Shown: positions 1 through 64,000 of the stretch, in pieces
Layout: the number at the start of each line of letters is the position of its first letter
Position numbering within the stretch: the first letter of the stretch is position 1
Origin: Wenjunlia vitaminophila DSM 41686
GTDB taxonomy: Bacteria > Actinomycetota > Actinomycetes > Streptomycetales > Streptomycetaceae
Direction: 5' to 3'
Length of the DNA: 64,000 nt
Assembly: GCF_000380165.1 (NCBI RefSeq)
Contig: NZ_KB904665.1
Location: 1-64,000 of the forward strand
Translations under genes and position numbers: made by a program
The notes under the pieces: generated by a model
What the model saw: the letters and a program-made list of their open reading frames with translations, nothing else
Databases searched by the model: none
Told to the model about the DNA's origin: nothing

Positions 1-510
1 CCCGTCCGGCGGGACGGCCGCGGCCTCAGCCAGCTCGCCGAGGAACTGCTTCATGTGGCGGGGGGCGAGGCGGGACGCCCACGGCAGGACCGGCCTCCGC
101 GTCGGCGGCCACGCCTCCACCACCACCTTGCGGACCGCATCCAGCGCGGCCTTGTCCCCACCGGAGCAGGCCGCAGCCAGCTCCCCCAGGAATCCCCCCA
201 GATCCTCAGGGGTCAGGTACCGCGCCCACGGCAGCGTCAGGGGGTAGCCCCCGTTCGGCTCCGGGTCCGCGATGTGCCAAACCGCCCGGTCACACGACGC
301 GGCCAGCGGACACCCGACACAGGTCCAGTAGGCCCGCTCATACGCCCGGCGCCATTCAGCGGCGCTGACCGTGCTGGTCGGGTGCTCGACCTTGTCGTAC
401 AAGTCCCACTTCCCGACGCAGGCCGGCGTGGGCTTCTCCGTGATCCGGGTGCTCGTACCCCACCCCGACTCAGCCCGACTCATCCCCGTCGGGCGCACGG
501 CCATAGTCAT
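1..510 (-). CDS. WhiB-like Fe-S regulator, 3' end beyond window
   Basis: An open frame of 170 codons runs from ATG at 510 to the left edge without a stop, so the C-terminus is missing. Cysteines lie at residues 31, 64, 67 and 73, giving C-x32-C-x2-C-x5-C, the iron-sulfur ligand pattern of the WhiB family (usually C-x about 29-C-x2-C-x5-C). The usual G-[VI]-W-G-G turn after the last Cys is not obvious; the segment there reads WHIADPEPNGG. The visible length already exceeds a typical WhiB (about 80-130 aa), so a C-terminal extension is present. Its ATG overlaps the stop of the upstream small gene (ATGA), implying translational coupling. ATG at 504 is an alternative start. Role inferred: redox-responsive regulator of the mobile element. 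Confidence 0.6.
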   Translation of the reverse strand, partial: MTMAVRPTGMSRAESGWGTSTRITEKPTPACVGKWDLYDKVEHPTSTVSAAEWRRAYERAYWTCVGCPLAASCDRAVWHIADPEPNGGYPLTLPWARYLTPEDLGGFLGELAAACSGGDKAALDAVRKVVVEAWPPTRRPVLPWASRLAPRHMKQFLGELAEAAAVPPDG

Positions 511-632
511 CGCTGACCACCCCCGCGACCTTCCTCGCTCCGCTTGTTGGCCTCCTTCACCTTCCTGCTGAGCTCCGCCCGCTCCTCGTCCGTCAGGGCC
601 GTGGCCCCGATCGGGATACCCTCGTACCGCAT
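507..632 (-). CDS. 41-aa hypothetical protein
   Basis: A 41-residue product (starts MRYEGIPIGATALTDEERAE) with a strong ribosome site (GGAGGAAGG) just before ATG at 632. It has an amphipathic, charged middle (ELSRKVKEANKR) and a Gly/Arg tail, with no domain that I recognise. The stop overlaps the ATG of the WhiB-like gene by four bases, so the two are translated as a unit. A longer in-frame extension to 749 is open but lacks a ribosome site. Such micro-genes are common in actinomycete integrative elements. Confidence 0.55.
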   Translation of the reverse strand: MRYEGIPIGATALTDEERAELSRKVKEANKRSEEGRGGGQR

Positions 633-814
633 GCCTTCCTCCACATCAGGTAGGTGTGCGAAGCCCCAGGCAGCGCGGCAATCGCTGTCTGGGGCGCGTT
701 CGTGCTGAGCCGATCCGGCTCCCCGCGACCCCGCCCGTACGACGCACAAGGGCGCCGGACGGGCGAAGGAGGCAGCCGGCCCCGCCGCTCTGCGCGGCGG
801 GAAGCTTTCCGCGG

Positions 815-937
815 TCAGCCGTCCTGGCGGGGATCTCGTCCCGGCAGGGCGGCTGTAGGCGGAGGGGTGACGCGAAGGGCGTTGCCGCTGTGCCGGTCCA
901 GCACGGGCGGCGCCCAGAGCGTTCGTCGCTGACGCAT
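815..937 (-). CDS. 40-aa Arg/Pro-rich hypothetical protein
   Basis: A short frame (starts MRQRRTLWAPPVLDRHSGNA) with a very good ribosome site, GAGAGGAGATCCGA, directly before ATG at 937. It lies upstream of and co-oriented with the 41-aa gene and the WhiB-like gene, so it may be the first gene of that leftward transcript. No domain is recognised. Support rests on the ribosome site and position only; coding bias cannot be judged at this length. Confidence 0.4.
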   Translation of the reverse strand: MRQRRTLWAPPVLDRHSGNALRVTPPPTAALPGRDPRQDG

Positions 938-1237
938 TCGGATCTCCTCTCGTGTTGGCCTACGGGATGTCGCACTGCAAGGGGGGCCTCGCCCCCACTC
1001 TCCGGCCGTTGCTCGCGGTCGCCGGGCCACCTCGCCAGTACGGGCCGAAACCCTGTTCTGCCTGGCCTTTAGCGGGATTGCAGCGTCCCCGCCCTGTACA
1101 CGTGCAGCCCAAAGAAGGGCCTTCACGCCGCCTCCGCGTTCTCCCGGTGGCGACATGCTCAACATAGGCAACCTGCTTAAGCAGGTCAAGAAGGTTGGGG
1201 AGGTCGCGCAGGTTGAGCAAGTGGGTAGCATGGCGGT
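938..1237. other. Divergent control region of the element
   Basis: This gap of 300 bases separates the leftward micro-genes from the rightward GntR gene. It holds the perfect palindrome listed at 1171-1186, followed by repeated AAGGTTGGGGAGGT / GCAGGTTGAGC-like segments. I see no convincing gene; a reverse frame at 960-1220 is judged spurious. Confidence 0.5.
1171..1186. promoter_or_regulatory. 16-bp perfect palindrome, candidate GntR operator
   Basis: ACCTGCTTAAGCAGGT is a perfect 16-base inverted repeat, 52 bases before the GntR start codon. GntR-family dimers bind such short palindromes and often repress their own gene, as KorSA does on pSAM2. Autoregulation of the 1238-2080 gene is inferred. 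The half-site CCTGC(T/G) recurs loosely nearby (GCAGGT at 1181, GCAGGTTG near 1210). Confidence 0.5.
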
Positions 1238-2080
1238 ATGAGCCTTGACCCGAACGATGAGCGCCCGCCGTACTTGCAGGTCAGCAGCGTGCTGCGCGCC
1301 GAAATCCTCACGAGAAAGTTCGAGCCCGGGAAGCAGTTGCCGTCCGGACCCGAGCTGGCGAAGCGGTTCCAGGTTGCCCGGGGGACGGTGACCCGGGCCC
1401 TCGACATGCTCAGGGACGAAGGGCTGATCGTGACCCGCAAGGGGTCCGGCTCCTTCGTCCGTGAGCGGACTGAACGACCGGTGGGTCTGCGGCCTCACCT
1501 GGAGATGGCGTTCGCCGATCCCCACGTCACGGTCGACTTCGCCGGGTTCAGCAGCGAGACGCTGCACAGCGCGATGCAGGAACCGCTCGACAAGATTCGC
1601 GCTGGCCGACTCCGCCCCGAGTCGATCGAGGTCCGGCTGCTCCTGCCGGACACCACGGCGCCGATGGCGGTGCCGACGCTAGTGGACGGGCTCAAAGACG
1701 ACCCTGCGCTCCGCGACCGAGCCCGGGACATCGCGCTGACGGCTGCCGCTGGCATCCGGCACTCAGTCGAGGTGCTGGCCGAGCTCGGACTGGTCGAGAA
1801 GGCATCGGTGAATGTGAAGGTCTACCGAGCGACATCGCTGTTCAAGCTCTACGTCCTCAACCACCGCGACGTGTTCTTCGGCTTCTACCCGCTGCGCGAA
1901 CGCACGATGGAGGTGGCGAGCGAGTCGCGCACCTTCTTCGACGTCACCGGCAAGGACGCCACCCTCTTCCACCACGCAGCGGGCTCCGACAGCGAGTCCA
2001 TGGGGTCGCAGTACGTCCAGCAGGCCACCAGGTGGTTCGAGAGTATCTGGAACACCATCGCGTACGAGCGTGAGTCATGA
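1238..2080 (+). CDS. GntR-family transcriptional regulator, 280 aa
   Basis: Residues about 10-75 form a GntR winged helix (Y-L-Q-V-x5-R-A-E-I then LPSGPELAKRFQVARGTVTRALDML and a GLIVTRKGSGSFV wing). The 200-residue C-terminal half is not an obvious UTRA or FCD ligand domain and I cannot name it. The protein probably controls element genes from the palindrome 52 bases upstream. Its TGA overlaps the ATG of the HAD phosphatase (ATGA), so the pair is one operon; GntR-HAD pairs of this kind recur in streptomycete accessory DNA. Confidence 0.85.
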   Translation: MSLDPNDERPPYLQVSSVLRAEILTRKFEPGKQLPSGPELAKRFQVARGTVTRALDMLRDEGLIVTRKGSGSFVRERTERPVGLRPHLEMAFADPHVTVDFAGFSSETLHSAMQEPLDKIRAGRLRPESIEVRLLLPDTTAPMAVPTLVDGLKDDPALRDRARDIALTAAAGIRHSVEVLAELGLVEKASVNVKVYRATSLFKLYVLNHRDVFFGFYPLRERTMEVASESRTFFDVTGKDATLFHHAAGSDSESMGSQYVQQATRWFESIWNTIAYERES

Positions 2081-2790
2081 GCATGCCCTCGGAGGGACTG
2101 GCCTCCGTCCTTGCTCCTGTACGGCACGTACTCCTCGACTTCGACGGTCCTGTCTGCTCGGTCTTCGCGGGGGTTCCGGCACCCGAAGTCGCGCGGCGCC
2201 TGGCCGAACAGTTGTCGGGTCCCGACGGTCCGCCTCCCGGGCACGAGGAGTCCGACCCGCTGGCAATGCTTCGGCGGATCGCTGACGAGCGGGACGACCT
2301 AGTGCCACTGGCTGACGAAACGCTGGCACGGCTGGAGATGGAGGCCGTTGATCGGGCCCAGCCGACACCGGGCGGGGTGGCCTTCCTTGAGGCGTGTGCA
2401 GCGAGCGGGCGTGTGGTCTGGATGGTCAGCAACAACGCGACGGTGGCCATCGCACGCTACGTGGACACCCATGGACTCGGCCGACTCATCGCCGGCCAGT
2501 TCGGCCGGGTGAGCGGTCATCCGAGATCCATGAAGCCATCCCCGGAGCTCCTGTTCGCTGCGATGGCGGCAGCCGGGGCAAGACCGGGCGACTGCATCTT
2601 CGTCGGCGATGCGGTGCGAGACATCGAGGCTGCCCACGCCGCTGGCATGGATGCGATCGGGTACGCGAACAAGCCGGGCAAGGACGCGGCACTGACCAGG
2701 GCTGGAGCTGCAGCAGTGGTCACCTCGATGGGCGAGCTGGCCCGGGCGACAGGAGGGGGGAGCTCGGAGTCCTTCGCCTCTCTGCCCTAA
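2077..2790 (+). CDS. HAD-superfamily hydrolase (phosphatase-like), 237 aa
   Basis: All four HAD motifs are visible: motif I LLDFDGPV (nucleophile Asp near residue 23), motif II WMVSNN, motif III Lys in SMKPSP, and motif IV GDAVRDIEAA. An insertion after motif I gives a helical cap. Length and order fit a phosphoglycolate phosphatase/beta-phosphoglucomutase-like enzyme; the substrate cannot be read from sequence. Translation is coupled to the preceding GntR gene by ATGA, which suggests either that its product or substrate is the GntR ligand or that the pair moves as a module. Confidence 0.85.
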   Translation: MSMPSEGLASVLAPVRHVLLDFDGPVCSVFAGVPAPEVARRLAEQLSGPDGPPPGHEESDPLAMLRRIADERDDLVPLADETLARLEMEAVDRAQPTPGGVAFLEACAASGRVVWMVSNNATVAIARYVDTHGLGRLIAGQFGRVSGHPRSMKPSPELLFAAMAAAGARPGDCIFVGDAVRDIEAAHAAGMDAIGYANKPGKDAALTRAGAAAVVTSMGELARATGGGSSESFASLP

Positions 2791-2939
2791 CGACAGTCAT
2801 TGGCAGCGACGACGATGGACTCCGCGGCCCCGAGCCCCGGTAACGTACACCGTTCCGACCGAGAGAAGAGGACGTCGGCCGTCGGCAGTACCGATTCGCT
2901 CACCGCCGGGGGGGCGGAACTCAGCCGGCGGCCTGTTCC

Positions 2940-3239
2940 CTACGAGTCGGCGCCCGGAAGTTCCCCGGACTCTCCGCCCTGCCGCACGGTGACGAACGTG
3001 CCCTTGTTGGGCAGCGTGACCACCAGCCCGCGATCCCGTAGTTCCTGGACTGCCCGCCGCGCGGTGCCCGGGGCAACGCCGTACTGCGTACCCATGTCCC
3101 GCTCGTTCGGCAACCGCGCGCCGTAGGGCAGACGCCCCGCCCTGATCTCGGCTTCGACCGCGTCGGCCACGCGCACGTACACGTACCCGATCTCATCGCT
3201 CACGATCGGGACCGTAGGGCGATGGTCTGCGGTCGGCAT
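2940..3239 (-). CDS. Short GntR-family regulator, 99 aa
   Basis: Almost the whole protein is a GntR winged helix: Y-V-Y-V-R-V-A-D-A-V then LPYGARLPNERDMGTQYGV, the recognition helix APGTARRAVQELRDRG and the wing LPNKGTFVTV. It has no ligand domain, like the short GntR proteins of actinomycete integrative elements. ATG 3239 was chosen because GGAGCT lies nine bases upstream; earlier in-frame codons extend to 3311 without a ribosome site. It is divergent from the 3347-3604 gene and probably controls the shared promoter region. Confidence 0.8.
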   Translation of the reverse strand: MPTADHRPTVPIVSDEIGYVYVRVADAVEAEIRAGRLPYGARLPNERDMGTQYGVAPGTARRAVQELRDRGLVVTLPNKGTFVTVRQGGESGELPGADS

Positions 3240-3346
3240 CGGCAGGTAGCTCCATACAGCCCCATGCAGCGGCCTATAGCGGTAATTTGACGAGAACCCC
3301 TCGGGGGCCACACATCCGGCCCGAGGGTTGTCCAGTCAGGGAGCTG

Positions 3347-3604
3347 ATGAGCATGGGGAAGTCTGCCGGACGCACACCCGATCGAGGGAAGCAACCGAGG
3401 ATGGAGGACTGGCTGCGGTGCGGTGCCACCGTGCTGGACACCGTCACCGGCCAGACCGGGGTGGTGATGTCCGTCGGCCTGTACTCCGGAGACCGGCAGC
3501 TCGAGCCCCCGACCAAGGTGTGGCTCCGTCCGCCTCAAGGGGGCGCGGAGTGGGTGACGCAGGCTGACGACCTGGAGCCAGTCACGCGCGACCAAGCCGG
3601 GTAG
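3347..3604 (+). CDS. 85-aa hypothetical protein
   Basis: ATG 3347 follows CAGGGAGCTG, a good ribosome site. The product is small, hydrophilic and has a central run (W-L-R-C-G-A-T-V-L-D-T-V-T-G-Q-T-G-V-V) that looks like a compact beta barrel (SH3/KOW-like pattern), but I cannot assign a family. It is the last gene of the element before the tRNA-Ser remnant. No integrase is seen on this side. Confidence 0.6.
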   Translation: MSMGKSAGRTPDRGKQPRMEDWLRCGATVLDTVTGQTGVVMSVGLYSGDRQLEPPTKVWLRPPQGGAEWVTQADDLEPVTRDQAG

Positions 3605-3760
3605 ACGACGCCGGCCGTTCTGCCCGACGCCGACCAGGATGCCCTGGTCTCAGTTCTGGTCTCATTCATCGACGGTCGCGGCCGTTCACAGTCGTCCAGA
3701 CGAGCCGATCAAGCCGGTGCCGCACCGGCCGTGAACCGGGCTGTACACTCGCTCACAGAC

Positions 3761-3816
3761 CTCGAAAGCGTGTGAGGGGGCAACTCCTCCGTGGGTTCAA
3801 ATCCCACCGCTACCGC
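3761..3816 (+). repeat. tRNA-Ser 3'-half, candidate attachment site
   Basis: From CTCGAAA (an anticodon loop with CGA) onward the sequence reads as a tRNA-Ser: a variable arm GAGGGGGCAACTCCTC, a T arm GTGGG-TTCAAAT-CCCAC and an acceptor strand CGCTACC plus G. The matching 5' half (it should start GGTAGCG) is absent; the bases before 3761 do not form D or anticodon stems. A 3'-half tRNA copy is the standard scar left by a tyrosine-recombinase integrative element, so this is probably one att site of the element lying to the left. Confidence 0.7.
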
Positions 3817-3830
3817 TTCTCATGTCAGCA

Positions 3831-3857
3831 CCCCGCAGGGCAGGCGCCCTGCGGGGG
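3831..3857. terminator. Strong hairpin terminator
   Basis: A perfect 11-bp stem CCCCGCAGGGC / GCCCTGCGGGG with an AGGC loop, followed by GTCTTGG. It sits 14 bases after the tRNA-Ser remnant, where the original tRNA gene terminator would be, and so belongs to the original chromosomal tRNA locus. Confidence 0.7.
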
Positions 3858-3950
3858 TCTTGGCGTTGGCTCGACTGACGGGCGAATTGGGTCCCTCCTT
3901 CAGCCTATGGACAGATAGACTCACCGCACCGGGGAGCGGGGAGGCAGCGC

Positions 3951-4115
3951 ATGGCACAGGCGAAGAAGGTCACCCTCTACATCCTGATCGTGTTCGTCCT
4001 CTACACGATCATCAGCTCACCGGAGCGTTCAGCCGAACTGGTTCAGATCGGCTTCGAGGGCATCTCCAAGGCCGCCGGGCAGATCGGCGAGTTCATGACC
4101 GAGCTCGTCAACTGA
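3951..4115 (+). CDS. 54-aa single-pass membrane protein
   Basis: ATG 3951 is preceded by GGGGAGGCAGCGC, a strong ribosome site. The product has a short cationic start (MAQAKK), a hydrophobic segment at about residues 7-22 (V-T-L-Y-I-L-I-V-F-V-L-Y-T-I-I) and an amphipathic tail (ELVQIGFEGISKAAGQIGEF), so it is an N-in, single-span small membrane protein. Small proteins of this build are widespread in actinomycetes; function is unknown. It is too short for simple ORF filters. Confidence 0.75.
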   Translation: MAQAKKVTLYILIVFVLYTIISSPERSAELVQIGFEGISKAAGQIGEFMTELVN

Positions 4116-4380
4116 GTCGCGCCACTGATCCCGGCCCGTCGCGGAGCGCGGGGCCGGTGAGGACGGTCCGTCCCTGACGGCCACACCCGGGTCCGGTCTC
4201 CCCTCCTCTCCCCGACCCGGCCGCCGCCTTCCCGACGCCCCTCCCTTCCCGAGCCGGTCCTCGACTCCCGTCAACAACACGTCGCCATAACGGTGCTTGC
4301 ACACAGTCACATGTCTTGTGATGCTATGACCGGTTTTGCCTGATGTGCCGGTCACATGGCGTTGTCTGACGAGAGGTGGC

Positions 4381-5403
4381 ATGTCCGTATCGGCGAGTAC
4401 CGCACCGATCGACCCCGGGGCTGCCACCGTCCAGGCCCGCCCCCGGGAGGCGGTCACCCACGCCCGCACCGATCCCGTCACCGACGCGCACCCGACCACC
4501 GCACCGGTCCGGGGAGCGCCCCCGCGCGCCCCCACCCCCGCCGGGCCGTGTGCCCCTCCCGATCCCGGCGCCGCCCCGGACGTCCCGGCCGCGCCCGCCG
4601 GCGCCGCCCCCGGCCCCCGCCGGCGCCGCCCGCCCAAGAGCAGCACCGTGGACGCCCGGGCACTGACCCGGGTCCTGTTCGAGAAGCTGAGCGGGCTCAC
4701 CCCGGGGACCCCGGAGCACGCCCGGGTGCGCGACGCGCTCATCGAGGTCAACCTGCCACTGGTCCGGTACGCGGCGGCACGCTTCCGCAGCCGCAACGAG
4801 CCCATGGAGGACGTCGTCCAGGTCGGCACGATCGGCCTGATCAACGCCATCGACCGGTTCGACCCGTCGCGCGGGGTGCAGTTCCCCACGTTCGCCATGC
4901 CCACCGTGGTGGGCGAGATCAAGCGGTACTTCCGGGACAACGTCCGCACCGTGCACGTGCCCCGCCGGCTGCACGAACTCTGGGTCCAGGTGAGCGGCGC
5001 CATCGAGGACCTCACGGTGGCCCACGGACGCTCGCCGACGACCGGGGAGATCGCCGACCGGCTGAAGATCGGGGAGGAGGAGGTGCTCTCCTGCCTGGAA
5101 GCGGGACGGGCCTACCACGCCACGTCGCTGGAGGCCGCCCAGGAGGGCGAGGGGTCCCAGGCGCTGCTGGACCGGCTCGGCTACGAGGACCCGGCGCTGG
5201 CCGGTGTCGAACACCGGGACCTCGTCCGGCACCTGCTGGTCCAACTCCCGGAAAGGGAACGAAGGATTCTGCTGCTGCGCTACTTCGGGAACCTGACCCA
5301 GTCCCAGATCAGTGCGGAGCTAGGGGTCTCACAGATGCACGTCTCTCGCCTACTCTCGCGCAGTTTTGCGCGGCTGCGCTCCGCAAATCCCATCGAACCC
5401 TAA
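4381..5403 (+). CDS. SigB/SigF-type RNA polymerase sigma factor, 340 aa
   Basis: Regions 2-4 of a group 3 sigma factor are clear: [28 protein letters not shown] (region 2), [19 protein letters not shown], a region 3 segment, and a region 4 helix-turn-helix ([21 protein letters not shown]). About 90 N-terminal residues are Pro/Ala-rich and poorly conserved. ATG 4381 was chosen for the GAGAGGTGGC ribosome site; an in-frame ATG at 4336 is less likely. Such sigma factors serve osmotic/oxidative stress or development and are held by anti-sigma kinases. A paralogue follows at 5575. Confidence 0.9.
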
Positions 5404-5487
5404 GCAAACAGGGTGAATTCGGAGTCCGATATTTGTCGATTTGGCGTTACGCAGCGTTGTTGCCCTATGACATGACGCACGAACCGC

Positions 5488-5513
5488 GTTTGACGGGGCT
5501 CAGGCTCCGGTAT
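5488..5513 (+). promoter_or_regulatory. Candidate SigB-type promoter
   Basis: GTTT (5488-5491), a 16-base spacer and CGGTAT (5508-5513) resemble the S. coelicolor SigB consensus GNNT-N14-16-GGGTAY. It lies 61 bases before the second sigma gene, so that gene may be read by its own product or by its upstream paralogue. Confidence 0.4.
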
Positions 5514-5574
5514 TCAGGTTGAGGCAGCTCGATCGCACTACCGTGATCGAGAAGCGACCTCAGGAGGGGGTGGC

Positions 5575-6402
5575 ATGTCCGCACAACTGGGCAGCTCGAC
5601 GATTCCCGCCAGTCGGCCAGCGCCGTCCTACAACAGTGACTCCATCGACACCCGTACCCTGTCCCGGTCCCTGTTCCTGCGGCTCGCCGAACTCACGGAG
5701 GACTGCGCGGAGCGCACCTACGTGCGCGACACGCTGATCGAGCTGAACCTGCCGCTGGTCCGGTACGCGGCGGCACGCTTCCGCAGCCGCAACGAGCCCA
5801 TGGAAGACATCATCCAGGTGGGCACCATCGGCCTGATCAAAGCGATCGACCGGTTCGACGCCGGCCGCGGCGTGGAGTTCCCGACGTTCGCCATGCCCAC
5901 GGTGGTCGGCGAGATCAAGCGGTTCTTCCGGGACACCAGTTGGTCGGTGCGGGTGCCCCGGCGGCTCCAGGAGCTGCGGCTCGCCCTGACCCGGGCCAGC
6001 GACGAGCTGTCCCAGCAGCTCGACCGTTCGCCCACGGTCGCGGAGCTCGCCCAGTGCCTCGGGGTCTCCGAGGAGGACGTGGTGGACGGCCTGGCGGTGG
6101 GCAACGCGTACACCGCCAGCTCCCTGGACTCGCCCCCGCCCGAGGAGGACGGCGAGGGCTCGCTCGCCGACCGGCTCGGCTACGAGGACTCCGCGCTCGA
6201 GGGCGTGGAGTACCGCGAGTCGCTCAAGCCCCTGCTGGCCAGCCTGCCCCCGCGGGAGCGCCGGATCATCATGCTGCGGTTCTTCAGCAACATGACGCAG
6301 TCCCAGATCGGTGAGGAGGTCGGCATCTCGCAGATGCACGTCTCCCGCCTGCTGACCCGGACCCTGGCCCAGTTGCGCGAGGGCCTCATCGCCGAGTCCT
6401 GA
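5575..6402 (+). CDS. SigB/SigF-type RNA polymerase sigma factor, 275 aa
   Basis: The same architecture as its neighbour but with a short N-terminus: region 2 [21 protein letters not shown], region 3, then the region 4 helix-turn-helix [23 protein letters not shown] 5575 has a very strong ribosome site (CAGGAGGGGGTGGC). The coding DNA shares an exact 50-base block with the first sigma gene (4759-4808 and 5755-5804), evidence of duplication or gene conversion. No anti-sigma or anti-anti-sigma gene is adjacent, unlike classical rsbVW-sigB loci. Confidence 0.9.
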   Translation: MSAQLGSSTIPASRPAPSYNSDSIDTRTLSRSLFLRLAELTEDCAERTYVRDTLIELNLPLVRYAAARFRSRNEPMEDIIQVGTIGLIKAIDRFDAGRGVEFPTFAMPTVVGEIKRFFRDTSWSVRVPRRLQELRLALTRASDELSQQLDRSPTVAELAQCLGVSEEDVVDGLAVGNAYTASSLDSPPPEEDGEGSLADRLGYEDSALEGVEYRESLKPLLASLPPRERRIIMLRFFSNMTQSQIGEEVGISQMHVSRLLTRTLAQLREGLIAES

Positions 6403-6445
6403 CCCGGCCCCGCAGGGCGGCGTCGTCCCGGCTCCCCCGACGGGG

Positions 6446-6465
6446 GCCGGTGGTCGCCCACCGGC
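6446..6465. terminator. Hairpin after second sigma gene
   Basis: An 8-bp stem GCCGGTGG / CCACCGGC with a TCGC loop, 43 bases after the sigma stop and in front of the convergent small gene. It has no T-run, as is usual for actinomycete terminators. Confidence 0.45.
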
Positions 6466-6626
6466 TCACGGGGCGTCAGCGCGCTGGCGCCCCTTCGCCG
6501 TGTCAGGTGCCTGCGCCGCGTACCGGCGCGCCGGCCTTAGAACCGGCCCGGGGCCGCGCCGCCACCGGACGGAGCCGGAACCCGGCGCGGCACCGGGCGG
6601 AGCCATTCGGGTGCCGCCCGGACCGG

Positions 6627-6803
6627 CTACTTCAGCGCCATCCACGCCAGAGCGGCGACCGCCACCACGGCGATCACCGCCACGACGGCGATCAGTGTGG
6701 TGCGGTTGTTGGTGCCCGCGGGCTCCGGGGTGTTGGCCCCTTCGTCGACGAACGCCCGGAACATCTGGGTGCTGCCGGCGGGGTCGTGTTCGTTGTCAGC
6801 CAT
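6627..6803 (-). CDS. 58-aa tail-anchored-like membrane protein
   Basis: ATG 6803 begins MADNEHDPAGSTQMFRAFVD; residues about 37-57 form one hydrophobic span (TLIAVVAVIAVVAVAALAWM) ending in Leu-Lys, so it is a C-terminal anchor with a cytosolic acidic head. Earlier in-frame codons reach 6836 but overlap the presumed promoter region of the divergent aldo/keto reductase. Small proteins of this form are conserved next to diverse genes in actinomycetes; function is unknown. Confidence 0.65.
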   Translation of the reverse strand: MADNEHDPAGSTQMFRAFVDEGANTPEPAGTNNRTTLIAVVAVIAVVAVAALAWMALK

Positions 6804-6871
6804 GGGACGGGACTCTAACGAATGCGCGCGGACCACGGAACATCGAACTCCCCCGTCTCGTTGCCCCGGAC

Positions 6872-7807
6872 ATGAGACAGCTCGGCACTTCGGATCTCAA
6901 CGTCTACCCCCTCGCCCTGGGCGGCAACGTCTTCGGCTGGACCGCGGACGAACGGCAGTCCTTCGCCGTCCTCGACGCCTACACCGACGCGGGCGGGAAC
7001 CTGATCGACACCGCGGACGTGTACTCCGCCTGGGTGGAGGGCAACTCCGGCGGTGAGTCAGAGCAGATCATCGGACGGTGGCTGGCCTCCCGCGGCAACC
7101 GTGACTCGGTCGTGGTGGCCACCAAGCTCGGTGCCTTCCCGGGCCTGCGGGGCCTGTCCGCGGCAACGGTCAAGCGCGCGGCGGAGGAGTCGCTGCGCCG
7201 CCTCGGCACGGACCGCATCGACCTCTACTACGCGCACTACGACGACCCGGACACCCCGGTGGAGGAGACGCTCTCCGCGTTCGGCGAGCTGATCCAGGAG
7301 GGCAAGGTCCGGCACGTCGCGGCCTCCAACTTCACCGGTGCCCGGCTGGCCGAGGCCCTGGCCGTCGCCGACCGGGAAGGCCTGCCCCGGTACGTCGCCG
7401 TCCAGCCGCACTACAACCTGGTCTTCCGCGAGGAGTACGAGCAGGGCGAGCGCGCCGTGGTCGAGGCGAACGGCCTCGGCACGCTTCCCTACTACGCCCT
7501 GGCCTCCGGGTTCCTCACCGGCAAGTACCGGCCGGGCTCCGCCGTGGAGAGCCCCCGTGCGGCCCGGGCGGCGGAGTACCTGGCGTCGCCCCGCGGACCG
7601 CGGGTGCTGGCCGCGCTCGACGAGGTGGCCGCCCGGCACGAGGCCGAGGTCGCCACGGTGGCGTTGGCCTGGCTGGCGGCACAGCCGACCGTGGTGGCAC
7701 CCATCGCCAGCGCCCGCACCCCGGAACAGCTCGCGCCGCTGCTGGCGTCCGCCGAGCTGCGGCTGACCCAGGACGACCTCTCGCTGCTGGGCGACGCCTC
7801 GGCCTGA
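6872..7807 (+). CDS. Aldo/keto reductase, 311 aa
   Basis: NAD(P)H-dependent carbonyl reductase of the aldo/keto reductase (beta/alpha)8-barrel superfamily. The catalytic tetrad is visible: Asp and Tyr in LIDTADVYSAW, Lys in VVATKLG and His in YYAHYDDPDTP; the cofactor end reads PIASARTPEQL. The start at ATG 6872 (MRQLGTSDLNVYPLALGGN) matches the family N-terminus; an upstream open extension to 6500 is not coding-like. No ribosome site precedes it, so it may be leaderless. Substrate unknown. Confidence 0.9.
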   Translation: MRQLGTSDLNVYPLALGGNVFGWTADERQSFAVLDAYTDAGGNLIDTADVYSAWVEGNSGGESEQIIGRWLASRGNRDSVVVATKLGAFPGLRGLSAATVKRAAEESLRRLGTDRIDLYYAHYDDPDTPVEETLSAFGELIQEGKVRHVAASNFTGARLAEALAVADREGLPRYVAVQPHYNLVFREEYEQGERAVVEANGLGTLPYYALASGFLTGKYRPGSAVESPRAARAAEYLASPRGPRVLAALDEVAARHEAEVATVALAWLAAQPTVVAPIASARTPEQLAPLLASAELRLTQDDLSLLGDASA

Positions 7808-8268
7808 GCCCCGGGCCGCGACGCCCGCGCCGCCGGCCGCCCCAACGTCCCGACCGGTGGCGGCACGGCGAGCCGCTGGGGCTGCTCCGGCCCCCCGGGC
7901 ACGGCAGCCAGGTCCTGCCGCACCGGGGGCCCGGAGGCTTTTCCGTTTCTTTGCTGGCAGGCCCCCTCATTTCATTTGCTTGTTGCAACTAATCAACTTA
8001 CCGTTGCTCGAGGCAACCATTTCCGGGGCACGGGGTTCCACCGCCCCGAAGGACCCGGTCCACCGCCCGCGGGACGCGGGAGCGCACCCGCAGGAGCCGG
8101 AGGGGACCCAGGTGGCGACCCGGCGGCCCGCCTGACGGGCGGTCCGGTTCGCGTGCCGACCGAACCACCCGACCCGGACGGGCGCCGGCCCGGAACGTGC
8201 GCCGCCGGGCCCCCGACCCGGAAGGCTCCGGCCGAGCGCGACCGGACCCGCCTCGATGGAGAGACAGC
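7808..8268. other. Control region of the MFS exporter
   Basis: A gap of 461 bases with no convincing gene. Bases 7960-8018 are locally AT-richer (TTTCATTTGCTTGTTGCAACTAATCAAC) and contain the two palindromes described at 7983-8018. The remaining 250 bases up to the exporter are GC-rich leader. Confidence 0.5.
7983..8018. promoter_or_regulatory. Paired palindromes, candidate MarR/TetR-type operator
   Basis: GTTGCAAC (7983-7990) is a perfect 8-bp palindrome and GTTGC-TCGAG-GCAAC (8004-8018) repeats the same half-sites with a 5-base spacer. The centres are about 25 bases apart, roughly two helical turns and a half. They lie in the AT-rich stretch upstream of the drug exporter, where a MarR- or TetR-type repressor would act. 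The regulator is not adjacent; the TetR at 10557-11309 is a candidate. Confidence 0.45.
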
Positions 8269-9990
8269 ATGACCTCGACCGCAACGGGAGACGCGCCGGA
8301 AGGCAGCACGGCCACGGACGACGCGCTTCCGCCGATGACCCACCGGCAGATCATGGAGGCGCTCTCCGGGCTGCTGCTCGGACTGTTCGTGGCGATCCTG
8401 TCGTCCACGATCGTCTCCAACGCCCTGCCGACGATCATCCATGACCTGCACGGCAGCCAGACCTCCTACACCTGGGTGGTCACCGCCACCCTGCTCGCGA
8501 TGACCGCGTCCACCCCGCTGTGGGGCAAGATGGCCGACCTCACCAGCAAGAAGGTGCTGGTGCAGACGGCTCTGGTGATCTACGTCTGCGGGTCCGCGGT
8601 CGCCGGGCTCTCCCAGAACACCGGCATGCTGATCAGCGCCCGGGTGGTCCAGGGGATCGGCGTCGGCGGGCTGAGTGCCCTGGTCCAAGTGATCATGGCG
8701 GCGATGATCGCTCCCCGGGAGCGGGGACGGTACAGCGGCTACCTCGGCGCGGTCTACGCGCTCGGCACCATATGCGGTCCGCTGATCGGCGGCGTCATCG
8801 TGGACACCCCGTGGCTGGGCTGGCGCTGGTGCTTCTACGCCGGCGTACCGTTCGCCGTCGTCGCCCTGCTGGCGCTGCAGAAGACCCTGAACCTGCCGGT
8901 GGTCAGGCGCCAGGTGAAGGTGGACTGGGCCGGGGCCACCCTGATCACCTCCTCGGTGTCGCTGCTGCTGATCTGGGTCTCCCTCGCCGGGGACCGCTAC
9001 CCCTGGGTCTCCTGGCAGACGTGGGCGATGACCGGCGGCGCCGTGGTCCTCGCGCTGGCCTTCCTGCTGGTGGAGTCCACGGCCAGTGAACCGGTCGTCC
9101 CGCTGCGGCTGTTCCGCAACCGCACGGTGACCCTGGCGACCGTCGCCAGCCTGCTCATCGGCCTGGTCATGATCGGTTCCACGGTCTTCCTCAGCCAGTA
9201 CTTCCAACTCGCCAAGGGCGAGTCGCCGACCATGGCCGGGGTGCTGACCACGCCGCTGATCCTCGGCCTGTCCCTGAGCTCCGCGGTCTCCGGGCGGATC
9301 ATCACCAGGACCGGACGCTGGAAGGGGTTCCTGGTCGCCGGTGGGGTGCTGACCGCGGTGGGCTACGGCTCGCTCGGCGGCGTGCGCGCGGACAGCGACT
9401 ACCCGCTGGTCGCCCTCGCGATGTTCGTCGGCGGCCTGGGGCTCGGCCTGACCATGCAGAACCTGGTGCTGTCCGTGCAGAACCAGGTGGCCCCGCACGA
9501 ACTGGGCGCGGCCAGTTCGCTGGTGACGTTCTTCCGCTCCCTCGGCGGGGCCGTCGGGGTGTCGGCGCTCGGCGCCGTGCTGGGGAGCAGGGTCGCCGAC
9601 TACACCCGCAGCGGGTTCGCCCGCGAGCACCTTCAGGTGCCCTCCGGCGGCGGCAGCACCATTCCCGACCTGGACAAGCTCCCCGGCCCCGTCCGCGCGG
9701 TGGTCGAGGACGCGTACGGGCACGGGCTCGGCGACGTCTTCCTGTACATGGCGCCGTTCGCGGCGCTGGCCCTGGTGGTCATGCTGTTCATCAAGGAGGT
9801 GCCGCTGCGCACCGGGGGTGGCGTGGCGGACCGGGCCCGTGGCGCCGGCCCCGCGCGGGCGGCGACCACCGCCGGGACGACCGTCACGGACCCGACCGTC
9901 ACCGAGGCGACCACCGCCGGGACGAGCGTCATCGACCCGAGCGTCACGGACCCGTCGGCCGGCCGTCCCGCGCCGCCCGGCGTACGCTGA
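8269..9990 (+). CDS. DHA2-family MFS drug exporter, 573 aa
   Basis: Proton-driven multidrug efflux protein of the 14-helix EmrB/QacA type. Motif A appears as WGKMADLTSKK, motif C-like GxxxGPxxGG as GTICGPLIGG, and the first helix ends FVAILSSTIVSNALPTI. The length fits 14 spans plus a 60-residue cytosolic tail rich in T-V-T-D-P / T-T-A-G-T repeats. ATG 8269 follows GGAGAGACAGC. The PPOX-type gene starts five bases after the stop, so the two are probably co-transcribed. Confidence 0.92.
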   Translation: MTSTATGDAPEGSTATDDALPPMTHRQIMEALSGLLLGLFVAILSSTIVSNALPTIIHDLHGSQTSYTWVVTATLLAMTASTPLWGKMADLTSKKVLVQTALVIYVCGSAVAGLSQNTGMLISARVVQGIGVGGLSALVQVIMAAMIAPRERGRYSGYLGAVYALGTICGPLIGGVIVDTPWLGWRWCFYAGVPFAVVALLALQKTLNLPVVRRQVKVDWAGATLITSSVSLLLIWVSLAGDRYPWVSWQTWAMTGGAVVLALAFLLVESTASEPVVPLRLFRNRTVTLATVASLLIGLVMIGSTVFLSQYFQLAKGESPTMAGVLTTPLILGLSLSSAVSGRIITRTGRWKGFLVAGGVLTAVGYGSLGGVRADSDYPLVALAMFVGGLGLGLTMQNLVLSVQNQVAPHELGAASSLVTFFRSLGGAVGVSALGAVLGSRVADYTRSGFAREHLQVPSGGGSTIPDLDKLPGPVRAVVEDAYGHGLGDVFLYMAPFAALALVVMLFIKEVPLRTGGGVADRARGAGPARAATTAGTTVTDPTVTEATTAGTSVIDPSVTDPSAGRPAPPGVR

Positions 9991-9995
9991 CCGAC

Positions 9996-10472
9996 ATGGC
10001 GCCTCCGAACATCGCGACGTCCCGGCCGGTCAGCCTCCCGGAGCTACTGGAGTTCGTCCGTCCACGGCACCGCGCGATCCTGTTGACCACCCGCGGCGAC
10101 GGCAGGCCCCAGGGCTCCCCGGTGACCTGCGGCGTGGACGGGTCCGGCCGGATCGTGGTCTCGACGTACCCGGAGCGGGCCAAGACCCGCAACGTCCGGC
10201 GCGACCCCACGGTGAGCGTCGTCGTGCTGTCCGACGACTGGGACGGGCCCTGGGTGCAGATCGACGGTGACGGCGAGGTCATCGACCCACCCGCGTCGGT
10301 GGAGCCGCTGGTCGAGTACTACCGCGCCATCGCGGGTGAGCACCCGGACTGGGACGAGTACCGGGCGGCCATGCTCCGCCAGGGCAAGTCCCTGCTGCGG
10401 ATCGTCCCCCGCCGGTGGGGACCGGTCGCGACCGGCGGCTTCCCGGCCCGGGTGGTGGCCGAGGGGCACTGA
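9996..10472 (+). CDS. PPOX-class (split-barrel) F420/FMN-dependent reductase, 158 aa
   Basis: A single split-barrel domain of the pyridoxamine-phosphate-oxidase superfamily: RHRAILLTTRGDGRPQGSPVT (beta strands 1-2), the ERAKTRNVRRDP phosphate-binding turn, and VVVLSDDW. Length and motifs resemble mycobacterial Rv1155-type F420-binding enzymes that reduce or oxidise small molecules. It starts five bases after the MFS exporter and so may modify the same compound that is exported. Cofactor assignment is by family, not proven. Confidence 0.85.
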   Translation: MAPPNIATSRPVSLPELLEFVRPRHRAILLTTRGDGRPQGSPVTCGVDGSGRIVVSTYPERAKTRNVRRDPTVSVVVLSDDWDGPWVQIDGDGEVIDPPASVEPLVEYYRAIAGEHPDWDEYRAAMLRQGKSLLRIVPRRWGPVATGGFPARVVAEGH

Positions 10473-10477
10473 GCGGC

Positions 10478-10532
10478 GTTCCGCGCGGGCGCTCCCCCAC
10501 CCGGCGACGCCGCGCGGGGCCGCCCGCGGAAC
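10478..10532. terminator. Bidirectional hairpin between convergent genes
   Basis: GTTCCGC (10478-10484) then GGGCG pairs with CGCCC-GCGGAAC (10521-10532), a 12-bp stem with a two-base bulge. It lies between the convergent PPOX and TetR genes and can end both transcripts. Confidence 0.5.
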
Positions 10533-10556
10533 CTCCGTCCGGCTGCCGGCAGGCGC

Positions 10557-11309
10557 CTAGGCACCGTCCCGGTGGCGCCCGGCCATGACCTCCAGGCCGG
10601 CCACGACGGTGTCGAGGGCGATCCGGAAGTCCCGCTCCCGGGTCTGCTCGAACGGCGCCTCTATCCGTTCCTGGAGGATCGGCACCTGCTCGGCGAGGCC
10701 GGGCATCGCCATCAGCGCCTGGAAGACGTCGCGCAGGACCGCGTCCTGGTCCACCCCCGCGGCCTGGCAGCGTTCCACCCAGCGGCCCTCCACGGTGGCG
10801 TAGCCGTAGACGAACTGGTAGAGCGCGGAGAGCGCTCCTGGGGCAGCGCTCCGGTGGACGCCCGCCTTGTCCAGGACCCGCAGCGCGGTGACGGTCATGG
10901 CCAGGGAGTTCGGGCCGACATTGAGGTACTCGCCGATGAGCCGGGACGCCCAGGGATGGGCGACCAGGGCACTGCGCAGCTCGGAGGCGAGCTGGCGCAG
11001 GTCCTCCTGCCAGGGACGTTCCGCCGCGGGGTCGGGCAGCCGCACCTCGCCGCTGACCGCGTCGAGCGCCATCTCCAGCAGGTCGTCCTTGGTGTCGACG
11101 TACCAGTAGACCGACATGGCGCTGACGCCGAGTTCGGCGACGAGCCGGCGCATGGAGAAGCCGGACAGGCCCTCGGCGTCCAGCAGTCGCGTCACCGCCG
11201 CCACGATCCGCTCCCGGTCGAGCCCCTCCGGCGCCGCCCGGCGCGACGGCTTGGCACGCTCGGCCAGCCACACACTGGCCAGCGGGTGACCAGCACGACT
11301 GCGGGCCAC
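10557..11309 (-). CDS. TetR-family regulator, 250 aa
   Basis: The N-terminal helix-turn-helix reads RERIVAAVTRLLDAEGLSGFSMRRLVAELGVSAMSVYWYVDTKDDLLEMAL, the TetR pattern with the Y-W-Y recognition tail of tetracycline-repressor-like members; the rest (about 160 aa) is the ligand/dimer domain. GTG 11309 was chosen for GAGGGA nine bases upstream; the frame is open to 11486. It is convergent with the exporter operon and divergent from the ECF sigma gene, and may repress either. Confidence 0.88.
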   Translation of the reverse strand: MARSRAGHPLASVWLAERAKPSRRAAPEGLDRERIVAAVTRLLDAEGLSGFSMRRLVAELGVSAMSVYWYVDTKDDLLEMALDAVSGEVRLPDPAAERPWQEDLRQLASELRSALVAHPWASRLIGEYLNVGPNSLAMTVTALRVLDKAGVHRSAAPGALSALYQFVYGYATVEGRWVERCQAAGVDQDAVLRDVFQALMAMPGLAEQVPILQERIEAPFEQTRERDFRIALDTVVAGLEVMAGRHRDGA

Positions 11310-11562
11310 GTCACTCACTCCCTCGTCACGAGCTCCGCCGCCGCGGAGCAGCAACGAGCTTATGGGGTGCGCCGGCACCCGGGCACCGCCGAGCGGGACC
11401 CGAACAGGCCCTCCCGTCCGCCCCTCCGTGCCCGGCGGCGCCGGGCACGGAGCGCGAAATCGACTCCCGGGGAGGACCTCGGGCATTCACACATGAGTCC
11501 GTAACAGCCCGGGGTCCACAGTCAGTCGTTGGGCTTTCGCCCAGCTCAGCGAATGGACCATC

Positions 11563-12198
11563 ATGAGCTGGGTGTACGAATCACGCGACGGCACCGTGGG
11601 CGACGACGACACACTCGCCGCCGCGGTCACCGCCGCGCGCCACGGCTCGGAGGACGGCTTCCGGCTCGTCTACCGGGCCTTACAACCGGGCCTCCTGCGT
11701 TACCTGCGCACCCTGGTCGGCGAGGAGGCCGAGGACGTGGCCGCCGACTCCTGGGTGCAGATCGTGCGGGGACTCGGCTCGTTCCACGGGGACGCCGACG
11801 ACTTCCGGGCCTGGACGACCACCATCGCCCGCAACCGCGCCATCGACCACCTGCGCCGGGTGCAGCGCCGCCCGGTCGCCGACGCCCCGGTCGAGGACCT
11901 GGTCGTCTCCCGGCCCGCCCCGGAGAACACCGCCGAGGCCGCCCTGACCGCCATCAGCACCGACGAGGCCGTGGCCCTGCTCGGCCAGCTACCGCGCGAC
12001 CAGGCCGAGGCGCTGGTGCTGCGGATCGTGCTCGACCTCGACGTGGAGACCACCGCCCGCATCCTGGGCAAGCGCTCCGGCGCGGTGCGTTCGGCCGCCC
12101 ACCGGGGGTTGCGGCGGCTGGCCAGGATGCTGACGGCGAGAACCCCGAGTTCCGCCGAGGTCGTGACGGGAGCCACGGCCAGGACGCTGAACGAATGA
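11563..12198 (+). CDS. ECF sigma factor, 211 aa
   Basis: Region 2 is visible at residues about 30-95 (LVYRALQPGLLRYLRTLVG, AEDVAADSWVQIVRGLG, DDFRAWTTTIARNRAIDHLRR) and region 4.2 at 135-185 (LGQLPRDQAEALVLRIVLDLDVETTARILGKRSGAVRSAAHRGLRRL). ATG 11563 starts MSWVYESRDG. The downstream gene encodes a one-span Pro-rich membrane protein that could be its anti-sigma factor. The signal is unknown. Confidence 0.88.
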   Translation: MSWVYESRDGTVGDDDTLAAAVTAARHGSEDGFRLVYRALQPGLLRYLRTLVGEEAEDVAADSWVQIVRGLGSFHGDADDFRAWTTTIARNRAIDHLRRVQRRPVADAPVEDLVVSRPAPENTAEAALTAISTDEAVALLGQLPRDQAEALVLRIVLDLDVETTARILGKRSGAVRSAAHRGLRRLARMLTARTPSSAEVVTGATARTLNE

Positions 12199-12525
12199 GT
12201 CGACTTGCTCTCCGCCCGCAGGTCGGGGTTCCCGTGGTCGCCTGCTGGGTTTCCTGCTCCGTCGCTGACCGCCCCGCGCGGGAGGACCCCCGTTGAGGTC
12301 TCACACCAGCCCCACCCGCGCCAGCGTGTGGCCCTTGACCCTGGCGCCAACGGTGGCATCCTCGGTCACGGCCCCGCCGTGTCCCAGCTCACGTACCGTC
12401 GGCTCCCTCGTTGCCGGAGACTGTTGTCGCCGGTGCGCGGCGTGCTCCACCGCCGCGCGGCTCCGCGTCCAGGATGCGTTCCCTCCCCCGGCGATGGCTG
12501 GGGGTCTCCACGCAAGGAGTCCTCG
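12199..12525. other. Gap between ECF sigma factor and its putative partner
   Basis: 327 bases in which the plus frame stays open but without start, ribosome site or recognisable protein sequence. I see no RNA gene or clear terminator. An AAGGAGT ribosome site for the next gene sits at its end. Confidence 0.4.
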
Positions 12526-13338
12526 ATGAGCGCACACCGCCACCGGCGGACCGAGCACGACGCCGCCGCGCGGGAGTTGTTGCACGAGGCCGGGCTCGAC
12601 GACCAGGCTGGCACGGACGCCCTCACCGCCCTCCTCGCCGCGGCCACCGCTCCCGGCCGCGAGGGCGAACTGGCCGGTGAGGACGCGGCAGTTGCCGCGT
12701 TCCGCGAGGCGGGCACCGGGCTGTCCCCGGTCCGGCGACACCTGGTGACGCGGTCCCGTGGTGCCGCGGTGATCGGCTCGGCCGCCGCGTTGCTGACGGC
12801 GCTGGCCCTCGTCACGGGCGGCGGCTCCCTGCCGGGCCCGCACACGACCGGGCACGCAGAAACGTCCCGTCGCTCCCAGGCCGCGCCCTGGTCCCCCGCC
12901 CCCGCACCTGAACGGCCGGCCGGCTCCCCCCGGCCCCCCGCAGCCGCCCCCTCGGGCCTCCCGGGCACCCTGGCCGCCCCGCCGGACAGGTCCACCACTC
13001 CGTCCTCCGCCCCGCCCTCCGGTCCCTCCGCTGCCCCAGGGACCGTGTTGCCTCCCGCCACCCTCAGCAGCCCGAGCAACCCGAGCAACCCCGGTAGCCC
13101 CGGTAGCCCCGGCAGCCCGTCCCAGGGCACCTCCTCCCCGCCGGTCGTCAGCGACCCGCCGACCACCACCGCGGAGCCCCTCATCGCCCTGTGCCACCGC
13201 CACCTGTCGTCCCCGGGCTCCCTCACCCCGGAGCAGACCGGCCGTCTGGCTGCCGCGGCCCGCGCCCCCTCCGGTCCCCCGGCGGCGCAGCGCGCCCGGA
13301 TCACCCGCTACTGCCGCCACCTCACCGGGGAGGGCTGA
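12526..13338 (+). CDS. Pro/Ser-rich membrane protein, putative anti-sigma partner, 270 aa
   Basis: ATG 12526 follows CAAGGAGTCCTCG. Residues 1-75 are cytosolic and helical (TEHDAAARELLHEAGLDD); residues about 80-98 form one span (AAVIGSAAALLTALALVTG); the outside is a low-complexity Pro/Ser linker with N-P-S-N-P-G-S-P-G-S-P repeats; a 60-residue C-terminal segment holds two Cys (ALCHRHL and TRYCRHL). No ZAS zinc motif is present, so an anti-sigma role is inferred from topology and position behind the ECF gene only. The N-terminal segment resembles the cytosolic part seen in many uncharacterised actinomycete ECF partners. Confidence 0.6.
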   Translation: MSAHRHRRTEHDAAARELLHEAGLDDQAGTDALTALLAAATAPGREGELAGEDAAVAAFREAGTGLSPVRRHLVTRSRGAAVIGSAAALLTALALVTGGGSLPGPHTTGHAETSRRSQAAPWSPAPAPERPAGSPRPPAAAPSGLPGTLAAPPDRSTTPSSAPPSGPSAAPGTVLPPATLSSPSNPSNPGSPGSPGSPSQGTSSPPVVSDPPTTTAEPLIALCHRHLSSPGSLTPEQTGRLAAAARAPSGPPAAQRARITRYCRHLTGEG

Positions 13339-13389
13339 CCGTACCGCCGGCGCCGCGGCCCGGGCTCCCCGCAGAACGCGGCGACGACC

Positions 13390-13770
13390 TCACGGCGCGG
13401 GCCGTTCCGCACCCTGGACCAGCTCCTCGAGGCGTTGCAGGCGCTCACCCAGGCCCCGTACCTCGTCGCGGACCGCCCGGATCTCCCGCATCACCGCCTC
13501 GAGTTCCGGCCCTGGCCCCGTTTCGTCCTGCGGGACGGGTTCGCTGCTCACGAAGTAGCCACGGGTGGAGTCGGCGTAGACCAGCCCCCACGACCTCAGC
13601 AGGTGCAACGCCTGCTTGGCCGTCCCCGGTGAGGCGTCGAACTGCTCGGCGATCTTCCGAACCGAGTCCAGCCGGTCGCCCGGCCTCAGCGTCCCCGCCG
13701 CGATCTGTCTGCGCAGGTCAACGGCGATCTTCTCGTACACGGTGCGGGTCTCGTCCGCGATGGGCGTCAT
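13390..13770 (-). CDS. Short GntR-family regulator, 126 aa
   Basis: A GntR winged helix fills residues 10-75 (YEKIAVDLRRQIAAGTLRPGDRL, VRKIAEQFDASPGTAKQALHLLRSWG, the wing DSTRGYFV), followed by a C-terminal coiled coil (VMREIRAVRDEVRGLGERLQRLEELV), probably a dimer helix. This is the YtrA-like or plasmid-type short form without a ligand domain. ATG 13770 was chosen because a palindrome and ribosome-site-like GGTGG precede it. No obvious target lies next to it except itself. Confidence 0.82.
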   Translation of the reverse strand: MTPIADETRTVYEKIAVDLRRQIAAGTLRPGDRLDSVRKIAEQFDASPGTAKQALHLLRSWGLVYADSTRGYFVSSEPVPQDETGPGPELEAVMREIRAVRDEVRGLGERLQRLEELVQGAERPAP

Positions 13771-13775
13771 CCACC

Positions 13776-13788
13776 GATGGTAACCATC
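13776..13788. promoter_or_regulatory. Palindrome before GntR gene
   Basis: GATGGTAACCATC is a 6-1-6 inverted repeat located five bases upstream of the GntR start codon. Its position would block ribosome or polymerase access, fitting self-repression. Confidence 0.45.
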
Positions 13789-13890
13789 TTGTTCCGACTG
13801 AGGCAGCAGTGGCAGCACAAAGGCGCGCGTGTCCCGCCGCCTTCCGTGCCCTGCCGACCACGGGGCGCCCCGGCGCAACCCGGTGACACC

Positions 13891-13922
13891 AAGAAGCCCC
13901 TCGGGAGATGATCCCAAGGGGC
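13891..13922 (-). terminator. tRNA-Arg terminator
   Basis: On the minus strand GCCCCT-GGGA pairs with TCCC-AGGGGC around a short loop (one mismatch), followed by TTCTTGG. It sits 13 bases after the tRNA-Arg 3' end. Confidence 0.6.
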
Positions 13923-13934
13923 CCTGACGTGTTG

Positions 13935-14007
13935 CGCGCTCGGCAGGATTCGAACCTGCAACCTTCTGATCCGTAGTCAGATGCTCTATCCGTTGAGCTA
14001 CGAGCGC
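13935..14007 (-). tRNA. tRNA-Arg(ACG)
   Basis: A 73-base cloverleaf: acceptor GCGCTCG/CGAGCGC, D arm GTAGCTCAACGGATAGAGC, anticodon arm TCTGA-CTACGGA-TCAGA with anticodon ACG (inosine at the wobble position decodes CGU/CGC/CGA), and T arm GCAGG-TTCGAAT-CCTGC. CCA is not encoded. Confidence 0.95.
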
Positions 14008-14209
14008 CCGGTCCTCCGCGGTGGTTCCCGCGGTGGCGGTCTTTCCGGCTGCGCGGGGACAACATTACATGAGGCGGCCCCGGACATGAAATCGAGTTTC
14101 CCGGTAGGGGCACCGGCAGGGAGGAGGGGGACGGGAGGCGACGCGCCGGGCACGACAGACCGGATTTCGCTGTGAGCGAACACGCGCGGACGGGGACGCC
14201 GACATGCCA

Positions 14210-14238
14210 CAGCCCCGGCGGCATGGCCGACGGGGCTG
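14210..14238 (-). terminator. tRNA-Ser terminator
   Basis: An 8-bp stem CAGCCCCG / CGGGGCTG just downstream of the tRNA-Ser on the minus strand. Confidence 0.5.
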
Positions 14239-14246
14239 GGAGTGAG

Positions 14247-14337
14247 CGGAGGCTCCGGGATTTGAACCCGGGAGGGGGTTGAAGCCCCCAACCGCATTAG
14301 CAGTGCGGCGCCATAGACCAGACTAGGCGAAGCCTCC
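14247..14337 (-). tRNA. tRNA-Ser(GCT)
   Basis: A 91-base class II tRNA: acceptor GGAGGCT/AGCCTCC, anticodon loop CTGCTAA (GCT), long variable arm TTGGGGGCTTCAACCCCCT, and T arm CCGGG-TTCAAAT-CCCGG. This is a complete gene, unlike the serine tRNA remnant at 3761, and of a different isoacceptor. Confidence 0.95.
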
Positions 14338-14593
14338 CACACGCCGCCGCTCGTGCGTCCAGCGCGTGATAGATGATGGCACAGCCCACCGGCCAGCCAC
14401 CAACCAGAAGACTACGCTACTCGGCCGGTCCTCGGCTCGGCAAAAACCCAGGATCGAAAGACCCCGCGCGCTGCCGGCGGTTGGCGGCCAGGGCGTGGGC
14501 GCTTCGGCCGTACACTCCCCTAGTGATATGCCTCGGGGGGACGGCAAGATGAGCCGTCGGCGCAGTGGTCACAGCTAGGGAGGACGCGTCGTC

Positions 14594-17500
14594 GTGAGCA
14601 GCAGGCCATCCCGAGGCGCTGCTCGCCTCGCAGCCATACTCGACGCCCTCCCCGACGCGCTGCTGCTGGTCAACTGCAACGGCACGGTCGTCAACGCCAA
14701 CGCCATAGCGCTCGAGACCTTCGAGACCCCCGGGACCGCCCTGGTCGGGCGGGGCCTGCTGGACCTGCTGCCGACGTTCGACAGCAAGCGCATCCCCGGG
14801 TCGATGCGGCGGGCCGACCAGCAGTTCGCCGAACGCACCAGGCCGACCAGGATGGTGGCGCGGCGGACCGACGGCGTGGAGTTCCCGGTCGAGGTGACCA
14901 GCGCCAACCTGGAGGACCCGCGCACCCCGTACGCCCAGCCCGACCACTACACCGGTGACGAGCTGCTGATGCTCGTGGTCCGCGACCTCACCGGCACGTT
15001 GGACACCGAGGCCGAGCTGGCCCGCCAGCAGCGGCAGACCGAGATGATCCTGCGGGCCGCGGCCGAGGGCGTGGTCGGGGTGGACGTCGAGGGCAAGGTG
15101 GTGCTGGTCAACCCGTCAGCGGCCCAGATCCTCGGGTACCGGGCGAGCGACCTCGGCGGCCAGGAGCTGCACCCACTGATCCACCACTCGCGGGCGGACG
15201 GCAGTCCCCTGCCCGCGGAGGAGTCGCCGCTGAGCGACACCCTGCGCTCGGGCCGCAAGCACCGGGTCCGCGGGGTGGTGCTGTGGCGCAAGGACGGCAA
15301 GGCGGTCCCGGTGGACCTCACCACCGCCCCGGTGCGGGACGGCGACCAGCTCGTCGGGGCCGTCATGACCTTCACCGACCGGACCCGCTTCGACGCGGTC
15401 AACACGCGCAACGAACAGCTCAAGGCCGTCCTGGAGTCCTCCCTGCGCGGTCCCCTGAACGAGCTGCGCCAGCAGTTGACGCAGCTCGCGGCCGATCCCG
15501 CGGGCCAGTTGTGGCCGGAGGCCAACCAGATCCTGCACCACCTCGCGGCCGGCTACGGGCGGATGACCACCCTGGTGGACAACGTCCTGGCGTTCCAGCG
15601 GCTGGAGAGCGGGGAGGAGCAGCTCGACCGGCAGCCGGTGGGTCTCGACGAGGTGGTCGCGGCCGGCGTCGAGGGCGCGATCGAGCTGATCGGCCCCGGC
15701 CGGGCGCAGTACGCGGTGCACGCCCCGCCGGTGGAGGTGACCCTGGACGGGGAACGGATGGCGCAGGCCCTGGCGCACCTGATCGCGGACACGGTCGGGG
15801 TGGACGCGACCGGGCTCAGCGGCACCGGGGACTCCACGGTGGTCGTCGCGGCGGCGCAACGCGGCGAGGTGGCGCGGATCGAGGTCCGCGGGCCGCACGG
15901 CGGCGGACACCCGGTGCACCTCCCGCTGGCGCGCAGCGTGGTGGACCGGCACGGCGGGGTCCTCCAGGTGCACGAGGTGCCCGGGCAGGGCAGTGCCTAC
16001 GTGGTGGAGGTGCCGCTGACCCCCGGCGCCGCCAGGGGCGGCCAGAAGGCCGGACCGGGTGCCGGCGCCGACGGTCAGACCTCGGGCACCGGGACGGTCG
16101 AACGGCCGGCCCCGGCGCCCGGCCCCCGCACCTCCGGCGGGCCGGGCCACGAAGGCAGGCCGAACCGGCCGCCCAGGCAGCGGCAGGCGCCCCCGGACTC
16201 AGCGCTCGCCCTCCCCCCCGCGGCCCCCGGGGGCCTCACCCCCGTGGCGGCCCCCGCGCTGCCGGCCGTTCCCGAGCAGCCCACCGGCAGGCGGCGTGCG
16301 TTGCGCGGCGAGCCGAGGGCGGTGGCGGCGCTCCCCGGCGGCGCGGGGCCGGTCCCCGAGCCGAGCGCGGTCGTGGCGAACGGCGCGGCTCCGGTCGCCA
16401 GCGGGGCCCCGGACACGGACGGCGCTGGTCGCGGTGGGGCGGGCGGTGGGACAGGACGCCGGGCCCGGCGGGCGCTCCCCCAGGCCCCGACGCCGGCGGA
16501 GCAGTTCACCGTTCCCGCGCAGGCGCCCGGCCAGCAGGTGCGCGTGCGCACCCTGGGACAGGGTGTGCCGCTGGCCCAGCAGGCGGGTGAGGGCTCGTCG
16601 GGCGGACAGGACGTGCTGGTCCCCGCCCCCTCGGGCTCGGGTCGGCGCCGCAAGCTGGCGGCGCCGGAGCAACGGCCCGCCCCCGCGGCGGAGCAGGCCC
16701 AGGCACCGCGGGGCAAGGCGGCCCCGGCGGCGCAGCGCAACGGTGCGCGGCCCTCCGCGCAGCCGGGTCAGGGCGACGCCCGGGCCATCGCGGCCGCCGG
16801 GGACGGCCAGGCCACCGGTGGGGTGCACGCCGGGAGCGGCACGCACGGCCGTGCCATCGCCCTCGGCCCGGAGCCCTCCGTCGCCGCGGCTCCGGAGGCT
16901 GGGCGGGGCAGCCACGCCCGTCCCCGGGTCAACGGCACGGGTTCGGCGGAGGCGCCCGTCGCGGGCCCGGCCGCCGGACTCCCCGCGCCCGGCGGCGCCG
17001 ACGGCGACACCCAGGGCTTCCCGGCCCCGGGGGGGGCCCTGGCGCTGGCGACGGGCGACGACACGCAGGGCGGTCCGGGTGGCGCCGTGCCACGGGCGGC
17101 CGGCGCGCAGGCAGCGAACCCCCGGGGTTTCGTCGAACGGGCGGTGGTCGGCAACGGGCGGGAGTTCACGATTGGTGCCCCCGCCGAGGGCGCGGAGGGG
17201 CCCGAGCACCTGGACGAGGTCACCTCGGTGGCCGAGCCCGAGGGACCGGACCGGAACCACCCGCGTCGGCTCCTGGTCTGGCCGGAGCCGGACGCCTCCA
17301 CCCGGCAGGCGCTGACCGAACGCGGCTACCACCCGGTGATCGTGCGTTCCCGCGAGGAGGTGGACGCACAGGTCGCGGAGTTCCCCGCGGCGTTGTTCGT
17401 CGATCCGTTGACCGGGCCGATCACCCGGACCGCGCTCCAGTCGCTGCGCACCGCGGCGGTGGCGGCCGAGGTGCCGGTGCTGGTCACCGCGGGTCTGGGG

Positions 17501-17974
17501 CAGGCGACGCGGGAGGCGGCGTACGGGGCGGACCCGGCCGTGCTGCTCAAGGCGCTGGCCCCGCGGGACAGCGAGCAATACCCCCCGCGGGTGCTGCTGG
17601 TCGAGAGCCACCAGGACATCGCGGCGGCGTTCACCGCCACCCTGGAGCGCCGCGGGATGCAGGTGACGCACGCCCCGTCGGACGCTGACGCGGTGCCGGC
17701 GGCCGAGCAGGTGCCGCCGAACCTGGTGGTGATGGACCTGATGTTGATCCGGCGCCGCCGGGCGGGCATCGTGGACTGGCTGCGGGGCAGCGGGCAGCTC
17801 AACCGCACGCCGTTGGTCGTCTACACCTCCGTGGACATCGACCCCAACGAGCTGCCGCGGCTGCGGTCCGGTGAGACCGTGTTGTTCCTCGCCGAACGTT
17901 CCACCAGCACCGATGTCCAACAGCGCATCGTTGACCTGCTCGGGAAGATCGGGACGCGGGCTCCGGGGCGCTGA
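14594..17974 (+). CDS. PAS-PAS, kinase-like, receiver-like giant sensor protein, 1126 aa
   Basis: GTG 14594 follows GGGAGG. Two PAS domains occupy about residues 10-130 and 145-260 (ILDALPDALLLVNCNGTVVNAN; ILRAAAEGVVGVDVEGKVVLVN). A dimerisation-like helix pair follows at about 270-335, but the position of the phosphoacceptor His reads ESSLRGPLNEL instead of SHELRTPL. An ATPase-like segment with a late GQGSAYVVEVPL strand follows. Residues 480-880 are an Ala/Pro/Gly-rich linker. The C-terminus has a pseudo-receiver (RRLLVWPEPDAS) and a receiver-like domain (PRVLLVESHQDI, LVVMDLML) with its Asp kept. Probably a signalling scaffold rather than an autokinase. Similar hybrid proteins occur near tRNA genes in streptomycetes. 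Confidence 0.75.
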   Translation: MSSRPSRGAARLAAILDALPDALLLVNCNGTVVNANAIALETFETPGTALVGRGLLDLLPTFDSKRIPGSMRRADQQFAERTRPTRMVARRTDGVEFPVEVTSANLEDPRTPYAQPDHYTGDELLMLVVRDLTGTLDTEAELARQQRQTEMILRAAAEGVVGVDVEGKVVLVNPSAAQILGYRASDLGGQELHPLIHHSRADGSPLPAEESPLSDTLRSGRKHRVRGVVLWRKDGKAVPVDLTTAPVRDGDQLVGAVMTFTDRTRFDAVNTRNEQLKAVLESSLRGPLNELRQQLTQLAADPAGQLWPEANQILHHLAAGYGRMTTLVDNVLAFQRLESGEEQLDRQPVGLDEVVAAGVEGAIELIGPGRAQYAVHAPPVEVTLDGERMAQALAHLIADTVGVDATGLSGTGDSTVVVAAAQRGEVARIEVRGPHGGGHPVHLPLARSVVDRHGGVLQVHEVPGQGSAYVVEVPLTPGAARGGQKAGPGAGADGQTSGTGTVERPAPAPGPRTSGGPGHEGRPNRPPRQRQAPPDSALALPPAAPGGLTPVAAPALPAVPEQPTGRRRALRGEPRAVAALPGGAGPVPEPSAVVANGAAPVASGAPDTDGAGRGGAGGGTGRRARRALPQAPTPAEQFTVPAQAPGQQVRVRTLGQGVPLAQQAGEGSSGGQDVLVPAPSGSGRRRKLAAPEQRPAPAAEQAQAPRGKAAPAAQRNGARPSAQPGQGDARAIAAAGDGQATGGVHAGSGTHGRAIALGPEPSVAAAPEAGRGSHARPRVNGTGSAEAPVAGPAAGLPAPGGADGDTQGFPAPGGALALATGDDTQGGPGGAVPRAAGAQAANPRGFVERAVVGNGREFTIGAPAEGAEGPEHLDEVTSVAEPEGPDRNHPRRLLVWPEPDASTRQALTERGYHPVIVRSREEVDAQVAEFPAALFVDPLTGPITRTALQSLRTAAVAAEVPVLVTAGLGQATREAAYGADPAVLLKALAPRDSEQYPPRVLLVESHQDIAAAFTATLERRGMQVTHAPSDADAVPAAEQVPPNLVVMDLMLIRRRRAGIVDWLRGSGQLNRTPLVVYTSVDIDPNELPRLRSGETVLFLAERSTSTDVQQRIVDLLGKIGTRAPGR

Positions 17975-18034
17975 CGCCACCGGGCCGGGCCCGGCACGGC
18001 AGCGCCCCCTCCGCCGGTCAGCCCCCTCCTGCGG

Positions 18035-19741
18035 TCAGCCCGCTTCGGCCGGGGAGGGCTCAGGACGGGTCGGCTCGGCCACGGGGGGAGCGAGGCGGCC
18101 GAGGGTGACCACGTCGAGCTCGCCGTTGGCGTGGCTGCGCCTGATCACCTTCTTGTCGAACTTCCCGACGGAGGTCTTGGGCACGGCGTCCACCGCCACC
18201 CACCGCTCGGGGAGCTGCCACCTGGGGAGCCGTTCGGCGAGGAACAGCCGGAGCGCCGCGAAGTCCGGCGCGGCGCCCTCCCTGAGCACCACGGTGGCCA
18301 GCGGTCGCTCTCCCCACCTGTCGTCGGGCACCGCGACCACCGCGGCCTCCACCACGTCCGGGTGGGCCATCAGGAGGTTCTCCAGCTCCACCGAGGAGAT
18401 CCACTCACCGCCGGACTTGATCACGTCCTTCGCCCGGTCGGTCAGGACGAGGTAGCCGTCGGGGCTGATGGTGCCGATGTCCCCGGTGCGCAGCCAACCG
18501 TCGCGGAACTTGTCTTCGGGCCTGCTCGGCTCCCCGTCCCGGCCCCCGTGGTAGGCGGACGCCACCCACGGGCCCCGGACCTCGAGCTCCCCGGCGGCGA
18601 CGCCGTCGTGTGGCATCTCCTCGCCGTCCGGGCCAATCAGTCTCGCCTCCACGCCGGCCGGGAAACGGCCCTGCTTCTCCCGGTACGCCCACTCGGCGTC
18701 CTCGTCGAGACCACCGGGCGGGTGGGAGACGCAGCCCAGGGGGGACATCTCGGTCATGCCCCAGGCGTGCACCACCCGCACCCGGTGCCGTTCCTGGAAC
18801 GCCTGCATGAGCACCGGTGGGCAGGCGGAGCCGCCGATGATGACCTGTGCCATGGAACTGACGTCGCGTGGGTTGGCGTCGATCTCGGCGAGCAGCCCGG
18901 ACCAGATCGACGGAACGGCGCCGGCCACCGTGGGCCGTTCGCTCTCGATCATCTGGGCGAGCGGCGCGGGCTGGAGGAACCGGTCGGGCATCAGCATGGA
19001 GGCGCCGGACATGAACGCCGCGTGGGGCAGGCCCCAGGCGTTGACGTGGAACATCGGCACCACCGGCATCACCGTGTCCTGCCAGCTCAGGCCGAACGAC
19101 TCCCTGGTGTTGACCTGCATCGAGTGCAGGTACACCGAGCGGTGGCTGTAGACGACGCCCTTGGGGTCGCCGGTGGTGCCGGAGGTGTAGCACAGCGCCG
19201 CGGGCCGGCGCTCGTCGAGCTCCGGCCAGTCGTAGCCGGTGGGTCGGCCGGCGATGAGCTCCTCGTAGTCGTGGACGGCGGGACGGCAGCCGTCCAGCAC
19301 CGTTCGGTCACCCGGCCCGACCACCACCACGTGTTCCACGGTGTCGCAGGCCGGGAGCACCGCGGCGAGCAGCGGCAGCAGGGTGCCGTTGACCAGGATG
19401 ACCCGGTCCGGGGCGTGGTTGATGATCCACGAGATCTGGGACGTGGGCAGCCGCAGGTTCAGGGTGTGCAGGACGGCGCCCATCGACGGCACGGCCAGGT
19501 ACGTCTCGAGGTGCTCGGCGTTGTTCCACATCAGGGTGGCGACCACGTCGCCCTCACCGGTCCCCAGCTCCCGCAGGGCGTGCGCGAGTTGGGCGGAGCG
19601 CGCCCCGACGTCGGCGAAGCTCCGCCGGTGCGGCTCGTCCTCGCCGGTCCAGGTGGTGACCCGGGCCCGACCGTGGATCGTCGATCCGTGCCGCAGGATG
19701 CGGCTGACGAGAAGCGGTACGTCCTGCATCGTGCTCTGCAC
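18035..19741 (-). CDS. Long-chain fatty-acid-CoA ligase (FadD-type), 568 aa
   Basis: ATP-dependent acyl-CoA synthetase of the ANL superfamily. Motifs in order: P-loop YTSGTTGDPKGVVYSH, HAWGMTEMSP, GWLRTGDIG, the hinge TDRAKDVIKSGGEWIS and the catalytic Lys in KTSVGKFDKK near the C-terminus. Length is typical. GTG 19741 was chosen because GGAGG lies eight bases upstream. It probably activates medium or long-chain acids for beta-oxidation. It is convergent with the giant sensor protein. Confidence 0.93.
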   Translation of the reverse strand: MQSTMQDVPLLVSRILRHGSTIHGRARVTTWTGEDEPHRRSFADVGARSAQLAHALRELGTGEGDVVATLMWNNAEHLETYLAVPSMGAVLHTLNLRLPTSQISWIINHAPDRVILVNGTLLPLLAAVLPACDTVEHVVVVGPGDRTVLDGCRPAVHDYEELIAGRPTGYDWPELDERRPAALCYTSGTTGDPKGVVYSHRSVYLHSMQVNTRESFGLSWQDTVMPVVPMFHVNAWGLPHAAFMSGASMLMPDRFLQPAPLAQMIESERPTVAGAVPSIWSGLLAEIDANPRDVSSMAQVIIGGSACPPVLMQAFQERHRVRVVHAWGMTEMSPLGCVSHPPGGLDEDAEWAYREKQGRFPAGVEARLIGPDGEEMPHDGVAAGELEVRGPWVASAYHGGRDGEPSRPEDKFRDGWLRTGDIGTISPDGYLVLTDRAKDVIKSGGEWISSVELENLLMAHPDVVEAAVVAVPDDRWGERPLATVVLREGAAPDFAALRLFLAERLPRWQLPERWVAVDAVPKTSVGKFDKKVIRRSHANGELDVVTLGRLAPPVAEPTRPEPSPAEAG

Positions 19742-19958
19742 CGGCGGTTCCTCCCCGATCTACGGACGGGCGTGGTGCGGTGATTCTCGATGCAGACCGT
19801 GTGGTACCGCTAGCCCTCCGCAGGCTCCGACGAACACCACGGGTCGGGCTTCGAGACTGGGTGAATCCACACTCTTACCGTGTCTGTCCCTGAGCCGTGG
19901 CGTACCGGAGCTATACGGCGAATGAGTTTTGGGTCGACCGCGTTTCCACTTCCGCCGC

Positions 19959-20615
19959 TCAGCAGGCCGGACGTCGGGCCTGGGGCAGTGGGGCCCGCAC
20001 CGCGGGACGCTGCCGGTCGGGGAGGCGTCCCACGTCCGGACGGCCGCTCCCGACGCCGGCGCGGGCGCCGACGCGGGCGCCGACGCGGAGCGTGGGGTCA
20101 CAGCGCATCTTGGCCAACGCGCGGGACACCGCGCTCTTCACCGTGCCCACGGTGGTGCCCATCACCTCGGCGGTCTGGGACTCGCTGAGGTCCTCGTAGT
20201 AGCGCAGCACCACCATGGCCTGCTGACGCGGCGGGAGGCGGCGGACGGCGCGCCACACCACGTCCCGCAGCGCCTGCTGGTCGGCGGGGTCGGGCGCCGG
20301 GTTGGGCAGTTCGGGCAGTTCGTCGGTGGCGTACTCGTCCACCCGGCGGCGGCGCCACTCCGAGGTGCGGGTGTTCACCAGGACCCGGCGCACGTACCCC
20401 TCGACGGCCTGCTTGTCGTCGATGCGGTCCCACGCCTGGTACGTCTTGGCCAGGGCGGTCTGCAAAAGGTCCTCGGCGTCGGCCGGGTTCGGGGTGAGCG
20501 AACGCGCCGCGCGCAACAGCACCGTTCCCCTCGCCTGCACGTACTCGCTGAACGCGGCGGTCTCCGCGACCGGGGAGGAGGTCGGGGAGGCGCTGGCGCG
20601 GGGAGCGGTCTGCAT
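19959..20615 (-). CDS. SigE-family ECF sigma factor, 218 aa
   Basis: Region 2: FSEYVQARGTVLLRAARSLTPNPADAEDLLQTALAKTYQAWDRI; region 4: LPPRQQAMVVLRYYEDLSESQTAEVMGTTVGTVKSAVSRAL. The order and wording are those of the SigE-like actinomycete ECF subfamily. A 35-residue Arg/Ala/Gly-rich tail follows and looks poorly structured. ATG 20615 or GTG 20624 may start it; neither has an ideal ribosome site. No anti-sigma gene is adjacent. Confidence 0.88.
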   Translation of the reverse strand: MQTAPRASASPTSSPVAETAAFSEYVQARGTVLLRAARSLTPNPADAEDLLQTALAKTYQAWDRIDDKQAVEGYVRRVLVNTRTSEWRRRRVDEYATDELPELPNPAPDPADQQALRDVVWRAVRRLPPRQQAMVVLRYYEDLSESQTAEVMGTTVGTVKSAVSRALAKMRCDPTLRVGARVGARAGVGSGRPDVGRLPDRQRPAVRAPLPQARRPAC

Positions 20616-20761
20616 GCACCTCACGGTAGGACGGCTGTCCGGCGGAGTGGATCGGCCAAAGGTCGCGGCCGGTGGTCCCCCTCAGGTCGTAGCCCGTGGT
20701 GATGACCCACATCCCGGGGGAGGAGGGCGGCCGGCGGGGCCCTCGCACCACCCCTAGGGGT

Positions 20762-21598
20762 TCAACTCCCGACCACGGCCACCGGGGCGTCCACCATGTT
20801 GCGGTCGATGAGGAGCGTGTGGCCGCCGTGGGTCTCCCGGATGTCGCCCGCGTACTGGTGAATCCTGCGGTGCGGGTGCCACTCGTCGGGTCGCAGCAGC
20901 GGCTCGTCCAGGGTCCGTTCGCCGTTCCACCGGGCGAACCACACCACGTCCGGCAGGTCCCCCTGCCCCTGGCGTCGGGCGGCGGCCAGGCTCCTGATGC
21001 CGGAGTCGGCGCTGCTGTAGAACCCGGACAGGTAGCCGGCCGCGTGCACGCTCCTGGTCCACTGCCTGGTGAACTCCAGCACCGTGTGCACGCACTCGCT
21101 GTCCGTGGAGTCGTAGTGCTCCATGTCCAGGTAGAGGGGGCTGCCCTGGGCGATGCCCAGGGCGCGGGCCTTGCGCACCGCGTCCGCGGCCTCGTGCCTG
21201 GCCTGTGCCCGCGGGTCCTCGCTGTCGATCAGGTACTCCTGCTTGGTGTCCGCGGTGACGCAGGGCGGCTGGGAACCCACGTACAGCGGTAGCAGCCCCC
21301 AGCCGGCACGGTCCGCACCGGCCACCCAGGACCGGTCGAGCCGGGGTTGGGCACAGGCCCGGGCGTGTCCGCCGACGTAGATGCCCAGGGCGCGGTAGTG
21401 GGTGGTGTCGTACCAGGCGGCCAACGTGTCGAGGGCCGGGGCGGTGCAGGTGTCCAACGCCCAACCGCGGAACACCCGGGGCCCGGCCGGAGCCGTGGAA
21501 GGACCGGTCGTGTCCGCCGGGGCCGCGGTGGCCAGCGGACCGGCGGTCAGCGCCAGCACCACCGCAAGGTTCGCCGTCAGTCGCCGCAATACACGCAT
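20762..21598 (-). CDS. Secreted DUF1906 (Rv2525c-like glycoside-hydrolase-fold) protein, 278 aa
   Basis: Residues 1-28 are a Sec signal peptide (MRVLRRLTANLAVVLALTAG, then A-x-A). The mature part follows the Rv2525c/DUF1906 barrel: RGWALDTCTAPALDTLAAW, LGIYVGGHARACAQ, a strand with LLPLYVGSQPPC, PLYLDMEHYDS (candidate acidic residues on the barrel) and HQYAGDIRETHGGHTLLIDRNMVD at the end. The family is thought to act on or bind cell-wall glycans, but no activity is settled. It is followed at a distance by the SigE-like ECF gene on the same strand. Confidence 0.85.
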   Translation of the reverse strand: MRVLRRLTANLAVVLALTAGPLATAAPADTTGPSTAPAGPRVFRGWALDTCTAPALDTLAAWYDTTHYRALGIYVGGHARACAQPRLDRSWVAGADRAGWGLLPLYVGSQPPCVTADTKQEYLIDSEDPRAQARHEAADAVRKARALGIAQGSPLYLDMEHYDSTDSECVHTVLEFTRQWTRSVHAAGYLSGFYSSADSGIRSLAAARRQGQGDLPDVVWFARWNGERTLDEPLLRPDEWHPHRRIHQYAGDIRETHGGHTLLIDRNMVDAPVAVVGS

Positions 21599-21751
21599 AA
21601 CCGGACAGTAATCATCTCGGTTCCACGGTCCCGGGCGACGCGCCGGAGCCCGCCGAGGACCCCTCCGCCGGCGCAGCGGGCCCCGGGCCCGGACGCCCCG
21701 GGCGGACGGCGCGCACCCGCGGCGGACGGGCGCCCGCTCGGGAAGGCCCCG

Positions 21752-22675
21752 TCAGGGCAGGTCCTCCGGGCGCGGGTAGGCGCTCTGCGCGCCGAGGCCG
21801 CGCACCGCGGCGGCGCCCACCCGCACCGCCCACTGGACGGCCGCGACCAGGTCCGGGTCCTGGGAGAGCCGCCAGGCCAGCGCCCCGGTGAAGGCGTCAC
21901 CCGCACCGGTGGTGTCCACCGCCTCCACGGGGACGCCCGGGACGTGCCTGGTCCCGCCCGCGCGTTGCGCCACCACGGCGCCCCTGGCGCCCAGGGTCAC
22001 CACCGCGGACCGGACGCCCGTGCGCAACAGCCCGTCAGCGAGCGGGGCGGGGTCATCGGCGGACGCGGCGCCCAGCAGCATCCTCGCCTCGTGTTCGTTC
22101 ACCACCAGCGGATCGCACCGGGGCAGCACCGGGCCGGCGAAGTCGGGGTCGAGCAACGGGTCCGGCGGCGAGGGGTTCAGCACGAACCGCATCCCCTGTT
22201 CCTCGGCGACGGCGGCGGCGGCCACCACCGCGGCCCTGGGGATCTCCAGTTGCGCGGACACCACCCGCGCCCAGCCGGAGGCCCCGCGCACCGCGTCCTT
22301 CACGTCGGCGTCGGTGACCCGCGCGTTGGCGCCCGGCGACACCACGATCGAGTTCTCCCCGGTGGAGCCCACGGCGATCAGCGCCACCCCGGTGGGGGCG
22401 TCGTCGCGCAGCACCGTGGAGGTGTCCACGCCTTCCCGGACCAGGCTCCCGACCAGGAGGTCCCCGTGGGCGTCGGTGCCGATCCGGCCGACCAACCCCA
22501 CCCGGGCGCCCAGCCGGGCGGCGGCAACCGCCTGGTTGGCGCCCTTGCCGCCGGGGTGTACCCGCAGGTCCGAACCGAGGACCGTCTCACCGGGGGCGGG
22601 GTGGCGGTCCACCTGCACCACGAGGTCGGCGTTGGCCGACCCCACCACCAGCACACCTGTCGTCACGGGGTCCAC
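21752..22675 (-). CDS. rbsK: Ribokinase (PfkB family), 307 aa
   Basis: Phosphorylates D-ribose at O5 with ATP. Motifs: substrate-site VVGSANADLVVQVD, GGKGANQAVAAARLGA (first PfkB signature), VNEHEA, and the second signature VDTTGAGDAFTGALAW with the catalytic Asp. Length is typical. GTG 22675 was chosen for GGAGG seven bases upstream. No rbs transporter genes lie next to it, so the sugar source is not indicated. Confidence 0.9.
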   Translation of the reverse strand: MDPVTTGVLVVGSANADLVVQVDRHPAPGETVLGSDLRVHPGGKGANQAVAAARLGARVGLVGRIGTDAHGDLLVGSLVREGVDTSTVLRDDAPTGVALIAVGSTGENSIVVSPGANARVTDADVKDAVRGASGWARVVSAQLEIPRAAVVAAAAVAEEQGMRFVLNPSPPDPLLDPDFAGPVLPRCDPLVVNEHEARMLLGAASADDPAPLADGLLRTGVRSAVVTLGARGAVVAQRAGGTRHVPGVPVEAVDTTGAGDAFTGALAWRLSQDPDLVAAVQWAVRVGAAAVRGLGAQSAYPRPEDLP

Positions 22676-22705
22676 CGCGTGCCCTCCTCGTCAGCCCAGG
22701 GCCGG

Positions 22706-24745
22706 TCAGCCCGCATTGGAGTACTTGCCCCTGCTGAGTTGTTCCAGCCGGCGCCGCACGGCGCGCAGGGCGCCTCCGGTCGCGTCGGGGACGGCGAGCC
22801 GCAACGCCACCAGTTGCGGGCCGATCCGCAGCGCCGCCGCCACGTCGTCCACCCGCTGCCACACGTGGTGCGCGTTGTTGACCGCGTTCACGGCGTCGGG
22901 GTGGTCGGCGCTCTGCCAGGTGAGTCGTCCCTGGGCCGCGGTGATCCACCGCTCGGCGGCGCGCACCAGCTCCCCCGACTCGTAGGCGATCTGGGCCTGG
23001 GCCTCGATGACGTACACCAGCTCCATCGAGTCGGGACCGTAGGTCCGCAGGGCGTACTGCTCCCACCCGGCGGCGAGCGCCGCGGCCTCGCTGAACCGCC
23101 TGGCCCGCAGGGCCTGCCCGATGGCGGCGCGCGGGTCGTGCGCCGGCTGCGGGGGGACCGCCGGCGGGGCGGCGGGGGGCCGGGGGGCGCGCTCGCTCGG
23201 GGCGGGCGGCGCATCGGGCTCGGCCAGGGCGGGCGCCGGGGCCGAGGGCACCGGGGGCGAGGGCGGTGCGGCGACGGCGGGCGGAGCCGGGGGCATGGGA
23301 GGAAGCGGTGGGAGGGAGGCGTGCGGGGGGCCGGCGGGCGCGAAGCCGGGGGGCAGGGCGGTCGGGTGCCGGGGGGTGGGCTCGGGAGCGGGGGGCGGGG
23401 ACTGCTGCGGGGCCGGTTCGACGTCACGGACCGATTCGGCGTCGGTCAGCGGTGCGCCGGGGAACGCGGTGTCGGCGGGCCGAGCGGGGAGGGGCTCCGG
23501 GTCGGCGGGAGCGGGATCGGACGCGGCCGTTCCCGTGTGGTCCGCGGTCACGGGGGAGAAGTCGCCGTGCTCTGGGGTCGAGGTGTCGGACATAGCTGGT
23601 CCCCCGTCAGTTGGGTAGTGGTGGTGCGGGTCTCCCGGCTCCGGGTCCGTGGTGGACCCACCGTGGGTGAGTGGTTCGTCCGAATACGGTCCCGGGGTGG
23701 GATCGTCGCGCAGCGTCGGAAGATCGTCCAGGTCCAGGCCGTCGCCCGGGTCCAGGCCCGGGCTCAGGTCCGGGTTCGGGCCCGCGTCCGTCGGCAGGCC
23801 CCCTCCCGGGGACGCTCCCGGGACCGGACCACCGTCGGCGTCCTGACCGACACCGCCGTGCGGCCACCAGTCAAGCTCAGAACCAGCCAGGTGTGACGTG
23901 GGACGGGGTGGGCCAACCGGGGCGGGCCGTACCCACGGGCCCCCGAAGAGGTCCGACGCGGGCGCGGAGGACCACGCCGGTGCGGTGGCGGTGGCCGACG
24001 CCCCAGGCTCCCCCGGCCCCTGCGCGAGGGTCCCCGCGGGCGCCGCCGGGACCCCGCCCGGCGACGGGGTGGGCGTGCCCGGGGTGCCGGTCCCTGGTTC
24101 CAGCAGCAGCACCGTGGAGGTGCCGAGGCCGGTCCGCCCGGCGGCGTGCAGGTCGGCGAGCGGGGGCCGGGTCCCGCGTTCCCTGAGCATCGCGGCGAGG
24201 GCCCCGGTGTAGCCGGGGGCGTCGCCCTCCCCCCGGCCCCCGGGCGGGACCACGGCACCCCAGACCGGCAGGTCGTGCGCGAGCTCCACCGGATCGATGC
24301 GGGACCACGCCTCCTTGTCCGCGACCAGGTCGGCGATGACCGTGGTGCTGCCGGGCCTGCGTCCGCGCAGTTCGTTCGAGAGCCACTCCCAGGGGAAGGC
24401 CGTGTACCGCACCGTCAGGGCGGACGTCTGCGCCAACGCCAGGTGGGGGCGCCGCTGTTTGCGGTCCACGGTGAGCCGCCCGGCGACGTACACCAGCAGC
24501 GGGCCGGGTGTGCCCGCGGCGGTCCGCACATGGGTGAGCAGGGCCTGCGGCTGGGCCGGGTCCACCACCCGTATCACGTCCACCGGGGCGCTGGTGCCCA
24601 CCAGCAGCGAGGGAGGCACGGCGGCCAGTCCCGCCAGGGACTCCGTCCGTTCGGGGGTCCTCTTCCGCCGACCCGGCGGCATCACGGATATCAGCAGCGC
24701 GCAACCGCGTCCGCCGCCTTCTCCCGTCACCCTGCTCATCCCCAT
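22706..24745 (-). CDS. Pro-rich protein with degenerate caspase-like N-terminus and helical C-terminus, 679 aa
   Basis: I cannot assign this to a named family. Residues 1-200 show alternating strands in caspase order: GPLLVYVAGR where an active enzyme has a G-H-G strand, then TTVIADLVADKEAW where D-x-C would be; neither His nor Cys is there. Residues about 210-560 are a Pro/Gly/Asp-rich linker. The last 120 residues are helix pairs with a TPR-like look (IGQALRARRFSEAAALAAGWEQYAL; ELVYVIEAQAQIAYESGELVRAAERWI). The start is ATG 24745 or 24739. It is divergent from the active caspase-like gene with 81 bases between them, so it probably belongs to the same system as regulator or adaptor. Confidence 0.55.
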   Translation of the reverse strand: MGMSRVTGEGGGRGCALLISVMPPGRRKRTPERTESLAGLAAVPPSLLVGTSAPVDVIRVVDPAQPQALLTHVRTAAGTPGPLLVYVAGRLTVDRKQRRPHLALAQTSALTVRYTAFPWEWLSNELRGRRPGSTTVIADLVADKEAWSRIDPVELAHDLPVWGAVVPPGGRGEGDAPGYTGALAAMLRERGTRPPLADLHAAGRTGLGTSTVLLLEPGTGTPGTPTPSPGGVPAAPAGTLAQGPGEPGASATATAPAWSSAPASDLFGGPWVRPAPVGPPRPTSHLAGSELDWWPHGGVGQDADGGPVPGASPGGGLPTDAGPNPDLSPGLDPGDGLDLDDLPTLRDDPTPGPYSDEPLTHGGSTTDPEPGDPHHHYPTDGGPAMSDTSTPEHGDFSPVTADHTGTAASDPAPADPEPLPARPADTAFPGAPLTDAESVRDVEPAPQQSPPPAPEPTPRHPTALPPGFAPAGPPHASLPPLPPMPPAPPAVAAPPSPPVPSAPAPALAEPDAPPAPSERAPRPPAAPPAVPPQPAHDPRAAIGQALRARRFSEAAALAAGWEQYALRTYGPDSMELVYVIEAQAQIAYESGELVRAAERWITAAQGRLTWQSADHPDAVNAVNNAHHVWQRVDDVAAALRIGPQLVALRLAVPDATGGALRAVRRRLEQLSRGKYSNAG

Positions 24746-24826
24746 AAGCAGCACGGTATCCGCTGGTGGGGTCGGCCGCCGGACTACCGTGGTTGACGCG
24801 CCACCGTGGGAGACAGGGGGAAACGG

Positions 24827-25948
24827 ATGTCCACAGACCCGTCGCGCACCAGGGCCCTGGTGGTGGGTGTCGAGAGCTACGGGGGCGAGCCCGGCTGGCA
24901 GCTCGACGGCCCGGTCAACGACGCCCTGACCTGGGCACGTTGGCTGCTCACCGCGGGAGTCCCGCCAGACCGGGTCACCCTGCTGCTCTCCCCGCTGGAA
25001 CGCAACACCCGGCACGCCGAACGCGCGCCGGTGGCGCACCGGCCCGCGGACCGGGAGACCGTCCACCAGGCACTGTTCCGCGAACTGCCGGCCGCGGGAG
25101 GAGACCTGCTGTTCGTGGCCTGGTGCGGGCACGGCCTGGTGAGCTCGGACCGCCGCCACCGGCTCCTGTACGCGGACGCCGCGCCGGACGACGTGCGGGC
25201 CCTGGACCTGGACGCCGCCCTGACCGCCTACCGCTCGGCGCTGGTGCCGGGGTTCCCCGAGCAGGTGTGGCTGGCCGACGCGTGCGCGGTGGACGCCGAC
25301 CCGGGGGCCCTGCGCCCGGACCCGGTCCCCGCGGGGCGGGCCACCCCGCGGCCCGGGCAGTGCGCGGCGTTCGCCTGCGCCCCCGACGGTTCGCCGCGCA
25401 ACGGGGTGGTCACCCGCCAGGGAGCACTGACCGCGCAGGCGCTGAGCCTGCTCACCTGGCCACCGGACACCGATCGGCTGCTCACCGCGCTCGGGGAGCG
25501 CCTGTCCCCCGGGGCCCCGGGGGACCCGCGGCCCCGCGGTTACTTCTGGCGCCACGGGCCGAGCCGCCCGGCGCCGCCCGTGGCCACCGTCCCGCCCCCA
25601 CCGCAACCAGGACCACCGCCCCGCCGCTCCCCTCGCCCCGGGCTGAACCAGCGCAGACGACTGCTCGAGGCGCTCGAGGCGGTGCCCGCGGTCGCCGAAC
25701 CGGCGTCCCGCGAGGTGGTGCTCCAGCAGCTCCCCCGGTCCATCCGCGGCAGCCTGCCGAGGTCCAACGTCACCCGGCTCGACCTGCTGGGCCTGCTCGA
25801 CACCTGTCTCGCGTTCCCCGACGGCCTAGTGCACCTCTGGACGGCGATCGGCATGGTGGACCCCGGCACATCCGCGTTCCGCGCGTTGCGTGAGGTGCTC
25901 GGGGAGTTTCCCAGTTTCGCCCCGGAGCAGGTCGATGACCTCGAATAA
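24827..25948 (+). CDS. Caspase-like protease with C-terminal effector-associated domain, 373 aa
   Basis: Residues 1-200 are a caspase/peptidase C14 domain: RTRALVVGVESYGG (strand 1), LDGPVNDALTWARWL, then the catalytic His in CGHG (His102) and catalytic Cys in LADAC (Cys153). Residues about 272-373 form a helical domain (RRRLLEALEAVPAVAEPASREVV to LLGLLDTCLAFPDGLVHLWTA) that matches the effector-associated domain 2 (EAD2) pattern used in NTP-dependent conflict systems for homotypic docking. ATG 24827 has the site GGGGGAAACGG. It heads a plus-strand set with the peptide and HExxH genes. Inferred role: suicide effector protease. Confidence 0.82.
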   Translation: MSTDPSRTRALVVGVESYGGEPGWQLDGPVNDALTWARWLLTAGVPPDRVTLLLSPLERNTRHAERAPVAHRPADRETVHQALFRELPAAGGDLLFVAWCGHGLVSSDRRHRLLYADAAPDDVRALDLDAALTAYRSALVPGFPEQVWLADACAVDADPGALRPDPVPAGRATPRPGQCAAFACAPDGSPRNGVVTRQGALTAQALSLLTWPPDTDRLLTALGERLSPGAPGDPRPRGYFWRHGPSRPAPPVATVPPPPQPGPPPRRSPRPGLNQRRRLLEALEAVPAVAEPASREVVLQQLPRSIRGSLPRSNVTRLDLLGLLDTCLAFPDGLVHLWTAIGMVDPGTSAFRALREVLGEFPSFAPEQVDDLE

Positions 25949-26074
25949 CGCGGTCCGACCGGAGGAATGCATGGACAAGGATGTCCGAGACGCAGGGTTT
26001 CCGGCCTGATGGCGGAAGGACATCATGGAAGAGCGGGTCGGTGACGACCCGCATGCTGGGAGGGCAGCGGCACG

Positions 26075-26308
26075 ATGCATCAGTCCAGGACCGCCATCGA
26101 GTCAGAACTTCTCGATCTCGGGGGAGTAACGCTTGAGCAGCTACGTGCGCTGGACGACCCCGAACGGGAGAGAAACAAGCAGCGGCTGTTGCAACGGCTC
26201 AACCACCTCGACACCAGCCTTGGGGATAGCGCGAACAGCAAAATGGCCCGGCCGTGCCTACCCGGGAAGGCCAGCTCGTGCACAATGACGCGCCTTCGGC
26301 CCGTGTGA
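26075..26308 (+). CDS. 77-aa peptide with FxsA-like leader, candidate RiPP precursor
   Basis: ATG 26075 follows GGGAGGG. Residues 8-45 (ESELLDLGGVTLEQLRALDD, then a long basic helix with QRLLQRLNHLD) closely resemble the leader of FxSxx-COOH (FxsA) peptides, which carry a D-L-x-G-[VL]-[ST]-L-E-x-L-R-x-L block. The tail (SANSKMARPCLPGKASSC then TMTRLRPV) does not end in F-x-S-x-x, so the core differs from canonical FxsA. The TGA overlaps a GTG that opens the HExxH gene (GTGA at 26305-26308), tying the peptide to that enzyme. No radical SAM maturase is in the window. Confidence 0.6.
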   Translation: MHQSRTAIESELLDLGGVTLEQLRALDDPERERNKQRLLQRLNHLDTSLGDSANSKMARPCLPGKASSCTMTRLRPV

Positions 26309-28200
26309 TCCACCATTCCTGGCACCGGTTGTCCGAGTCCGCCTTCGACGCCCTCGCCGGTGGCGCGGGAGACGCCGCCACACTCCGCCAGTTGTGGGCC
26401 GCGGAACGCAGCCACCGTCTCCTCCTCCTCGATCTGCTCATGGACGTCCAGGCCCGTGAGCCCACGGCGACGGGTCCGCTGGCGCCGGCCGAATCGGCCT
26501 GGCAACTCCTGGTGGCGGCGCAGCGACGGGACGGCGCAGCGGTGGAGGAGACGCTGTTGTTCCCGGAGACGGGCCTGTGGCTGGCCCGGGTGCTGCGCCG
26601 GCTCAGGGGGGCGCCGGCCGGTGCCGTCCCGCTCTGGGCGGACGTCGGACAGTTGCACGTCATGGCCGCCGCGGTCGCCGTCCGGGCCGGCCTCGACTTC
26701 TCGTTGTCCGTTCCTGCGCGCTCCGGCACGGTCTGGCTGCCCGGCCTCGGGCGCGCGGTGCTGCCCGGGCTGCCCCGGTGGGACACCGCGCAGGTGACGC
26801 ACACGGCGACGGGGCGGCTCCGCGTGTCGGCGCGCACCGGACAGGTCGTCGTGTCCGGCGCCCTGGACCGGCCGGCCGACGGCTGGCAACCGCCCCGGCT
26901 GCTGACCCTCGATCCGGACGGCCCGGGCAGCAGGGTGTTCCTGGACGACATCAGCTTCCACCGGGTCTCCTCGACGCAGGCGTCACCGCCGCTGAAGCGG
27001 CTGCCGGACCGAACCGCCGCGCACTGGGCCGAGGCACTGCGGGCCGCTTGGCGGCTGCTGGCCGACGCGGACCCGCAGTCCGCCCTCGACGTGGCCGAGG
27101 TGCTGCGCTCCGTCGAGCCGGTCCCCAGTGAGGACGACCACAGCACCCGGAGCGCCTCCTCCGGGGACGCCGTGGGAAGGCTCGCCACCACGCAGCCGGA
27201 CACGCCGGCCCAGCTCGCCGCGGTGCTGGTGCACGAGGTGCAGCACAGCAAGCTCAATGTGCTGATGCACCTCTACGCCCTGCACGGCCCGGAGGCCGAA
27301 CCCCGGCTCTACGCCCCCTGGCGGAACGATCCGCGCCCGCTGCGCGGCATGTTGCAGGGGGTGTACGCGTTCACCGGGGTGACCAGGTTCTGGCGCGGCT
27401 GGGCGGGCTCCGGCCGGGAGCCCGAGGCGAAGGACGCGCTCGCCTGGTTCGAGTTCGCCCTGTGGCGGCGGCAGTTGCTGCGGGTGCTCCCCTCGCTGCG
27501 GAACGACCCCGAGCTGACGCCGCTCGGCCGCCGGCTGGTGGAACGGCTCACCGCCACCGTCAGCCGTTGGGGCGACGACCCGGTCCCGGCACCGGTCCTG
27601 GCCCTGGCCCGTGACGCGGCGGACGACCACGCCACGACCTGGCGGCTGTACCACCTGGTCCCGGACCCCGACCTGGTGGCCGCCCTGGCCGACGCCTGGT
27701 GCGACGGCACCGCCGTTCCCGAGGCGCCCTTGGGCCACCGGGACTCCCGCCTGCGGCCCGACCCCGGGGCGTCCCTGCTGGACCGGCGGGCCGCCCTGCT
27801 GCGGCTGAGGCTGGGCGAACCGCTGCTCTTCGACAAGCTGGTCGCCTCACCCGAGGAAGTGGCGACCGTGGTCCGCGGCGCCGTCCCCGCCGACCTGCAC
27901 CTGGCGTCCGGCGACGCGGCCACCGCGGCGCCCCAGTACACCCGGCTGATCGCCACGGGCGAGGACCCGGACGGGGCGGGGTCCGCCGCCGGCGCCGCGG
28001 CGGCCTGGGCGGGGCTCGCCCTGGCCGCGCGTCGGGCCGGTCAGCGGGAGGCGGCACAGGCCCTGCTGACCGGGCCGGAGGTGGTGCGGGCGGTGTACCG
28101 CGCCGCCTGGCGGCGGGCCGGACGGGCACCGGACCCGCTGCGGCTCGCCGGTTGGCTCCACGGCCCGCTCGGCGGGCGGGTCACCGGCGGGGGCGGTTGA
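26305..28200 (+). CDS. HExxH-motif putative peptide beta-hydroxylase, 631 aa
   Basis: The start region (HHSWHRLSESAFDALAGGAGDAATLRQL) and H310-E-V-Q-H314 within VLVHEVQHSKLNVLMHLYALH identify the HExxH putative peptide-modification family, now named aKG-HExxH-type peptide beta-hydroxylases; in FxsBH proteins the same domain is fused to a radical SAM enzyme. Here it stands alone with one Cys only, so there is no Fe-S cluster. GTG 26305 was chosen because it overlaps the peptide stop; GTG 26254 and 26278 are alternatives deeper in the peptide gene. The C-terminal third is helical and repeat-like. Predicted substrate: the 77-aa peptide. Confidence 0.75.
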   Translation: MIHHSWHRLSESAFDALAGGAGDAATLRQLWAAERSHRLLLLDLLMDVQAREPTATGPLAPAESAWQLLVAAQRRDGAAVEETLLFPETGLWLARVLRRLRGAPAGAVPLWADVGQLHVMAAAVAVRAGLDFSLSVPARSGTVWLPGLGRAVLPGLPRWDTAQVTHTATGRLRVSARTGQVVVSGALDRPADGWQPPRLLTLDPDGPGSRVFLDDISFHRVSSTQASPPLKRLPDRTAAHWAEALRAAWRLLADADPQSALDVAEVLRSVEPVPSEDDHSTRSASSGDAVGRLATTQPDTPAQLAAVLVHEVQHSKLNVLMHLYALHGPEAEPRLYAPWRNDPRPLRGMLQGVYAFTGVTRFWRGWAGSGREPEAKDALAWFEFALWRRQLLRVLPSLRNDPELTPLGRRLVERLTATVSRWGDDPVPAPVLALARDAADDHATTWRLYHLVPDPDLVAALADAWCDGTAVPEAPLGHRDSRLRPDPGASLLDRRAALLRLRLGEPLLFDKLVASPEEVATVVRGAVPADLHLASGDAATAAPQYTRLIATGEDPDGAGSAAGAAAAWAGLALAARRAGQREAAQALLTGPEVVRAVYRAAWRRAGRAPDPLRLAGWLHGPLGGRVTGGGG

Positions 28201-28302
28201 CGCCCACGCCCCGGACCGCCACCGTTCCCCCGGCCCCGGCACCACGCCCGCCGCTGGGGCGGCGGTCACCCCGTGCCGCGTCCCCCGGCGGGGAGGAGCG
28301 GA

Positions 28303-31300
28303 TCACAGCGGCAACGGGTCCGCGTCGCAGTTGGACCGCCGCCAGGCGATCGCGTCGGCGAGGGCGGGGTGGTGCTCGCCGAGGTGACGGCGGATGCCCT
28401 CCACCGCCTGCTCGTGCAACGCCTGGGCCTCCTCGGTGTGGCCGAGCGCCTTCAGGTCCTGCGCCAGGTTGCTCTTCAGCGCCAGCACCGAGGGGTGCTC
28501 CTCGTTCAGGACCGTGATGCTCGCCTCCAGGGTCCAGCGGTCGAGTTCCGCCGCCGCGGCGACCTCCCCCTGCGCGAACATGTCGCTGGCGAGGTTGGTG
28601 CGGCACACCAGGGCGTCCGGGTGGTGCTCGCCGAGCCGCTCCACACAGCGGTCGAGTACCGACTCGTTGAGCCGGCGGGCGGCGTCCACCCGGTTCAGCA
28701 ACCGGTAGGTGACCGCGAGGTCCATGTCCGCCGAGAGCGTGTTGGGGTGGTCCGGTCCGAACACCTCGGCGTACAGGTCACGGGTCCGCTGTCCCAGGTG
28801 CAGCGCCTCGTTGAGGTCACCGAGCTGCCGCAGGTCCACCGACGCGTTGAGCGAGGCGACCAGCGCGTCCGGGTGACGGTGTCCGTAGCGCTTGGTCAGG
28901 GCCCTGCGGACCGCCTCGGTCAGCTCCGACGCACGGTCGTGGTAGCCGGCCTTGCGCAGCGACACCCCGAGTCTGGCCGTGGCGCGCAGGGTGGCGAGGT
29001 TCTCCTCGCCGACCGCCCTGCGGTACTTGTCCACGATCCCCTCGAAGAGCTGCGCGGCCATCGCGTACTCGCCGAGGTTGCGCCGGTCCAGGGCGACGGA
29101 GGTCTCGGTGAGCAGTCCGCTCAGCGACTCCTCGCCGTACATCTGCGCCTTGCGCTGCCAGGTCAACTGGTCGAGTTCCAGGGCCCGCCGGAACTCGCCG
29201 TTGACCCGCAGGCAGACCCCGAGGTTGTGGGCGTGCAGCAGGGTCTCCGGGTCGTCCTCGCCGAAGGCCCGCAGCGCCCGGTCGTAGACCTCCTGGTCCA
29301 GTGCCAGGGCCGCCCGGTAGTCGCCCTGGGCCCTGCGGTCGACGGCCACCTGCCCCATGACGCGGAGCAGTTCCTCGTCGGTGTCGCTGACCGCCTCCCG
29401 CTGGAGCACGTCCAGCATGGCCTCGCCCACCGCGGCGGCCTGGGAGTAGCGCCCCATCCCCCACAGCACGAACCGCAGTTGCCGCCCCATCATCAGGCCC
29501 TGCCGGTCGGCCTCGCCGAAGGCGTCCCGCCAGATGTCGTAGGCCCGCTGGGCGAACTCCCGGGCGCTCTCGTGCTCGCCCCAGTAGTACAGGTACTCGG
29601 CGACGCTGTAGACCGCCTGGCGGACGACCGGGGATTCCGACCGCATCGCCTCGGAGACCACCACGTGCGGGTACAGCTCCTTGAACCGGGGCCAGTGCTC
29701 GGGGTCCTGGGGGTCGCGCGGGGTGCTGGCGGCGAGCAGCAGGTGGGCGCCGCGGCGCATCCTGGCGCGCTGTTCCTCGGACATCCGGGCGATCAGCACG
29801 GCCTGGACCAGCCGGTGCATCTCGATGGAGTTGGTCCGGTGGTCGATCTTGGCGAGGGAGTAGCGGTTGATCTCCCGGATGGCCCGGCCGAGGCGCAGCG
29901 GGTCGGTCAGCGCCCGGTCGAGGTCGGGGGCGATGGGTTCCACCGCGGCTCCGGAGAAGAGCGTGCGGGAGATGGGCTCGGGGGCGAAGTACGCGCAGAC
30001 CTGGAGGAGTTGCAGCGCGGCGGCGTTCTTCCGCTCGAGGTGGTCAAGGGAGACGTTCCAGGCCGTGGCGACGGTCTCCTCGTAGTGGGTGGGCGGGGAG
30101 ACGGTCATCAGCTCGGCCCGCTTCTCCTCGAACAGCCGCAGGTACTCGGCCGCGGGCATACCCGTCTCGGCCCGCCAGGCGGACGCCTGCTCCACCGCGA
30201 GCGGCAGGTCGCCGAGGATCTCGGCGAGTTGGTTCGCCTCCTCGGTGGGGAGGTCGGGATTGCGGCGCTGGAGGAGGTGGATGCTCTCCTCCCGTTCGAA
30301 GACGTCGACCTCGAGCGGATGGGCCAGGGTGTTCCACTGGGGATTGCGTGAGGTCACGAGAATGGAGCCGATCGGTCCGCTCCCGGGCGCGGTGGGAAAG
30401 TACTCCCGAACGGCTTCCGGGCTTTCCGCGTTGTCGAAAACGAGCAGCCAGCGACCATAGGGATTTCCGGTCCGCAGGGCCTCGAGAACGGCCGGCACCG
30501 CGGTGAGGGCCTCACCGGTGACCGGAAGGCGCAGCCGCTGGGCGAGTTCCACCAGGGCCTGGGCGATCTGGGTGGGCCGCTCCGCCGGAATCCACCAGAC
30601 GATGTCGTATTCGGTGGCGTGGCGGTACACGTACTCCAGGGCGAGTTGTGACTTCCCCACGCCGCCCATGCCGTGCAGGGCGTGCGGCAGCACGGCGGTG
30701 GGTCCCTCCCGAAGCCCGCTCTCGAGCTGGTCCAGCAGCTCCTCGCGGCCGGTGAACACCATGTTCCGCGGGGGCATGTTGCCCATGACGGCGGGGCGCA
30801 CCGCGATGTCCCGACCCGGGTGGGCAAGTGGTACGCCCTGGGCCGCCGGTGTCGCCATCGTGGTGCCTCCTCCGGGTTTGCTGGGACTGTCGTCGCCTCG
30901 GGGCGAGGGAACGGGCACCGGGCCGGGATTGTTCCGCATGTCGGGCGTTCCTGGGTAAGTCACTGTGCCAGAACCTTTGCCAATGAGTGGGACGGCATCG
31001 CCGGGGATATACGTCTGCGTCGATATGTCTATCGGATCGTCGGTGGACGAGATATGAGCTTCTATCAGGCCACGCAGTCGGCGAGCGCGATGCAGATGCG
31101 GACCGGAAAGCGCCTCCAGCACGGCGTGTTCCGCCAGCAGAAAACGCAGGTTCTCCCCGGTGACCTCAGGATCTCGGGAATGCTGGACTCCGTCCAGATG
31201 GAACAGCAGTTCCTGGGCCGCCTGGTTGCGCGGCGCCATGAATTCCGCTGCTTTCCGCAACGCCTTTTCTGTGGCCCTCCTGGTGCCCGCGGCGAGCAGC

Positions 31301-32883
31301 TCCTCACGTACGCCCCGGTGGAACAGGAAGGACCCCTCCCCGCCGAAGGACCAGGCGTCGACGAGGCCGCTCATCAGGAACTCGGCCAGATGGGCGGGGC
31401 CCGAGGCGGGCAGGGTGTGCCGCTGCACCACGGACATGATCGGCAGGTCCAGCTGCACCGCGGCCAACCGGGTCGCCAGGGCGAACGCCTGCGGGGAGGC
31501 CCACACCCGGAACCGGGCGACCCGCTCCGCCGGACTCATCGGCCGTGCCGCGGCCGGCTCCGCGTCGTCCGCCCCCGGTCCCTGCCACGGGCCGGCGAGC
31601 ACGGCGGCGACCTCCGTCCACCGGGGTCCGTTACCGGCCACGAAGCGCGCCCACGGGGCCAGCCAGGAACCGGCGACCTCCAGCACCGGCACGGGAACCA
31701 GCCGGCGGCGCTCCGCCTCGCCCAGCGACGCCCAAGGCAGCGGCGGCTCCGCGAACTCCCACTCCACCTGCCCGTTGCCGGACCTCGGTCCGGACGCGTG
31801 CAGCCGGACCCGCTCCGGGAACAGGCCGGTGCGGTGCCACAGTCGTTGGGGGAGGGCGTGCAGCAGCGCCAGGGGCTGGTGCCGGCCCCAGTCGCGCAGC
31901 AGGCTCAACACCGCCCCGGTCCGCCACCCCCGGGAGAGGCCGTCGGTGAGCACCAGGACCATCCGGCGTCCGTGCGGATCGACCAGGCTCCGCCAGGGCT
32001 GCGCCGGCGCCCCTGGCGAGGCCCCGCGCAGCTGCACCCCGTCCGGGGCCGCGGCGTCGCTGTCCAGCCGGCGCAGCGCGACGTGGCGGAAGCCCCCGTA
32101 ACGGTGCAGCACCCGTGCCAGGTGCCGCGCGGTGGCCCGCCACACGGCCATCCGCGGGCCGCCGTCCACCACGAGCACGGCGTCCCACCGGGCCTCGGCG
32201 GCCGGGCGCAGCACCGGGGGCAGCCAGGTGGAGGTCGCCAGGCGCTCGGCCGTGAGGTCCTCGTCCACCTCCAGGGTCCGCCCGGAGCCGACGCGTTCGC
32301 GCAGCGACCGCAGGGCTCGGCCGAGCGCCGCCGCGTCCACCCCCCGCTCGGTCCTGGGGGGCACCGGGAACGCCCGGCGGTGCGGGGCCGCACCGCGCTC
32401 CCCGCTGCCCGTGGAGACGACCCCGACCAGGGCGTTGGGGGCGCGTGACGTCCAGCCCCCGGGGGACGGGTCGGCGGGTCCGGCCCGACCGCCCGGCTCA
32501 TCTTCGGACGCCCCGCCGGGACCGGCACCGCCGGGGTCAACACCGTCAGGGTCCGGGGTTCCGGGGTCCGGGGCGCCGGTCGGGGCGTCCGTGCTGGTGG
32601 GCCGGGTGGCGCCGTGGGGCGCGGCGGTGTCCTCTGGGGCGTCGTCCACCCTGGTGGGCTCCGCTTCCTTCCCGTCCGGTGAGGCGTCGGGGTCGCGGGG
32701 ACGGACGGAGGTGACGGTGGGCTCGGCGAGGCCGGGGTGGTGCTCGGCGAGCCACAGCGCGTCGGCCACCTCCCACCAGCACAGCGCGGCGACCGGCAGG
32801 CGCCCGGGGACCCGGTCGGAACCCGGGGCCTGTGCCCCGCGCCCCGACCCCGGTCCCTCGGACGCCGACGGCCGCCGGGTCAC
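28303..32883 (-). CDS. Degenerate vWA/SAV_2336-like, NB-ARC and TPR protein (FxsT-like), 1526 aa
   Basis: GTG 32883 overlaps the MoxR stop (GTGA). Residues about 232-420 look like a vWA fold (ARWDAVLVVDGGPRM, RMVLVLTDGLSRGW) in which the MIDAS D-x-S-x-S is replaced. Residues about 440-540 match the SAV_2336 N-terminal-related region (RVWASPQAFALATRLAAVQ). After a linker, an NB-ARC STAND NTPase spans about 715-1000 with P-loop GMGGVGKSQ (Lys744), Walker B LLVFDN and sensor ILVTSRNPQW. The last 480 residues are TPR repeats with many DHPNTL/EHHPDAL turns. This NB-ARC/TPR half resembles the FxSxx-COOH system TPR protein. Likely the sensor of the island. Confidence 0.78.
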   Translation of the reverse strand: MTRRPSASEGPGSGRGAQAPGSDRVPGRLPVAALCWWEVADALWLAEHHPGLAEPTVTSVRPRDPDASPDGKEAEPTRVDDAPEDTAAPHGATRPTSTDAPTGAPDPGTPDPDGVDPGGAGPGGASEDEPGGRAGPADPSPGGWTSRAPNALVGVVSTGSGERGAAPHRRAFPVPPRTERGVDAAALGRALRSLRERVGSGRTLEVDEDLTAERLATSTWLPPVLRPAAEARWDAVLVVDGGPRMAVWRATARHLARVLHRYGGFRHVALRRLDSDAAAPDGVQLRGASPGAPAQPWRSLVDPHGRRMVLVLTDGLSRGWRTGAVLSLLRDWGRHQPLALLHALPQRLWHRTGLFPERVRLHASGPRSGNGQVEWEFAEPPLPWASLGEAERRRLVPVPVLEVAGSWLAPWARFVAGNGPRWTEVAAVLAGPWQGPGADDAEPAAARPMSPAERVARFRVWASPQAFALATRLAAVQLDLPIMSVVQRHTLPASGPAHLAEFLMSGLVDAWSFGGEGSFLFHRGVREELLAAGTRRATEKALRKAAEFMAPRNQAAQELLFHLDGVQHSRDPEVTGENLRFLLAEHAVLEALSGPHLHRARRLRGLIEAHISSTDDPIDISTQTYIPGDAVPLIGKGSGTVTYPGTPDMRNNPGPVPVPSPRGDDSPSKPGGGTTMATPAAQGVPLAHPGRDIAVRPAVMGNMPPRNMVFTGREELLDQLESGLREGPTAVLPHALHGMGGVGKSQLALEYVYRHATEYDIVWWIPAERPTQIAQALVELAQRLRLPVTGEALTAVPAVLEALRTGNPYGRWLLVFDNAESPEAVREYFPTAPGSGPIGSILVTSRNPQWNTLAHPLEVDVFEREESIHLLQRRNPDLPTEEANQLAEILGDLPLAVEQASAWRAETGMPAAEYLRLFEEKRAELMTVSPPTHYEETVATAWNVSLDHLERKNAAALQLLQVCAYFAPEPISRTLFSGAAVEPIAPDLDRALTDPLRLGRAIREINRYSLAKIDHRTNSIEMHRLVQAVLIARMSEEQRARMRRGAHLLLAASTPRDPQDPEHWPRFKELYPHVVVSEAMRSESPVVRQAVYSVAEYLYYWGEHESAREFAQRAYDIWRDAFGEADRQGLMMGRQLRFVLWGMGRYSQAAAVGEAMLDVLQREAVSDTDEELLRVMGQVAVDRRAQGDYRAALALDQEVYDRALRAFGEDDPETLLHAHNLGVCLRVNGEFRRALELDQLTWQRKAQMYGEESLSGLLTETSVALDRRNLGEYAMAAQLFEGIVDKYRRAVGEENLATLRATARLGVSLRKAGYHDRASELTEAVRRALTKRYGHRHPDALVASLNASVDLRQLGDLNEALHLGQRTRDLYAEVFGPDHPNTLSADMDLAVTYRLLNRVDAARRLNESVLDRCVERLGEHHPDALVCRTNLASDMFAQGEVAAAAELDRWTLEASITVLNEEHPSVLALKSNLAQDLKALGHTEEAQALHEQAVEGIRRHLGEHHPALADAIAWRRSNCDADPLPL

Positions 32884-34043
32884 GCCGGATCCGCCCCCTC
32901 GGTGCTCAGCGGGTGCCAGATCGAGCGCAGCACGGCCTGCCACTCGGCGTCGTCGCCGTCCTGGTAGCGGTAGGCACCGGAGGTGGCGAGGTGGGCGGCG
33001 TTCAGTAACTGGTCGGCGGCCAGCCCGCCGGCCTGTTCGCTGCGCAGCACGAACTCGCTGACCAGTTGCTCCCTGAAGTCCCCGAGCCGGTTGGAGAAGT
33101 GCGCCGCGACCAGCTCGCCCAGCGCCTCGGGCCCCGGGTCGGGCATGTCCAGGCGCAGGCAGCGGCGCAGGAAGGCCTCGGGGAACTCCCGTTCGCCGTT
33201 GGACGTCAGAACCACCACCGGGAAGGTGTGGGTGCGCACCACCCCGTCGCGGACCGGGGCGGTGCCGCCCGGGTCGGCGGTGTGCACGACCACCTCGGGG
33301 GACCGGTGCTTGACGCGCACCAGCGGCGGCACCTCGAACCAGCCGTCCTCGAAGAGCGTCAACAGGTCGTTGGGCAGGTCGGCGTCGCTCTTGTCGATCT
33401 CGTCGATCAGCAGGACCCTGGGCAGCCTGTGGGGCAGCAGCGCGGTGCCCAACGGGCCGAGCTGCACGAAGTCCCCGATGTCCGCCCCGAACTCCCGCGC
33501 GTCGTCGGCGCCCGGAGCACCGTCGGCCCGCTGCTGGGCGGCGTACCAGGCCTGACCTGCCTGCGCCCGGCCGATCACGTCGTACTCGAAGAGGCCGGAG
33601 GCGAGGGTGGTCCTGCTGGTCACCGGCCACTGGAGGACCCGACCCAGGCCGAGCTCCCGGGCGATCCGGAAGGCCAGCGCCGACTTCCCGACCCCCGGCC
33701 GGCCGGTGACCAGCAGCGGGCGGCGCAGCAGGATCGCCGCGTTCACCAGGCGGACCTCGTCCTCCGGCGGGCGGCGCACGGTGGCTCCCGGCGGGCCGAG
33801 CCGCCGGTCCGCCTCGTCGTCGTCGGGTGGCTGGGGCAGGCAGGGGCCCCCGCGGAAGGTACGCCACCGCGGCCCCTCCGGCCAGGTGCGTTGGTCGTGG
33901 GGGGTGGGCGGGAACGCCTCGCCGGTCCCCCGGTAGGGCAGCCCCGGGGTCCCCGGGCCGCCGGCCGCGGGGCCGTTGCCGCCGCCGCCCGGGGGGCGCC
34001 CGTCGGCGTTCCGCGGCGCTCCGTTGTCGTCCGGCGCGTTCAC
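32880..34043 (-). CDS. MoxR-family AAA+ ATPase, 387 aa
   Basis: Walker A GRPGVGKS (residues 114-121), Walker B LLIDEIDK (211-218), sensor 1 VVLTSNGEREFPEAF and the arginine-finger stretch FLRRCLRLDMP fit MoxR chaperone ATPases. About 95 Pro/Gly-rich residues precede the AAA core. GTG 34043 overlaps the VMAP-like stop, and its own TGA overlaps the GTG of the vWA/NB-ARC gene, so the three are translationally coupled. In vWA-MoxR-VMAP ternary systems this ATPase is the NTP-dependent core that remodels the partner proteins. Confidence 0.88.
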   Translation of the reverse strand: MNAPDDNGAPRNADGRPPGGGGNGPAAGGPGTPGLPYRGTGEAFPPTPHDQRTWPEGPRWRTFRGGPCLPQPPDDDEADRRLGPPGATVRRPPEDEVRLVNAAILLRRPLLVTGRPGVGKSALAFRIARELGLGRVLQWPVTSRTTLASGLFEYDVIGRAQAGQAWYAAQQRADGAPGADDAREFGADIGDFVQLGPLGTALLPHRLPRVLLIDEIDKSDADLPNDLLTLFEDGWFEVPPLVRVKHRSPEVVVHTADPGGTAPVRDGVVRTHTFPVVVLTSNGEREFPEAFLRRCLRLDMPDPGPEALGELVAAHFSNRLGDFREQLVSEFVLRSEQAGGLAADQLLNAAHLATSGAYRYQDGDDAEWQAVLRSIWHPLSTEGADPA

Positions 34044-35524
34044 TCGATCCCCCCTAGGAAAGTGGCGGGAGCGCTCGGGCCGCCGTCCAGGAGCTGCTCG
34101 GGATCATCGAAGATCACGGTGAGGTTCTTGATGACCGGGTTCTCCTTGACGGAAACGTCGCGCTTCCACTGTCGCGTACGCTCGGGAAGGTTGGCCAGAC
34201 CGCCTTCCGACATCGCTTCCTTGACCATGCTGTGGAACGCCTCGGAGCCGCTGTCCTCGCGGTGGTACACCAGCAGCGGCACCCCGTGTTCGAGCCCGAG
34301 CAGCACCTCCCGCGACCCCCGCCCCCTCGGGCCGCGCGGCGCCGCGCTCAGCACCATTCCCATGATCTCGTCCTGCCTGCCGATCTCCCCGTAGACCTCG
34401 CCGAGGTGTTCGTCGTCCGGCCGTCCGCCCGGGGTGCACCAGTGCAGTGCCGCGTTCGCCGGTACGTCGCTCCACCTGCGCCAGCGGCGGCGCCAGGCGT
34501 GGTGGTGCTGGCGCCGCTGCACCCGTTCGAGGCTGTGTATCCGTATGTCGGGATACCGGTGGATCATGGGCGTGGGGAATCCCTCGTTCGGGTTGAGGTC
34601 CCACCACTCGACCGGCTCGTCGAGGAGCTCCACCGGGAGGAAGAACTCCAGCACCACCTCGTCGGCCCGGGACTGCCACTCCTCCGCCATCGTCCTGAGC
34701 AGCCGGGCCACCGCGTGCGGCAGCTCGCCGCGGGCCACCGGGGTGTCGGGCACCCCGGGCTGGGGGTGGAGTTCGGCGGACTCGGTGTAGCGCACGCAGG
34801 AGGAGAGCCAGTACCGGGACCGGTCGCCCGGCCCGCGGCCCGGCGGGTCGCTGGGGGCGAGGTCGGGCGCGACCTTGATGTACGACCGGATCACCGCCGC
34901 CTGGAGGTCCCCACCGGGGTCCCACCCGCCGGGGCCGCGCCGCTCGGCGAGGTGGCCGCGGAGCCCGGCCACCTCGGCGGTGAGCCGCCACTGCTGCGCG
35001 AAGTGGTCGTTCCAGGCTCGGATCTCGCCCACCGCGGAGGCGGCCTCGGGCTGGTGGAGCAGGTGCTCGAGGAACGCCATGCCGGGGGGCAGGCCACCCG
35101 GCGGGGCGTTGTGCACCGACAGGTGGACGAAGGCGTCCCAGGCGGTGACGGACGACGCGGGCAGCCGCACCCGGCCGAGGGTGACGTCGGCGACGAGCAC
35201 GGACAGCCCGGGCAGGTGGAAGTCGAGGGCGCGGTGCAACGCCGTCCAGTCCCGCCCTCCGTACAGCTCGAGGGCCTCCCAGGTGTCCAGCAAAGGACGC
35301 AGTCGGTGGGCCACCGCCTCCGCGAGGAACTCGGTGATCTCCACCAGGGTGGCCAGGCCCTGGTCGAGGTCGGCGCACCGCCGCACGGCCTGGTGGAACT
35401 CCTGCCGTGCCGTGGGGAGTTCGACGAGCTCCAGGCCGTCCACGGCGTCAACGAGCTCACCGCGCCACTGCTGCCGACCCCGTGGGTCGGCCAGCGCCAT
35501 CGACTCCTCCAGTACCCCCACCAT
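34040..35524 (-). CDS. EAD/VMAP-C-like protein of vWA-MoxR ternary system, 494 aa
   Basis: Residues 1-90 are helical (VLEESMALADPRGRQQW, LVDAVDGLELVELPTARQEF, LATLVEITEFLAEAV), the layout of effector-associated domain 2, like the C-terminus of the caspase-like protein. Residues about 320-490 follow the VMAP-C (vWA-MoxR associated protein C-terminal) pattern: FFLPVELLDEPVEWWDL, RYPDIRIHSLERVQRR, WRRRWRRWSDVP, a strand with IMGMVLSAAP, and LLGLEHGVPLLVYHRE. ATG 35524 is the likely start; the open frame runs to 35671 but the extra residues are Arg-rich and shadow-like. It is the first gene of the minus-strand operon. Confidence 0.78.
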   Translation of the reverse strand: MVGVLEESMALADPRGRQQWRGELVDAVDGLELVELPTARQEFHQAVRRCADLDQGLATLVEITEFLAEAVAHRLRPLLDTWEALELYGGRDWTALHRALDFHLPGLSVLVADVTLGRVRLPASSVTAWDAFVHLSVHNAPPGGLPPGMAFLEHLLHQPEAASAVGEIRAWNDHFAQQWRLTAEVAGLRGHLAERRGPGGWDPGGDLQAAVIRSYIKVAPDLAPSDPPGRGPGDRSRYWLSSCVRYTESAELHPQPGVPDTPVARGELPHAVARLLRTMAEEWQSRADEVVLEFFLPVELLDEPVEWWDLNPNEGFPTPMIHRYPDIRIHSLERVQRRQHHHAWRRRWRRWSDVPANAALHWCTPGGRPDDEHLGEVYGEIGRQDEIMGMVLSAAPRGPRGRGSREVLLGLEHGVPLLVYHREDSGSEAFHSMVKEAMSEGGLANLPERTRQWKRDVSVKENPVIKNLTVIFDDPEQLLDGGPSAPATFLGGIE

Positions 35525-35656
35525 GTCCCCCAGGACCCTTCGCCGAGCAGGGTCTAAGAACCGCCTTGGCACATGCCTTCGCCCCCTTGCACCGCGTACG
35601 TCGGACCACCGGGTCGCGACGGGTACGCGGTGGCGCCGATCCGCTCGGGAGTGATC

Positions 35657-35684
35657 AGCGTAAGTGCCCAACTCCCTTGTCGAA
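35657..35684 (-). promoter_or_regulatory. Candidate housekeeping promoter of conflict operon
   Basis: On the minus strand TTCGAC, a 16-base spacer and TACGCT resemble an HrdB-type promoter (TTGAC-N16-18-TAGPuPuT). It would start transcription about 125 bases before the VMAP-like ATG and drive the three-gene operon. Confidence 0.35.
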
Positions 35685-35719
35685 CAGCACCGTTACAGGG
35701 TCTTCGTATCAGGTCTTTA

Positions 35720-37054
35720 TCACGTGCGGTACTCGGGAATGGCTCGCGCCAGCAGTCGGTACACCTCGGGGTTGGCGAAGTACGACGTGTGGGCCGCCCA
35801 GACCGGATGGCCGTTGTCCACCGCGATGTCCCTGACCTGGTCCCCGAAGACCCCGGAGGCCAGGAAGGACAGCAGGTCACGGGGGTCGTAGATGTTGATC
35901 CACGGGGGGAACCCGGCGGGCAGCCCGGCGCCGAACGGGCGCGAGGGCAGGGCGTCGAGCTCGTACAGCAGCGGCGCCTGGGAGCCGACGGTCACCAGCA
36001 GGTCCACCGGGGGTACGGAGGGCGCGGAACCGTCCGGTCCGCCATCCGGCCCGAGTACCCCGGACGCCAGCAGGTCGAACGCGACGACTCCGCCGAGGCT
36101 GTGGCCGAGCAGCACCACCGGGCGGGGGAGTTCCCGCAGCCGGTCGGCGACGTAGGCGCGCACCGCCCGGCCGCGCACCAGGTAGCTGAGCACGTCCCCG
36201 GCGAACCCCAGGGTGAGTCCGGTCAGGGCGCCCCGGCGGGCGGTCACAAGACGCGACGCCAGACGGCGGTCCCGGATGCGGGAGGACAGGCTCAGCGCCG
36301 CGGACACCGCGCCGCCCAGACCCCGGGGTTCGCCGCCGAGGCCGTCCACCAACGCGTCCACCACGGCCTCCCGGGTCTCCCGGGGGACCGTGTCGGGCCC
36401 GCCGGGGACCCGGGCCAGGCCCCAGGCGGTCAGCGCCCGGGCCACCAGTCGGGGCAGCCCGTCCGCCGCCGCCACGTTCGCGGCCCCCAGCGCCCGGGAG
36501 AACGCCTCGGAGTCGAGCAGGGCGGCCACGGCGGAGTCCAGCCCCCCGGCCCCGCCGCTCGACCCGCCGCACGGCTCGCCTGCCGCGCCCTGCGGCGGGC
36601 CGGCCGGCCCGGCGAGCAGGACCTCGTTCAACCCGGCCGCCGCCCAGGCCGCGCGGACCGCGATGTCCCGCCCGAGGGCGGCGGCGCGGGCCCGCAGCGC
36701 CTCACCGGCCCGGGCCGGACCCGACGCCCGGTCCGGCCGTGCCGACAGCACGAACAGGTCCAGTTCGGCCCAGGGGTCTGCGTACAGCAGTGCCCAGCGG
36801 GCCCTCTCGTCGTCCCGCTCCCGGCGCGGCCAGCGCGCCGGACCCGACGGCGCACCGGGCGGGAGCCCCGGTATCGAGGCCCCGGCCGCCCGCAGGTGCG
36901 AGCCGAGGACCTCGCCCCACGCGCAGGGTTCGACGCGGACGTCGGGACGGACCGCGGCGAACCCGGACCGCACCGCGCCCAGCGTCGCGGTGTACCCGGG
37001 TTCGCGCACGCCGGTTCCGTGCACCAGCAGGATCGTCGCCCCAGTCGCAGCCAT
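35720..37054 (-). CDS. Alpha/beta hydrolase (lipase-like), 444 aa
   Basis: The N-terminus ILLVHGTGVREPGY is the oxyanion strand of an alpha/beta hydrolase and VVLLGHSLGGVVAFDLL holds the G-x-S-x-G nucleophile elbow at about residue 320. A catalytic His is plausible in DNGHPVWAAHTSYF near the end. A 250-residue, partly Ala/Gly-rich insertion separates strand 1 from the elbow. ATG 37054 lies 13 bases after the aldehyde dehydrogenase stop, so the two are probably one transcript. It may be a lipid-active enzyme; whether it belongs to the neighbouring conflict island is open. Confidence 0.75.
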   Translation of the reverse strand: MAATGATILLVHGTGVREPGYTATLGAVRSGFAAVRPDVRVEPCAWGEVLGSHLRAAGASIPGLPPGAPSGPARWPRRERDDERARWALLYADPWAELDLFVLSARPDRASGPARAGEALRARAAALGRDIAVRAAWAAAGLNEVLLAGPAGPPQGAAGEPCGGSSGGAGGLDSAVAALLDSEAFSRALGAANVAAADGLPRLVARALTAWGLARVPGGPDTVPRETREAVVDALVDGLGGEPRGLGGAVSAALSLSSRIRDRRLASRLVTARRGALTGLTLGFAGDVLSYLVRGRAVRAYVADRLRELPRPVVLLGHSLGGVVAFDLLASGVLGPDGGPDGSAPSVPPVDLLVTVGSQAPLLYELDALPSRPFGAGLPAGFPPWINIYDPRDLLSFLASGVFGDQVRDIAVDNGHPVWAAHTSYFANPEVYRLLARAIPEYRT

Positions 37055-37067
37055 GGCTGGTCCCGGC

Positions 37068-38525
37068 TCAGAACGGGAAGACGCTGCGACCGTGCTGGAC
37101 GGATATCCATTTCAGCGTGGTGAAGGCCTCCACGGTAGACTCGCCGTTCAGCCGGCCGACACCGGAGGACTTCTCCCCTCCGAACGGCACGATCGGCTCG
37201 TCGTGGATGGTGGCGTCGTTGACGTGGACCATCCCGGTCTCGATCCGCTGGGCCACCCGCACCCCGCGCTCGACGTCCCGGGTGTGCACCGCTCCGCTGA
37301 GTCCGAACGGGGTGTCGTTGGCGAGTTCCACCGCCTCGTCCTCCCCGTCGAACGGGATGATCACGGCCACCGGCCCGAAGACCTCCCGGCGTAGGAGCGG
37401 GGCACCGGCCGGGACGTCGGTGAGCACGACGGGGTCCACCATGGTGCCCTCCGTCCTGCCGCGCAGCAGCACCGTGGCGCCCATCGCCACCGCCTGGTCC
37501 ACCTCCGCGGTGATCCGCTCGGCCTGGATGGCGTTGATCAGGGGGCCCAGGTGGGTCCCGGGGTCCCGGGGGTCCCCGACCCGCAGCGTCCGGACCCTGG
37601 CCACGAACCGCTCGGTGAACTCCTGCCGCACCGAGCGGTCCACCAGCAGCCGGTTGGCGGCCATGCAGACCTGGCCGGAGTGCGCGAAACGGCTGAACAC
37701 GGCTGCGTCCACGGCGTAGTCGAGGTCGGCGTCGTCCAGCACGACCAGCGCGCTGTTGCCGCCGAGCTCGAGCACCGAGCGTTTGAGGTGCGCCGCGACG
37801 ACCTGGGCCACGTGCCGGCCCACCCGGTCGGAGCCGGTGAACGAGATGACCTCGGGGACGGGGTGTTCCAGCAGGGCGTCGTCGATCTCGGCGATGTCGG
37901 TGACGACGACGTTGAGCAGACCGGGAGGCAGCCCGGCGTCGGTGAGCAGCCGCGCGATGAGGGTGCCGCCGACGATGGGCGTGTCCTGGTGCGGCTTGAG
38001 CACCACGCCGTTGCCGAGCGCCAGTGCCGGGGCGACCGACTTCATCGACAGCAGCAGCGGGAAGTTGAACGGGCTGATCACCCCGACGACGCCCACCGGC
38101 AGCCGGTACAGGCGGTTCTCCTTGCCGTCCACCGGCGAGGGCAGGATGCGCCCCTCGGCGTGCAGCGCGACCTGCATCGCCTCCCGCAGCACGTCCTTGG
38201 TGAGGGAGATCTCGAACGCCGCCTTGACGTGGGTGCCGCCGAGCTCGTCGATGATGGTCCCGGTGATCTCCTGTTCCCGTTCGGCCAGGAGGGCCAGGGC
38301 CCGCTCGAAGACCAGGCGGCGGGTGTAGGGGCTGGTCCGGGCCCAGGCGCGCTGGGCGCGTTCCGCCGCGCGGTACGCCTGGTCCACGTCCTGCACGGTG
38401 GCCACCCGGATCTCGGCGAGCTTCGCCCCGTTGTACGGGTTGAAGTCCACGATGTCCCACGACCCGCTACCGGCTCGCCACTGACCGTCGATGTACTGGC
38501 AGGCTAATTCCGACAAGTTGGGCAT
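37068..38525 (-). CDS. Aldehyde dehydrogenase, 485 aa
   Basis: NAD(P)-dependent oxidation of an aldehyde to an acid. Motifs: FNFPLLLSMKSVAPALALGNGVVLKP, the FTGSDRVG loop, catalytic Glu in LELGGNSALVVL and catalytic Cys in SGQVCMAANR. Length and wording are closest to benzaldehyde/vanillin-type dehydrogenases, though the substrate is not fixed by sequence. ATG 38525 was preferred over 38561 because GGGAAGG lies upstream and the family starts near MPNLSELACQYIDGQW. Confidence 0.92.
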   Translation of the reverse strand: MPNLSELACQYIDGQWRAGSGSWDIVDFNPYNGAKLAEIRVATVQDVDQAYRAAERAQRAWARTSPYTRRLVFERALALLAEREQEITGTIIDELGGTHVKAAFEISLTKDVLREAMQVALHAEGRILPSPVDGKENRLYRLPVGVVGVISPFNFPLLLSMKSVAPALALGNGVVLKPHQDTPIVGGTLIARLLTDAGLPPGLLNVVVTDIAEIDDALLEHPVPEVISFTGSDRVGRHVAQVVAAHLKRSVLELGGNSALVVLDDADLDYAVDAAVFSRFAHSGQVCMAANRLLVDRSVRQEFTERFVARVRTLRVGDPRDPGTHLGPLINAIQAERITAEVDQAVAMGATVLLRGRTEGTMVDPVVLTDVPAGAPLLRREVFGPVAVIIPFDGEDEAVELANDTPFGLSGAVHTRDVERGVRVAQRIETGMVHVNDATIHDEPIVPFGGEKSSGVGRLNGESTVEAFTTLKWISVQHGRSVFPF

Positions 38526-38691
38526 GGGAGTAACCTTCCCGTCAGTCCCCCGCGCGGACACATGACACGTGGTGCATGAGCGGTGGTGCAGTCCGGACCC
38601 GCCGGCGGCGGTCGGCCGAGGCGGGTCTGCCGCCCCAGCGATCCGCTGAATCCGGAGGATCGACCTGACGTGGTCTCAGGCTACTTGTGGA

Positions 38692-39558
38692 TCAGGTCCG
38701 TTCGAGCATAGTGCGCAGGAGGGCGACGCTCCGCTCCGGGGGCTCGCTGTCCGCGACCAGCCGGTCCATGGCCCGCGCGTACTGGCCGACCTCCTCGGGC
38801 TTGTCCAGGTAGAGCGCCCCGGTGAGCTGCTCGAGGTAGACCACGTCCGGCAGGTCCGGTTCGGCGAAGCCGAGGATGGTGAAGGCCCCGCTCTCCCCGG
38901 CGTGACCCCCGAACGCGAACGGCATGACCTGAATGGTCACGTTGGGCCGCTCGGCGAGCTCGAGCAGACGGGCGAACTGGGCCCGCATCACCTCGACCCC
39001 GCCGAACGGGCGGCGCAGCGCGGCCTCGTCCAGCACGGCGAGGTACCGCGGGGCGCCCTCGCAGACCAGCAGTTCCTGCCGCTTCATCCGCAGCGCGACC
39101 CGGCGCTCCACCTCCTGTTCCGGCGCGGTCGGCTGCCCGAGGGAGACCACCGCGCGGGCGTACTCCTCGCACTGGAGCAGGCCGGGCACGTACTGCAGCT
39201 CATAGGTCCGGATCTGTGAGGTGGCCTCTTCCAGCCCGACGTACGTCTGGAACCACACCGGCAGCACGTCGGCGTAGGAGTGCCACCACCCGGCGGAGCT
39301 GGCGTCGCGGGCCAGCCGCAACAGGGCCGCGCGCTCGGTCTCGTCGGTGACCCCGTAGAGGGTCAGCAGGTCGGAGACGTCCCGCTCCTTGAAGCTCACC
39401 CGCCCCAGCTCCATGCGGCTGATCTTCGACTCGGAGGCCCGGATGAAGTAGCCGGCCGCCTCACGGGTGATGCCGTGGGACTCACGGAGTCTGCGCAGTT
39501 GGGAGCCCAGCATGATGCGGCGCACCGTGGAGCTGCGGCTTGGCTGCCATGCGCTCAT
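38692..39558 (-). CDS. XRE-family regulator with DUF5753, 288 aa
   Basis: Residues about 15-75 are an XRE helix-turn-helix (LGSQLRRLRESHGITREAAGYFIRASESKISRMELGRVSF); the rest is DUF5753 (WFQTYVGLEEATSQIRTYELQYVPGLLQCEEYARAV, TIQVMPFAFGGHAGESGAF, DVVYLEQLTGALYLDKPEEV). Such proteins work with DUF397 and RsbW/AbaA-like partners to tune antibiotic production and development in streptomycetes. It is a paralogue of identical length to the next gene (39766-40632), arranged head to tail. ATG 39558 fits the family start. Confidence 0.9.
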   Translation of the reverse strand: MSAWQPSRSSTVRRIMLGSQLRRLRESHGITREAAGYFIRASESKISRMELGRVSFKERDVSDLLTLYGVTDETERAALLRLARDASSAGWWHSYADVLPVWFQTYVGLEEATSQIRTYELQYVPGLLQCEEYARAVVSLGQPTAPEQEVERRVALRMKRQELLVCEGAPRYLAVLDEAALRRPFGGVEVMRAQFARLLELAERPNVTIQVMPFAFGGHAGESGAFTILGFAEPDLPDVVYLEQLTGALYLDKPEEVGQYARAMDRLVADSEPPERSVALLRTMLERT

Positions 39559-39765
39559 CGTGGACCTCCGCCGATTGCCGTTGCGAAGTCTGCCACTTGT
39601 TCCCGCAATCTGTGCACAGGGTGTGCGAGGGGAAAAACGGTTGGTGCCCGGCACGCGTCCCGAGGGGAACACGGCCGGACCGGGTCATGGGAGTGGTGGG
39701 TGTGCGGCGGTGGACCACGGGGGCGCACGGTGATGACCGCACCCTCCGGTGGAACGGCGCTCGAC

Positions 39766-40632
39766 CTACAGTTCCTTGGCGATCCTGTGGAGGAGCTTGA
39801 CGGCGTGGTCGGGCTGGAGGCTGTCCACGCACAGCCGTTCCATGGCCTGGCTGTACTGGTCCACGTCCTCCCGCTTGTCCAGGTACAGCGCACTGGTCAG
39901 TTGCTCGAGGTAGACGACGTCGGGCAGGTCCTGCTCGGGGAAGCGCAGGATGCTGAACGCGCCTCCCTCGGCGGAGTGGCCCCCGAAGTGGAACGGCATC
40001 ACCTGGATGGTGACTCCGGGTTGGTCCGCGGCCTCGATCAGCCGCTCGATCTGTCCGCGCATCACCTCGCGCCCACCGAAGGTGCGGCGCAGCGCGGCCT
40101 CGTCGATCACCGCCCAGAGCTTGGGGGCGCGCTCGGACACCAACAGCTTCTGCCGCTGCATCCGCAGTGCCACCCGGCGCTCCACCACTTCCGGCGGGGT
40201 TGACGGCTGGCCGAACTGGATGACCGTCCGCGCGTAGTCCTCGGTCTGCAGCAGGCCGGGCACGAACTGCACCTCGTAGGTGCGGATGAGGGAGGCGGCC
40301 TCCTCGAGACCGACGTAGGTCTGGAACCAGCTCGGCAGCAGGTCGCTGTAGGAGTGCCACCACCCGGCGGCGTTGGCCTCGCGGGCCAGTCCCAGCAGGG
40401 CCGCGCGCTCGGTCTCGTCGGTGACGCCGTAGAGCGTGAGCAGATCGGCGACATCGCGCTCCTTGAAGCTGACTCGACCGAGCTCCATCCGACTGATCTT
40501 CGACTCGGACCCGCGGATGGAGTAGCCCGCGTCCTCGCGGGTGATGCCCTTGGATTCACGGAGTCTGCGCAGTTGAGAGCCGAGAAGGATGCGGCGCACC
40601 ATGGAGCCCCCGCCCGGCTGGATCGCACTCAT
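39766..40632 (-). CDS. XRE-family regulator with DUF5753, paralogue, 288 aa
   Basis: Nearly the same as its downstream neighbour across the helix-turn-helix (LRRLRESKGITREDAGYSIRGSESKISRMELGRVSFKERDVADLLTLYGV) and DUF5753 (WFQTYVGLEEAASLIRTYEVQFVPGLLQTEDYART). ATG 40632 has a strong ribosome site (GGAGGACCAGG). It is divergent from the RsbW-like gene across a TGCA-rich control region, and probably binds there. The duplication with slight recognition-helix changes (IRASESK versus IRGSESK) suggests related but separate targets. Confidence 0.9.
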   Translation of the reverse strand: MSAIQPGGGSMVRRILLGSQLRRLRESKGITREDAGYSIRGSESKISRMELGRVSFKERDVADLLTLYGVTDETERAALLGLAREANAAGWWHSYSDLLPSWFQTYVGLEEAASLIRTYEVQFVPGLLQTEDYARTVIQFGQPSTPPEVVERRVALRMQRQKLLVSERAPKLWAVIDEAALRRTFGGREVMRGQIERLIEAADQPGVTIQVMPFHFGGHSAEGGAFSILRFPEQDLPDVVYLEQLTSALYLDKREDVDQYSQAMERLCVDSLQPDHAVKLLHRIAKEL

Positions 40633-40739
40633 CCTGGTCCTCCTCCTCCCTCTCCTACCGGTGTGACCACGCACAGTCTGCCACCCCAAGGCTGCGAGGA
40701 GTACGCGACGGGGCGTTTTCGGAGTGCGGTTGCACAGGA

Positions 40740-40827
40740 TTTTGCACGTGCATATGCCAATGCGAACCTGCACGGGAATCCGCCCTTGCATCGGCAGGAG
40801 GCATTGTGGAGGATGGTGCACGTGCAC
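40740..40827. promoter_or_regulatory. TGCA-rich palindrome array upstream of RsbW-like gene
   Basis: Palindromes include TGCACGTGCA (40743-40752), overlapping GCATATGC (40750-40757), and GTGCACGTGCAC (40816-40827), with further TTGCAC and CTTGCAT copies around them. The decamer TGCACGTGCA recurs before the DUF397 gene at 42177. Probably operators of the two XRE proteins. Confidence 0.5.
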
Positions 40828-40863
40828 TTGCACGATCACTTGCGATCACACGGGGTGCCGCAC

Positions 40864-41382
40864 ATGGGGACTAGTGGCTCAGTCGTACTCGAGCCCTTAT
40901 GGGAAGAGCTGCTCGCGTCCGAGGAGCTCACGACATCCCGTGCGGTCTCGTGCGAGTACCCGCTCCCTCCCCGGTTCGAAGCAGTCAAGGACGCTCGCGA
41001 CTTCGCGCTCACCACGCTGCGCCGGTGGAACCTCGCCGAGCTGTTCGACTCGGTGGCACTGGTGGCGTCGGAGCTCGTCACCAACGCCCTGCGGCACGGG
41101 CTGTCATCGGCGGACTCCTTCCACTGGGACTTCCCGATACAGCTCTGTCTGGTGCGCCGCGCCTCGCGGGTGCTGTGTGTGGTGCGCGATCCCAGCAGTG
41201 AGGGACCGGTGTCGAAGGAGCCTGACTTCGTCTCCGAGTCGGGTCGCGGGCTGCACCTGGTGGACTCGTTCAGCGACACCTGGGGCTGGCACCCGCTCGC
41301 CGGAACCGGAAAGATCGTCTGGGCTCTGTTCCAGTCGCCGAACGAGGGCTACTCCGCGGCGCGCCGGCCGATCGCCATGTGA
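40864..41382 (+). CDS. RsbW/AbaA-like GHKL ATP-binding regulator, 172 aa
   Basis: A single GHKL ATPase domain of the anti-sigma-factor type: N box LVASELVTNALRHG, G1-like VRDPSSEGP, and SGRGLHLVDSFSDTWGW. Streptomycete AbaA-type regulators share the start MGTSGSVVLEPLWEELL, so ATG 40864 was chosen. The frame stays open upstream through the palindrome array, giving a His-rich nonsense extension (MVHVHLHDHL). It forms a regulatory cluster with the divergent XRE genes and the DUF397 gene. Confidence 0.85.
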   Translation: MGTSGSVVLEPLWEELLASEELTTSRAVSCEYPLPPRFEAVKDARDFALTTLRRWNLAELFDSVALVASELVTNALRHGLSSADSFHWDFPIQLCLVRRASRVLCVVRDPSSEGPVSKEPDFVSESGRGLHLVDSFSDTWGWHPLAGTGKIVWALFQSPNEGYSAARRPIAM

Positions 41383-41878
41383 GACGGGGGAGTGGCCACC
41401 CGTCCCCCGGGCCCCCGCCAGGACCCGGGGGACGCGTTTCTCCGCGCCGCCGACCGCGCGTTCCCGACCGGCGCCCCACTTTCGCGTCCGCCCGGGGAAG
41501 CAATGCCAGCTTCCCCGACCGTCAGGGAGCCCTTTGCCCACCCTGCTGCCGCGGTGGCCCCGCCCCGGGACGTGACCGGTGCCCCGGCCACCGCCCGGAC
41601 GGCCCGAGAATCCCGTCGGCAACAAAGGCCCCCCGCGGGGCCACTGGCAAAAGCCGGCACTCACCGGCCCCGCCGGTCCGCACCATGCGCCCGGCAAACG
41701 CCCGTCGTCACGAACTGACTTTCACCACGGTGCCCGGCACGCGCTCGGCCGGTGGCCAGGACACCGGCCGGATGGGGCGACCGGACACGGGTCGGGCGCG
41801 GCACTGGCCGCGCCCGTGGTCCACACGACGTCCCTGGCCTGCGCCTGGTCCGCCGCGGGAAACCAGAGTCCAGTACTG
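41383..41878. other. Gene-free gap
   Basis: 496 bases between the convergent ends of the RsbW-like and DUF397 genes. Several overlapping frames are open but are compositionally driven and have no ribosome sites. I see no RNA gene, repeat or clear terminator. Confidence 0.45.
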
Positions 41879-42115
41879 CTACTGGATGAGGCCGTCGAAC
41901 TCGCCGTCCTTCACTCCGAGAATCAGTGCCTCGATCTCGGCACGGGTGTAGATGAGGGCCGGTCCGTCAGGGTGGCGGGAATTGCGTACCGCCACATCAC
42001 CCCCAGGAAGCTTTGCCAACTCCACACAATTTCCCTGCGAGTTGCTCCTGAGGCTCTTCTGCCAGACGGCCCCCCTGAGTTCCGTGGCGGCCATGCCGTT
42101 GTACGTGTGGCGCAT
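41879..42115 (-). CDS. DUF397 protein, 78 aa
   Basis: The whole protein is a DUF397 domain: LRGAVWQKSLRSNSQGNCVELAKLPGGDVAVRNSRHPDGPALIYTRAEIEALI. ATG 42115 follows AGGAGAGATTTC. DUF397 proteins pair with XRE/DUF5753 regulators as small partner proteins, similar to toxin-antitoxin-like control pairs. The frame extends upstream to 42211 with a His/Met-rich stretch produced by the TGCA-rich operator, which I do not count as coding. Confidence 0.88.
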   Translation of the reverse strand: MRHTYNGMAATELRGAVWQKSLRSNSQGNCVELAKLPGGDVAVRNSRHPDGPALIYTRAEIEALILGVKDGEFDGLIQ

Positions 42116-42176
42116 GAAATCTCTCCTGGGCCAGTGCGGTGGTGTTTCTGCATCACCACGGCCGATGATACCCACG

Positions 42177-42212
42177 TGCACGTGCATGCGCATGTGCATC
42201 CACGCGTGCACA
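42177..42212. promoter_or_regulatory. TGCA-rich palindrome array upstream of DUF397 gene
   Basis: TGCACGTGCA (42177-42186) is identical to the decamer at 40743, followed by ATGCGCAT (42186-42193), GTGCATC and GCGTGCAC. It lies about 60 bases upstream of the DUF397 start codon. A shared operator with the RsbW-like gene is inferred. Confidence 0.5.
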
Positions 42213-42546
42213 GCTCTTCACCTGGAGTAATCGAATTTTCGATGAAAATCCCGATTGCCCACGTCTGATAACGAGCGATCACCTCACTCAACAGCAGCCG
42301 TCACAAACGGTCGCCGCCACAACAGGTGGAGCGGGGGGCCGCCCGACTCGCGGACGGCTGGCTGGACGGCCAGTCACGAACATGAACAGCAACGATCCCG
42401 CCATGGTCATCGCCGACCGTTCAACCGCCGGCGCCCTGGGTAACCACCCGTCACAGGAACCGGCAAACCGGGATGTCTCACCCGTGAATCACGGACCCCC
42501 CACCCAACCGGGGGGAAATCAGCACCCGAGAAGAGCCGAAAAACAG

Positions 42547-42579
42547 CGCCGCCGCCCGGCGGTGAACCGGGCGGCGGCG
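42547..42579 (-). terminator. Pirin gene terminator
   Basis: A perfect 13-bp stem CGCCGCCGCCCGG / CCGGGCGGCGGCG with a 7-base loop, about 26 bases beyond the pirin stop. Confidence 0.65.
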
Positions 42580-42605
42580 ACACAGAACGGCAAGTTTGGC
42601 CGAAT

Positions 42606-43571
42606 TTACTCGTTGGGCTGGATATGTTCAGCCGGGATCTGCCCCAGCCGGCCCGCTCGGAAATCCTCGAAGGCCTGCGCGAGTTCGGCGTGGGTGTTCA
42701 TGACGAACGGTCCGTACTGGGCCATCGGCTCCCGGATCGGCCGCCCGCCGAGCAGCAGCACCTCGAAGTCCCGGGTGCGCGACTCCTGCTGCTGGTCGGC
42801 CTGGATGGTGAGCGCCCCTCCCGCACCGAAGACCACGGACTGCCCCATCCGGAACGGCCTGCCCTCCGCGCCCGCGGTACCGCTCCCGGCGAGCGCGTAG
42901 CCCAGGGCGTTGAAGTCCTCCCGCCAGGGAAGGGTGATCCGGGCACCCGGGCTGACCGTGGCGTGGATCAACGTGATCGGGGTCTGGGTGGACCCGGGAC
43001 CGCGGTGCCCGTCCAGTTCGCCGGCGATCACCCGCAGCAGGGCACCTCCGTCCTGGGTGGTGAGCAGCGTCACCTGCCCGCCGGCGATGTCCTGGTACCG
43101 GGGGGCGATCATCTTCTGCTCGCTGGGCAGGTTGACCCAGAGCTGGATGCCGTGGAAGAGGCCACCGCTCATCACCAGCGCCTCCGGCGGGGTCTCGATG
43201 TGCAGGATGCCACCGCCCGCGGTCATCCACTGGGTGTCACCACCGCCGAGCAGTCCGCCGCCGCCGGTGGAGTCGCGGTGCTCCATCTCCCCGTCCAGGA
43301 GGTAGGTCACCGTCTCGAAGCCGCGGTGCGGGTGCCACGGCGTCCCGACCGGCTCGCCCGGGGCGTACTCCACCTCGCCCATCTGGTCCATCATGATGAA
43401 CGGGTCCAGGTGCCGGTAGTCGATGCCGTAGAAGGCGCGACGCACCGGGAACCCCTCTCCCTCCAGGGCGCTGGGCGCGGTCCGCACCCCGAGCACCGGG
43501 CGCGCAGCGCCAGCCGGAACGCCGCCCACCCGGGGCAGGCTCAACACGTTCTCCACAGTCACGGCGGGCAT
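42606..43571 (-). CDS. Pirin-family bicupin, 321 aa
   Basis: The N-terminal cupin carries the metal site HPHRGFETVTYLLDGEMEH with three His and one Glu, plus MTAGGGILHIE; the C-terminal cupin starts near ITLIHATVSPGARITL. Length is typical. Pirins are iron-binding and include quercetinases and redox-sensing co-regulators; which one this is cannot be told. ATG 43571 has the site GAGGAGGCTGGC. Confidence 0.9.
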   Translation of the reverse strand: MPAVTVENVLSLPRVGGVPAGAARPVLGVRTAPSALEGEGFPVRRAFYGIDYRHLDPFIMMDQMGEVEYAPGEPVGTPWHPHRGFETVTYLLDGEMEHRDSTGGGGLLGGGDTQWMTAGGGILHIETPPEALVMSGGLFHGIQLWVNLPSEQKMIAPRYQDIAGGQVTLLTTQDGGALLRVIAGELDGHRGPGSTQTPITLIHATVSPGARITLPWREDFNALGYALAGSGTAGAEGRPFRMGQSVVFGAGGALTIQADQQQESRTRDFEVLLLGGRPIREPMAQYGPFVMNTHAELAQAFEDFRAGRLGQIPAEHIQPNE

Positions 43572-43681
43572 GCCAGCCTCCTCGTGTCCCACCCGCGCTG
43601 TGCGCTCGCACATCCCGGGCTAGTTCAATGTTCAACTTGTATGGCAGAACACTGGGAGGGAGGGGTTCATTCCCGGGTCGG

Positions 43682-44146
43682 TCAGCCGTACATCCGGCGC
43701 ATGGTGAAGTCCACCATCTGCTCCACGGCCTTGGCGTCGAAGACCATCCGGTGGTCGCCCTCCAGGTCCAGCACGAAGCCGTATCCGGTGGGCAGCAGGT
43801 CGAGCACCTCGGCGCCCGTGATCACGAAGTACTTGGACTCCTTGCCCGCGTACCTGCGCAGCTCCTTGAGCGTGCTGAACATCGGGATCACCGGTTGCTG
43901 GGTGTTGTGCAGGGCCAGGAAGCCGGGGCGCTCGCCGCGCGGGCAGTACACCCGGGACGAAGCGAAGATCGACTGGAAGTCCTCGGCCGACATCGACCCG
44001 GTGGTGAAGGCGCGCACCGCGTCCGCGAGCGACGGGCTGGACGGCTCCGGGTACAGGGGCTGGTCCGGATAGGCGCCCTGGGCCGCGGGCGCCGACTGGT
44101 AGTCCGCGTTCCCGCCGCCGCTGGCGTTCTGCTCGTAGCCGTACAC
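43682..44146 (-). CDS. SseB-family protein, 154 aa
   Basis: The C-terminal 110 residues match SseB: ADAVRAFTTGSMSAEDFQSIF, VYCPRGERPGFLALHNTQQPVIPMFSTLKELRRYAG, LDLLPTGYGFVLDLEGDHRMVF. Actinomycete SseB proteins are uncharacterised and usually sit near ribosomal or secretion-associated genes. The start is uncertain: GTG 44146 (VYGYEQNASG) is favoured because longer versions, up to 44317, overlap the divergent acyl-CoA dehydrogenase gene. A TACGCT hexamer just upstream suggests a leaderless message. Confidence 0.75.
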   Translation of the reverse strand: MYGYEQNASGGGNADYQSAPAAQGAYPDQPLYPEPSSPSLADAVRAFTTGSMSAEDFQSIFASSRVYCPRGERPGFLALHNTQQPVIPMFSTLKELRRYAGKESKYFVITGAEVLDLLPTGYGFVLDLEGDHRMVFDAKAVEQMVDFTMRRMYG

Positions 44147-44308
44147 GCGGTACAGCGTAACGAGTCGGCGAACGGGGCGGTGACCGTGCGGGTGAGCTCC
44201 GTCATGGACCGGTGGCGACTGGTTGTTTTGGTTACTCGCGGGTAGCATCATTGCTGATACCGACTGCACCGTCGTGATGACCGCCCTGGGAAACGGAGAG
44301 TCGTTGTT

Positions 44309-46135
44309 ATGGGCCACTACAAGTCACATCTCCGCGACCTGGAGTTCAACCTCTTCGAGGTGCTGGGCCGCGAGAAGCTCTACGGCACCGGTCCGTTCGC
44401 CGAGATGGACGTGGAAACGGCGCGGACCATCCTCGGCGAGGTCGAGCGCCTGGCCACCAACGAGCTCGCCGAGTCGTTCACCGACGCCGACCGCAACCCC
44501 CCGGTGTTCGACCCGCAGACCGGTACCGCCTCGCTGCCCGAGACCTTCAAGAAGACGTACCACGCCTACATGGACGCCGAGTGGTGGCGCCTGGGCATCC
44601 CCGAGGAGCTGGGGGGCACCGCGGTTCCCAACTCGTTGAAGTGGGCCAACGCGGAGATGGTCCTGGGTGCCAACCCCGCCCTGTACATGTACGCCTCGGG
44701 GCCCGCGTTCGCCGCCATCCTCACCGAGGAGGGCACCGAGGAGCAGATCAAGATCGCCCAGCGGATGGTGGACAAGCGGTGGGGCTCCACCATGGTGCTG
44801 ACCGAACCCGACGCCGGGTCGGACGTGGGCGCCGGACGCGCCAGGGCCACCCTCCAGGACGACGGCACCTGGCACATCGAGGGCGTCAAGCGCTTCATCA
44901 CCTCCGGTGAGCACGACCTCGCGGAGAACATCATCCACTTCGTGCTGGCCCGCCCCGAGGGACACGGCCCCGGCACCAAGGGGCTCTCCCTGTTCGTGGT
45001 GCCCAAGTACGACTTCGACTGGGACACCGGCGAGCTCGGCGAGCGCAACGGGGTCCACGCCACCAACATCGAGAAGAAGATGGGCCTGAAGGTCTCCAAC
45101 ACCTGTGAGCTGACCTTCGGCGCCAACCACCCGGCCAAGGGCTGGCTGCTGGGCGAGAAGCACGACGGCATCCGCCAGATGTTCAAGGTCATCGAGTACG
45201 CCCGGATGATGGTGGGCACCAAGGCCATCGCCACCCTGTCCACCGGTTACCTCAACGCCCTCGCCTACGCCAAGGAGCGGGTGCAGGGCGCGGACCTGGC
45301 GCAGTTCGGCGACAAGAACGCCCCGCGGGTCACCATCACCCACCACCCCGACGTCCGCCGTTCACTGATGGCTCAGAAGGCCTACGCCGAGGGCATGCGG
45401 GCGCTGGTCCTCTACACCGCCTCGGTGCAGGACGAGATCCAGGTCAAGGAGGCCGCGGGCGAGGACGCCTCCGCCCCGCGGCGCCTCAACGACCTGCTGC
45501 TGCCGATCGTCAAGGGCTACGGCTCGGAGCGGTCCTACGAGTTGCTCGCCCAGTCGTTGCAGACCCTCGGCGGCTCCGGGTACCTGCAGGAGTACCCGAT
45601 CGAGCAGTACATCCGGGACGCCAAGATCGACACCCTCTACGAGGGCACCACGGCGATCCAGGGACAGGACTTCTTCTTCCGGAAGATCGTCCGGGACCAG
45701 GGCCAGGCGCTCACCGCGCTCTCCGACGAGATCAAGGCGTTCCTCGGCGACGCCGCGGGCGGAGAAGAGATCGCCGCGGAACGGGGCCTGCTCGCCCAGG
45801 CCGCGGTGGACCTCGAGGCGATGGTCGGCGTCATGATCAACCACCTCACCGCCACCGAGCAGGACGTGACGAACATCTACCGCGTGGGGCAGAACACCAC
45901 CCGCCTGCTGATGACCAGTGGTGACGTGGTCGTCGGCTACCTGCTGCTGCGCCAGGCGGCCGTCGCGCTGGAGAAACTGCCCACGGCCTCGGGCAGGGAC
46001 AAGGCCTTCTACACCGGCAAGGTCGCCGCCGCCCAGTTCTTCGCCCGCAACGTGCTGCCCCTGGTCAGCACCCAGCGCGCCATGGCCGAAGCGGTGGACA
46101 ACTCCCTGATGGAGCTGCCGGAAGAGGCGTTCTGA
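44309..46135 (+). CDS. Acyl-CoA dehydrogenase (FadE5-like), 608 aa
   Basis: FAD-dependent first step of beta-oxidation. The opening [20 protein letters not shown] and the roughly 600-residue length match mycobacterial FadE5 (broad-chain-length, with a C-terminal acetyl-CoA-dehydrogenase-type extension). Signature blocks: [33 protein letters not shown], and catalytic Glu in [17 protein letters not shown] 44309 follows CGGAGAGTCGTTGTT. It is divergent from the SseB gene and ends at a strong hairpin. Confidence 0.93.
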
Positions 46136-46191
46136 CCGAACACCCGGCCGGGACGATCCCGGGCGGGTGCCCTGGCCACGACCAGGGCCCA

Positions 46192-46228
46192 CGGGTCCCC
46201 GCACCGCTGCCTCCGGTGCGGGGACCCG
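46192..46228 (+). terminator. Terminator of acyl-CoA dehydrogenase gene
   Basis: A perfect 15-bp stem CGGGTCCCCGCACCG / CGGTGCGGGGACCCG with a 7-base loop, 57 bases after the stop codon. Confidence 0.75.
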
Positions 46229-46317
46229 CGCTGTTGGGGCACACCCGTGGGAAGCCGGCCCCTAGATTGGTTTCCAGCCATTCACGACCGGCCCGCCCAC
46301 GGGGAGCAGGAGCAGCC

Positions 46318-47598
46318 ATGCCCACGGCATTCGACCGCCGACACACCGACGACCTGATCGCCTTCGTCGAGGCGAGCCCCTCCCCGTACCACGCGGTGGC
46401 GAACGCCGCCGCCCGGCTGGAGGAGGCGGGATTCCGGCGGGTCGAGGAGACGGACGCCTGGGACGGCGGTGCCGGGGGGCGCTACGTGCTGCGCCGGGGG
46501 GCGCTGATCGCCTGGTACGTGCCGGACGGCGCCGCGCCCGCCACCCCGTTCCGGGTGGTCGGCGCGCACACCGACTCCCCCAACCTGCGGGTCAAGCCGC
46601 TGCCCGACACCGGGTCCGCGGGCTGGCGGCAGGTGGCCGTGGAGATCTACGGCGGTCCGCTCCTCAACACCTGGCTCGACCGTGACCTCGGGCTTTCCGG
46701 ACGGCTCGTGCTGCGCGGCGGTGAGACCCGGGACGTGCTGGTCAACCGCCCGCTGCTGCGGGTTCCCCAGCTCGCCATCCACCTCGACCGCGGCGTCAAC
46801 GAGGCCCTGACACTGGACAAGCAGCGCCACCTCACCCCGGTCTGGGGCCTGGGCCCGGTGCGGGAGGGCGCCCTGATCGACTTCGTCGCCGCGGAGGCCG
46901 GGGTCCCTGCCGACCGGGTCGTCGGCTGGGACCTGATGCTGCACGACGTGCAGCCACCCGCCTACCTGGGCCGGGACGGCGAACTGTTGGCCGCGCCCCG
47001 CCTGGACAACCTGCTCTCGGTGCACGCCGGCGCCGCCGCGCTGGCCCGGGTGGCCGGAACCGACCCGCGGTACGTGCCGGTCCTGGCCGCGTTCGACCAC
47101 GAGGAGAACGGCAGCCAGTCGGACACCGGCGCCCAGGGACCCCTGCTCGGCACGGTGTTGGAACGCTCGGTGGCGGCGCGCGGCGGCTCGCTGGAGGACC
47201 GGGCCCGTGCCCTGGCCGGGTCGTTCTGCATGTCCTGCGACATGGGTCACTCGGTCCACCCCAACTACGCGGAACGCCACGAGCCGGGCCACCACCCGAT
47301 CGCCAACGGCGGACCGATGCTGAAGGTCAACGTCAACCAGCGCTACGCCACCGACGCCGCCGGCCGGGCGGTGTTCGTGGACGCCTGCGAGCGGGCCGGG
47401 GTGCCCTGGCAGTCGTTCGTCTCCAACAACACGGTGCCCTGCGGCACCACCATCGGGCCGATCACCTCGGCCCGGCTGGGCATCGGCACGGTGGACGTGG
47501 GGGTGGCCGCGCTGTCGATGCACTCCACCCGGGAGCTGTGCGGGGCTGACGACCCGTTCCTCATGGCGAGCACCATCCTGGCGTTCCTCCAGGGGTGA
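46318..47598 (+). CDS. M18-family aminopeptidase, 426 aa
   Basis: Zinc aminopeptidase removing neutral or acidic N-terminal residues. Metal and catalytic motifs: GAHTDSPNLRVKP, APRLDNLLSV, AAFDHEENGS (Glu base and ligand), SCDMGHSVHPNY and SMHSTRELCGADD. Length and order match M18 enzymes (aspartyl aminopeptidase, APE2-like). ATG 46318 follows GGGAGCAGGAGCAGCC; the frame is open upstream to 46216 through the terminator and is not coding. Confidence 0.93.
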   Translation: MPTAFDRRHTDDLIAFVEASPSPYHAVANAAARLEEAGFRRVEETDAWDGGAGGRYVLRRGALIAWYVPDGAAPATPFRVVGAHTDSPNLRVKPLPDTGSAGWRQVAVEIYGGPLLNTWLDRDLGLSGRLVLRGGETRDVLVNRPLLRVPQLAIHLDRGVNEALTLDKQRHLTPVWGLGPVREGALIDFVAAEAGVPADRVVGWDLMLHDVQPPAYLGRDGELLAAPRLDNLLSVHAGAAALARVAGTDPRYVPVLAAFDHEENGSQSDTGAQGPLLGTVLERSVAARGGSLEDRARALAGSFCMSCDMGHSVHPNYAERHEPGHHPIANGGPMLKVNVNQRYATDAAGRAVFVDACERAGVPWQSFVSNNTVPCGTTIGPITSARLGIGTVDVGVAALSMHSTRELCGADDPFLMASTILAFLQG

Positions 47599-47610
47599 GG
47601 TCGCCCGGAC

Positions 47611-47633
47611 GCCCCGGCGGCTACCGCCGGGGC
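47611..47633. terminator. Bidirectional hairpin between convergent genes
   Basis: A 10-bp stem GCCCCGGCGG / CCGCCGGGGC with loop CTA, which is itself the stop codon of the amidase on the minus strand. It serves the convergent aminopeptidase and amidase genes. Confidence 0.6.
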
Positions 47634-48439
47634 TCCGGAAGCCCGAGCACCCGGTCCCGCAGCACCGGGAAGTCGGCCCGCACCCGCGCCACCCGGGTCG
47701 GGTCCACCTCCACCCGCAGGACCTCCTCGCCCGCGCCGGCCTCCGCCAGCACCTCGCCCCAGGGATCGACCACCATGCTGTGCCCGGCCTGCTCAACTCC
47801 CCCGTTCTCACCGGCGTCGCAGCAGGCCAGGACGTATGCCTGGCACTCCACGGCGCGGGCCCTGACCAGCAGCCGCCAGTGCTCCCTGCGCCCGGCCGGC
47901 CATCCCGCGGGCACCACGAGCACCTCGGCGCCGGCGTCCACCAGCAACCGGAACTGCTCGGGGAAGCGCAGGTCGTAGCAGGTGGCCAGGCCCAGGGTGC
48001 CCAGCGGGGTGTCCGCGGCGACGATCCGCTGGCCCGCGCCCATGGCCACCGCCTCACCGGTGTCGAAGCCAAAGCGGTGGATCTTGCGGTAGGTGTGGCG
48101 CAGGGTGCCGCTGGGGTCGAAGAGAAGTGAGGTGTTGTAGAGCCGGCCCTCCCCCTCCAGGGGGTCACTGCCCGCCGGCGCGCGCTCCACGATGCTGCCC
48201 GCGTGCAACCACACCCCGGCGTCCCGGGCCGCCGCGGCCATCGCCCCGGCCGTGGGACCGTCCACCGGCTCCGCCGCGTCGGACCACGCGGAGTAGGCGA
48301 ACGCGCCCGCCGTCCACAGCTCGGGCAGCACCACCAGGTCCGCGTCGGACTCGGCACGCACCAGGGCTGCGGCCCGCTCCCGCCGGTCTTCCACCGACTC
48401 GTCCGGTTCCACGGCGATCTGCAACAGTGAGGCGCGCAC
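47621..48439 (-). CDS. Nitrilase-superfamily amidohydrolase, 272 aa
   Basis: Carbon-nitrogen hydrolase with the Glu-Lys-Cys triad: Glu in VLPELWTAGAF, Lys in TYRKIHRFGF and Cys in LATCYDLRFPEQF. The NIT/omega-amidase-like F-G-F-D-T-G-E and P-A-G-W-P blocks suggest a small-molecule amidase, for example deaminated glutathione or omega-amidase type. GTG 48439 was chosen (VRASLLQIAVEP, a typical first strand, with GGTGGTGG upstream); the longer start at 48490 is less likely. Confidence 0.9.
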   Translation of the reverse strand: MRASLLQIAVEPDESVEDRRERAAALVRAESDADLVVLPELWTAGAFAYSAWSDAAEPVDGPTAGAMAAAARDAGVWLHAGSIVERAPAGSDPLEGEGRLYNTSLLFDPSGTLRHTYRKIHRFGFDTGEAVAMGAGQRIVAADTPLGTLGLATCYDLRFPEQFRLLVDAGAEVLVVPAGWPAGRREHWRLLVRARAVECQAYVLACCDAGENGGVEQAGHSMVVDPWGEVLAEAGAGEEVLRVEVDPTRVARVRADFPVLRDRVLGLPEPRR

Positions 48440-48570
48440 GGTACCACCACCCAGGAGTCCGGGCCCCGCGTTCGGCCCTACGATCGTCACTCGAAAGCAC
48501 TGCCACCGTACTCGGGGGCAGCGTAACTTAAGCCAGACACCAGCGCGCTCCGAACCGTCCGAGGGGTCAC

Positions 48571-49389
48571 GTGACCGTCCATCAGAATCTTCAGCCCTAT
48601 GTCGATGCCTGGACCCACTCCATCGAAGCGATATCCGAGCTGTGCGCCCCCCTGTCGGAGGGGGAGTGGAACCGTGCCACCTCGTGCCCCGGCTGGTCGG
48701 TGCGTGACATCGTCTCGCATGTGATCGGCGTCGAGTGTGAGCTGCTCGGTGACCCCCGCCCCATCCACACCCTCCCCCGTGACCTGCGCCATGTGGTGGA
48801 CGAGCGGTCGCGGTACACGGAGGTCCCGGTGGACGTACGCCGTTGCCACACCGGGCCGGAGATGACAGCCGAACTGGAGTACACCATCATCCGGCGCAGC
48901 CGCCAGCTCAGGAACGAGACGCGCGGTCCCGAGGCGACGGTCCGGGGGCCCATGGGCCGGGAGGTCACCCTGGAGCGGTTGCTGACGCTGCGGGCGATCG
49001 ACGTGTGGGTGCACGAGCAGGACGTGCGCCGCGCTCTGGGACGGCCCGGCAACCTGGACTCCCCCGGCGGGCAGATCACCCGGGAGTGGCTGGTGACCAC
49101 GCTGCCCAAGGTGGTGGCGAAGGACGCGGGCGCGGCCCCGAACTCCGCGGTCGTCTTCGACGTCCACGGGGCGATCGAGTTCATGCGCACGGTCCGGGTG
49201 GACGCCAAGGGCTGGGGCTCGGTGGACGGCCGGGTCTCGCTCGGTCCGGCGGTGACCCTGAGCATGGACTGGGAGACGTACTTCCAGCTCCAGTGCGGGC
49301 GGGTCCGCCCCGGGGCGGCGCAGGTGAAGGTGGAGGGCGACCAACAGCTCGGCCAGGCGATCATGGCGGCGATGGCGGTCACCCCCTGA
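48571..49389 (+). CDS. Maleylpyruvate isomerase-family (DinB-like, mycothiol-dependent) protein, 272 aa
   Basis: The first 160 residues follow the MDMPI_N/DinB four-helix bundle: SATSCPGWSVRDIVSHV-like wording (ATSCPGWSVRDIVSHVIGVECEL) with a metal-ligand His, and VWVHEQDVRRALGRP with a second His. The last 100 residues form an SCP2-like lid (VKVEGDQQL). The family includes mycothiol-dependent maleylpyruvate isomerase and many enzymes of unknown substrate. GTG 48571 follows GAGGGGTCAC. Confidence 0.85.
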   Translation: MTVHQNLQPYVDAWTHSIEAISELCAPLSEGEWNRATSCPGWSVRDIVSHVIGVECELLGDPRPIHTLPRDLRHVVDERSRYTEVPVDVRRCHTGPEMTAELEYTIIRRSRQLRNETRGPEATVRGPMGREVTLERLLTLRAIDVWVHEQDVRRALGRPGNLDSPGGQITREWLVTTLPKVVAKDAGAAPNSAVVFDVHGAIEFMRTVRVDAKGWGSVDGRVSLGPAVTLSMDWETYFQLQCGRVRPGAAQVKVEGDQQLGQAIMAAMAVTP

Positions 49390-49739
49390 GCGGGACGTGG
49401 TGGCCGCGGGACGCCCGGCGCCGGGCGCGCCGCGGCTTCCGCTGGCCGGGTCCGCCCCGGGTGTCGGCGCCCCCTCGTTCCCAGCGGTCGTTGCCCACGG
49501 GCCCTCGGCACGGCGACCCCGGAGGGCCACCTGCGACCAGCCCGCGTCACCCTCTGCCGCGGGCACGGTGGACGCGTGGCGCACGCGGGCCCGCGACGGA
49601 CGTGCGGTCCTGGTGAACAGGGGTGTGCGACACACTGGTGGGACGTCACCGGCGCCCGGCGCGGTTCCCGGCCCGCCGACGACAGCGGTGTCCCGCGGGG
49701 GGACGGCCCCCGGGCACGCCGGGGAGCGTACGGAGCGGC
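49390..49739. other. Gene-free gap
   Basis: 350 bases between the convergent ends of the isomerase-family and MFS genes. Very GC-rich, no supported gene, RNA or clear hairpin seen. Confidence 0.4.
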
Positions 49740-51104
49740 TCAGTTGGCCGCGGCCGGGACATGGACGACCTCGACCCGGCTCGCGGCTATCCGTTCCCGT
49801 TCCAGCCGGGCCGCGCGACCGCGCAGCCGCAGGATCTGGCTGGCTCCCAGTGCCTGGAGGACGAACAGCGAGCAGAACGCGATCCGGTACCCGTGGGCCG
49901 AGTGCGCACCGCCGGCGGAGCCGCCGTCCACCACGTCGAGCAGCAGCCCCACGGTCAGCAGCGCGAGCATGGTCGCGACGAAGCCGCCCATGTTGACGAT
50001 CCCGGAGGCGGTGCCCAGCCGCTGCGGGGGATTGGCCGGGCGGGCGAAGTCGAAGCCCACCAGGGAGGCCGGCCCGCAGGCGCCGAGCACCACGGCGTGC
50101 ACCACCAACAGCCACATGGGAACGTGGTCCGCGGGCCAGGCCAGCACCGCGGCCCAGGCCAGCGCGGTGGCCGCGATCACCCCCAGGACCAGCGGCAGTC
50201 TTGCCCGGTGGTGCCGGGCGATCACCTGGCCGAAGACCATGCCCAGCACCATGTTGGAGATGACCAGCAGGGTCAGCAGGGCACCCGCCGTGTCCCGCCC
50301 GAGACCCTGGGCCTCCACCAGGAAGGGCATCCCCCACAGCAGCAGGAAGACCATCGCCGGGAACTGCGTGGTGAAGTGCGTCCACATCCCGAGCCTGGTG
50401 CCCGGCTCCCGCCAGGCGGCGGCGATCTGCTGTCGCAGGGCGCCGGCACCGCGGCCGTGGGCGGGTCTGGCCCCCGAGCCGTGGGGCCGGTCCCGGAGCA
50501 GGGCCAGCACCAGCACCAGCGCCACCGCGCCGCCGAGCGCGGTGCCCACGAAGGTGCGGGTCCAGCCGGCCGAGTCCAGCAGCCGGGTGAGCAGCAGGGT
50601 GCTGACCAGGTTGCCGGCCATGCCGAAGAGCGCGGCGAACTGGGCTATCAGCGGGCCCCTGCGCGCGGGGAACCACAGCGCGCCGAGCCGCAGCACGCTG
50701 ACGAAGGTCATGGCGTCACCGCAGCCCAGCACCGCCCGGGAGGCCAGCGCGGGCCCGTACCCGGTGGACAGGGCGAACCCGAGCTGCCCCGCGGTGAACA
50801 GCACGATCCCCAGGCTGAGCATCCGCTTGGCACCGAACCGGTCCACCAGGAGCCCGACGGGTATCTGCATCGCCGCGTAGACCAGCACCTGCAGGATGGA
50901 GAACGTGGACAGCGCCGAGGCGCCGACCCCGAACCGCTCGGCGGCGTCCATCCCGGCGATGCCCAGACTGCTGCGGTGCACCACGGCGATGACGTAGACC
51001 ATGACGCCGATGCCCCACATGACCGTGGCCTGCCGCCCGCCCGGTGGCTCGCCGGGGGCCAGGTGACCGCCCACCGCCGAGCCCCGCGCGGCTGAGCCGC
51101 TCAT
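49740..51104 (-). CDS. MFS transporter, 454 aa
   Basis: A 12-span major facilitator. The N-half has motif A as GLLVDRFGAKR and YVIAVVHRSSLGIAG in span 1, wording close to the NNP/ACS-like or hexuronate-type uptake MFS of actinomycetes. The central loop is Arg/His/Gly-rich and the tail is cytosolic. ATG 51104 overlaps the stop of the GntR gene (ATGA), so the regulator most likely controls this transporter in response to its substrate, a probable organic acid. Confidence 0.88.
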   Translation of the reverse strand: MSGSAARGSAVGGHLAPGEPPGGRQATVMWGIGVMVYVIAVVHRSSLGIAGMDAAERFGVGASALSTFSILQVLVYAAMQIPVGLLVDRFGAKRMLSLGIVLFTAGQLGFALSTGYGPALASRAVLGCGDAMTFVSVLRLGALWFPARRGPLIAQFAALFGMAGNLVSTLLLTRLLDSAGWTRTFVGTALGGAVALVLVLALLRDRPHGSGARPAHGRGAGALRQQIAAAWREPGTRLGMWTHFTTQFPAMVFLLLWGMPFLVEAQGLGRDTAGALLTLLVISNMVLGMVFGQVIARHHRARLPLVLGVIAATALAWAAVLAWPADHVPMWLLVVHAVVLGACGPASLVGFDFARPANPPQRLGTASGIVNMGGFVATMLALLTVGLLLDVVDGGSAGGAHSAHGYRIAFCSLFVLQALGASQILRLRGRAARLERERIAASRVEVVHVPAAAN

Positions 51105-51790
51105 GGTCGGGCCACCAGGGTCCGCACCCGGCTCACGTGCCGGCGCACCTGCTCGGCCGCGGTCACGGCGTCCCCGTCCCGCAGCGAGCCCAGGATCTCG
51201 GTGTGCTCCTCCAGGCTGCGGCTCACCCGGTCCGGTTCGGCGTGCATCACCGCGACGCCCATCCGGAGCTGACGGTCCCGCAACTGGTCGTAGAGCTGCT
51301 CCAGGATGCGGTTGCCCGCGGCCCGCACGATGGCCGCGTGGAACGCCCGGTCGGCCACGGCGAACCCGGCGAGGTCCCCGGCCCCGGCCCGGTCCCGCTG
51401 TTCGTGGAGCAGTCCCTCCAGACGGTCCAGGAGCCGGGCGGGCGCGGGCACGACCTTGCGCACCGCGTGTTCCTCGACGAGCAGTCTGGTCTCCACCACA
51501 TCGGCGATCTCCTGGGCGGAGACGGTCGTGACCAGGGCGCCCTTCTTCGGGTAGAGCTTGAGCAGCCCCTCCGCCTCCAGCCGCAGCAGCGCCTCGCGGA
51601 CCGGTGTCCTGGAGACGCCGACCGCCTCGGCCAGGTCCCCCTCGGTGAGCAGGGTGCCGCCCTCGTAGGTGCGGTCGAGCACGGCCTTCTTGACGTGGAG
51701 GTAGACGCGTTCAGCGGCGGGGGCCTTGGGCCTGGCCACCGCGGGGGTCAACGGTTGGGTAGCGGTGCGGGAGGCGGCGGGGGTCGTCAT
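51101..51790 (-). CDS. FadR-subfamily GntR regulator, 229 aa
   Basis: GntR helix-turn-helix at about 30-90 (GGTLLTEGDLAEAVGVSRTPVREALLRLEAEGLL, KKGALVTTV), then an FCD ligand domain with the metal-binding pattern (DLAGFAVADRAFHAAIV, and EEHTEILGSLRDGDA near the end) that often binds small organic acids. ATG 51790 (MTTPAASRT) is chosen; a longer reading to 51841 lies over the operator. The product probably represses itself and the coupled MFS gene. Confidence 0.9.
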   Translation of the reverse strand: MTTPAASRTATQPLTPAVARPKAPAAERVYLHVKKAVLDRTYEGGTLLTEGDLAEAVGVSRTPVREALLRLEAEGLLKLYPKKGALVTTVSAQEIADVVETRLLVEEHAVRKVVPAPARLLDRLEGLLHEQRDRAGAGDLAGFAVADRAFHAAIVRAAGNRILEQLYDQLRDRQLRMGVAVMHAEPDRVSRSLEEHTEILGSLRDGDAVTAAEQVRRHVSRVRTLVARP

Positions 51791-51791
51791 G

Positions 51792-51804
51792 ATGGATGCA
51801 TCAT
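51792..51804. promoter_or_regulatory. Near-palindrome before FadR-type gene
   Basis: ATGGATGCATCAT contains the perfect octamer GATGCATC (51795-51802) and starts two bases upstream of the GntR start codon, with TGTATCTATGAT beyond it. Position and symmetry fit a FadR-type operator for self-control. Confidence 0.4.
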
Positions 51805-51901
51805 AGATACAACAGGGGCGCCTGCCCACCGCCGTCCGCATCCCGGACGGGTGCGGTCCGCGGGCCGCTTCCGGGCGGCCGTGCCGGCGCCGGAACGCCG
51901 A

Positions 51902-51935
51902 ACGACCCCGCGCGGAGGGTTCCGCACGGGGTCGT
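51902..51935 (-). terminator. Terminator of E1-E2 operon
   Basis: ACGACCCCG pairs with CGGGGTCGT (9 bp) and inner GCGGA with TCCGC, loop GGGT, just beyond the E2 stop codon. Confidence 0.6.
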
Positions 51936-51947
51936 CCTGAGTGGGGG

Positions 51948-53465
51948 TCAGCCCCAGGTGGTGAGGCGCCTGGGCCGCTCCAGGACCGCGGCCACGTCCG
52001 CGAGGACCTTGGAACCCAGTTCCCCGTCCACCAGGCGGTGGTCGAAGGAGAGCGCCAGTGTGGTCACGTCACGCGGAACCACCTTGCCCTTGTGCACCCA
52101 CGGCTGCTTCCGGATCTGACCGAACGCCAGGATCGCCGACTCGCCGGGGTTGAGGATGGGCGTGCCGGTGTCCACCCCGAAGACGCCGACGTTGGTGATG
52201 GTCACCGTTCCGCCCTGCATGTCCGCGGGGGCGGTCCGACCGTCCCGCGCGGTGCTGACCAGCTCGGCCAGTGCCGACGCCAGCTCCGGCAGCGTCTTGG
52301 CCCCGGCGTCCTTGATGTTGGGCACGATCAGTCCGCGCGGGGTGGCCGCGGCGATGCCCAGGTTGACGTAGGACTTGTGCACGATCTCCTGTGCCGCCTC
52401 GTCCCAGGCCGCGTTGACCTCCGGATGACGCCGGATGGCGATCAGGAAGGCCTTGGCCACCAGCAGCAGCGGGTTGATCCGCAGACCCGACAGGTCCGGG
52501 TCCTCCTTGAGCTCGCGGACCAGCTTCATGGTGCGGGTGACGTCCACCGTGACGAACTCGGTGACGTGCGGCGCGGTGAAGGCGCTGGCGACCATCGCCT
52601 GGGCCGTGGCCTTGCGCACGCCCTTGATCGGCACCCGGGTCTCCCTGGCCGCCCACCCCGGTGCGCCGGCGGCCGTCTCCGGGCCGGTCGGGGTGGCACC
52701 GGTCGGGGCCACGTCCGTCGGGGCGGTCGCGGCCGGGGTCACCGCCCCGGCGGCGGGTTCGGCGGTCGCCGCCACGGCGGCGTGCACGTCCTCCCGGGTG
52801 ACGATGCCACCGGGGCCGGTCGGGCGGACCGTCGCGAGGTCCACCCCGAGGTCCTTGGCCAGCTTGCGCACCGGCGGCTTGGCCAGCGGCTTGGGGCCCG
52901 GCGCGGACGCCGGGGCGGGCCCGGACGCCGGGGCGGGCACGGACGCCGGGGCGGGGGCCGGGGCCGGCACGGCTGCCGGGGCTGGGGCCGGCACGGAGGC
53001 CGACGCACCGTTGGCGGACGGGGCGGCCGACGGTACCTGGGGCTTGCGCTGGCGGCGCTTGGCGGTCCCGGTCCTGGGGCCGTAGCCGACCAGCACCGCC
53101 TGCCGCTGCGGGCGCTGCTCCGGCTCCGCCTCAGCGGCCGGCTCCACCTGCCCCGCGGACGCGGGGGCGGGCTCGGCCGCGGGGGGCTGGTCCGCCCCGC
53201 CGGAGCCCGGCATGGTGTCCACGGCGATGATCACCTGGCCGACGTCCACCGTCGTCCCCTCGGGGAAGCGCACCTCGTGCACCACCCCGTCGAACGGGAT
53301 CGGCAGCTCGACGGCGGCCTTGGCCGTCTCCACCTCGCAGACGACCTGTCCGTCGGTCACGGTGTCGCCCGGGGCGACGTACCACTTGAGGATCTCGGCC
53401 TCGGTGAGTCCTTCTCCCACATCGGGCATCTTGAACTCGCGGAAGCGCTGTGCGGTCACGGTCAC
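51948..53465 (-). CDS. 2-oxoacid dehydrogenase E2 (dihydrolipoamide acyltransferase), 505 aa
   Basis: One N-terminal lipoyl domain with the lipoylated Lys in EVETAKAAVELP, a long Pro/Ala linker with Gly-Ala-Pro-Ala repeats, an E3/E1-binding domain (VRKLAKDLGVDLATVRPTGPGGIVTREDV), a second linker, and the catalytic domain ending SFDHRLVDGELGSKVL with the H-R-x-V-D-G active site. GTG 53465 follows GAGGAGAGTT. With E1alpha and E1beta upstream it forms a branched-chain 2-oxoacid or pyruvate dehydrogenase complex; E3 is elsewhere. Confidence 0.92.
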   Translation of the reverse strand: MTVTAQRFREFKMPDVGEGLTEAEILKWYVAPGDTVTDGQVVCEVETAKAAVELPIPFDGVVHEVRFPEGTTVDVGQVIIAVDTMPGSGGADQPPAAEPAPASAGQVEPAAEAEPEQRPQRQAVLVGYGPRTGTAKRRQRKPQVPSAAPSANGASASVPAPAPAAVPAPAPAPASVPAPASGPAPASAPGPKPLAKPPVRKLAKDLGVDLATVRPTGPGGIVTREDVHAAVAATAEPAAGAVTPAATAPTDVAPTGATPTGPETAAGAPGWAARETRVPIKGVRKATAQAMVASAFTAPHVTEFVTVDVTRTMKLVRELKEDPDLSGLRINPLLLVAKAFLIAIRRHPEVNAAWDEAAQEIVHKSYVNLGIAAATPRGLIVPNIKDAGAKTLPELASALAELVSTARDGRTAPADMQGGTVTITNVGVFGVDTGTPILNPGESAILAFGQIRKQPWVHKGKVVPRDVTTLALSFDHRLVDGELGSKVLADVAAVLERPRRLTTWG

Positions 53466-53484
53466 AACTCTCCTCGATCCACGA

Positions 53485-54459
53485 TCAGTACGCCAACGCG
53501 CGGTCGACGGCGTCCAGTACCCGGTCCAGGTCGGGCAGGTACTCGTCCTCCAGCCGGGACGGCGGGTAGGGCGCGTGGAAACCGCCCACCCGGAGCACCG
53601 GTGACTGGAGGTGGTAGAAGCAGCGCTCGGTGATCCGGGCCGCGATCTCGGCACCGAGGCCGAGGAACACCGGAGCCTCGTGCGCCACCACCAGGCGCCC
53701 GGTCCGCTCCACCGACGCCTGGAGGGTGTCGAAGTCGAGCGGGGACAGCGAGCGCAGGTCAACGACCTCGACGCTGTGCCCGTCCTCGGCCGCGGCGGTC
53801 GCCGCCTCCAGCGCCACCTTGACCAGCGGCCCGTAGGTGGCGATGGTCAGGTCACTGCCCTCGGCCACCACCCGGGCCGCGTGCAGCGGGTCCGGGATGG
53901 CGTCGGCGTTGACCTCACCCTTGTCGTAGTACCTGGCCTTGGGCTCGAAGAAGAGCACCGGGTCGTCGCTCTGGATCGCCTGCTGGAGCATCCAGTAGGC
54001 GTCCGCGGAGTTGGCCGGGGTGACCACCTTCAGTCCCGCGGTGTGGGCGAAGTACGCCTCGGGGGACTCGCTGTGGTGTTCGACGGCGCCGATGCCGCCG
54101 CCGTAGGGAACCCGCACCACCACGGGCAGCTTCACCTTGCCCAGGGAACGGGCGTGCATCTTGGCGAGCTGGGTGACGATCTGGTCGAAGGCGGGGAAGA
54201 TGAAGCCGTCGAACTGGATCTCGGCGACCGGGCGGTAGCCGCGCAGCGCGAGGCCGATGGCGGTGCCGATGATCCCGGACTCGGCGAGCGGGGTGTCGAT
54301 CACCCGGTCGTCCCCGAAGTCCTTCTGCAAACCGTCGGTGACCCGGAAGACCCCGCCGAGCTTGCCGACGTCCTCACCCATGATCACGACCTTGGGGTCG
54401 TTCTCCAGGGCGGTGCGCAGCGAGGCGTTGATGGCCTTGACAATGGGCATGGCGGTCAT
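53485..54459 (-). CDS. 2-oxoacid dehydrogenase E1 beta subunit, 324 aa
   Basis: The transketolase-like partner of E1alpha: VVIMGEDVGKLGGVFRVTDGL, ESGIIGTAIGLALRGYRPVAEIQF, the phenylalanine/histidine loop VRVPYGGGIGAVEHHSESPEAYFAHTAGLKVV, and C-terminal VVAHEAPVFLGLGAEIAARI. Length is standard. ATG 54459 lies three bases beyond the E1alpha stop, so it is coupled; ATG 54450 (MPIVKAI) is an alternative. Confidence 0.93.
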   Translation of the reverse strand: MTAMPIVKAINASLRTALENDPKVVIMGEDVGKLGGVFRVTDGLQKDFGDDRVIDTPLAESGIIGTAIGLALRGYRPVAEIQFDGFIFPAFDQIVTQLAKMHARSLGKVKLPVVVRVPYGGGIGAVEHHSESPEAYFAHTAGLKVVTPANSADAYWMLQQAIQSDDPVLFFEPKARYYDKGEVNADAIPDPLHAARVVAEGSDLTIATYGPLVKVALEAATAAAEDGHSVEVVDLRSLSPLDFDTLQASVERTGRLVVAHEAPVFLGLGAEIAARITERCFYHLQSPVLRVGGFHAPYPPSRLEDEYLPDLDRVLDAVDRALAY

Positions 54460-54461
54460 GG

Positions 54462-55664
54462 TCAGTGCCCCTCGGAGTCGACGAACGAGGACTGGTACTC
54501 GGCGAACGCGGCACGCTCCTCGTCGACGAGCGCATGGCCGTCGGCGTAGATGTGCTCGAACATCTCCATGGCGCCCGGGTCCGGCATGCTGCGCACGCCC
54601 TCCCTGACGCGCTTGGCCAAGGCGTCGCTCTCCTTCTCCACGGCGTCGAAGAACGCCTGGTCGGCCGCGTCGAGATCGGTGAGGTGGGTACGCAACCGGG
54701 TGATCGGGTCCTTGAGCCGCCAGGCCGCCAGGTCACTGTCGTGGCGGTAGCGGGTGGGGTCGTCCGAGGTGGTGTGGGCGCCCATCCGGTAGGTGAACGC
54801 CTCGATCAGCATCGGGCCGTTGCCGGAGCGCACGTGCTCCAGGGCCGCACGGGTGACGGCCATCACGGCGAGCACGTCGTTGCCGTCCACCCGCACCCCG
54901 GGGAAGCCGAAGCCGCCGGCCCGCTGGTACAGCGGGACCCTGGTCTGCCGGTCGGTCGGCTCGGAGATCGCCCACTGGTTGTTCTGGCAGAAGAAGATCA
55001 CCGGCGCGTTGTAGACGGCGGCGAAGGTGAACGCCTCGTTGACGTCTCCCTGGCTGGAGGCGCCGTCACCGAAATAGGCGATGACCGCGGAGTCCGCTCC
55101 GTCCTTCTGCACCCCCATGGCGTAGCCGGTGGCGTGCAGGGTCTGGGAGCCGATGACGATGGTGTAGAGGTGGAAGTTGTTCTGGTTGGGGTCCCAGCCG
55201 CCGTGGTTCACCCCCCGGAACATCCCGCACAGGTTCAGCGGGTCGACACCGCGGCACCAGGCCACCCCGTGCTCCCGGTACGTCGGGAACACGTAGTCGT
55301 CGTCGCGCAGCGCTCGACCCGACCCGATCTGTGCGGCCTCCTGGCCGAGCAGGGACGCCCACAGGCCCAGCTCGCCCTGGCGTTGCAGGGCCGCGGCCTC
55401 ACCGTCGAAACGCCTGGTCAGGACCATGTCCCGGTACAGTCCGCGCAGCTCGTCGGAGGTCAGGTCGATCGAGTACTCCGGGTGCGAGACGCGCTTGCCC
55501 TCGGGCGTCAGCAACTGGACGATCTCCGGCTTCGCCGGAGCGTTGCGGGCAGCGCGCGCTCCCCTGGTCTTGGTGCTGCCGCTGGTCTTGGTGCTGCCGC
55601 GGGCGGCGGCCTTCTTGGCGGCACCTGGCGCCTTACGGGCCCCCGCCGTGCTTTCGACGGTCAC
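54462..55664 (-). CDS. 2-oxoacid dehydrogenase E1 alpha subunit, 400 aa
   Basis: Thiamine-diphosphate-binding subunit: GDGASSQGDVNEAFTFAAVYNAPVIFFCQNNQWAI is the GDG-x-NN ThDP motif, and YRMGAHTTSDDPTRYR is the phosphorylation-loop region of pyruvate/branched-chain E1alpha. About 45 N-terminal residues are Lys/Ala/Ser-rich with an S-T-K-T-S-G-S-T-K-T repeat and are not part of the fold. GTG 55664 has the site GAGGAGTGAAC. First gene of the operon E1alpha-E1beta-E2. Confidence 0.93.
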   Translation of the reverse strand: MTVESTAGARKAPGAAKKAAARGSTKTSGSTKTRGARAARNAPAKPEIVQLLTPEGKRVSHPEYSIDLTSDELRGLYRDMVLTRRFDGEAAALQRQGELGLWASLLGQEAAQIGSGRALRDDDYVFPTYREHGVAWCRGVDPLNLCGMFRGVNHGGWDPNQNNFHLYTIVIGSQTLHATGYAMGVQKDGADSAVIAYFGDGASSQGDVNEAFTFAAVYNAPVIFFCQNNQWAISEPTDRQTRVPLYQRAGGFGFPGVRVDGNDVLAVMAVTRAALEHVRSGNGPMLIEAFTYRMGAHTTSDDPTRYRHDSDLAAWRLKDPITRLRTHLTDLDAADQAFFDAVEKESDALAKRVREGVRSMPDPGAMEMFEHIYADGHALVDEERAAFAEYQSSFVDSEGH

Positions 55665-55981
55665 GTTCACTCCTCGGTCTGTCCGGCCCCCGGGGTCTCC
55701 GACGGCCTGCCGGTTCGCCCGGTGCCGCCGAGTCCGCACGGGGTGGGTGCGGCTGACCCCTCCACCTGATGGCTGGCGGAGGGAGGCTCCGGGTGTGACA
55801 GCGCGTCCCGGTGACGAGCCTGCACGACGAACGTTACCCATGGGGCGCGCAGAGGCGCGAAGGGCTCCGTTCACCCCCGTTTACTAGGGAATCCGAGGAT
55901 GTGTCGCCGTGGTGCGGCCACCGGGACAACGGCACGGTATCCCGAGCGGCCGACCTGCGTAAGAGCCTTCGACCGGCGATC
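55665..55981. other. Divergent control region of E1alpha and LuxR-type gene
   Basis: 317 bases. The E1alpha ribosome site is at its left edge. No clear promoter boxes, RNA element or extra gene is seen; open frames here are unsupported. Confidence 0.4.
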
Positions 55982-56695
55982 GTGTGCGATTCTGTGCCGG
56001 TGGGAGAAAACGGGCGCATCACTGTTTTCCTACTAGAAGATCAAGAAGTGGTACGCCGGGGCCTCCACCGGCTGTTCGCCGGTGCGGCGGGGATCGAGGT
56101 CGTCGGCGAGGCCACCACCGGGTCCGCGGCCCTGGCCCGCATCCCCCTGGTCCGCCCGGACGTCGCCGTCCTCACCATGTCCCCGCCGGACGTCAGCGGG
56201 GCCGAGGTCTGCCGCGGGGTCCGGCTCGCCCGGCCGGAGGTGGCCTGTCTGGTGCTCGCTCCCTACCTCGACGACGAGGCCCTGCTGGAGGCGATCCGGG
56301 CGGGGGCGGTCGGCTGTGTGCTCCGGGGAATCCGGGACGCGGACCTGCTGGACGCGGTGCGCCGGGTGGCGGCGGGGGAGTGGCTGCTGGACGCGGCGTG
56401 GACCGCGCACGCCGTCCGGCGGCTGTGCCCGCGGGACTCCGGGGCGCCGGCCGGGGACGGCGGGGGACGACCGCCGGGGTTGACCGAACGTGAGCGCCGC
56501 ATCCTGGTCCTGCTCGGCGACGGCCTGTCCAACCGGGAGATCGGCGAGCGTCTCGGCCTGGCCGAGAAGACGGTGAAGAACTACGTGTCCGGGCTCCTCG
56601 CCAAGCTGGGGATGGCCCGGCGCACCCAGGCCGCGGTCTATGCCGCCCGGATGAATCTCCCGCACTCCCCCACCGACGGGTCCGACGTGCCCTGA
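55982..56695 (+). CDS. Atypical LuxR/DevR-type response regulator, 237 aa
   Basis: A receiver (ITVFLLEDQEVVRRGLHRLFAGAAGIEVVGEATTGSAAL) is followed by a LuxR helix-turn-helix (LTERERRILVLLGDGLSNREIGERLGLAEKTVKNYVSGLLAKLGMARRTQAAVYA), the DevR/DosR build. The phosphoacceptor Asp is replaced by Thr (VAVLTMSPPD where VLDVRLPD is normal) and the conserved Lys by Arg (GCVLRGI), while the acidic pair (ED) is kept. It is therefore probably not controlled by normal phosphorylation. No kinase gene is adjacent. The start is uncertain: GTG 55982, 55994 or 56000. Confidence 0.82.
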   Translation: MCDSVPVGENGRITVFLLEDQEVVRRGLHRLFAGAAGIEVVGEATTGSAALARIPLVRPDVAVLTMSPPDVSGAEVCRGVRLARPEVACLVLAPYLDDEALLEAIRAGAVGCVLRGIRDADLLDAVRRVAAGEWLLDAAWTAHAVRRLCPRDSGAPAGDGGGRPPGLTERERRILVLLGDGLSNREIGERLGLAEKTVKNYVSGLLAKLGMARRTQAAVYAARMNLPHSPTDGSDVP

Positions 56696-56829
56696 CCTCC
56701 GCTGGCGCCCCCTTGCCGGGCGGCCCGGGCGGGCACGGACACCGGGACCGGTGGGGGAGCCGGACGGGGCGCACTCCTCCATGGCAGAGTGCGCCGGTTG
56801 TGCGCCCCCGCGTGAACTAGCATCTGCCC

Positions 56830-57888
56830 GTGACTCACTGTCAGGCAACGGCGCCGACACGGAGTCTGCTCGACGCCCTGCTGCGTCGGTACGGCGCCGG
56901 CGCCCCGCTCTCCTGCCAACCGGTGGCCGAGGGTCTGCTGAACCGGGGTTACCGGCTGTGCACGACCAGCGGCGAGTTCTTCCTCAAGCACTACCTGGAC
57001 GCCGACGAGGCATCCATCGCCCACCAGCACCAGGCCACCGTCCGGCTGGACGAGCTCGGCGTGCCCGTCGCCCCCCCGCTCGCCGACGAGCGGGGACGCA
57101 CCGTCGCGGTCTTCGAGGAGCGCCGCTTCGGCCTCTACCCGTGGGTGCACGGGCGCCACCGGAACGGCACGGAGCTCAGCGCGGACCAGGCCGCCCGGCT
57201 CGGAGCCCTGCTCGGCCTGGTGCACACCTCGCTCGCCGAGGTCCAGGACACCGGAACGAGTGACCCCGAACCGCCCGTGCCGGGCCGGCCCCGGACCTCC
57301 AGGTACGCCGCCGCGGACCCCGACGACACCGACGCCCTCATCGGCGAGCTGCTCGAACTGGTCCGCAGGCAGTCCCCCCGGGACGCCTTCGACGACCTCG
57401 CCGAGCGGAGGCTGCTGGAGCGCAGGGCGCTGCTCGACCGACTGGCGCACCGACGCCCCAGGGACGGCTCCCAGCCGGAGGTGGGCTGGGTGCACGGCGA
57501 CTTCCACCCCCTGAACCTGCTCTACCGCGGCTCGGAGCCGGTGGCGATCCTGGACTGGGACCGGCTCGCCGAGCAGCCGCGGGCCGAGGAGGCGGTGCGC
57601 GCCGCGGCCATCTTCTTCCTGGAGTCAGAACCCAGCGAGGGCGAACTCGACCTGGCCAAGGTGCGCCGTTACGCCCGGGCCTACCGGCAGGCGGCCGGGG
57701 TGTCGCCACAGGAGCTCGGCGCCGCGGTCCACCGGGTGTGGTGGGAACGGCTGAACGACTTCTGGACGCTGCGCTGGCGCTACCAGCACCTCGACCGCAG
57801 GGCCGACCCGCTGTTCCCCTCCACCGCGGCGCTCGTGGTGTGGTGGACGCGCGAGTACGAGGCGGTGCTCGAGGCGTTCACGGCCTGA
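56830..57888 (+). CDS. Aminoglycoside-phosphotransferase-fold kinase, 352 aa
   Basis: APH/choline-kinase-like protein: N-lobe EGLLNRGYRLCTTSGEFFLKHYL, the catalytic Brenner motif VGWVHGDFHPLNLLY (Asp base) and metal-binding VAILDWDR. Family members phosphorylate small molecules (homoserine, methylthioribose, choline) or antibiotics; the substrate here is unknown. GTG 56830 lacks a ribosome site but TAGCAT lies six bases upstream, suggesting a leaderless message. Confidence 0.82.
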   Translation: MTHCQATAPTRSLLDALLRRYGAGAPLSCQPVAEGLLNRGYRLCTTSGEFFLKHYLDADEASIAHQHQATVRLDELGVPVAPPLADERGRTVAVFEERRFGLYPWVHGRHRNGTELSADQAARLGALLGLVHTSLAEVQDTGTSDPEPPVPGRPRTSRYAAADPDDTDALIGELLELVRRQSPRDAFDDLAERRLLERRALLDRLAHRRPRDGSQPEVGWVHGDFHPLNLLYRGSEPVAILDWDRLAEQPRAEEAVRAAAIFFLESEPSEGELDLAKVRRYARAYRQAAGVSPQELGAAVHRVWWERLNDFWTLRWRYQHLDRRADPLFPSTAALVVWWTREYEAVLEAFTA

Positions 57889-57917
57889 CCCCGGAGCCGG
57901 CTCCGGCCCGGGGCCCG

Positions 57918-59507
57918 TCAGCCCTGCTGGCCCGTGGTCTCGCCGGTGCCGGCGTCCGTACCCCCGACGTCGGTGCCCTCGACGGTGCCCGCAGAGGTGT
58001 CGTCGGTGCCGGTGTCCGTGGGGGTCGGGTCCCCCGTCGGGTCCGTCGGGGGATCCGACCCGTCCGGCGGCGGGGTGGTGGTCTGGGTCGAGGTCTCCCC
58101 GCCGGTGGGCTCGCTGGTCTCCGTCGAGGTGTGGTCCCAGCTCGGTGTGGAGTCGGTGGTCGGGTCGTAGGTCTCCGGCTCCGTCCAGGTGTCGCCGCCC
58201 TCGTCGCCCCCGGTGGGGTCGTCCGGGGTGCTCTCCTGCTCGGGGGAGGCCTTCGGCTTCTTGCCCGGGTTCTGGGGCGCCTCGCTGGTGGTCCGCTTCG
58301 GGCTGCCGCTCGGTTCGTCGTCGAGCGAGCCCTTGATCGCGGCGAAGACGCCCACGCTGATCGCGAGCACGGCCACCACCGCGACCAGCACCACCCTGCG
58401 CCCCCGCCGGCGGGGCTGGTGGTCACCGCCGTCGGGCGGCCCGATCAGCAACGGGGGCCCCAGCGGTCCGTCCTCGGGCGGGACGACCGCCATCGTCGTC
58501 GCCAGCGGGGTGCCCATCGGCGGGGTGGTGGGCCCGCTGTGACCGGTGGCCCAGGTGCCGGTGTGGCCGCCCTCGCTGGAGAGCATCCGCAGCGCGTACT
58601 GGATCTCGCCGGACATCTCCTCGGCGCTCTGGTAACGGTCGTCCGGCTCCTTGGCCAGCGCCCGCAGCACCAGGCCGTCCAGCTCCGGGGGCACCCGCTC
58701 GCTGATCTCCGACGGAGCCGCCGGAGGGTCCTGGACGTGCTGGTAGACCACCGAGAGGGGCGTCTCGCCGACGAACGGCGGACGCAGCGCGAGCAGCTCG
58801 TAGAGCATGCAGCCGGTGGCGTAGAGGTCGCTGCGGGCGTCCACGGCCCGGCCCAGCGCCTGCTCGGGGGAGAGGTACTGCGGGGTGCCCATGACCATCC
58901 CGGTCTGGGTCATGGTGCTTCCCGCCGCGTGCAGGGCCCGGGCGATGCCGAAGTCCATCACCTTCACCGCGCCCTCGTTGGTGATGATGACGTTCGCCGG
59001 CTTGATGTCCCGGTGCACGATGCCGCGCTGGTGGCTGTAGCTGAGCGCGGCCAGCACCCCCGAGACGATGGCCAGGGCCTGCTCCAACGGCGGGGCCTCG
59101 GCGTTCAGCAGCAGCTCGCGGATGGTGCGCCCCTCGACGAGCTCCATCACGATGAACGGCACCGTCTGGCCGTTGTCGAGCTGGTCCTCGCCGGAGTCGT
59201 AGACCGCGACCACCGCGTGGTGGTTGAGCCCGGCCACCGACTGGGCCTCGCGGGTGAAACGCGCCTTGGCCACCGTGTCGGCCGCGAGGTCGGCGCGCAG
59301 CAGCTTGACCGCCACGGTGCGGCCGAGGCGGACGTCCTCCGCCGCGAACACCTCGGCCATCCCGCCACGGCCCAGCCTGCGGGTCAGGCGGTAACGGCCC
59401 TCGCCCACCTTGCCGTTGTTGCCCCACTGGTCGGGCCCGTCCTGCGGGCCCTCTCCACCGGTGGGTCGATCGGGCCCGGAGCCCCCATCGGCGTGCGTGG
59501 GTGCCAT
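57918..59507 (-). CDS. Ser/Thr protein kinase, PknA/B-type without PASTA, 529 aa
   Basis: Hanks kinase at residues about 40-300: P-loop LGRGGMAEVF, Lys in VAVKLL, catalytic HRDIKPANVI, DFG as VMDFGIA, activation loop STMTQTGMVMGTPQYLSPEQ. One span follows (RRVVLVAVVAVLAISVGVFAAI), then an extracellular Asp/Thr/Ser/Pro-rich tail of about 130 residues with no PASTA repeat. ATG 59507 follows GAGGACTA. It is divergent from the PASTA kinase at 59899, with highly similar kinase domains. Confidence 0.92.
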   Translation of the reverse strand: MAPTHADGGSGPDRPTGGEGPQDGPDQWGNNGKVGEGRYRLTRRLGRGGMAEVFAAEDVRLGRTVAVKLLRADLAADTVAKARFTREAQSVAGLNHHAVVAVYDSGEDQLDNGQTVPFIVMELVEGRTIRELLLNAEAPPLEQALAIVSGVLAALSYSHQRGIVHRDIKPANVIITNEGAVKVMDFGIARALHAAGSTMTQTGMVMGTPQYLSPEQALGRAVDARSDLYATGCMLYELLALRPPFVGETPLSVVYQHVQDPPAAPSEISERVPPELDGLVLRALAKEPDDRYQSAEEMSGEIQYALRMLSSEGGHTGTWATGHSGPTTPPMGTPLATTMAVVPPEDGPLGPPLLIGPPDGGDHQPRRRGRRVVLVAVVAVLAISVGVFAAIKGSLDDEPSGSPKRTTSEAPQNPGKKPKASPEQESTPDDPTGGDEGGDTWTEPETYDPTTDSTPSWDHTSTETSEPTGGETSTQTTTPPPDGSDPPTDPTGDPTPTDTGTDDTSAGTVEGTDVGGTDAGTGETTGQQG

Positions 59508-59898
59508 TAGTCCTCGCCGTCGCTCTCCGGCTCGTACACGGTCGTCTCTCCCTCAGCACGCTACCGCTTCGGGAATGGCAGCGAGACCAGTCACTACGGA
59601 TGGAACGGGCGGTACCCCACGATTTCCGGCACCCGCAAGCGCCTTCCCCCCGCCGCTCGCGGGACGCCGGGGCCCCGCGGGGGCGCACTCAAATTCCTTG
59701 GAAACAAAGAGGAACAGCGCACTCGGACACACGGTCTGTGGCGCGTTCATCGCAATCCGATAACCGTGGTGGCGGGGTATTGGGCATCCGGTGACGGAAC
59801 GGTCAAGCAACTTGACGTGTCAGGGCGCTAGGGCAGACTTGGCGGGCAGAGCCAGACACGAGAGTAAGGTGCGCGGTGCGCCGAGGGGGATCCATCAG
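59508..59898. other. Shared promoter region of two Ser/Thr kinases
   Basis: 391 bases between divergent kinase genes. The middle is locally AT-richer (GAAACAAAGAGGAACAGCG, GCGATTGCGG-like). On the plus strand TTGACG (59812-59817), a 16-base spacer and CAGACT (59834-59839) form a possible promoter for the PASTA kinase. No extra gene is supported. Confidence 0.45.
59812..59839 (+). promoter_or_regulatory. Candidate promoter of PASTA kinase gene
   Basis: TTGACG and CAGACT separated by 16 bases, 60 bases before ATG 59899, close to the actinomycete housekeeping consensus TTGACN / TAGANT. Confidence 0.35.
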
Positions 59899-61614
59899 AT
59901 GAGCGGGGACGGCGCACGGAACGGCGGTGCTGGGGGGCATTCGGTCGGCAACGGCCGGTACGAACTCCAACACCTCCTGGGCCAAGGGGGAATGGCATCG
60001 GTCCACCTGGCCTACGACACGGTGCTCGACCGGCGAGTCGCGGTGAAGACCCTGCACACGGAGCTCGGCCGTGAGGCGTCCTTCCGTGAACGTTTCCGGC
60101 GCGAGGCCCAGGCCGTCGCCAAACTCAACCACACCAACATCGTCTCCGTCTTCGACTCCGGCGAGGACAGCATCGACGGTGCCGCGGTGCCGTACATCGT
60201 CATGGAGTACGTCGAGGGCAAACCGCTGCGCGACGTGCTGGACGAGGACATAGCCCGGCACGGGGCCATGCCCACCGAGAAGGCCCTGAGCATCACCGCC
60301 GACGTGCTGGCCGCGCTCGAGGCCAGCCACGAGATGGGCCTGGTGCACCGGGACATCAAGCCGGGCAACGTGATGATCACCGCCCGCGGTGTGGTCAAGG
60401 TCATGGACTTCGGCATCGCCCGGGCCCTCCAGTCCGGGGTCACCTCGATGACCCAGACCGGCATGGTGGTCGGCACCCCCCAGTACCTCTCCCCCGAGCA
60501 GGCCCTGGGCCGCGGCGTGGACGCCAGGTCCGACCTGTACTCGGTCGGCTGCATGCTGTTCGAGCTGCTCACCGGCCGCCTGCCCTTCGACGGGGACTCC
60601 CCGTTGGCGATCGCGTACCAGCACGTCCAGGAGGAGCCGCCGGCGCCCTCGTCGATCAACCAGGCGGTACCGCCCGCGGTGGACGCGCTGGTGGCCCGGT
60701 CGCTCCGGAAGAACCCGGCGGAGCGCTTCCCCACCGCCGAGGCCATGCGCGACGAGGCCAGGCGGGTCAACCACAGCGGGAACACCGGCAACACACCGCT
60801 GATCATCAGTGAGGGCCCGCGGGCCCACGGTGCCGGCCAGGCCGTCTCCTCGGCGGTCTTCCCCCCGGTCTCCGGTGGCCTGCCGGGCCCGCAGGGCTCG
60901 GTCCAGACCCCGTACCAGCCCACGCCCCCGCCGCCGTTCGGCCCGCAGACGCCCCCGCCGGCGCCGATGCCCCACCAGACGCCGACGCCCGCACCGATGG
61001 GCATGGGCGGGTACCCGACACCGGTCCACCAGCCGGGCCCCGGCACCCCGCCGCCGTTCAACACCCAGCCGCCACCCGGGCACGGTCGGCCGCCGAACGG
61101 CGGGCGCAGCAACTCCGGGGTGGTCATCGGCGTCGTCGCGGCCGTGCTGGCGCTGCTGGTGGTGGTGATCGTCGTGATATCCACCCGCGGTGACTCGAAC
61201 GACCAGGCCGACGACGAACCGACCGACACCTGGAGCAGTACCACCAACCCCATCGACGACCCGACCGACGAGCCCACGGACGACCCCACCGACGAACCGA
61301 CCGACGACCCCACGGACGACCCGACCGACGACACCCCGAGCGTCAAGCCCGGCAACCCGTACAAGCAGGTCAAGGCGTCGGAGTGCACCAAGCCCACCGA
61401 GATCGGTGGAAAGATCATGATCCCCAGCTTCGTCGGTGCGGACATCGACGAGGTCCAGGAGTGCGCCGAGGCGGCGGACTGGGAGCTGGTGGAGAAGAAG
61501 GAGAACGAGACCCTCTACGGCGAGGGCGTCGTGGTGGACCAGGACCCCAAGATCGAGTTCGTGCCCCCGAACAACGTCAAGATCGACGTCTGGGTCTCGA
61601 CCGGCCACGACTAA
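59899..61614 (+). CDS. Ser/Thr protein kinase with C-terminal PASTA-like domain, 571 aa
   Basis: Hanks kinase at about 18-280: LGQGGMASVHLAYD, VAVKTL, HRDIKPGNVM, VMDFGIA and SMTQTGMVVGTPQYLSPEQ. A 130-residue Pro-rich juxtamembrane segment precedes one span (VVIGVVAAVLALLVVVIVVIS). Outside, an acidic D-D-P-T-D-E-P-T repeat leads to one PASTA-like unit (IMIPSFVGADIDEVQECAEAADWELVEKK to VVVDQDPKIEFVPPNNVKIDVWVS). ATG 59899 has the site GGGGGATCCATCAG. PASTA kinases sense muropeptides or lipid II and regulate wall growth. Confidence 0.92.
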   Translation: MSGDGARNGGAGGHSVGNGRYELQHLLGQGGMASVHLAYDTVLDRRVAVKTLHTELGREASFRERFRREAQAVAKLNHTNIVSVFDSGEDSIDGAAVPYIVMEYVEGKPLRDVLDEDIARHGAMPTEKALSITADVLAALEASHEMGLVHRDIKPGNVMITARGVVKVMDFGIARALQSGVTSMTQTGMVVGTPQYLSPEQALGRGVDARSDLYSVGCMLFELLTGRLPFDGDSPLAIAYQHVQEEPPAPSSINQAVPPAVDALVARSLRKNPAERFPTAEAMRDEARRVNHSGNTGNTPLIISEGPRAHGAGQAVSSAVFPPVSGGLPGPQGSVQTPYQPTPPPPFGPQTPPPAPMPHQTPTPAPMGMGGYPTPVHQPGPGTPPPFNTQPPPGHGRPPNGGRSNSGVVIGVVAAVLALLVVVIVVISTRGDSNDQADDEPTDTWSSTTNPIDDPTDEPTDDPTDEPTDDPTDDPTDDTPSVKPGNPYKQVKASECTKPTEIGGKIMIPSFVGADIDEVQECAEAADWELVEKKENETLYGEGVVVDQDPKIEFVPPNNVKIDVWVSTGHD

Positions 61615-61872
61615 GTTGCATGAATCCAGCGACCTTGCGGGACGTCACCCGCAGTTGCTGTGGTCGGCCCGCAAGGGAGAGAGTGGCAGCCCGGGTCTTG
61701 TGCCGAATCCTCGTGCTCGCTGCCGATCTGACACAACGACAAGGACAGGGCAGCAGGTCAAGCAATCACTGACCGCAACGGTGCCGTCTGGACTCTCGTC
61801 TAGTGTGATGCGGAACACATACGTCCGCGGGCGGCTCTTGACTGCGTAGATCGCCCTGAAGGTAGGAATACC

Positions 61873-63060
61873 ATGGCTACCCCTAGTTATAACCGTATTG
61901 CCGCGAAGCTGACCTTTCGCCTGATTGTGTCTGGCGGCGGAACTGGGGGCCACACCTACCCGGCGCTCACCGCGGTCCGGGCGTTGCAGGCGCGACTGGC
62001 GGTCGAAGGCCGCGCGCTTGACGTCCTCTGGATCGGGACCCCCGAGGGGTTGGAGGCCCGCGTCGCCCCGGCCGAAGGCATCGCCTTCACGACGGTCGCG
62101 ACGGGCAAGATCCGCCGGGCCGCGAACCCTCTCAAGATGGTGTCCCCGGCGAACGTCCGGGACATGGCGCGGGTGCCGCTGGGTGTCGCCCAGGCGCGGA
62201 AGACGATCAGCGGCTTCCGGCCGGACGTCGTGCTGGCGACCGGCGGATACGTCGCCGTCCCGGCCGGTCTCGCCGCCCGGCTGTGCAAGCGCCCGCTCGT
62301 GTTGCACGAGCAGACCGTTCGGCTTGGACTGGCGAACCGGAAACTGGCTGGGTCGGCGGCGCGCATCGCCGTGTCATCGGAGTCGACGCTGCCGCTCCTT
62401 CCGGAGGCCGTACGGTCCGCGGCAGTCGTCACGGGAAACCCGGTGCGGCCCGAGATCCTCAGCGGGCACGCGGACAAGGCGGTCGCCGCGCTCGGACTGA
62501 CGGGATTCGACCGGCGGCTTCCGACGCTCTACGTCACCGGCGGTGCCCAGGGCGCCCAACAGATCAACGATGTCGTGCGGGATGCACTGCCGTGGCTGCT
62601 GGAACGCGCCAACGTGGTGCACCAGTGCGGGCCGGCGAACGTTGAGGGGCTGCGCGCCAGCGCAGCGGCGCTCCCACCCGGGATCGGGGGCCGGTACTAC
62701 CTCACCGGGTTCGTCGGCGCGGAGCTTCCCGACGTCCTAGCACTCGCCGATGTCGTGGTCTCCCGCAGTGGTGCCGGCACCCTCGCGGAGCTCACCGCCC
62801 TGGGCAAGCCCGCGGTCTTCGTGCCGCTCGCCTCCTCGGCTGGGAACGAGCAGGCGCACAACGCCCGGCATCTGGAGGATGCGGGCGCGGCAGTTGCCCT
62901 GGAGGGAGACGTCACCGCGGACCGGCTCCGGGACGCTCTCGGGCCGCTCCTCACCGACCCGGCGCGCCGTGCGGAGATGGCAGAGGTGTGCCGGGCGCAC
63001 GGACGGCCAGACGCGGCGGACAGGCTCGTGGACGTGCTGCTTTCCGCCGCGTCCGGCTGA
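61873..63060 (+). CDS. MurG-like glycosyltransferase, 395 aa
   Basis: GT-B transferase of the MurG family (UDP-GlcNAc to lipid-linked MurNAc). The N-terminal donor/acceptor loop FRLIVSGGGTGGHTYPALTAV is the G-loop 1, GGYVAVPAGLAA is the second Gly motif, LVLHEQTVRLGLANR matches the H-E-Q-N region, and VTGGAQGAQQINDV and VSRSGAGTLAELTALGKPAVFVPL are UDP-GlcNAc contacts. ATG 61873 follows AGGTAGGAATACC. It is outside a division/wall cluster, so it is probably a second, specialised copy acting on a secondary metabolite or unusual envelope glycan. Confidence 0.88.
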   Translation: MATPSYNRIAAKLTFRLIVSGGGTGGHTYPALTAVRALQARLAVEGRALDVLWIGTPEGLEARVAPAEGIAFTTVATGKIRRAANPLKMVSPANVRDMARVPLGVAQARKTISGFRPDVVLATGGYVAVPAGLAARLCKRPLVLHEQTVRLGLANRKLAGSAARIAVSSESTLPLLPEAVRSAAVVTGNPVRPEILSGHADKAVAALGLTGFDRRLPTLYVTGGAQGAQQINDVVRDALPWLLERANVVHQCGPANVEGLRASAAALPPGIGGRYYLTGFVGAELPDVLALADVVVSRSGAGTLAELTALGKPAVFVPLASSAGNEQAHNARHLEDAGAAVALEGDVTADRLRDALGPLLTDPARRAEMAEVCRAHGRPDAADRLVDVLLSAASG

Positions 63061-63077
63061 CCCCGCCGGTCGGGGGT

Positions 63078-63512
63078 CTACGGAAGATTTCGGGGCGCGC
63101 CGTCCTCAATGAGACGGACGACGTCGGCGAAGGCCGCCGGCTCCTTCCCCCACGGGTCGGGGACGTCCCGGTCCTCCAGGTAGGGGCCGAGCGTCGTCCC
63201 GGTCACCTCGCCGGCGAGGGCCCGCACCACAGCGAGGATGCCGGCGTCCATCGCAAGGACGATGTCCGCCCACTCCAGCAGTCCGCGGTTGAGGTGCACG
63301 CCGCGGTGCGCGGTGAGGTCGTAGCCGGCGGCCGCTGCGGCGTGCACCATCTGGGTGTGTGCGGGGTGGCCGACCCACTTGTCCCGGGTGCCGGCCGAAC
63401 GGACCTCAACAGCCCGGCCACCGAGTTCACCAAGAACGAGCGCCGCGACCGGTGAGCGGCAGTGGTTGCCGAGGCACACGGTCAGCAGGCGCCGCGGCCG
63501 GGCGCCGCTCAC
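63078..63512 (-). CDS. Low-molecular-weight protein tyrosine phosphatase, 144 aa
   Basis: The active-site loop C-x5-R-S appears as TVCLGNHCRSP near residue 12, and the general-acid Asp in DVPDPWG near 118. Length is typical. GTG 63512 overlaps the stop of the aminotransferase (GTGA), so both are one leftward transcript, convergent with the MurG-like gene. In polysaccharide gene sets such phosphatases act on tyrosine kinases or on sugar phosphates; here the partner is not in view. Confidence 0.88.
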   Translation of the reverse strand: MSGARPRRLLTVCLGNHCRSPVAALVLGELGGRAVEVRSAGTRDKWVGHPAHTQMVHAAAAAGYDLTAHRGVHLNRGLLEWADIVLAMDAGILAVVRALAGEVTGTTLGPYLEDRDVPDPWGKEPAAFADVVRLIEDGAPRNLP

Positions 63513-64000
63513 CGCCCCGCCCCCATGGTGAGGGCACGGCGGAGCTCGCTGACGGCGTGTTCGGCGTCAGCCTCCGTGAGGTGCTGGTGGAACGGTAGGG
63601 TCATGATCTGCCGGCCCAGTGCCTCGGTGACCGGCAGCGGGCGGTGCCACTCGGCGAACGCCGGTTGTGTGTGGTTCGGCGGGTAGTGCGCGCCGACGCC
63701 GATACCGCGTTCCCGGAGCGTGCGGAACACGCGGTCACGGCGGCCGTCGAAGATGCGGACGGCACACATCGGTGGGACCGTCTGGTCTACGTCGGCGTCA
63801 ACCAGGGCGATGCCGTCGATACCCTCCAGAGCGGCGGCGTACGCGCGCCAGAGGCCGCTGCGCCGGGTCTGCGCCTCAGCGAAGTGACGGAGCTGCACGA
63901 GCCCGATCGCGGCATTAAGCGCCGACATCTGCACGCGCATCCCGAACCCGTCCACCGTGTATGTCGTCGCCTCCGCACGGTGGGCCGCGGACTCCACGAT
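63509..64000 (-). CDS. DegT/DnrJ/EryC1-type aminotransferase, 5' end beyond window
   Basis: 163 C-terminal codons of a PLP-dependent sugar aminotransferase: GFGMRVQMSALNAAIGLVQLRHF is the conserved post-Lys block (G-x-N-x-R-M-S-x-L-x-A-A-I-G-x-x-Q-L), followed by FRTLRERGIGVGAHYPPNHTQPAFAEW (substrate strand) and LGRQIMTLPFHQHLTEADAEHAV. The PLP-binding Lys lies outside the window. Enzymes of this class aminate nucleotide-linked ketosugars, which fits a partner role with the MurG-like transferase. Confidence 0.88.
   Translation of the reverse strand: MVESAAHRAEATTYTVDGFGMRVQMSALNAAIGLVQLRHFAEAQTRRSGLWRAYAAALEGIDGIALVDADVDQTVPPMCAVRIFDGRRDRVFRTLRERGIGVGAHYPPNHTQPAFAEWHRPLPVTEALGRQIMTLPFHQHLTEADAEHAVSELRRALTMGAGR

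Follow-up and report, generated by a model that had tools for sequence, protein, structure and literature searches.

What ends at the broken serine tRNA copy near the left edge of a Wenjunlia vitaminophila DSM 41686 contig, and how is the integrase responsible directed to its DNA? The locus lies in a 64,000-nucleotide stretch (the window; NZ_KB904665.1, positions 1 to 64,000), the first base of which is also base 1 of the contig, here C31. A half tRNA at the end of a mobile element is in itself an ordinary finding. The arm-type sites of tyrosine integrases, which set the direction of recombination and the choice of DNA, are short and usually hard to find, and it is in these sites that the locus proves more informative.

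The broken copy, which a sequence-only reading of the window had recognized, begins just 5' of the anticodon CGA and ends one base beyond the tRNA end; ARAGORN and Rfam give no tRNA call at this position. That reading had also expected a second copy of the 3' part in an intact tRNA-Ser(CGA), with an integrase beside it at the other end of the element. Among the 111 contigs of the genome, the 58-bp core has one other copy, identical at 58/58 positions and contained within an intact 88-nt tRNA-Ser(CGA) on contig C91; the exact match is not due to chance. The reading had asked for this copy within about 100 kb to the left, but the contig begins at window base 1, and the copy came to light on C91. 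A 433-aa tyrosine recombinase (Int) faces this tRNA and terminates 73 bp from its 3' end. The locus thus has the arrangement of an actinomycete integrative and conjugative element (AICE), an intact tRNA beside the integrase at one end and a direct repeat of the tRNA 3' part at the other, with the two ends on different contigs. Very probably, the broken copy is attR and marks the boundary remote from the integrase in an element, most likely an AICE, that inserted in the 3' end of tRNA-Ser(CGA).

The uninterrupted site can be recognized in related genomes via the 54-aa protein encoded to the right of attR, which served as a marker and matched in 37 of 61 genomes searched. Loci from 29 relatives were examined, and 17 of them contain a tadA-like gene, an intact tRNA-Ser(CGA) and the marker gene, in this order, within 1.5 kb. 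The remaining 12, in which neither tRNA nor tadA occurs within 1.5 kb of the marker, are uninformative, not contrary. In L141, the sole other genome of the same genus, the intact tRNA carries 58/58 core bases with tadA upstream, and L070 likewise has an empty site in which tRNA and flanks are joined. A half tRNA at the marker locus is found in the window's genome only, relative to these 29. Because the flanks meet around an intact tRNA in relatives, the right flank of the window is chromosome, as had been proposed, and the left flank is the insertion. On C91, the gene across the tRNA from the integrase is taken to be tadA, as at this locus in streptomycetes; a tadA-like protein is kept beside tRNA-Ser(CGA) in relatives.

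Table 1. Features at the two ends of the element, on the chromosome to its right, and in the slot between int and att of related loci.
Feature	Sequence	Position	Strand	Evidence or remark
ORF truncated by contig end, WhiB-like cysteine spacing (by eye only)	window	1..510	-	93% identical to end of C34 (sibling element)
Small element ORF, 80 codons	window	507..749	-	ORF list only
GntR-family regulator, long C-terminal part	window	1238..2080	+	PF00392 E 3.9e-16
HAD-family hydrolase, overlaps GntR stop codon	window	2077..2790	+	PF00702 E 1.2e-14
Short GntR-family regulator	window	2940..3311	-	PF00392 E 6.5e-15
Small ORF, family unassigned	window	3353..3604	+	PHROG match marginal (E 0.021); Pfam and NCBIfam negative
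Predicted arm-type pair of the distal end (TGAGACC twice, 12-bp period), 95 bp from core	window	3644..3664	-	21/21 vs C91:5178-5198; homologous pairs in relatives
attR (very probable), tRNA-Ser(CGA) 3' part (nt 32-88 plus one base), direct-repeat core	window	3760..3817	+	58/58 match to C91:5253-5310(-)
Perfect 11-bp stem, 4-base loop, G+C-rich	window	3831..3856	+	by eye
First chromosomal gene to the right, conserved 54-aa protein, empty-site marker	window	3951..4115	+	found in relatives
Protein kinase-like ORF	window	57918..59507		PADLOC PD-T4-6 E 4.6e-192
Primase-like ORF	C91	714..1646		PHROG 5852 (DNA polymerase/primase) E 2.3e-7; no match to Pfam Prim-Pol model
Helicase-like ORF	C91	1650..3125		Pfam helicase match under Pfam's cut-off
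Repeat-rich region between helicase-like gene and xis	C91 (L003)	3290..3500		by eye
Excisionase-type gene (xis), directly before int	C91	3553..3882		TIGR01764 E 4.3e-13, above cut-off
Int, tyrosine recombinase	C91	3879..5180		PF00589 E 5.8e-17; PHROG integrase E 7.8e-66
Intact tRNA-Ser(CGA), 88 nt	C91	5254..5341	-	contains the second core copy
Anti-phage-type genes in slot	L106	11882..18020		PADLOC
Anti-phage-type genes in slot	L092	11855..19410		PADLOC
Anti-phage-type genes in slot	L078	11327..13342		PADLOC
Anti-phage-type genes in slot	L095	11380..12882		PADLOC

Gene content at both ends is in keeping with this assignment (Table 1). Pfam agrees with the two GntR regulators and one HAD gene that had been named to the left of the half tRNA, and the longer GntR protein has relatives at the same place, the far end opposite the integrase, in 5 of 80 integrase loci, with 77% identity to that of L043. 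Two of the original labels survive in part. The "WhiB-like" ORF has the cysteine spacing by eye, without a Pfam, PHROG or NCBIfam match at E 0.05, and the "normal terminator" after the half tRNA is a perfect G+C-rich stem by eye at which a terminator scan that requires a T-run returns nothing. This stem is a plausible, at best probable, candidate for the terminator of the original tRNA gene, now severed from that gene. In its main points, the interpretation of the locus as an integrated element is supported as it had been predicted.

At the integrase end, C91 additionally encodes a DUF6292 protein truncated by the contig end. The region between the helicase-like gene and xis contains many repeats resembling GCGTCACC and GGTGACGC, and is possibly a replication origin. 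Among 72,556 plasmid records, the closest relative of Int is encoded on a 14.6-kb plasmid of Saccharopolyspora endophytica (NZ_KM260754.1; 50.9% identical over 93% of the query). Of 124 relatives of the integrase in genome contigs, the best 80 were kept, and an xis-like gene precedes int in 80/80. One of these loci, L042, places an FtsK-like gene, a primase (68% identical), a helicase (87%), xis and int in the same order on a single contig.

The transfer gene itself is absent from both C91 and the window. FtsK-type genes occur on the small contigs C95 and C99, that on C99 matching PF01580 at 30.6 bits (cut-off 24), and terminal overlaps neither tie C95 or C99 to an element nor link the contigs of the two elements of this genome to one another. 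The second of these elements adjoins tRNA-Pro(CGG), beside which a second integrase is encoded on C79 (L038 1-5338), and the 3' repeat of this tRNA recurs on C34 (L135; 101 bp at 92%). A 26-bp repeat, 96% identical between its two ends, accompanies the core and probably represents arm sites of this sibling. The two elements are alike at their contig ends: C79:1-650 matches C91:1-650 at 94.9% identity, without a difference over the first 142 bases, and C31:1-600, which is window 1-600, is 93% identical to the C34 end. C95 (L014) and C99 (L018) likewise carry different FtsK-type genes within flanks that are 92.9-93.7% identical, which may mean that one transfer gene has replaced another within a common framework. 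Most simply, these sequences would represent two related elements with blocks in common, each with int, att, replication and FtsK genes of its own. Blocks 93-95% identical between siblings would also account for the broken assembly and the missing middle of the tRNA-Ser element, the continuity of which we infer from ends on two contigs with the middle absent from the assembly.

Int would bind tandem repeats near the core as arm-type sites and the tRNA as core, and Int together with Xis would excise a circle that joins the window-base-1 side to the C91-base-1 side through the missing middle. The circle would replicate via the primase and helicase genes, would be transferred as double-stranded DNA by a TraB-type FtsK translocase, and would restore the tRNA on re-integration. 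A prophage or phage satellite in tRNA-Ser, instead of a conjugative element, is very improbable. Related tyrosine integrases do occur in phages (45.5% identity for the closest among 1099 matching phage records), and the element middle is not in the assembly; however, PHROG detects zero phage structural genes among the ten element ORFs at hand (middle of the element absent), similar replication genes occur in L042 together with an FtsK-type gene of the same element, and the genome contains two spare FtsK modules on small contigs.

Beyond the core, the two ends of the proposed AICE share one further exact repeat, the 21 bases at window 3644-3664, which read from the integrase side are TGAGACCAGAACTGAGACCAG and comprise two units 12 bp apart. 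Pairs of TGxxAC units with a 12-bp period, xx left free, were therefore sought in relatives as candidate arm-type sites; a search with an 11-bp period found nothing. Of 81 training integrases, 69 could be assigned a pair; where the tRNA is intact (61 loci), the distance between the tRNA 3' end and the start of the pair is 70-94 bp (median 85). More than 600 bp separate int from the tRNA in 47 of 64 loci, and in 25 of the 64 the distance exceeds 3 kb. The pair thus stays near the tRNA even though int is often far from it, which assigns the pair to att. Background occurrence is low, with one instance of the pattern in 1.38 million bases (both strands) upstream of int in 80 loci and zero in window 4001-64000. 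At the opposite end, the distal pair is 93-94 bp beyond the core in 6 of 7 stacked or half sites that have a right-hand pair, and 114 bp beyond it in the seventh. The two copies of a pair agree at the variable base in 124/126, an agreement partly built into the search. When identity between copies was not demanded, a pair was found in 132 of 149 loci (none in 17); xx is equal in both copies in 132/132, and the next base agrees in 128.

These sites also bear on the least probable account of the locus, in which the half tRNA would be an old scar of a dead element and the C91 integrase part of a later, different one: accretion is common in this integrase family (16 half att copies in 16 of 180 loci examined, two of which are the same places fetched twice), yet the ends described here are identical in both the 58-bp core and the 21-base arm repeat. 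Distinct stacked junctions in which each side has a pair show unlike pairs in the two neighbours in 5/5 cases (xx in four, the trailing bases in one), so that arms without a difference point to a single element.

Comparison of arm sites with integrase sequences suggests that the central bases of the arm can be read from the protein. In the training set, from which L114 was dropped for its split int, Int residue 35 is R in 50/50 loci with an AG pair and Y or W in 19/19 with a CA pair. A prediction on residue 35 was written before the test set was assembled. A family-wide search gave 131 further integrase matches; 100 of these were taken, and 16 at least 97% identical to training were dropped. 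All 57 of the held-out tRNA-linked pairs fit (48 R-AG, 9 Y-CA). After removal of 17 of 143 integrases as redundant, the pooled set, into which six arms at half-tRNA or stacked sites were entered by hand, fits in 126/126 cases (98 R-AG, 27 Y-CA, 1 W-CA), as do 132/132 of the pairs from the unconstrained search. As a score for arm class, the column of residue 35 reaches 0.985 and the next best column 0.503. Residue 25, the second-best column in training (0.716), failed in the test set, where Y, the residue of the AG class, is also present in 7 of 9 CA-class integrases.

The base after xx follows residue 52: E or Q with G, M with T, and S, K, R, G or T with C. This rule, the table of which came from training, fits 122/126 integrases overall and 60/62 in the first test set, the latter not a clean figure because the column was picked on pooled data that included this set. 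A clean test is provided by a class-wide set of 30 loci, from which five already seen and L322 with its broken N-terminus were dropped and which gave 20 usable loci; residue 52 is right in 19/20 of these. Residue 35 is right in 20/20, all R-AG, so that only one direction was tested. Two of the usable loci are at tRNA-Phe and one is at tRNA-Ser(GCT). More generally, integrases of the same family occur at tRNA-Cys(GCA), tRNA-Phe or tRNA-Ser(GCT), with a like arm pair where one was found (L056, L060, L062, L216-L220, L223, L228, L233, L243 and others; L294, L317; L301).

Together, these associations probably reflect an address code, in which two tandem arms of 12-bp period on each side of the tRNA core are recognized at their central two bases by residue 35 and at the following base by residue 52, a code that would have been switched many times and would operate over tRNA-Ser, tRNA-Cys and tRNA-Phe targets. 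Its validity is limited to the main subfamily, because an R35-bearing subclade (L281, L283-L293, with L280) lacks the TGxxAC pair and uses another repeat, an apparent tandem GGACAA, present twice with a 12-bp period and overlapping the int end (by eye). The same subclade is distinguished by another N-terminal motif, ARVPMGYK.

A structural model places these residues in a plausible position for such a role. The model, built for residues 12-196 of the 70%-identical relative L039 (mean pLDDT 84), predicts strands at 11-15, 21-29 and 35-42 and a helix at 45-61 ahead of the core-binding domain. The layout is of the arm-binding type, a three-stranded sheet plus helix followed by core-binding and catalytic (PF00589) domains; no Pfam arm-binding family matches the N-terminal part of Int at E 0.1. 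Int residues 25, 35 and 52 map on or at the end of strands 1, 2 and 3, and would point away from the helix, as judged by eye from the alternation of buried and exposed positions. In this fold, the sheet face away from the helix is the DNA-binding face. Structural comparison aligns lambda Int (1z1b) with model residues 1-174 (Z 16.5, rmsd 11.9, the domains being placed differently) and the DNA-bound AP2 domain (6sy0) with model residues 2-65 (Z 6.8, rmsd 2.2), a score that a common arrangement alone could give. The predicted DNA contacts would be chemically sensible, with K or R for G on the opposite strand and E for C.

Residues 35 and 52 might instead track the arm bases through shared ancestry, with no contact to DNA. 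Such an explanation is unlikely, if better placed than the alternatives weighed above for the element itself. It draws on a strict independent-pair test restricted to supported branches, in which the pairs for residue 35 all agree and are too few to reach 0.05 (5/5, p 0.06, on one tree; 3/3, p 0.25, on another). The same test for residue 52 (E/Q with G) gives 6/6 and p 0.03, counter to ancestry. On trees built without the N-terminal domain, moreover, arm class changes at least 7 times (residues 80-428) or 8 times (larger tree), and residue 35 changes as often and in the same places. The gap between its column and the next best, and the location of both residues on strands of the predicted arm-binding sheet, likewise favour an address code over common descent.

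The differences between stacked neighbours hint that the arm code could act as a label of self and non-self, by which several elements might share one tRNA core without cross-excision. This role is a hint only, because integrase pairs within a genome share a code at the background rate (3/12 vs 0.23, i.e. as often).

Many relatives carry genes in the interval between int and the arm pair, which looks like a port for anti-phage genes. Twenty large ORFs in this slot, chosen by hand from 16 loci, were compared with PADLOC, and 16 match at 1e-5, including type I and type III restriction, Lamassu LmuB, SAVED-nuclease effectors, type II methylases, SspE-like proteins and others (examples in Table 1). 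Ten large chromosomal ORFs from the window served as a control and gave a single match, a protein kinase, so that a kinase in the slot of L047 is weak evidence. The kinase-like ORF listed for the window is probably an ordinary Ser/Thr kinase. In the element described here the slot is empty, and PADLOC gives only marginal matches for the element's own proteins. At L205, int is found more than 10 kb from the tRNA.

The element resembles AICEs, of which pSAM2 and SLP1 are examples (Ghinet et al. 2011, PMC3218068), in its tyrosine integrase at a tRNA 3' end, excisionase and GntR regulator, and there are candidates for AICE-type Prim-Pol replication genes on C91 and for an FtsK/SpoIIIE-type transfer gene elsewhere in the genome. 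It differs in that its middle is unassembled and in its target, since the main-text passages of that survey do not name tRNA-Ser; "Ser" appears in them only for the site of a filamentous phage and as a recombinase-family label. Module exchange among AICEs is already described in passages of the same work and of a Choufa-type survey of a Streptomyces population (2022, PMC9513070). The latter reports accretion at one tRNA and integrase switching, and related elements that trade int, rep and traB modules. The present case adds two siblings in one genome, with 93-95% identical blocks around different int, FtsK and replication genes, and arm-type sites, which go unmentioned in the passages of that survey considered here.

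For the code, searches limited to open-access papers showed one forerunner and, by title or abstract, no further residue-base arm correspondence of this kind. In four Cluster K mycobacteriophages (2011, PMC3203893), whose core likewise lies in an RNA gene and has paired 11-bp arm sites next to it, the N-terminal Int residues 17 and 19 were proposed to follow an arm-site base that differs among the phages. That suggestion came from four phages, whereas the present correspondence spans 126 non-redundant integrases with repeated switches and includes a prediction recorded in advance and tests on held-out sets. The predicted domain shares with the arm-binding domain of lambda and Tn916 integrases (1z1b; PMC8138268, as far as the part of that source used here describes it) the three-stranded sheet and helix before the core-binding domain, and differs from it in the lack of a Pfam arm-binding family match and in site sequence.

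As a further AICE-like element, the insertion is of local interest, and the arm-site code carries greater weight. In this family, arms can be found by sequence and read from the protein, which pairs an integrase with its own att even when the two are separated by kilobases of cargo. The code makes it testable how elements at one tRNA avoid excising each other, and would offer integrases with predictable, switchable accessory sites.

Follow-up and report, generated by a model that had tools for sequence, protein, structure and literature searches.

A probable VMAP ternary conflict system with an EAD2-bearing caspase and a predicted peptide oxygenase in Wenjunlia vitaminophila

The window analysed, a 64,000-nucleotide stretch of the genome of Wenjunlia vitaminophila DSM 41686, has two convergent operons, one encoding an EAD2-VMAP protein, a MoxR-like ATPase and a vWA-NB-ARC-TPR protein, the other a caspase-like protease with an EAD2 domain, a small peptide and an HExxH protein. 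On the minus strand the genes run VMAP (35524-34040), MoxR (34043-32880) and vWA (32883-28303), the order expected for a VMAP ternary system, with overlaps of 4 nt at both the VMAP/MoxR and MoxR/vWA junctions. A first-pass annotation had described convergent arms with tight overlaps carrying caspase, EAD, HExxH, NB-ARC, MoxR and VMAP-C signatures, and all of these were recovered as profile matches or motifs. The VMAP protein possesses three Pfam domains, these being EAD2 (2.1e-8) at the N-terminus (35285-35521, minus strand), VMAP-M0 (1.6e-28) and VMAP-C (PF20028, 2.5e-43).

The MoxR-like AAA ATPase (AAA_5, 3.2e-6) has Walker motifs GRPGVGKS (33681-33704) and LLIDEID. It also matches a MadB-type ATPase model (3.6e-14, under the cut-off of that model), and Pfam bpMoxR at E 0.07 only. 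The N-terminal PsWRxa motif is found as PRWRTF (PxWRxF), with Arg in the small-residue position, while the WxhapG motif is absent, GLPYRG standing in its place with Gly replacing Trp. The third gene of this operon codes for a 1526-residue fusion with matches to the SAV_2336 N-terminal model NF041121 (3.5e-109) and the FxSxx_TPR model NF040586 (7.8e-260), as well as Pfam matches to NB-ARC (P-loop 30649-30672) and TPR. Its N-terminal region is predicted with moderate confidence to carry a vWA-fold domain, as the model (pLDDT 88.4) gave top structural matches that were all vWA (best Z 8.0; other folds Z 6 to 7), with no Foldseek match at E <= 0.001. The MIDAS is degenerate, reading DGGPR instead of DxSxS, the consensus of an intact MIDAS. 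An intact MIDAS is not a stated requirement in the available text of Kaur et al. 2020 (PMC7159879).

The caspase-like protease lies on the plus strand (24827-25948; PADLOC caspase model 8.3e-13) and has a C-terminal EAD2 domain (25667-25900; 3.4e-24). Its predicted catalytic residues, correctly named beforehand as His102 and Cys153 when numbered from the ATG at 24827, are retained in all 17 aligned proteins, including that of this locus. An alternative GTG start is present at 24806. Among the families suggested for searching in the first-pass annotation, EAD2, VMAP, SAV_2336 (NF041121) and FxSxx_TPR (NF040586) gave matches; Pfam Peptidase_C14 had no match to this caspase up to E 0.1 and did match its homologue in locus L046 (1.2e-7). 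The caspase is the sole strong PADLOC match here; MoxR weakly resembles IetA (9e-4) and mad8 (5e-3).

The 6.43 Mb genome contains exactly two EAD2 domains, and since these sit one on each arm of the locus, they likely form a dedicated docking pair between caspase and VMAP. EAD2 was also present on both proteins in the three other loci of the same layout that were tested (L032, L033 and L099). A further gene on the minus strand (35720-37054) codes for an alpha/beta-hydrolase (Abhydrolase_6, 4e-4, under the Pfam cut-off), homologues of which were found in 16/16 related loci with a caspase and 0/24 without, a count that omits L044 from the caspase loci as it was matched through EAD2 only. By this co-occurrence the hydrolase is a member of the set and a caspase partner.

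Downstream of the caspase is a gene for a putative precursor peptide of 77 residues (26075-26308, plus strand) with a conserved leader, matching frames at the same position in L032 (2e-12), L033 (1e-4), L034 (8e-7) and L099 (6.5e-5). The peptide has a core-like TSLGDSANS (26213-26239) with 22 residues beyond it, and with this extension it may be an altered form. Three types of VMAP-linked peptide are named in the available text of Kaur et al. 2020 (PMC7159879), namely FxSxx, RxD and four-acidic-residue; from the leader motif on, none of these endings occurs in the locus peptide. Peptides of a sister group end in [AG]-R-x-[DE], that of L046 being of the [AG]RA[DE] kind; the locus peptide also lacks this tail. 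An FxsA-FxsB cyclophane system, with which the locus shares the FxSxx_TPR partner (NF040586) and a leader-like peptide start, was ruled out, as no FxsB radical SAM enzyme was found over the cut-off in the genome (the sole match, a weak one, scored 28.1 bits, the cut-off being 370) and the FxSxx C-terminus is missing.

The adjacent plus-strand gene (26278-28200; alternative GTG start at 26254) codes for an HExxH protein with a TPR-like C-terminal part, bearing HEVQH (27232-27246) and PWRNDPR (27316-27336). The published reading of such proteins is as a "metallopeptidase" (Kaur et al. 2020, PMC7159879), and the HExxH motif would suit a zincin which simply cuts the precursor; the oxygenase PflC is moreover proteolytic when the leader is missing (PMC12636437). 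However, the protein matches the hydroxylase model TIGR04267 (2.8e-50) and, in sequence, SjiH (PDB 22nu, 3e-30) and ChlH (3.1e-10). The predicted fold gave SjiH (22ob, 4.9e-21) and ChlH (8s5f, 1e-8), and the five chains found by Foldseek at E <= 0.001 were all aKG-HExxH oxygenases, the nearest peptidase being BepA at E 0.11, although a missing structural match does not in itself rule out a zincin peptidase fold. HExxH and PWRxDPR are kept in 41/41 aligned proteins, in keeping with the PWRxDxRP signature of such oxygenases. Sequence and predicted fold together mark the protein as an alpha-ketoglutarate HExxH oxygenase like SjiH and ChlH, the zincin peptidase being highly improbable, and the earlier term "hydroxylase" is preferable to the published one. 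The locus enzyme is like these RiPP oxygenases in having an adjacent precursor, and differs from them in being stand-alone, with its TPR-like part and its tie to a ternary conflict system. Related by description are PflC/PosC (PMC12636437) and PesO (PMC13060819). SjiH was not found by name among the literature matches listed.

The first-pass annotation had placed the set at 22706-35524. Its core genes stand; the hydrolase, lying beyond that end, had been missed, and the gene at 22706-24745 was rejected as a member, being matched in 0/40 related loci and absent from the same-genus locus L099. Sequences matching the N-terminal part of this gene occur in 94 of 147 genomes, this one included. When 32 filtered frames of the window were sought around 12 of these homologues (E <= 1e-10), 11 stretches gave no matches and the remaining one, L096, matched only the two DUF5753-type regulator frames.

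The related loci are the first 44 places in the HExxH match list, less the locus itself, one place inside the L043 stretch, and the two places that fall on contigs G124:C244 and G046:C192. Taken from the top of that list, the resulting 40 loci yield counts for the closest members of the HExxH family and not for all HExxH genes. The genomes appear to be of Streptomyces-like actinobacteria, four of them (G141, G096, G060 and G119) contributing two loci each. The fused vWA-NB-ARC-TPR gene and the HExxH gene occur in the same 19.9 kb stretch in 32/40 loci (31 flagged, plus L043), genes farther out being missed at this length. VMAP was matched in 14/40 stretches, a low count partly because many stretches stop short of it and because VMAP diverges fast; in L044 it was detected by Pfam only. 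A search with VMAP across genome contigs found a single locus, L064 of Frankia, at 29% identity. The full layout was found in the one other genome of the same genus that was examined (L099), while L034 has no MoxR match and L065 has the HExxH gene with no partner inside its stretch.

Pairwise distances of the HExxH protein correlate with those of the vWA-NB-ARC-TPR protein (rho 0.82, n=32) and the caspase (rho 0.92, n=17), values as high being reached in 0/1000 permutations in each case, and more weakly with MoxR (rho 0.46, n=30); the species tree is uncontrolled for in these figures, and rows L043 and L084 were left out of the vWA and MoxR comparisons. In L076 the HExxH protein is naturally fused to an NB-ARC-TPR protein. 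That the two arms are unrelated was rejected on their co-occurrence and on the EAD2 pair across them. The peptide arm could still be read as an ordinary RiPP cluster for a secreted bioactive peptide lying beside the ternary system by chance, with its precursor and aKG-HExxH oxygenase recalling the PflC, PosC and PesO clusters (PMC12636437, PMC13060819). This is quite improbable given the two findings just named, and no transporter was present among the eight proteins scanned at the locus, between which the gaps are below 200 nt.

To the first-pass annotation the gene combination was not known as an experimentally described system; it is already described in Kaur et al. 2020 (PMC7159879), and the locus looks like one copy of a known class. 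The available text of that paper covers VMAP ternary systems with the "metallopeptidase", an FxSxx-like peptide and an AP-ATPase-TPR protein fused to vWA, as well as the pairing of caspase with alpha/beta-hydrolase. The locus shares with this type the VMAP-MoxR-vWA order, the fusion of NB-ARC-TPR to vWA, the HExxH and small peptide genes, the caspase with its hydrolase, and the same EAD on VMAP and a partner. It differs in its peptide ending, in an HExxH protein which by fold is an oxygenase, and in the position of the EAD2 caspase, which lies some 8 kb from VMAP at the far end of the arm that converges on it. Searches for VMAP with HExxH, VMAP/MoxR with RiPP, and FxsA/cyclophane/radical SAM found no paper, and one for FxSxx peptides in Streptomyces gave Kaur et al. 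2020 only.

The domain matches and the co-occurring arms support the earlier view of the locus, in which a vWA-MoxR-VMAP conflict system is joined by an EAD-coupled caspase and by an accessory of RiPP-like kind. Neither of the outcomes named beforehand as refuting that view was seen, since the arms do not rarely co-occur and the EAD and VMAP profiles do match. It is fairly likely that the span 24827-37054 belongs to the published peptide-processing type of VMAP ternary conflict systems and works as follows. The EAD2 of VMAP would bind that of the caspase and so recruit the protease to the complex of VMAP, MoxR and vWA. VMAP would sense an invader and MoxR remodel the complex, upon which the caspase, with its hydrolase partner, would cut and so free or activate the NB-ARC-TPR effector tethered to vWA. 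The HExxH enzyme would modify the small peptide encoded just upstream in a reaction dependent on Fe(II), alpha-ketoglutarate and O2. Most likely the NB-ARC-TPR protein would then either read the matured peptide as a ligand or signal, or control it as a toxin. A defence role is what we infer, and no experimental link of VMAP ternary systems to defence was found in the literature covered. The set might instead regulate development or programmed cell death in a multicellular bacterium, with the peptide as an internal or colony signal. VMAP systems track the multicellular habit (694/716 organisms; Kaur et al. 2020, PMC7159879, Table 1) and 111/147 genomes of the order have an HExxH match of some kind; however, VMAP and vWA evolve fast, as conflict genes do (Kaur et al. 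2020, PMC7159879), and this reading appears rather unlikely.

For the conflict system, a more specific and tentative proposal can be drawn by analogy with PosC and PflC, which cut oxidatively at ARMD (PMC12636437). In the sister group with [AG]-R-x-[DE] tails, the oxygenase could possibly cut the backbone at the small residue. The freed peptide, amidated at its C-terminus, would then either gate the NB-ARC-TPR effector or be under the control of that effector, whereas the locus peptide would instead be hydroxylated at its TSLGDS-like core. If such oxidative maturation is true, activating the peptide would require oxygen, iron and alpha-ketoglutarate.

VMAP ternary systems have a wide distribution among multicellular bacteria; no experimental test of one was found in the literature covered. 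New here are the oxygenase evidence for the peptide enzyme, the corrected gene membership and the genome-unique EAD2 pair across the arms. Reading the enzyme as an oxygenase alters the choice of assay, and the sister-group tails suggest one particular reaction and its product. The locus offers a compact set for testing, namely a single EAD2 pair, one caspase whose residues are intact, and one oxygenase with a single precursor.

The genes read over 22706-37054, whose proteins were searched with NCBIfam, Pfam and PADLOC profiles, lie in two convergent arms. On the plus strand are an EAD2-bearing caspase-like protein (24827-25948), a precursor peptide of 77 residues (26075-26308) and an HExxH protein (26278-28200), the start of whose gene is overlapped by the 3′ end of the precursor. 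The minus strand carries a vWA-like/NB-ARC/TPR protein of 1526 residues (28303-32883), a MoxR-like AAA ATPase (32880-34043), VMAP (34040-35524) and an alpha/beta-hydrolase (35720-37054), with the VMAP/MoxR and MoxR/vWA gene pairs each sharing a 4-nt overlap. The first-pass annotation did not know this combination as an experimentally described system, but the kind is already described by Kaur et al. (2020; PMC7159879). The hydrolase adjoins a minus-strand flank (37068-40845) with an aldehyde dehydrogenase (37068-38561) 13 nt before it, preceded in turn by two HTH_31-DUF5753 regulators (38692-39684, 39766-40845).

Membership of the set was assessed by searching the window proteins against 40 stretches, each 19.9 kb long, that surround the top HExxH relatives of a 147-genome search of the order. 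A single protein uniting vWA and NB-ARC-TPR is present in 32 of the 40 (31 flagged, plus locus L043, counted by its fused protein visible in the search of the stretches), with L074 truncated for this count by the edge of its stretch. The seven stretches lacking it are L065, L076 and L080-L084. In L083 HExxH shares its frame with an FxsB domain, L080 has a short HExxH protein, and the first part of the long frames of L081, L082 and L084 has no NCBIfam match at E ≤ 1e-5. In L076 a natural fusion (L076:5594-10951) joins the HExxH oxygenase domain to an FxSxx_TPR-like (NB-ARC-TPR) protein, at 240.8 bits against a model cut-off of 300. The HExxH gene of L065 has no ternary genes or partner within its 20 kb stretch; its candidate precursor ends in AERID. 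MoxR was matched in 31/40 stretches and VMAP in 14/40, many stretches stopping short of VMAP and at least one case (L044) being detected by Pfam only. The caspase occurs in 16/40, and the alpha/beta-hydrolase accompanies it in all 16 versus none of the other 24, in agreement with a rule given by Kaur et al. (PMC7159879). The full layout, with hydrolase, VMAP, MoxR and vWA/NB-ARC/TPR convergent with HExxH, peptide and caspase, recurs in the one other genome of the genus analysed (L099). The earlier pairing of the two arms is supported by the 32 of 40 stretches in which the fused vWA-NB-ARC-TPR protein accompanies HExxH.

The earlier gene list requires revision at both ends, as the hydrolase is added and the minus-strand gene at 22706-24745 (start uncertain) is removed. 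The latter has no match across the 40 stretches or in L099, and matches to its N-terminal part occur in 94 of the 147 genomes, mostly once per genome. This part is weakly caspase-like (NF047832, 4.6e-6, far under cut-off); by eye, the caspase His and Cys appear absent, and this part is followed by Pro-rich sequence and then by a TPR-like end.

The HExxH gene is named a zincin-like metallopeptidase by Kaur et al. (PMC7159879). In contrast, the protein here is an oxygenase by predicted fold, in keeping with its initial reading as a hydroxylase. It matches the curated NCBIfam aKG-HExxH hydroxylase model (2.8e-50) and the solved structures 22nu (SjiH; 3e-30) and ChlH (8s5f; 3.1e-10), and a profile built from 41 relatives strengthens these to 2e-95 and 1e-23 respectively. 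Its predicted structure (pLDDT 92.7) matches 22ob (SjiH, 4.9e-21) and ChlH (1e-8) in Foldseek, where only five chains, all SjiH/ChlH, reach E ≤ 0.001; among peptidases the closest is BepA, at 0.11. HExxH and PWRxDPR are conserved in 41/41 aligned proteins, and the arginines of the latter would hold alpha-ketoglutarate.

The ternary core is less secure in its vWA and MoxR members. The vWA assignment is based on NF041121, gene order and predicted fold (pLDDT 88.4). The best structural matches of the model are vWA domains at a middling Z of 8.0, with nothing in Foldseek at E ≤ 0.001. Its MIDAS is degenerate (DGGPR; codon at 32166, residue 240), the last position being mostly Ser or Thr across 33 other aligned rows. 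MoxR retains the PxWRxF motif, has no Trp in the second of the published motifs and matches Pfam bpMoxR at an E-value of only 0.07.

Three results from sequence comparison suggest that the caspase/HExxH and ternary arms act jointly, these being an exclusive EAD2 pair, correlated protein distances and the L076 fusion. Across the 6.43 Mb genome EAD2 occurs exactly twice, at the caspase end and the VMAP start, about 9.4 kb apart, and both proteins likewise carry EAD2 in L032, L033 and L099. With the species tree uncontrolled, HExxH distances correlate with those of the vWA-NB-ARC-TPR protein (rho 0.82, n=32, L043 and L084 dropped) and the caspase (rho 0.92, n=17), with 0/1000 permutations as high in each case, and more weakly with MoxR (rho 0.46, n=30). 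A second VMAP-C protein of the same genome (L124, G000:C38:51904-52575) is without EAD2.

Candidate precursor frames with an LxDLxxV-type leader were found upstream of the HExxH gene in 32/40 loci; these were detected through a sequence pattern and may include chance frames, L049 and L084 each giving two. Their C-termini are of several kinds, with [AG]-R-x-[DE] at the extreme end in 13/32. Paired-cysteine candidates in L050, L070 and L079 represent a further core kind. In 21 further loci a candidate was present in 17, of which 16 end in [AG]-R-x-[DE], the other (L120) resembling a chance frame; as these loci were selected by likeness to the L046 enzyme, 16/17 is no independent frequency. Two of the 16 were already in the first set, giving 27 distinct loci. 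The tail resembles the PflC/PosC substrate, where PosC cleavage depends on the first tail residue (Ala cut, Gly partly, Gln/Ser/Val uncut; PMC12636437). This likeness is suggestive only, since PflC and PosC make up a small cluster of the network in that paper and tails, not enzyme sequences, were compared. The window peptide does not end in [AG]-R-x-[DE] and fits none of the types (FxSxx, RxD, acidic) in the wording of PMC7159879. Its TSLGDS fits a loose core pattern found in eight other loci (e.g., VNFGGS, VNFAGG, STIAGS, NSVAGS), two of which, L035 and L072, also end in RxD. The 22 residues after this core (26240-26308), absent from the L032 and L099 peptides, which stop at the core, may be a genuine tail or may reflect alteration of the peptide's end.

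From Kaur et al. (PMC7159879) and the locus anatomy, VMAP may act as sensor and MoxR as remodeller, with the caspase recruited through EAD2-EAD2 contact; proteolysis would free or activate the NB-ARC-TPR effector, and the oxidized peptide could be a ligand, signal or toxin. EAD2 binding, caspase cutting, peptide oxidation and a role in defence are to be read as predictions from an observed gene arrangement. An rSAM-HExxH fusion is reported by Morishita et al. (2024, as cited in PMC12636437). A literature search, with most subscription journals outside its coverage, returned no paper linking VMAP systems to HExxH oxygenases. New here are the corrected boundaries of the gene set, the exclusive EAD2 pair, the [AG]-R-x-[DE] tail lead and, for the HExxH gene inside VMAP systems, the oxygenase assignment with its predicted fold.

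Follow-up and report, generated by a model that had tools for sequence, protein, structure and literature searches.

The window analysed here (the whole stretch of 64,000 nucleotides from Wenjunlia vitaminophila DSM 41686) contains a small open reading frame that runs into the gene of a stand-alone HExxH enzyme. This locus raises the question of whether the small frame encodes a precursor peptide of the FxsA type and, in that case, which part of the peptide would be modified by the enzyme.

The peptide gene and its leader

26057..26064 (+): Shine-Dalgarno sequence TGGGAGGG of the peptide gene, 10 nt 5' of ATG 26075 (-10.7 kcal/mol to the anti-Shine-Dalgarno sequence)
26075..26308 (+): FxsA-like precursor peptide gene, 77 aa, an ORF recognized by two leader HMMs
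26096..26191 (+): conserved leader, residues 8-39 (IESELLDLGGVTLEQLRALDD...RLL), defined by residue conservation in 12 precursors and by dN < dS

A preliminary description of this DNA had noted in the 77-aa frame (26075-26308, + strand) an FxsA-like leader block, LLDLGGVTLEQLRALDD, and a tail devoid of F-x-S-x-x; both observations hold. The leader was searched with two HMMs made without the window peptide and without its clade. With the HMM of 19 FxsB-linked leaders, whose precursors are mostly of the FxSxx type, the peptide ORF ranked first (E=3e-7; runner-up 0.73) among 1041 window segments in six frames, and with the HMM of 103 FxsB-less precursors it was detected with an E-value of 8e-11 (runner-up segment 0.26). 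The alignment of 12 precursors reveals that the leader residues S10, D14 and L15 are invariant and that E9, L12, L20, R37, L38 and L39 are nearly invariant. The dN and dS values of the leader are 0.17 and 0.51 against L114, the nearest relative, and the ratio is below 1 against the nearest relatives.

TIGR04268, the NCBI model of FxSxx-COOH peptides, gave no match to the peptide at E<=1; it scored 34-50 bits on FxsB-linked precursors and likewise left several other FxsB-less precursors unmatched. The C-terminus of the peptide is TRLRPV, and the F-x-S-x-x end is absent. As the leader HMMs match the peptide and TIGR04268 does not, the peptide is, judged on its leader sequence, a homologue of FxsA and not an FxSxx-COOH peptide. 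A genome-wide precursor search indicated that it is the sole such precursor in the window genome.

The stand-alone HExxH enzyme

26264..26271 (+): Shine-Dalgarno sequence GGGAAGGC of the enzyme gene, within the run-on of the peptide and 6 nt before GTG 26278
26278..28200 (+): stand-alone alphaKG-HExxH enzyme; GTG 26278 is the preferred start and GTG 26305 a possible one (then 631 aa)
27232..27246 (+): HEVQH motif, H310-H314 (numbered from GTG 26305); H310, E311 and H314 are invariant in alignments A1 and A2
27319..27339 (+): WRNDPRP block, second conserved active-site-like block; W339, R340, P343, R344 and P345 are invariant and position 342 is D or E

The enzyme matched TIGR04267 with 170.8 bits (cut-off 40, E=2.7e-50), and every enzyme in the compared list has HExxH. 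When it is read from GTG 26305, the motif H310-E-V-Q-H314 and the single Cys reported previously are both recovered. The reported GTGA overlap stands as regards the letters, literally present at 26305-26308 (+), but not as regards the start of the enzyme: the Shine-Dalgarno pairing is -7.1 kcal/mol for GTG 26278, against -1.7 kcal/mol for GTG 26305. On the basis of this Shine-Dalgarno sequence, GTG 26278 is the better start, so that the peptide and enzyme genes probably share 31 nt; the motif would then be numbered from H319.

The solved relatives of the enzyme identified by sequence are 22nu/22ob and ChlH 8s5f. The AlphaFold model (pLDDT 84) was matched to 22ob (SjiH-Ni) with E=4.8e-17 and a TM score of 0.82 over the target, and to ChlH 8s5f with E=8.6e-6; about 200 residues at the end of the model are predicted to be helical and lie beyond these fold matches. 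Sequence and model place the protein in the TIGR04267 family, with the HExxH and WRx[DE]xRP blocks and the predicted fold of ChlH/SjiH. The genome-wide search recovered a single TIGR04267 gene in the window genome. Scanning the genome contigs with the enzyme as a single sequence gave no matches, and the alignment-based scan gave matches.

Distribution of FxsB and of the tail types

A search for a radical SAM FxsB elsewhere in the genome had been recommended. The genome-wide profile search found none above the cut-off in the window genome (best score of 28 bits for a cut-off of 370). We gathered 146 distinct loci; among those with a precursor, 120 lack FxsB and 19 contain it. The term "FxsB-less" is judged at the locus for all loci other than the window, the genome-wide FxsB search having covered the window genome only. 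In the 120 FxsB-less loci, the precursor is localized just 5' of the enzyme and has the same leader (median stop-to-start offset of 42.5 nt). The FxSxx end occurs in none of these precursors, and an R-x-D/E end occurs in 51 of them, against a mean of 2.0 and a maximum of 8 in tail shuffles. The R-x-D/E end was found in 0 of the 19 precursors with FxsB; F-x-S is present near the end in 16 of these and exactly as a terminal F-x-S-x-x in nine, and in most of their loci the FxsB gene sits between the precursor and the enzyme. The vWA-type SAV_2336 region was detected in 102 of 120 FxsB-less loci but in only three of 19 FxsB loci. In the enzyme tree, one branch (support 90) separates all FxsB-associated enzymes from the others, a topology that does not separate a gain of FxsB from a loss.

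These 120 loci and the single tree branch bear out the proposal of an FxsB-independent branch where the HExxH enzyme is the sole linked modification enzyme found. This branch is however not new. Versions without FxsB (RxD, acidic), connected with vWA-NB-ARC-TPR/VMAP systems similar to that of the window, were described by Kaur et al. 2020 (PMC7159879); these authors set FxSxx apart from the RxD, acidic and FtsH types, tied rSAM-SPASM to FxSxx only and reported that AP-ATPase-TPR and vWA are fused when the type is RxD or acidic. The pattern observed here (FxsB only with FxSxx; vWA fusions) agrees with their description, beyond which our literature search retrieved no newer paper on this class. 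The peptide/enzyme pair of the window is a divergent member of this already described branch.

The window belongs to a fully supported clade of 16 loci in the enzyme tree, and the other named members are Streptomyces. The tails of this clade (GGENSWTA/V, GDPKSSFTV, NFGGDxx and SSGSEGS) are short and neither RxD nor acidic. In several other clades the tail is as conserved as the leader or more, for instance with 100% identity in the tail for 76-79% in the leader (L165/L183 and L203/L207), and this conservation argues that the tails are the functional part of the precursors.

Several other loci display particular features. The end of the R-x-D/E-ended FxsB-less precursors (e.g. L203, L163, L149 and L076) resembles ARMD (PosA/PflA) and R(V/T)DN (PesA), carried by the substrates of distant alphaKG-HExxH pathways. 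Four Streptomyces loci (L117, L118, L119 and L120) contain two HExxH genes arranged head to head; each gene has a precursor of its own, and the tails of the two precursors differ (e.g. SAERFD and NPQRDEA), which suggests paired peptides within one system. The tails of the clade composed of L130, L132, L133, L134, L143, L213 and L227 end with (G/A)G-x-x-GS, a type outside the four published classes. Long conserved tails (SGYNGSFPSRMRPxGPDSEEHVV) characterize the Micromonospora loci L186, L190, L193 and L209 together with L217 and L229, where the precursor stop precedes the extrapolated start of the enzyme by about 2 nt. In L032, a precursor gene (11544-11907) next to an annotated HEXXH gene is missing from the plasmid table, itself incomplete; small precursor genes of this kind may commonly be overlooked in annotation. 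The HExxH matches on Rhizobium plasmids are YhhA/YhhB-type loci and were discarded as uninformative.

The neighbouring conflict locus

24806..25948 (+): caspase-like protein with a C-terminal EAD2 (EAD2 PF19956 E=3.4e-24; caspase_w_EACC1 weak)
28303..32883 (-), start approximate: FxsT-type protein with SAV_2336 N-terminal region, NB-ARC and TPR in one ORF (NF040586 E=6e-260, NF041121 E=1.5e-106)
32880..34043 (-): MoxR-like AAA ATPase (AAA_5 E=3e-6; MadB_ATPase below cut-off), found at the same place in L032
34040..35578 (-): VMAP protein with an N-terminal EAD2 (VMAP-C E=2.8e-43, VMAP-M0 E=1.7e-28, EAD2 E=1.5e-8)

The HExxH gene and its precursor are located beside MoxR, vWA and VMAP genes, as in the VMAP-ternary systems. 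The SAV_2336 region joined to NB-ARC and TPR corresponds to the fusion of AP-ATPase-TPR with a vWA-type protein that marks the RxD/acidic types, the vWA identity of this N-terminal region being taken from PMC7159879. The locus is a predicted cell-suicide/defence system. It is flanked by two long reading frames, 22706-24688 (-) and 36628-38460 (-), with no Pfam match at E<=0.01. Two further FxsT-like NB-ARC/TPR genes are present in the window genome (contig C28, 51202-56269, L233-L236), on a contig where TIGR04267 is unmatched.

The tail of the peptide

26210..26248 (+): core-aligned tail, residues 46-58 (DTSLGDSANSKMA), aligned with the clade tails ...GDPKSSFTV / ...GGENSWTA, which end there
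26249..26305 (+): run-on, residues 59-77 (RPCLPGKASSCTMTRLRPV), past the stop of the relatives; stop codon 26306-26308

The tails of the window's clade usually end about 10 residues on. The window core GDSANSKMA aligns with the GDPKSSFTV-type cores, has lost the clade end S-[WF]-T-[VA] and is followed by 19 more residues. Alignment of the homologues gave a divided answer on the small ORF, as the leader is conserved and these last 19 residues are not. The core tail itself is poorly conserved and diverges fast among the window, L114 and L154, its nearest relatives; the closest available enzymes share about 54% identity, tail alignments at this distance are unreliable, and a dN/dS computed directly for the run-on would carry no meaning.

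Since the tail continues past the shared core through the ribosome-binding site of the enzyme, its "RP" and both Cys probably arose by extension after the loss of a stop. From these alignments, the simplest reading of the run-on is the loss of a stop with a tighter coupling of the peptide and enzyme genes, and it probably adds no conserved function. A frameshift was considered by reading the three frames and is less likely; a lost stop fits better because the core aligns in frame. An error of sequencing or assembly is a possible origin of the run-on. The precursor of G001, the other genome of the same genus, has the tail SVAGSNS, but gives no test of the run-on because it is placed in a different clade.

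The modification had been proposed to occur at SANSKMARP or in the Cys-containing tail, and this is not supported; the Cys part is specific to this peptide and resembles a stop-loss run-on. It is unlikely that the entire long tail, including SANSKMARP and the Cys end, is a new functional core modified by the hydroxylase alone. The ORF is indeed open until it reaches the enzyme, in a genome where no second precursor was found, and the sister locus L114 is long-tailed too, its tail passing through the Shine-Dalgarno sequence of its own enzyme. However, the extension of L114 is unrelated to that of the window, 14 of the 15 clade relatives have nothing equivalent to residues 59-77, and the corresponding DNA contains the Shine-Dalgarno sequence (26264-26271) and the preferred start of the enzyme and aligns in part with the non-coding intergenic spacer of L156/L167. 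Moreover, domain searches of the neighbouring genes revealed no Cys-processing gene beside the pair. Taken as a whole, the preliminary observation is partly confirmed and its interpretation partly supported.

Proposed role of the pair

We propose, with a probability of roughly 0.6, that the pair represents a RiPP-like precursor and its sole linked modifier in the FxsB-independent branch, with leader-guided hydroxylation of a short tail and a run-on derived from a lost stop. In this FxsB-independent pair, attached to a VMAP-MoxR-vWA-NB-ARC-TPR-caspase conflict locus, the HExxH enzyme would serve as the docking partner of the precursor leader and, using Fe2+ and alpha-ketoglutarate, would hydroxylate a residue of the short tail directly after the leader helix. 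The candidate residues are D51 or N54 in GDSANSKMA, and the reaction would occur without a prior cyclophane. The modified peptide might be an intracellular signal or toxin for the adjoining NB-ARC/caspase system. The ancestral stop would have been lost in this genome, the 19-residue run-on through the ribosome-binding site of the enzyme coupling both genes. This reading best accounts for the leader homology, the family and fold of the enzyme, the absence of FxsB, the conserved gene order and tails that are variable but conserved within clades.

Hydroxylation by the lone enzyme is plausible from its family membership and modelled fold, and action on a linear tail has precedent in the characterized alphaKG-HExxH enzymes: PflC/PosC (PMC12636437) and PesO (PMC13060819) are stand-alone and work without an rSAM enzyme. 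The former hydroxylate Gln with oxidative removal of the C-terminal ARMD (PMC12636437), and PesO hydroxylates Pro (PMC13060819). Counting against the proposal, ChlH, an FxsB-fused relative, hydroxylates Asp/His following cyclophane formation and requires the cyclophane to be installed beforehand, according to the statements on ChlH cited in PMC12636437. The weak conservation of the core tail in L114 and L154 also counts against it, as the sequence then gives no guide to the modified residue.

That the HExxH protein is instead a peptidase freeing a C-terminal peptide, as proposed by Kaur et al. 2020, appears improbable. HExxH is the zincin motif, cleavage was predicted in PMC7159879 and PflC acts as a hydrolase on a substrate that lacks the leader (PMC12636437), but family and fold are those of the alphaKG-HExxH oxygenases SjiH/ChlH, the WRxDPRP block is conserved and the characterized members require Fe and alpha-ketoglutarate (PMC12636437, PMC13060819).

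By analogy with the PosC-type systems, the R-x-D/E end could be a cross-phylum substrate signal for leader-docked, stand-alone alphaKG-HExxH enzymes that trim or hydroxylate the tail, an end swapped for others in the window's clade. The run-on might then be cut oxidatively at A58-R59, as PosC does at the Ala of ARMD, which would restore a short tail with a C-terminal amide. This reading as a whole is quite doubtful. The link of R-x-D to ARMD and R(V/T)DN is the lead of greatest interest; it bears on the branch and not on the window peptide.

The precursor could also be decaying after the loss of its stop, in which case the strain would yield no mature product or the enzyme would have another substrate. 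The run-on tail, the vanished S-[WF]-T-[VA] end and the fast divergence of the tail among the window, L114 and L154 would fit such a decay, which is very doubtful given that the leader is under purifying selection, the enzyme and the adjoining conflict genes are intact, both genes have good Shine-Dalgarno sequences and other precursors were not found in the genome. Finally, spurious ORFs are common in high-GC genomes, but a chance reading frame is refuted by the leader homology (E-values of at least 0.26 for all other window segments), by a position before the enzyme conserved in 120 loci and by the strong Shine-Dalgarno sequence.

The loci free of FxsB, in which the leader is conserved and the tails are specific to clades, offer a clean comparison set for the action of a single alphaKG-HExxH enzyme on linear peptides in the absence of a cyclophane. 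They also connect a little-studied class of bacterial conflict systems (NB-ARC/caspase) with a peptide that probably undergoes post-translational modification and may serve as the signal of these systems. Were the R-x-D end an enzyme signal common to PosC-type systems, it would help to predict the chemistry of the 51 precursors that have it.

Comparison with known systems

Like the window enzyme, PflC/PosC (PMC12636437) and PesO (PMC13060819) are stand-alone alphaKG-HEXXH enzymes; they act on a C-terminal tail, as is proposed for the window enzyme, and their precursors carry ARMD or R(V/T)DN, similar to the R-x-D end found in many actinobacterial precursors of the FxsB-less type. They differ in their precursor leaders and in having MNIO partners; the window peptide lacks both an R-x-D end and the ARMD tail typical of PflC/PosC. 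SjiH (22nu/22ob) and ChlH (8s5f) share the fold and the HExxH and WRxDxRP blocks with the window enzyme. Both belong to rSAM-HExxH proteins (PDB names; PMC12636437), whereas the window enzyme stands alone and is longer by about 200 residues at its C-terminus. The FxsA/FxsB (FxSxx-COOH) cyclophane RiPPs (TIGR04268/TIGR04269) have a homologous leader, a HExxH partner of the same family and an NB-ARC-TPR neighbour; the window differs from them by the absence of the FxSxx tail and of FxsB in the locus and the genome. The VMAP-ternary RxD/acidic systems (PMC7159879) are similar by the stand-alone HExxH gene, the diverging precursor, MoxR, VMAP, the caspase and the fusion of AP-ATPase-TPR to the vWA protein. 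In contrast to these systems, the window tail is neither RxD nor acidic and has a run-on, and its clade ends with S-[WF]-T-[VA], FGGxx or GS.
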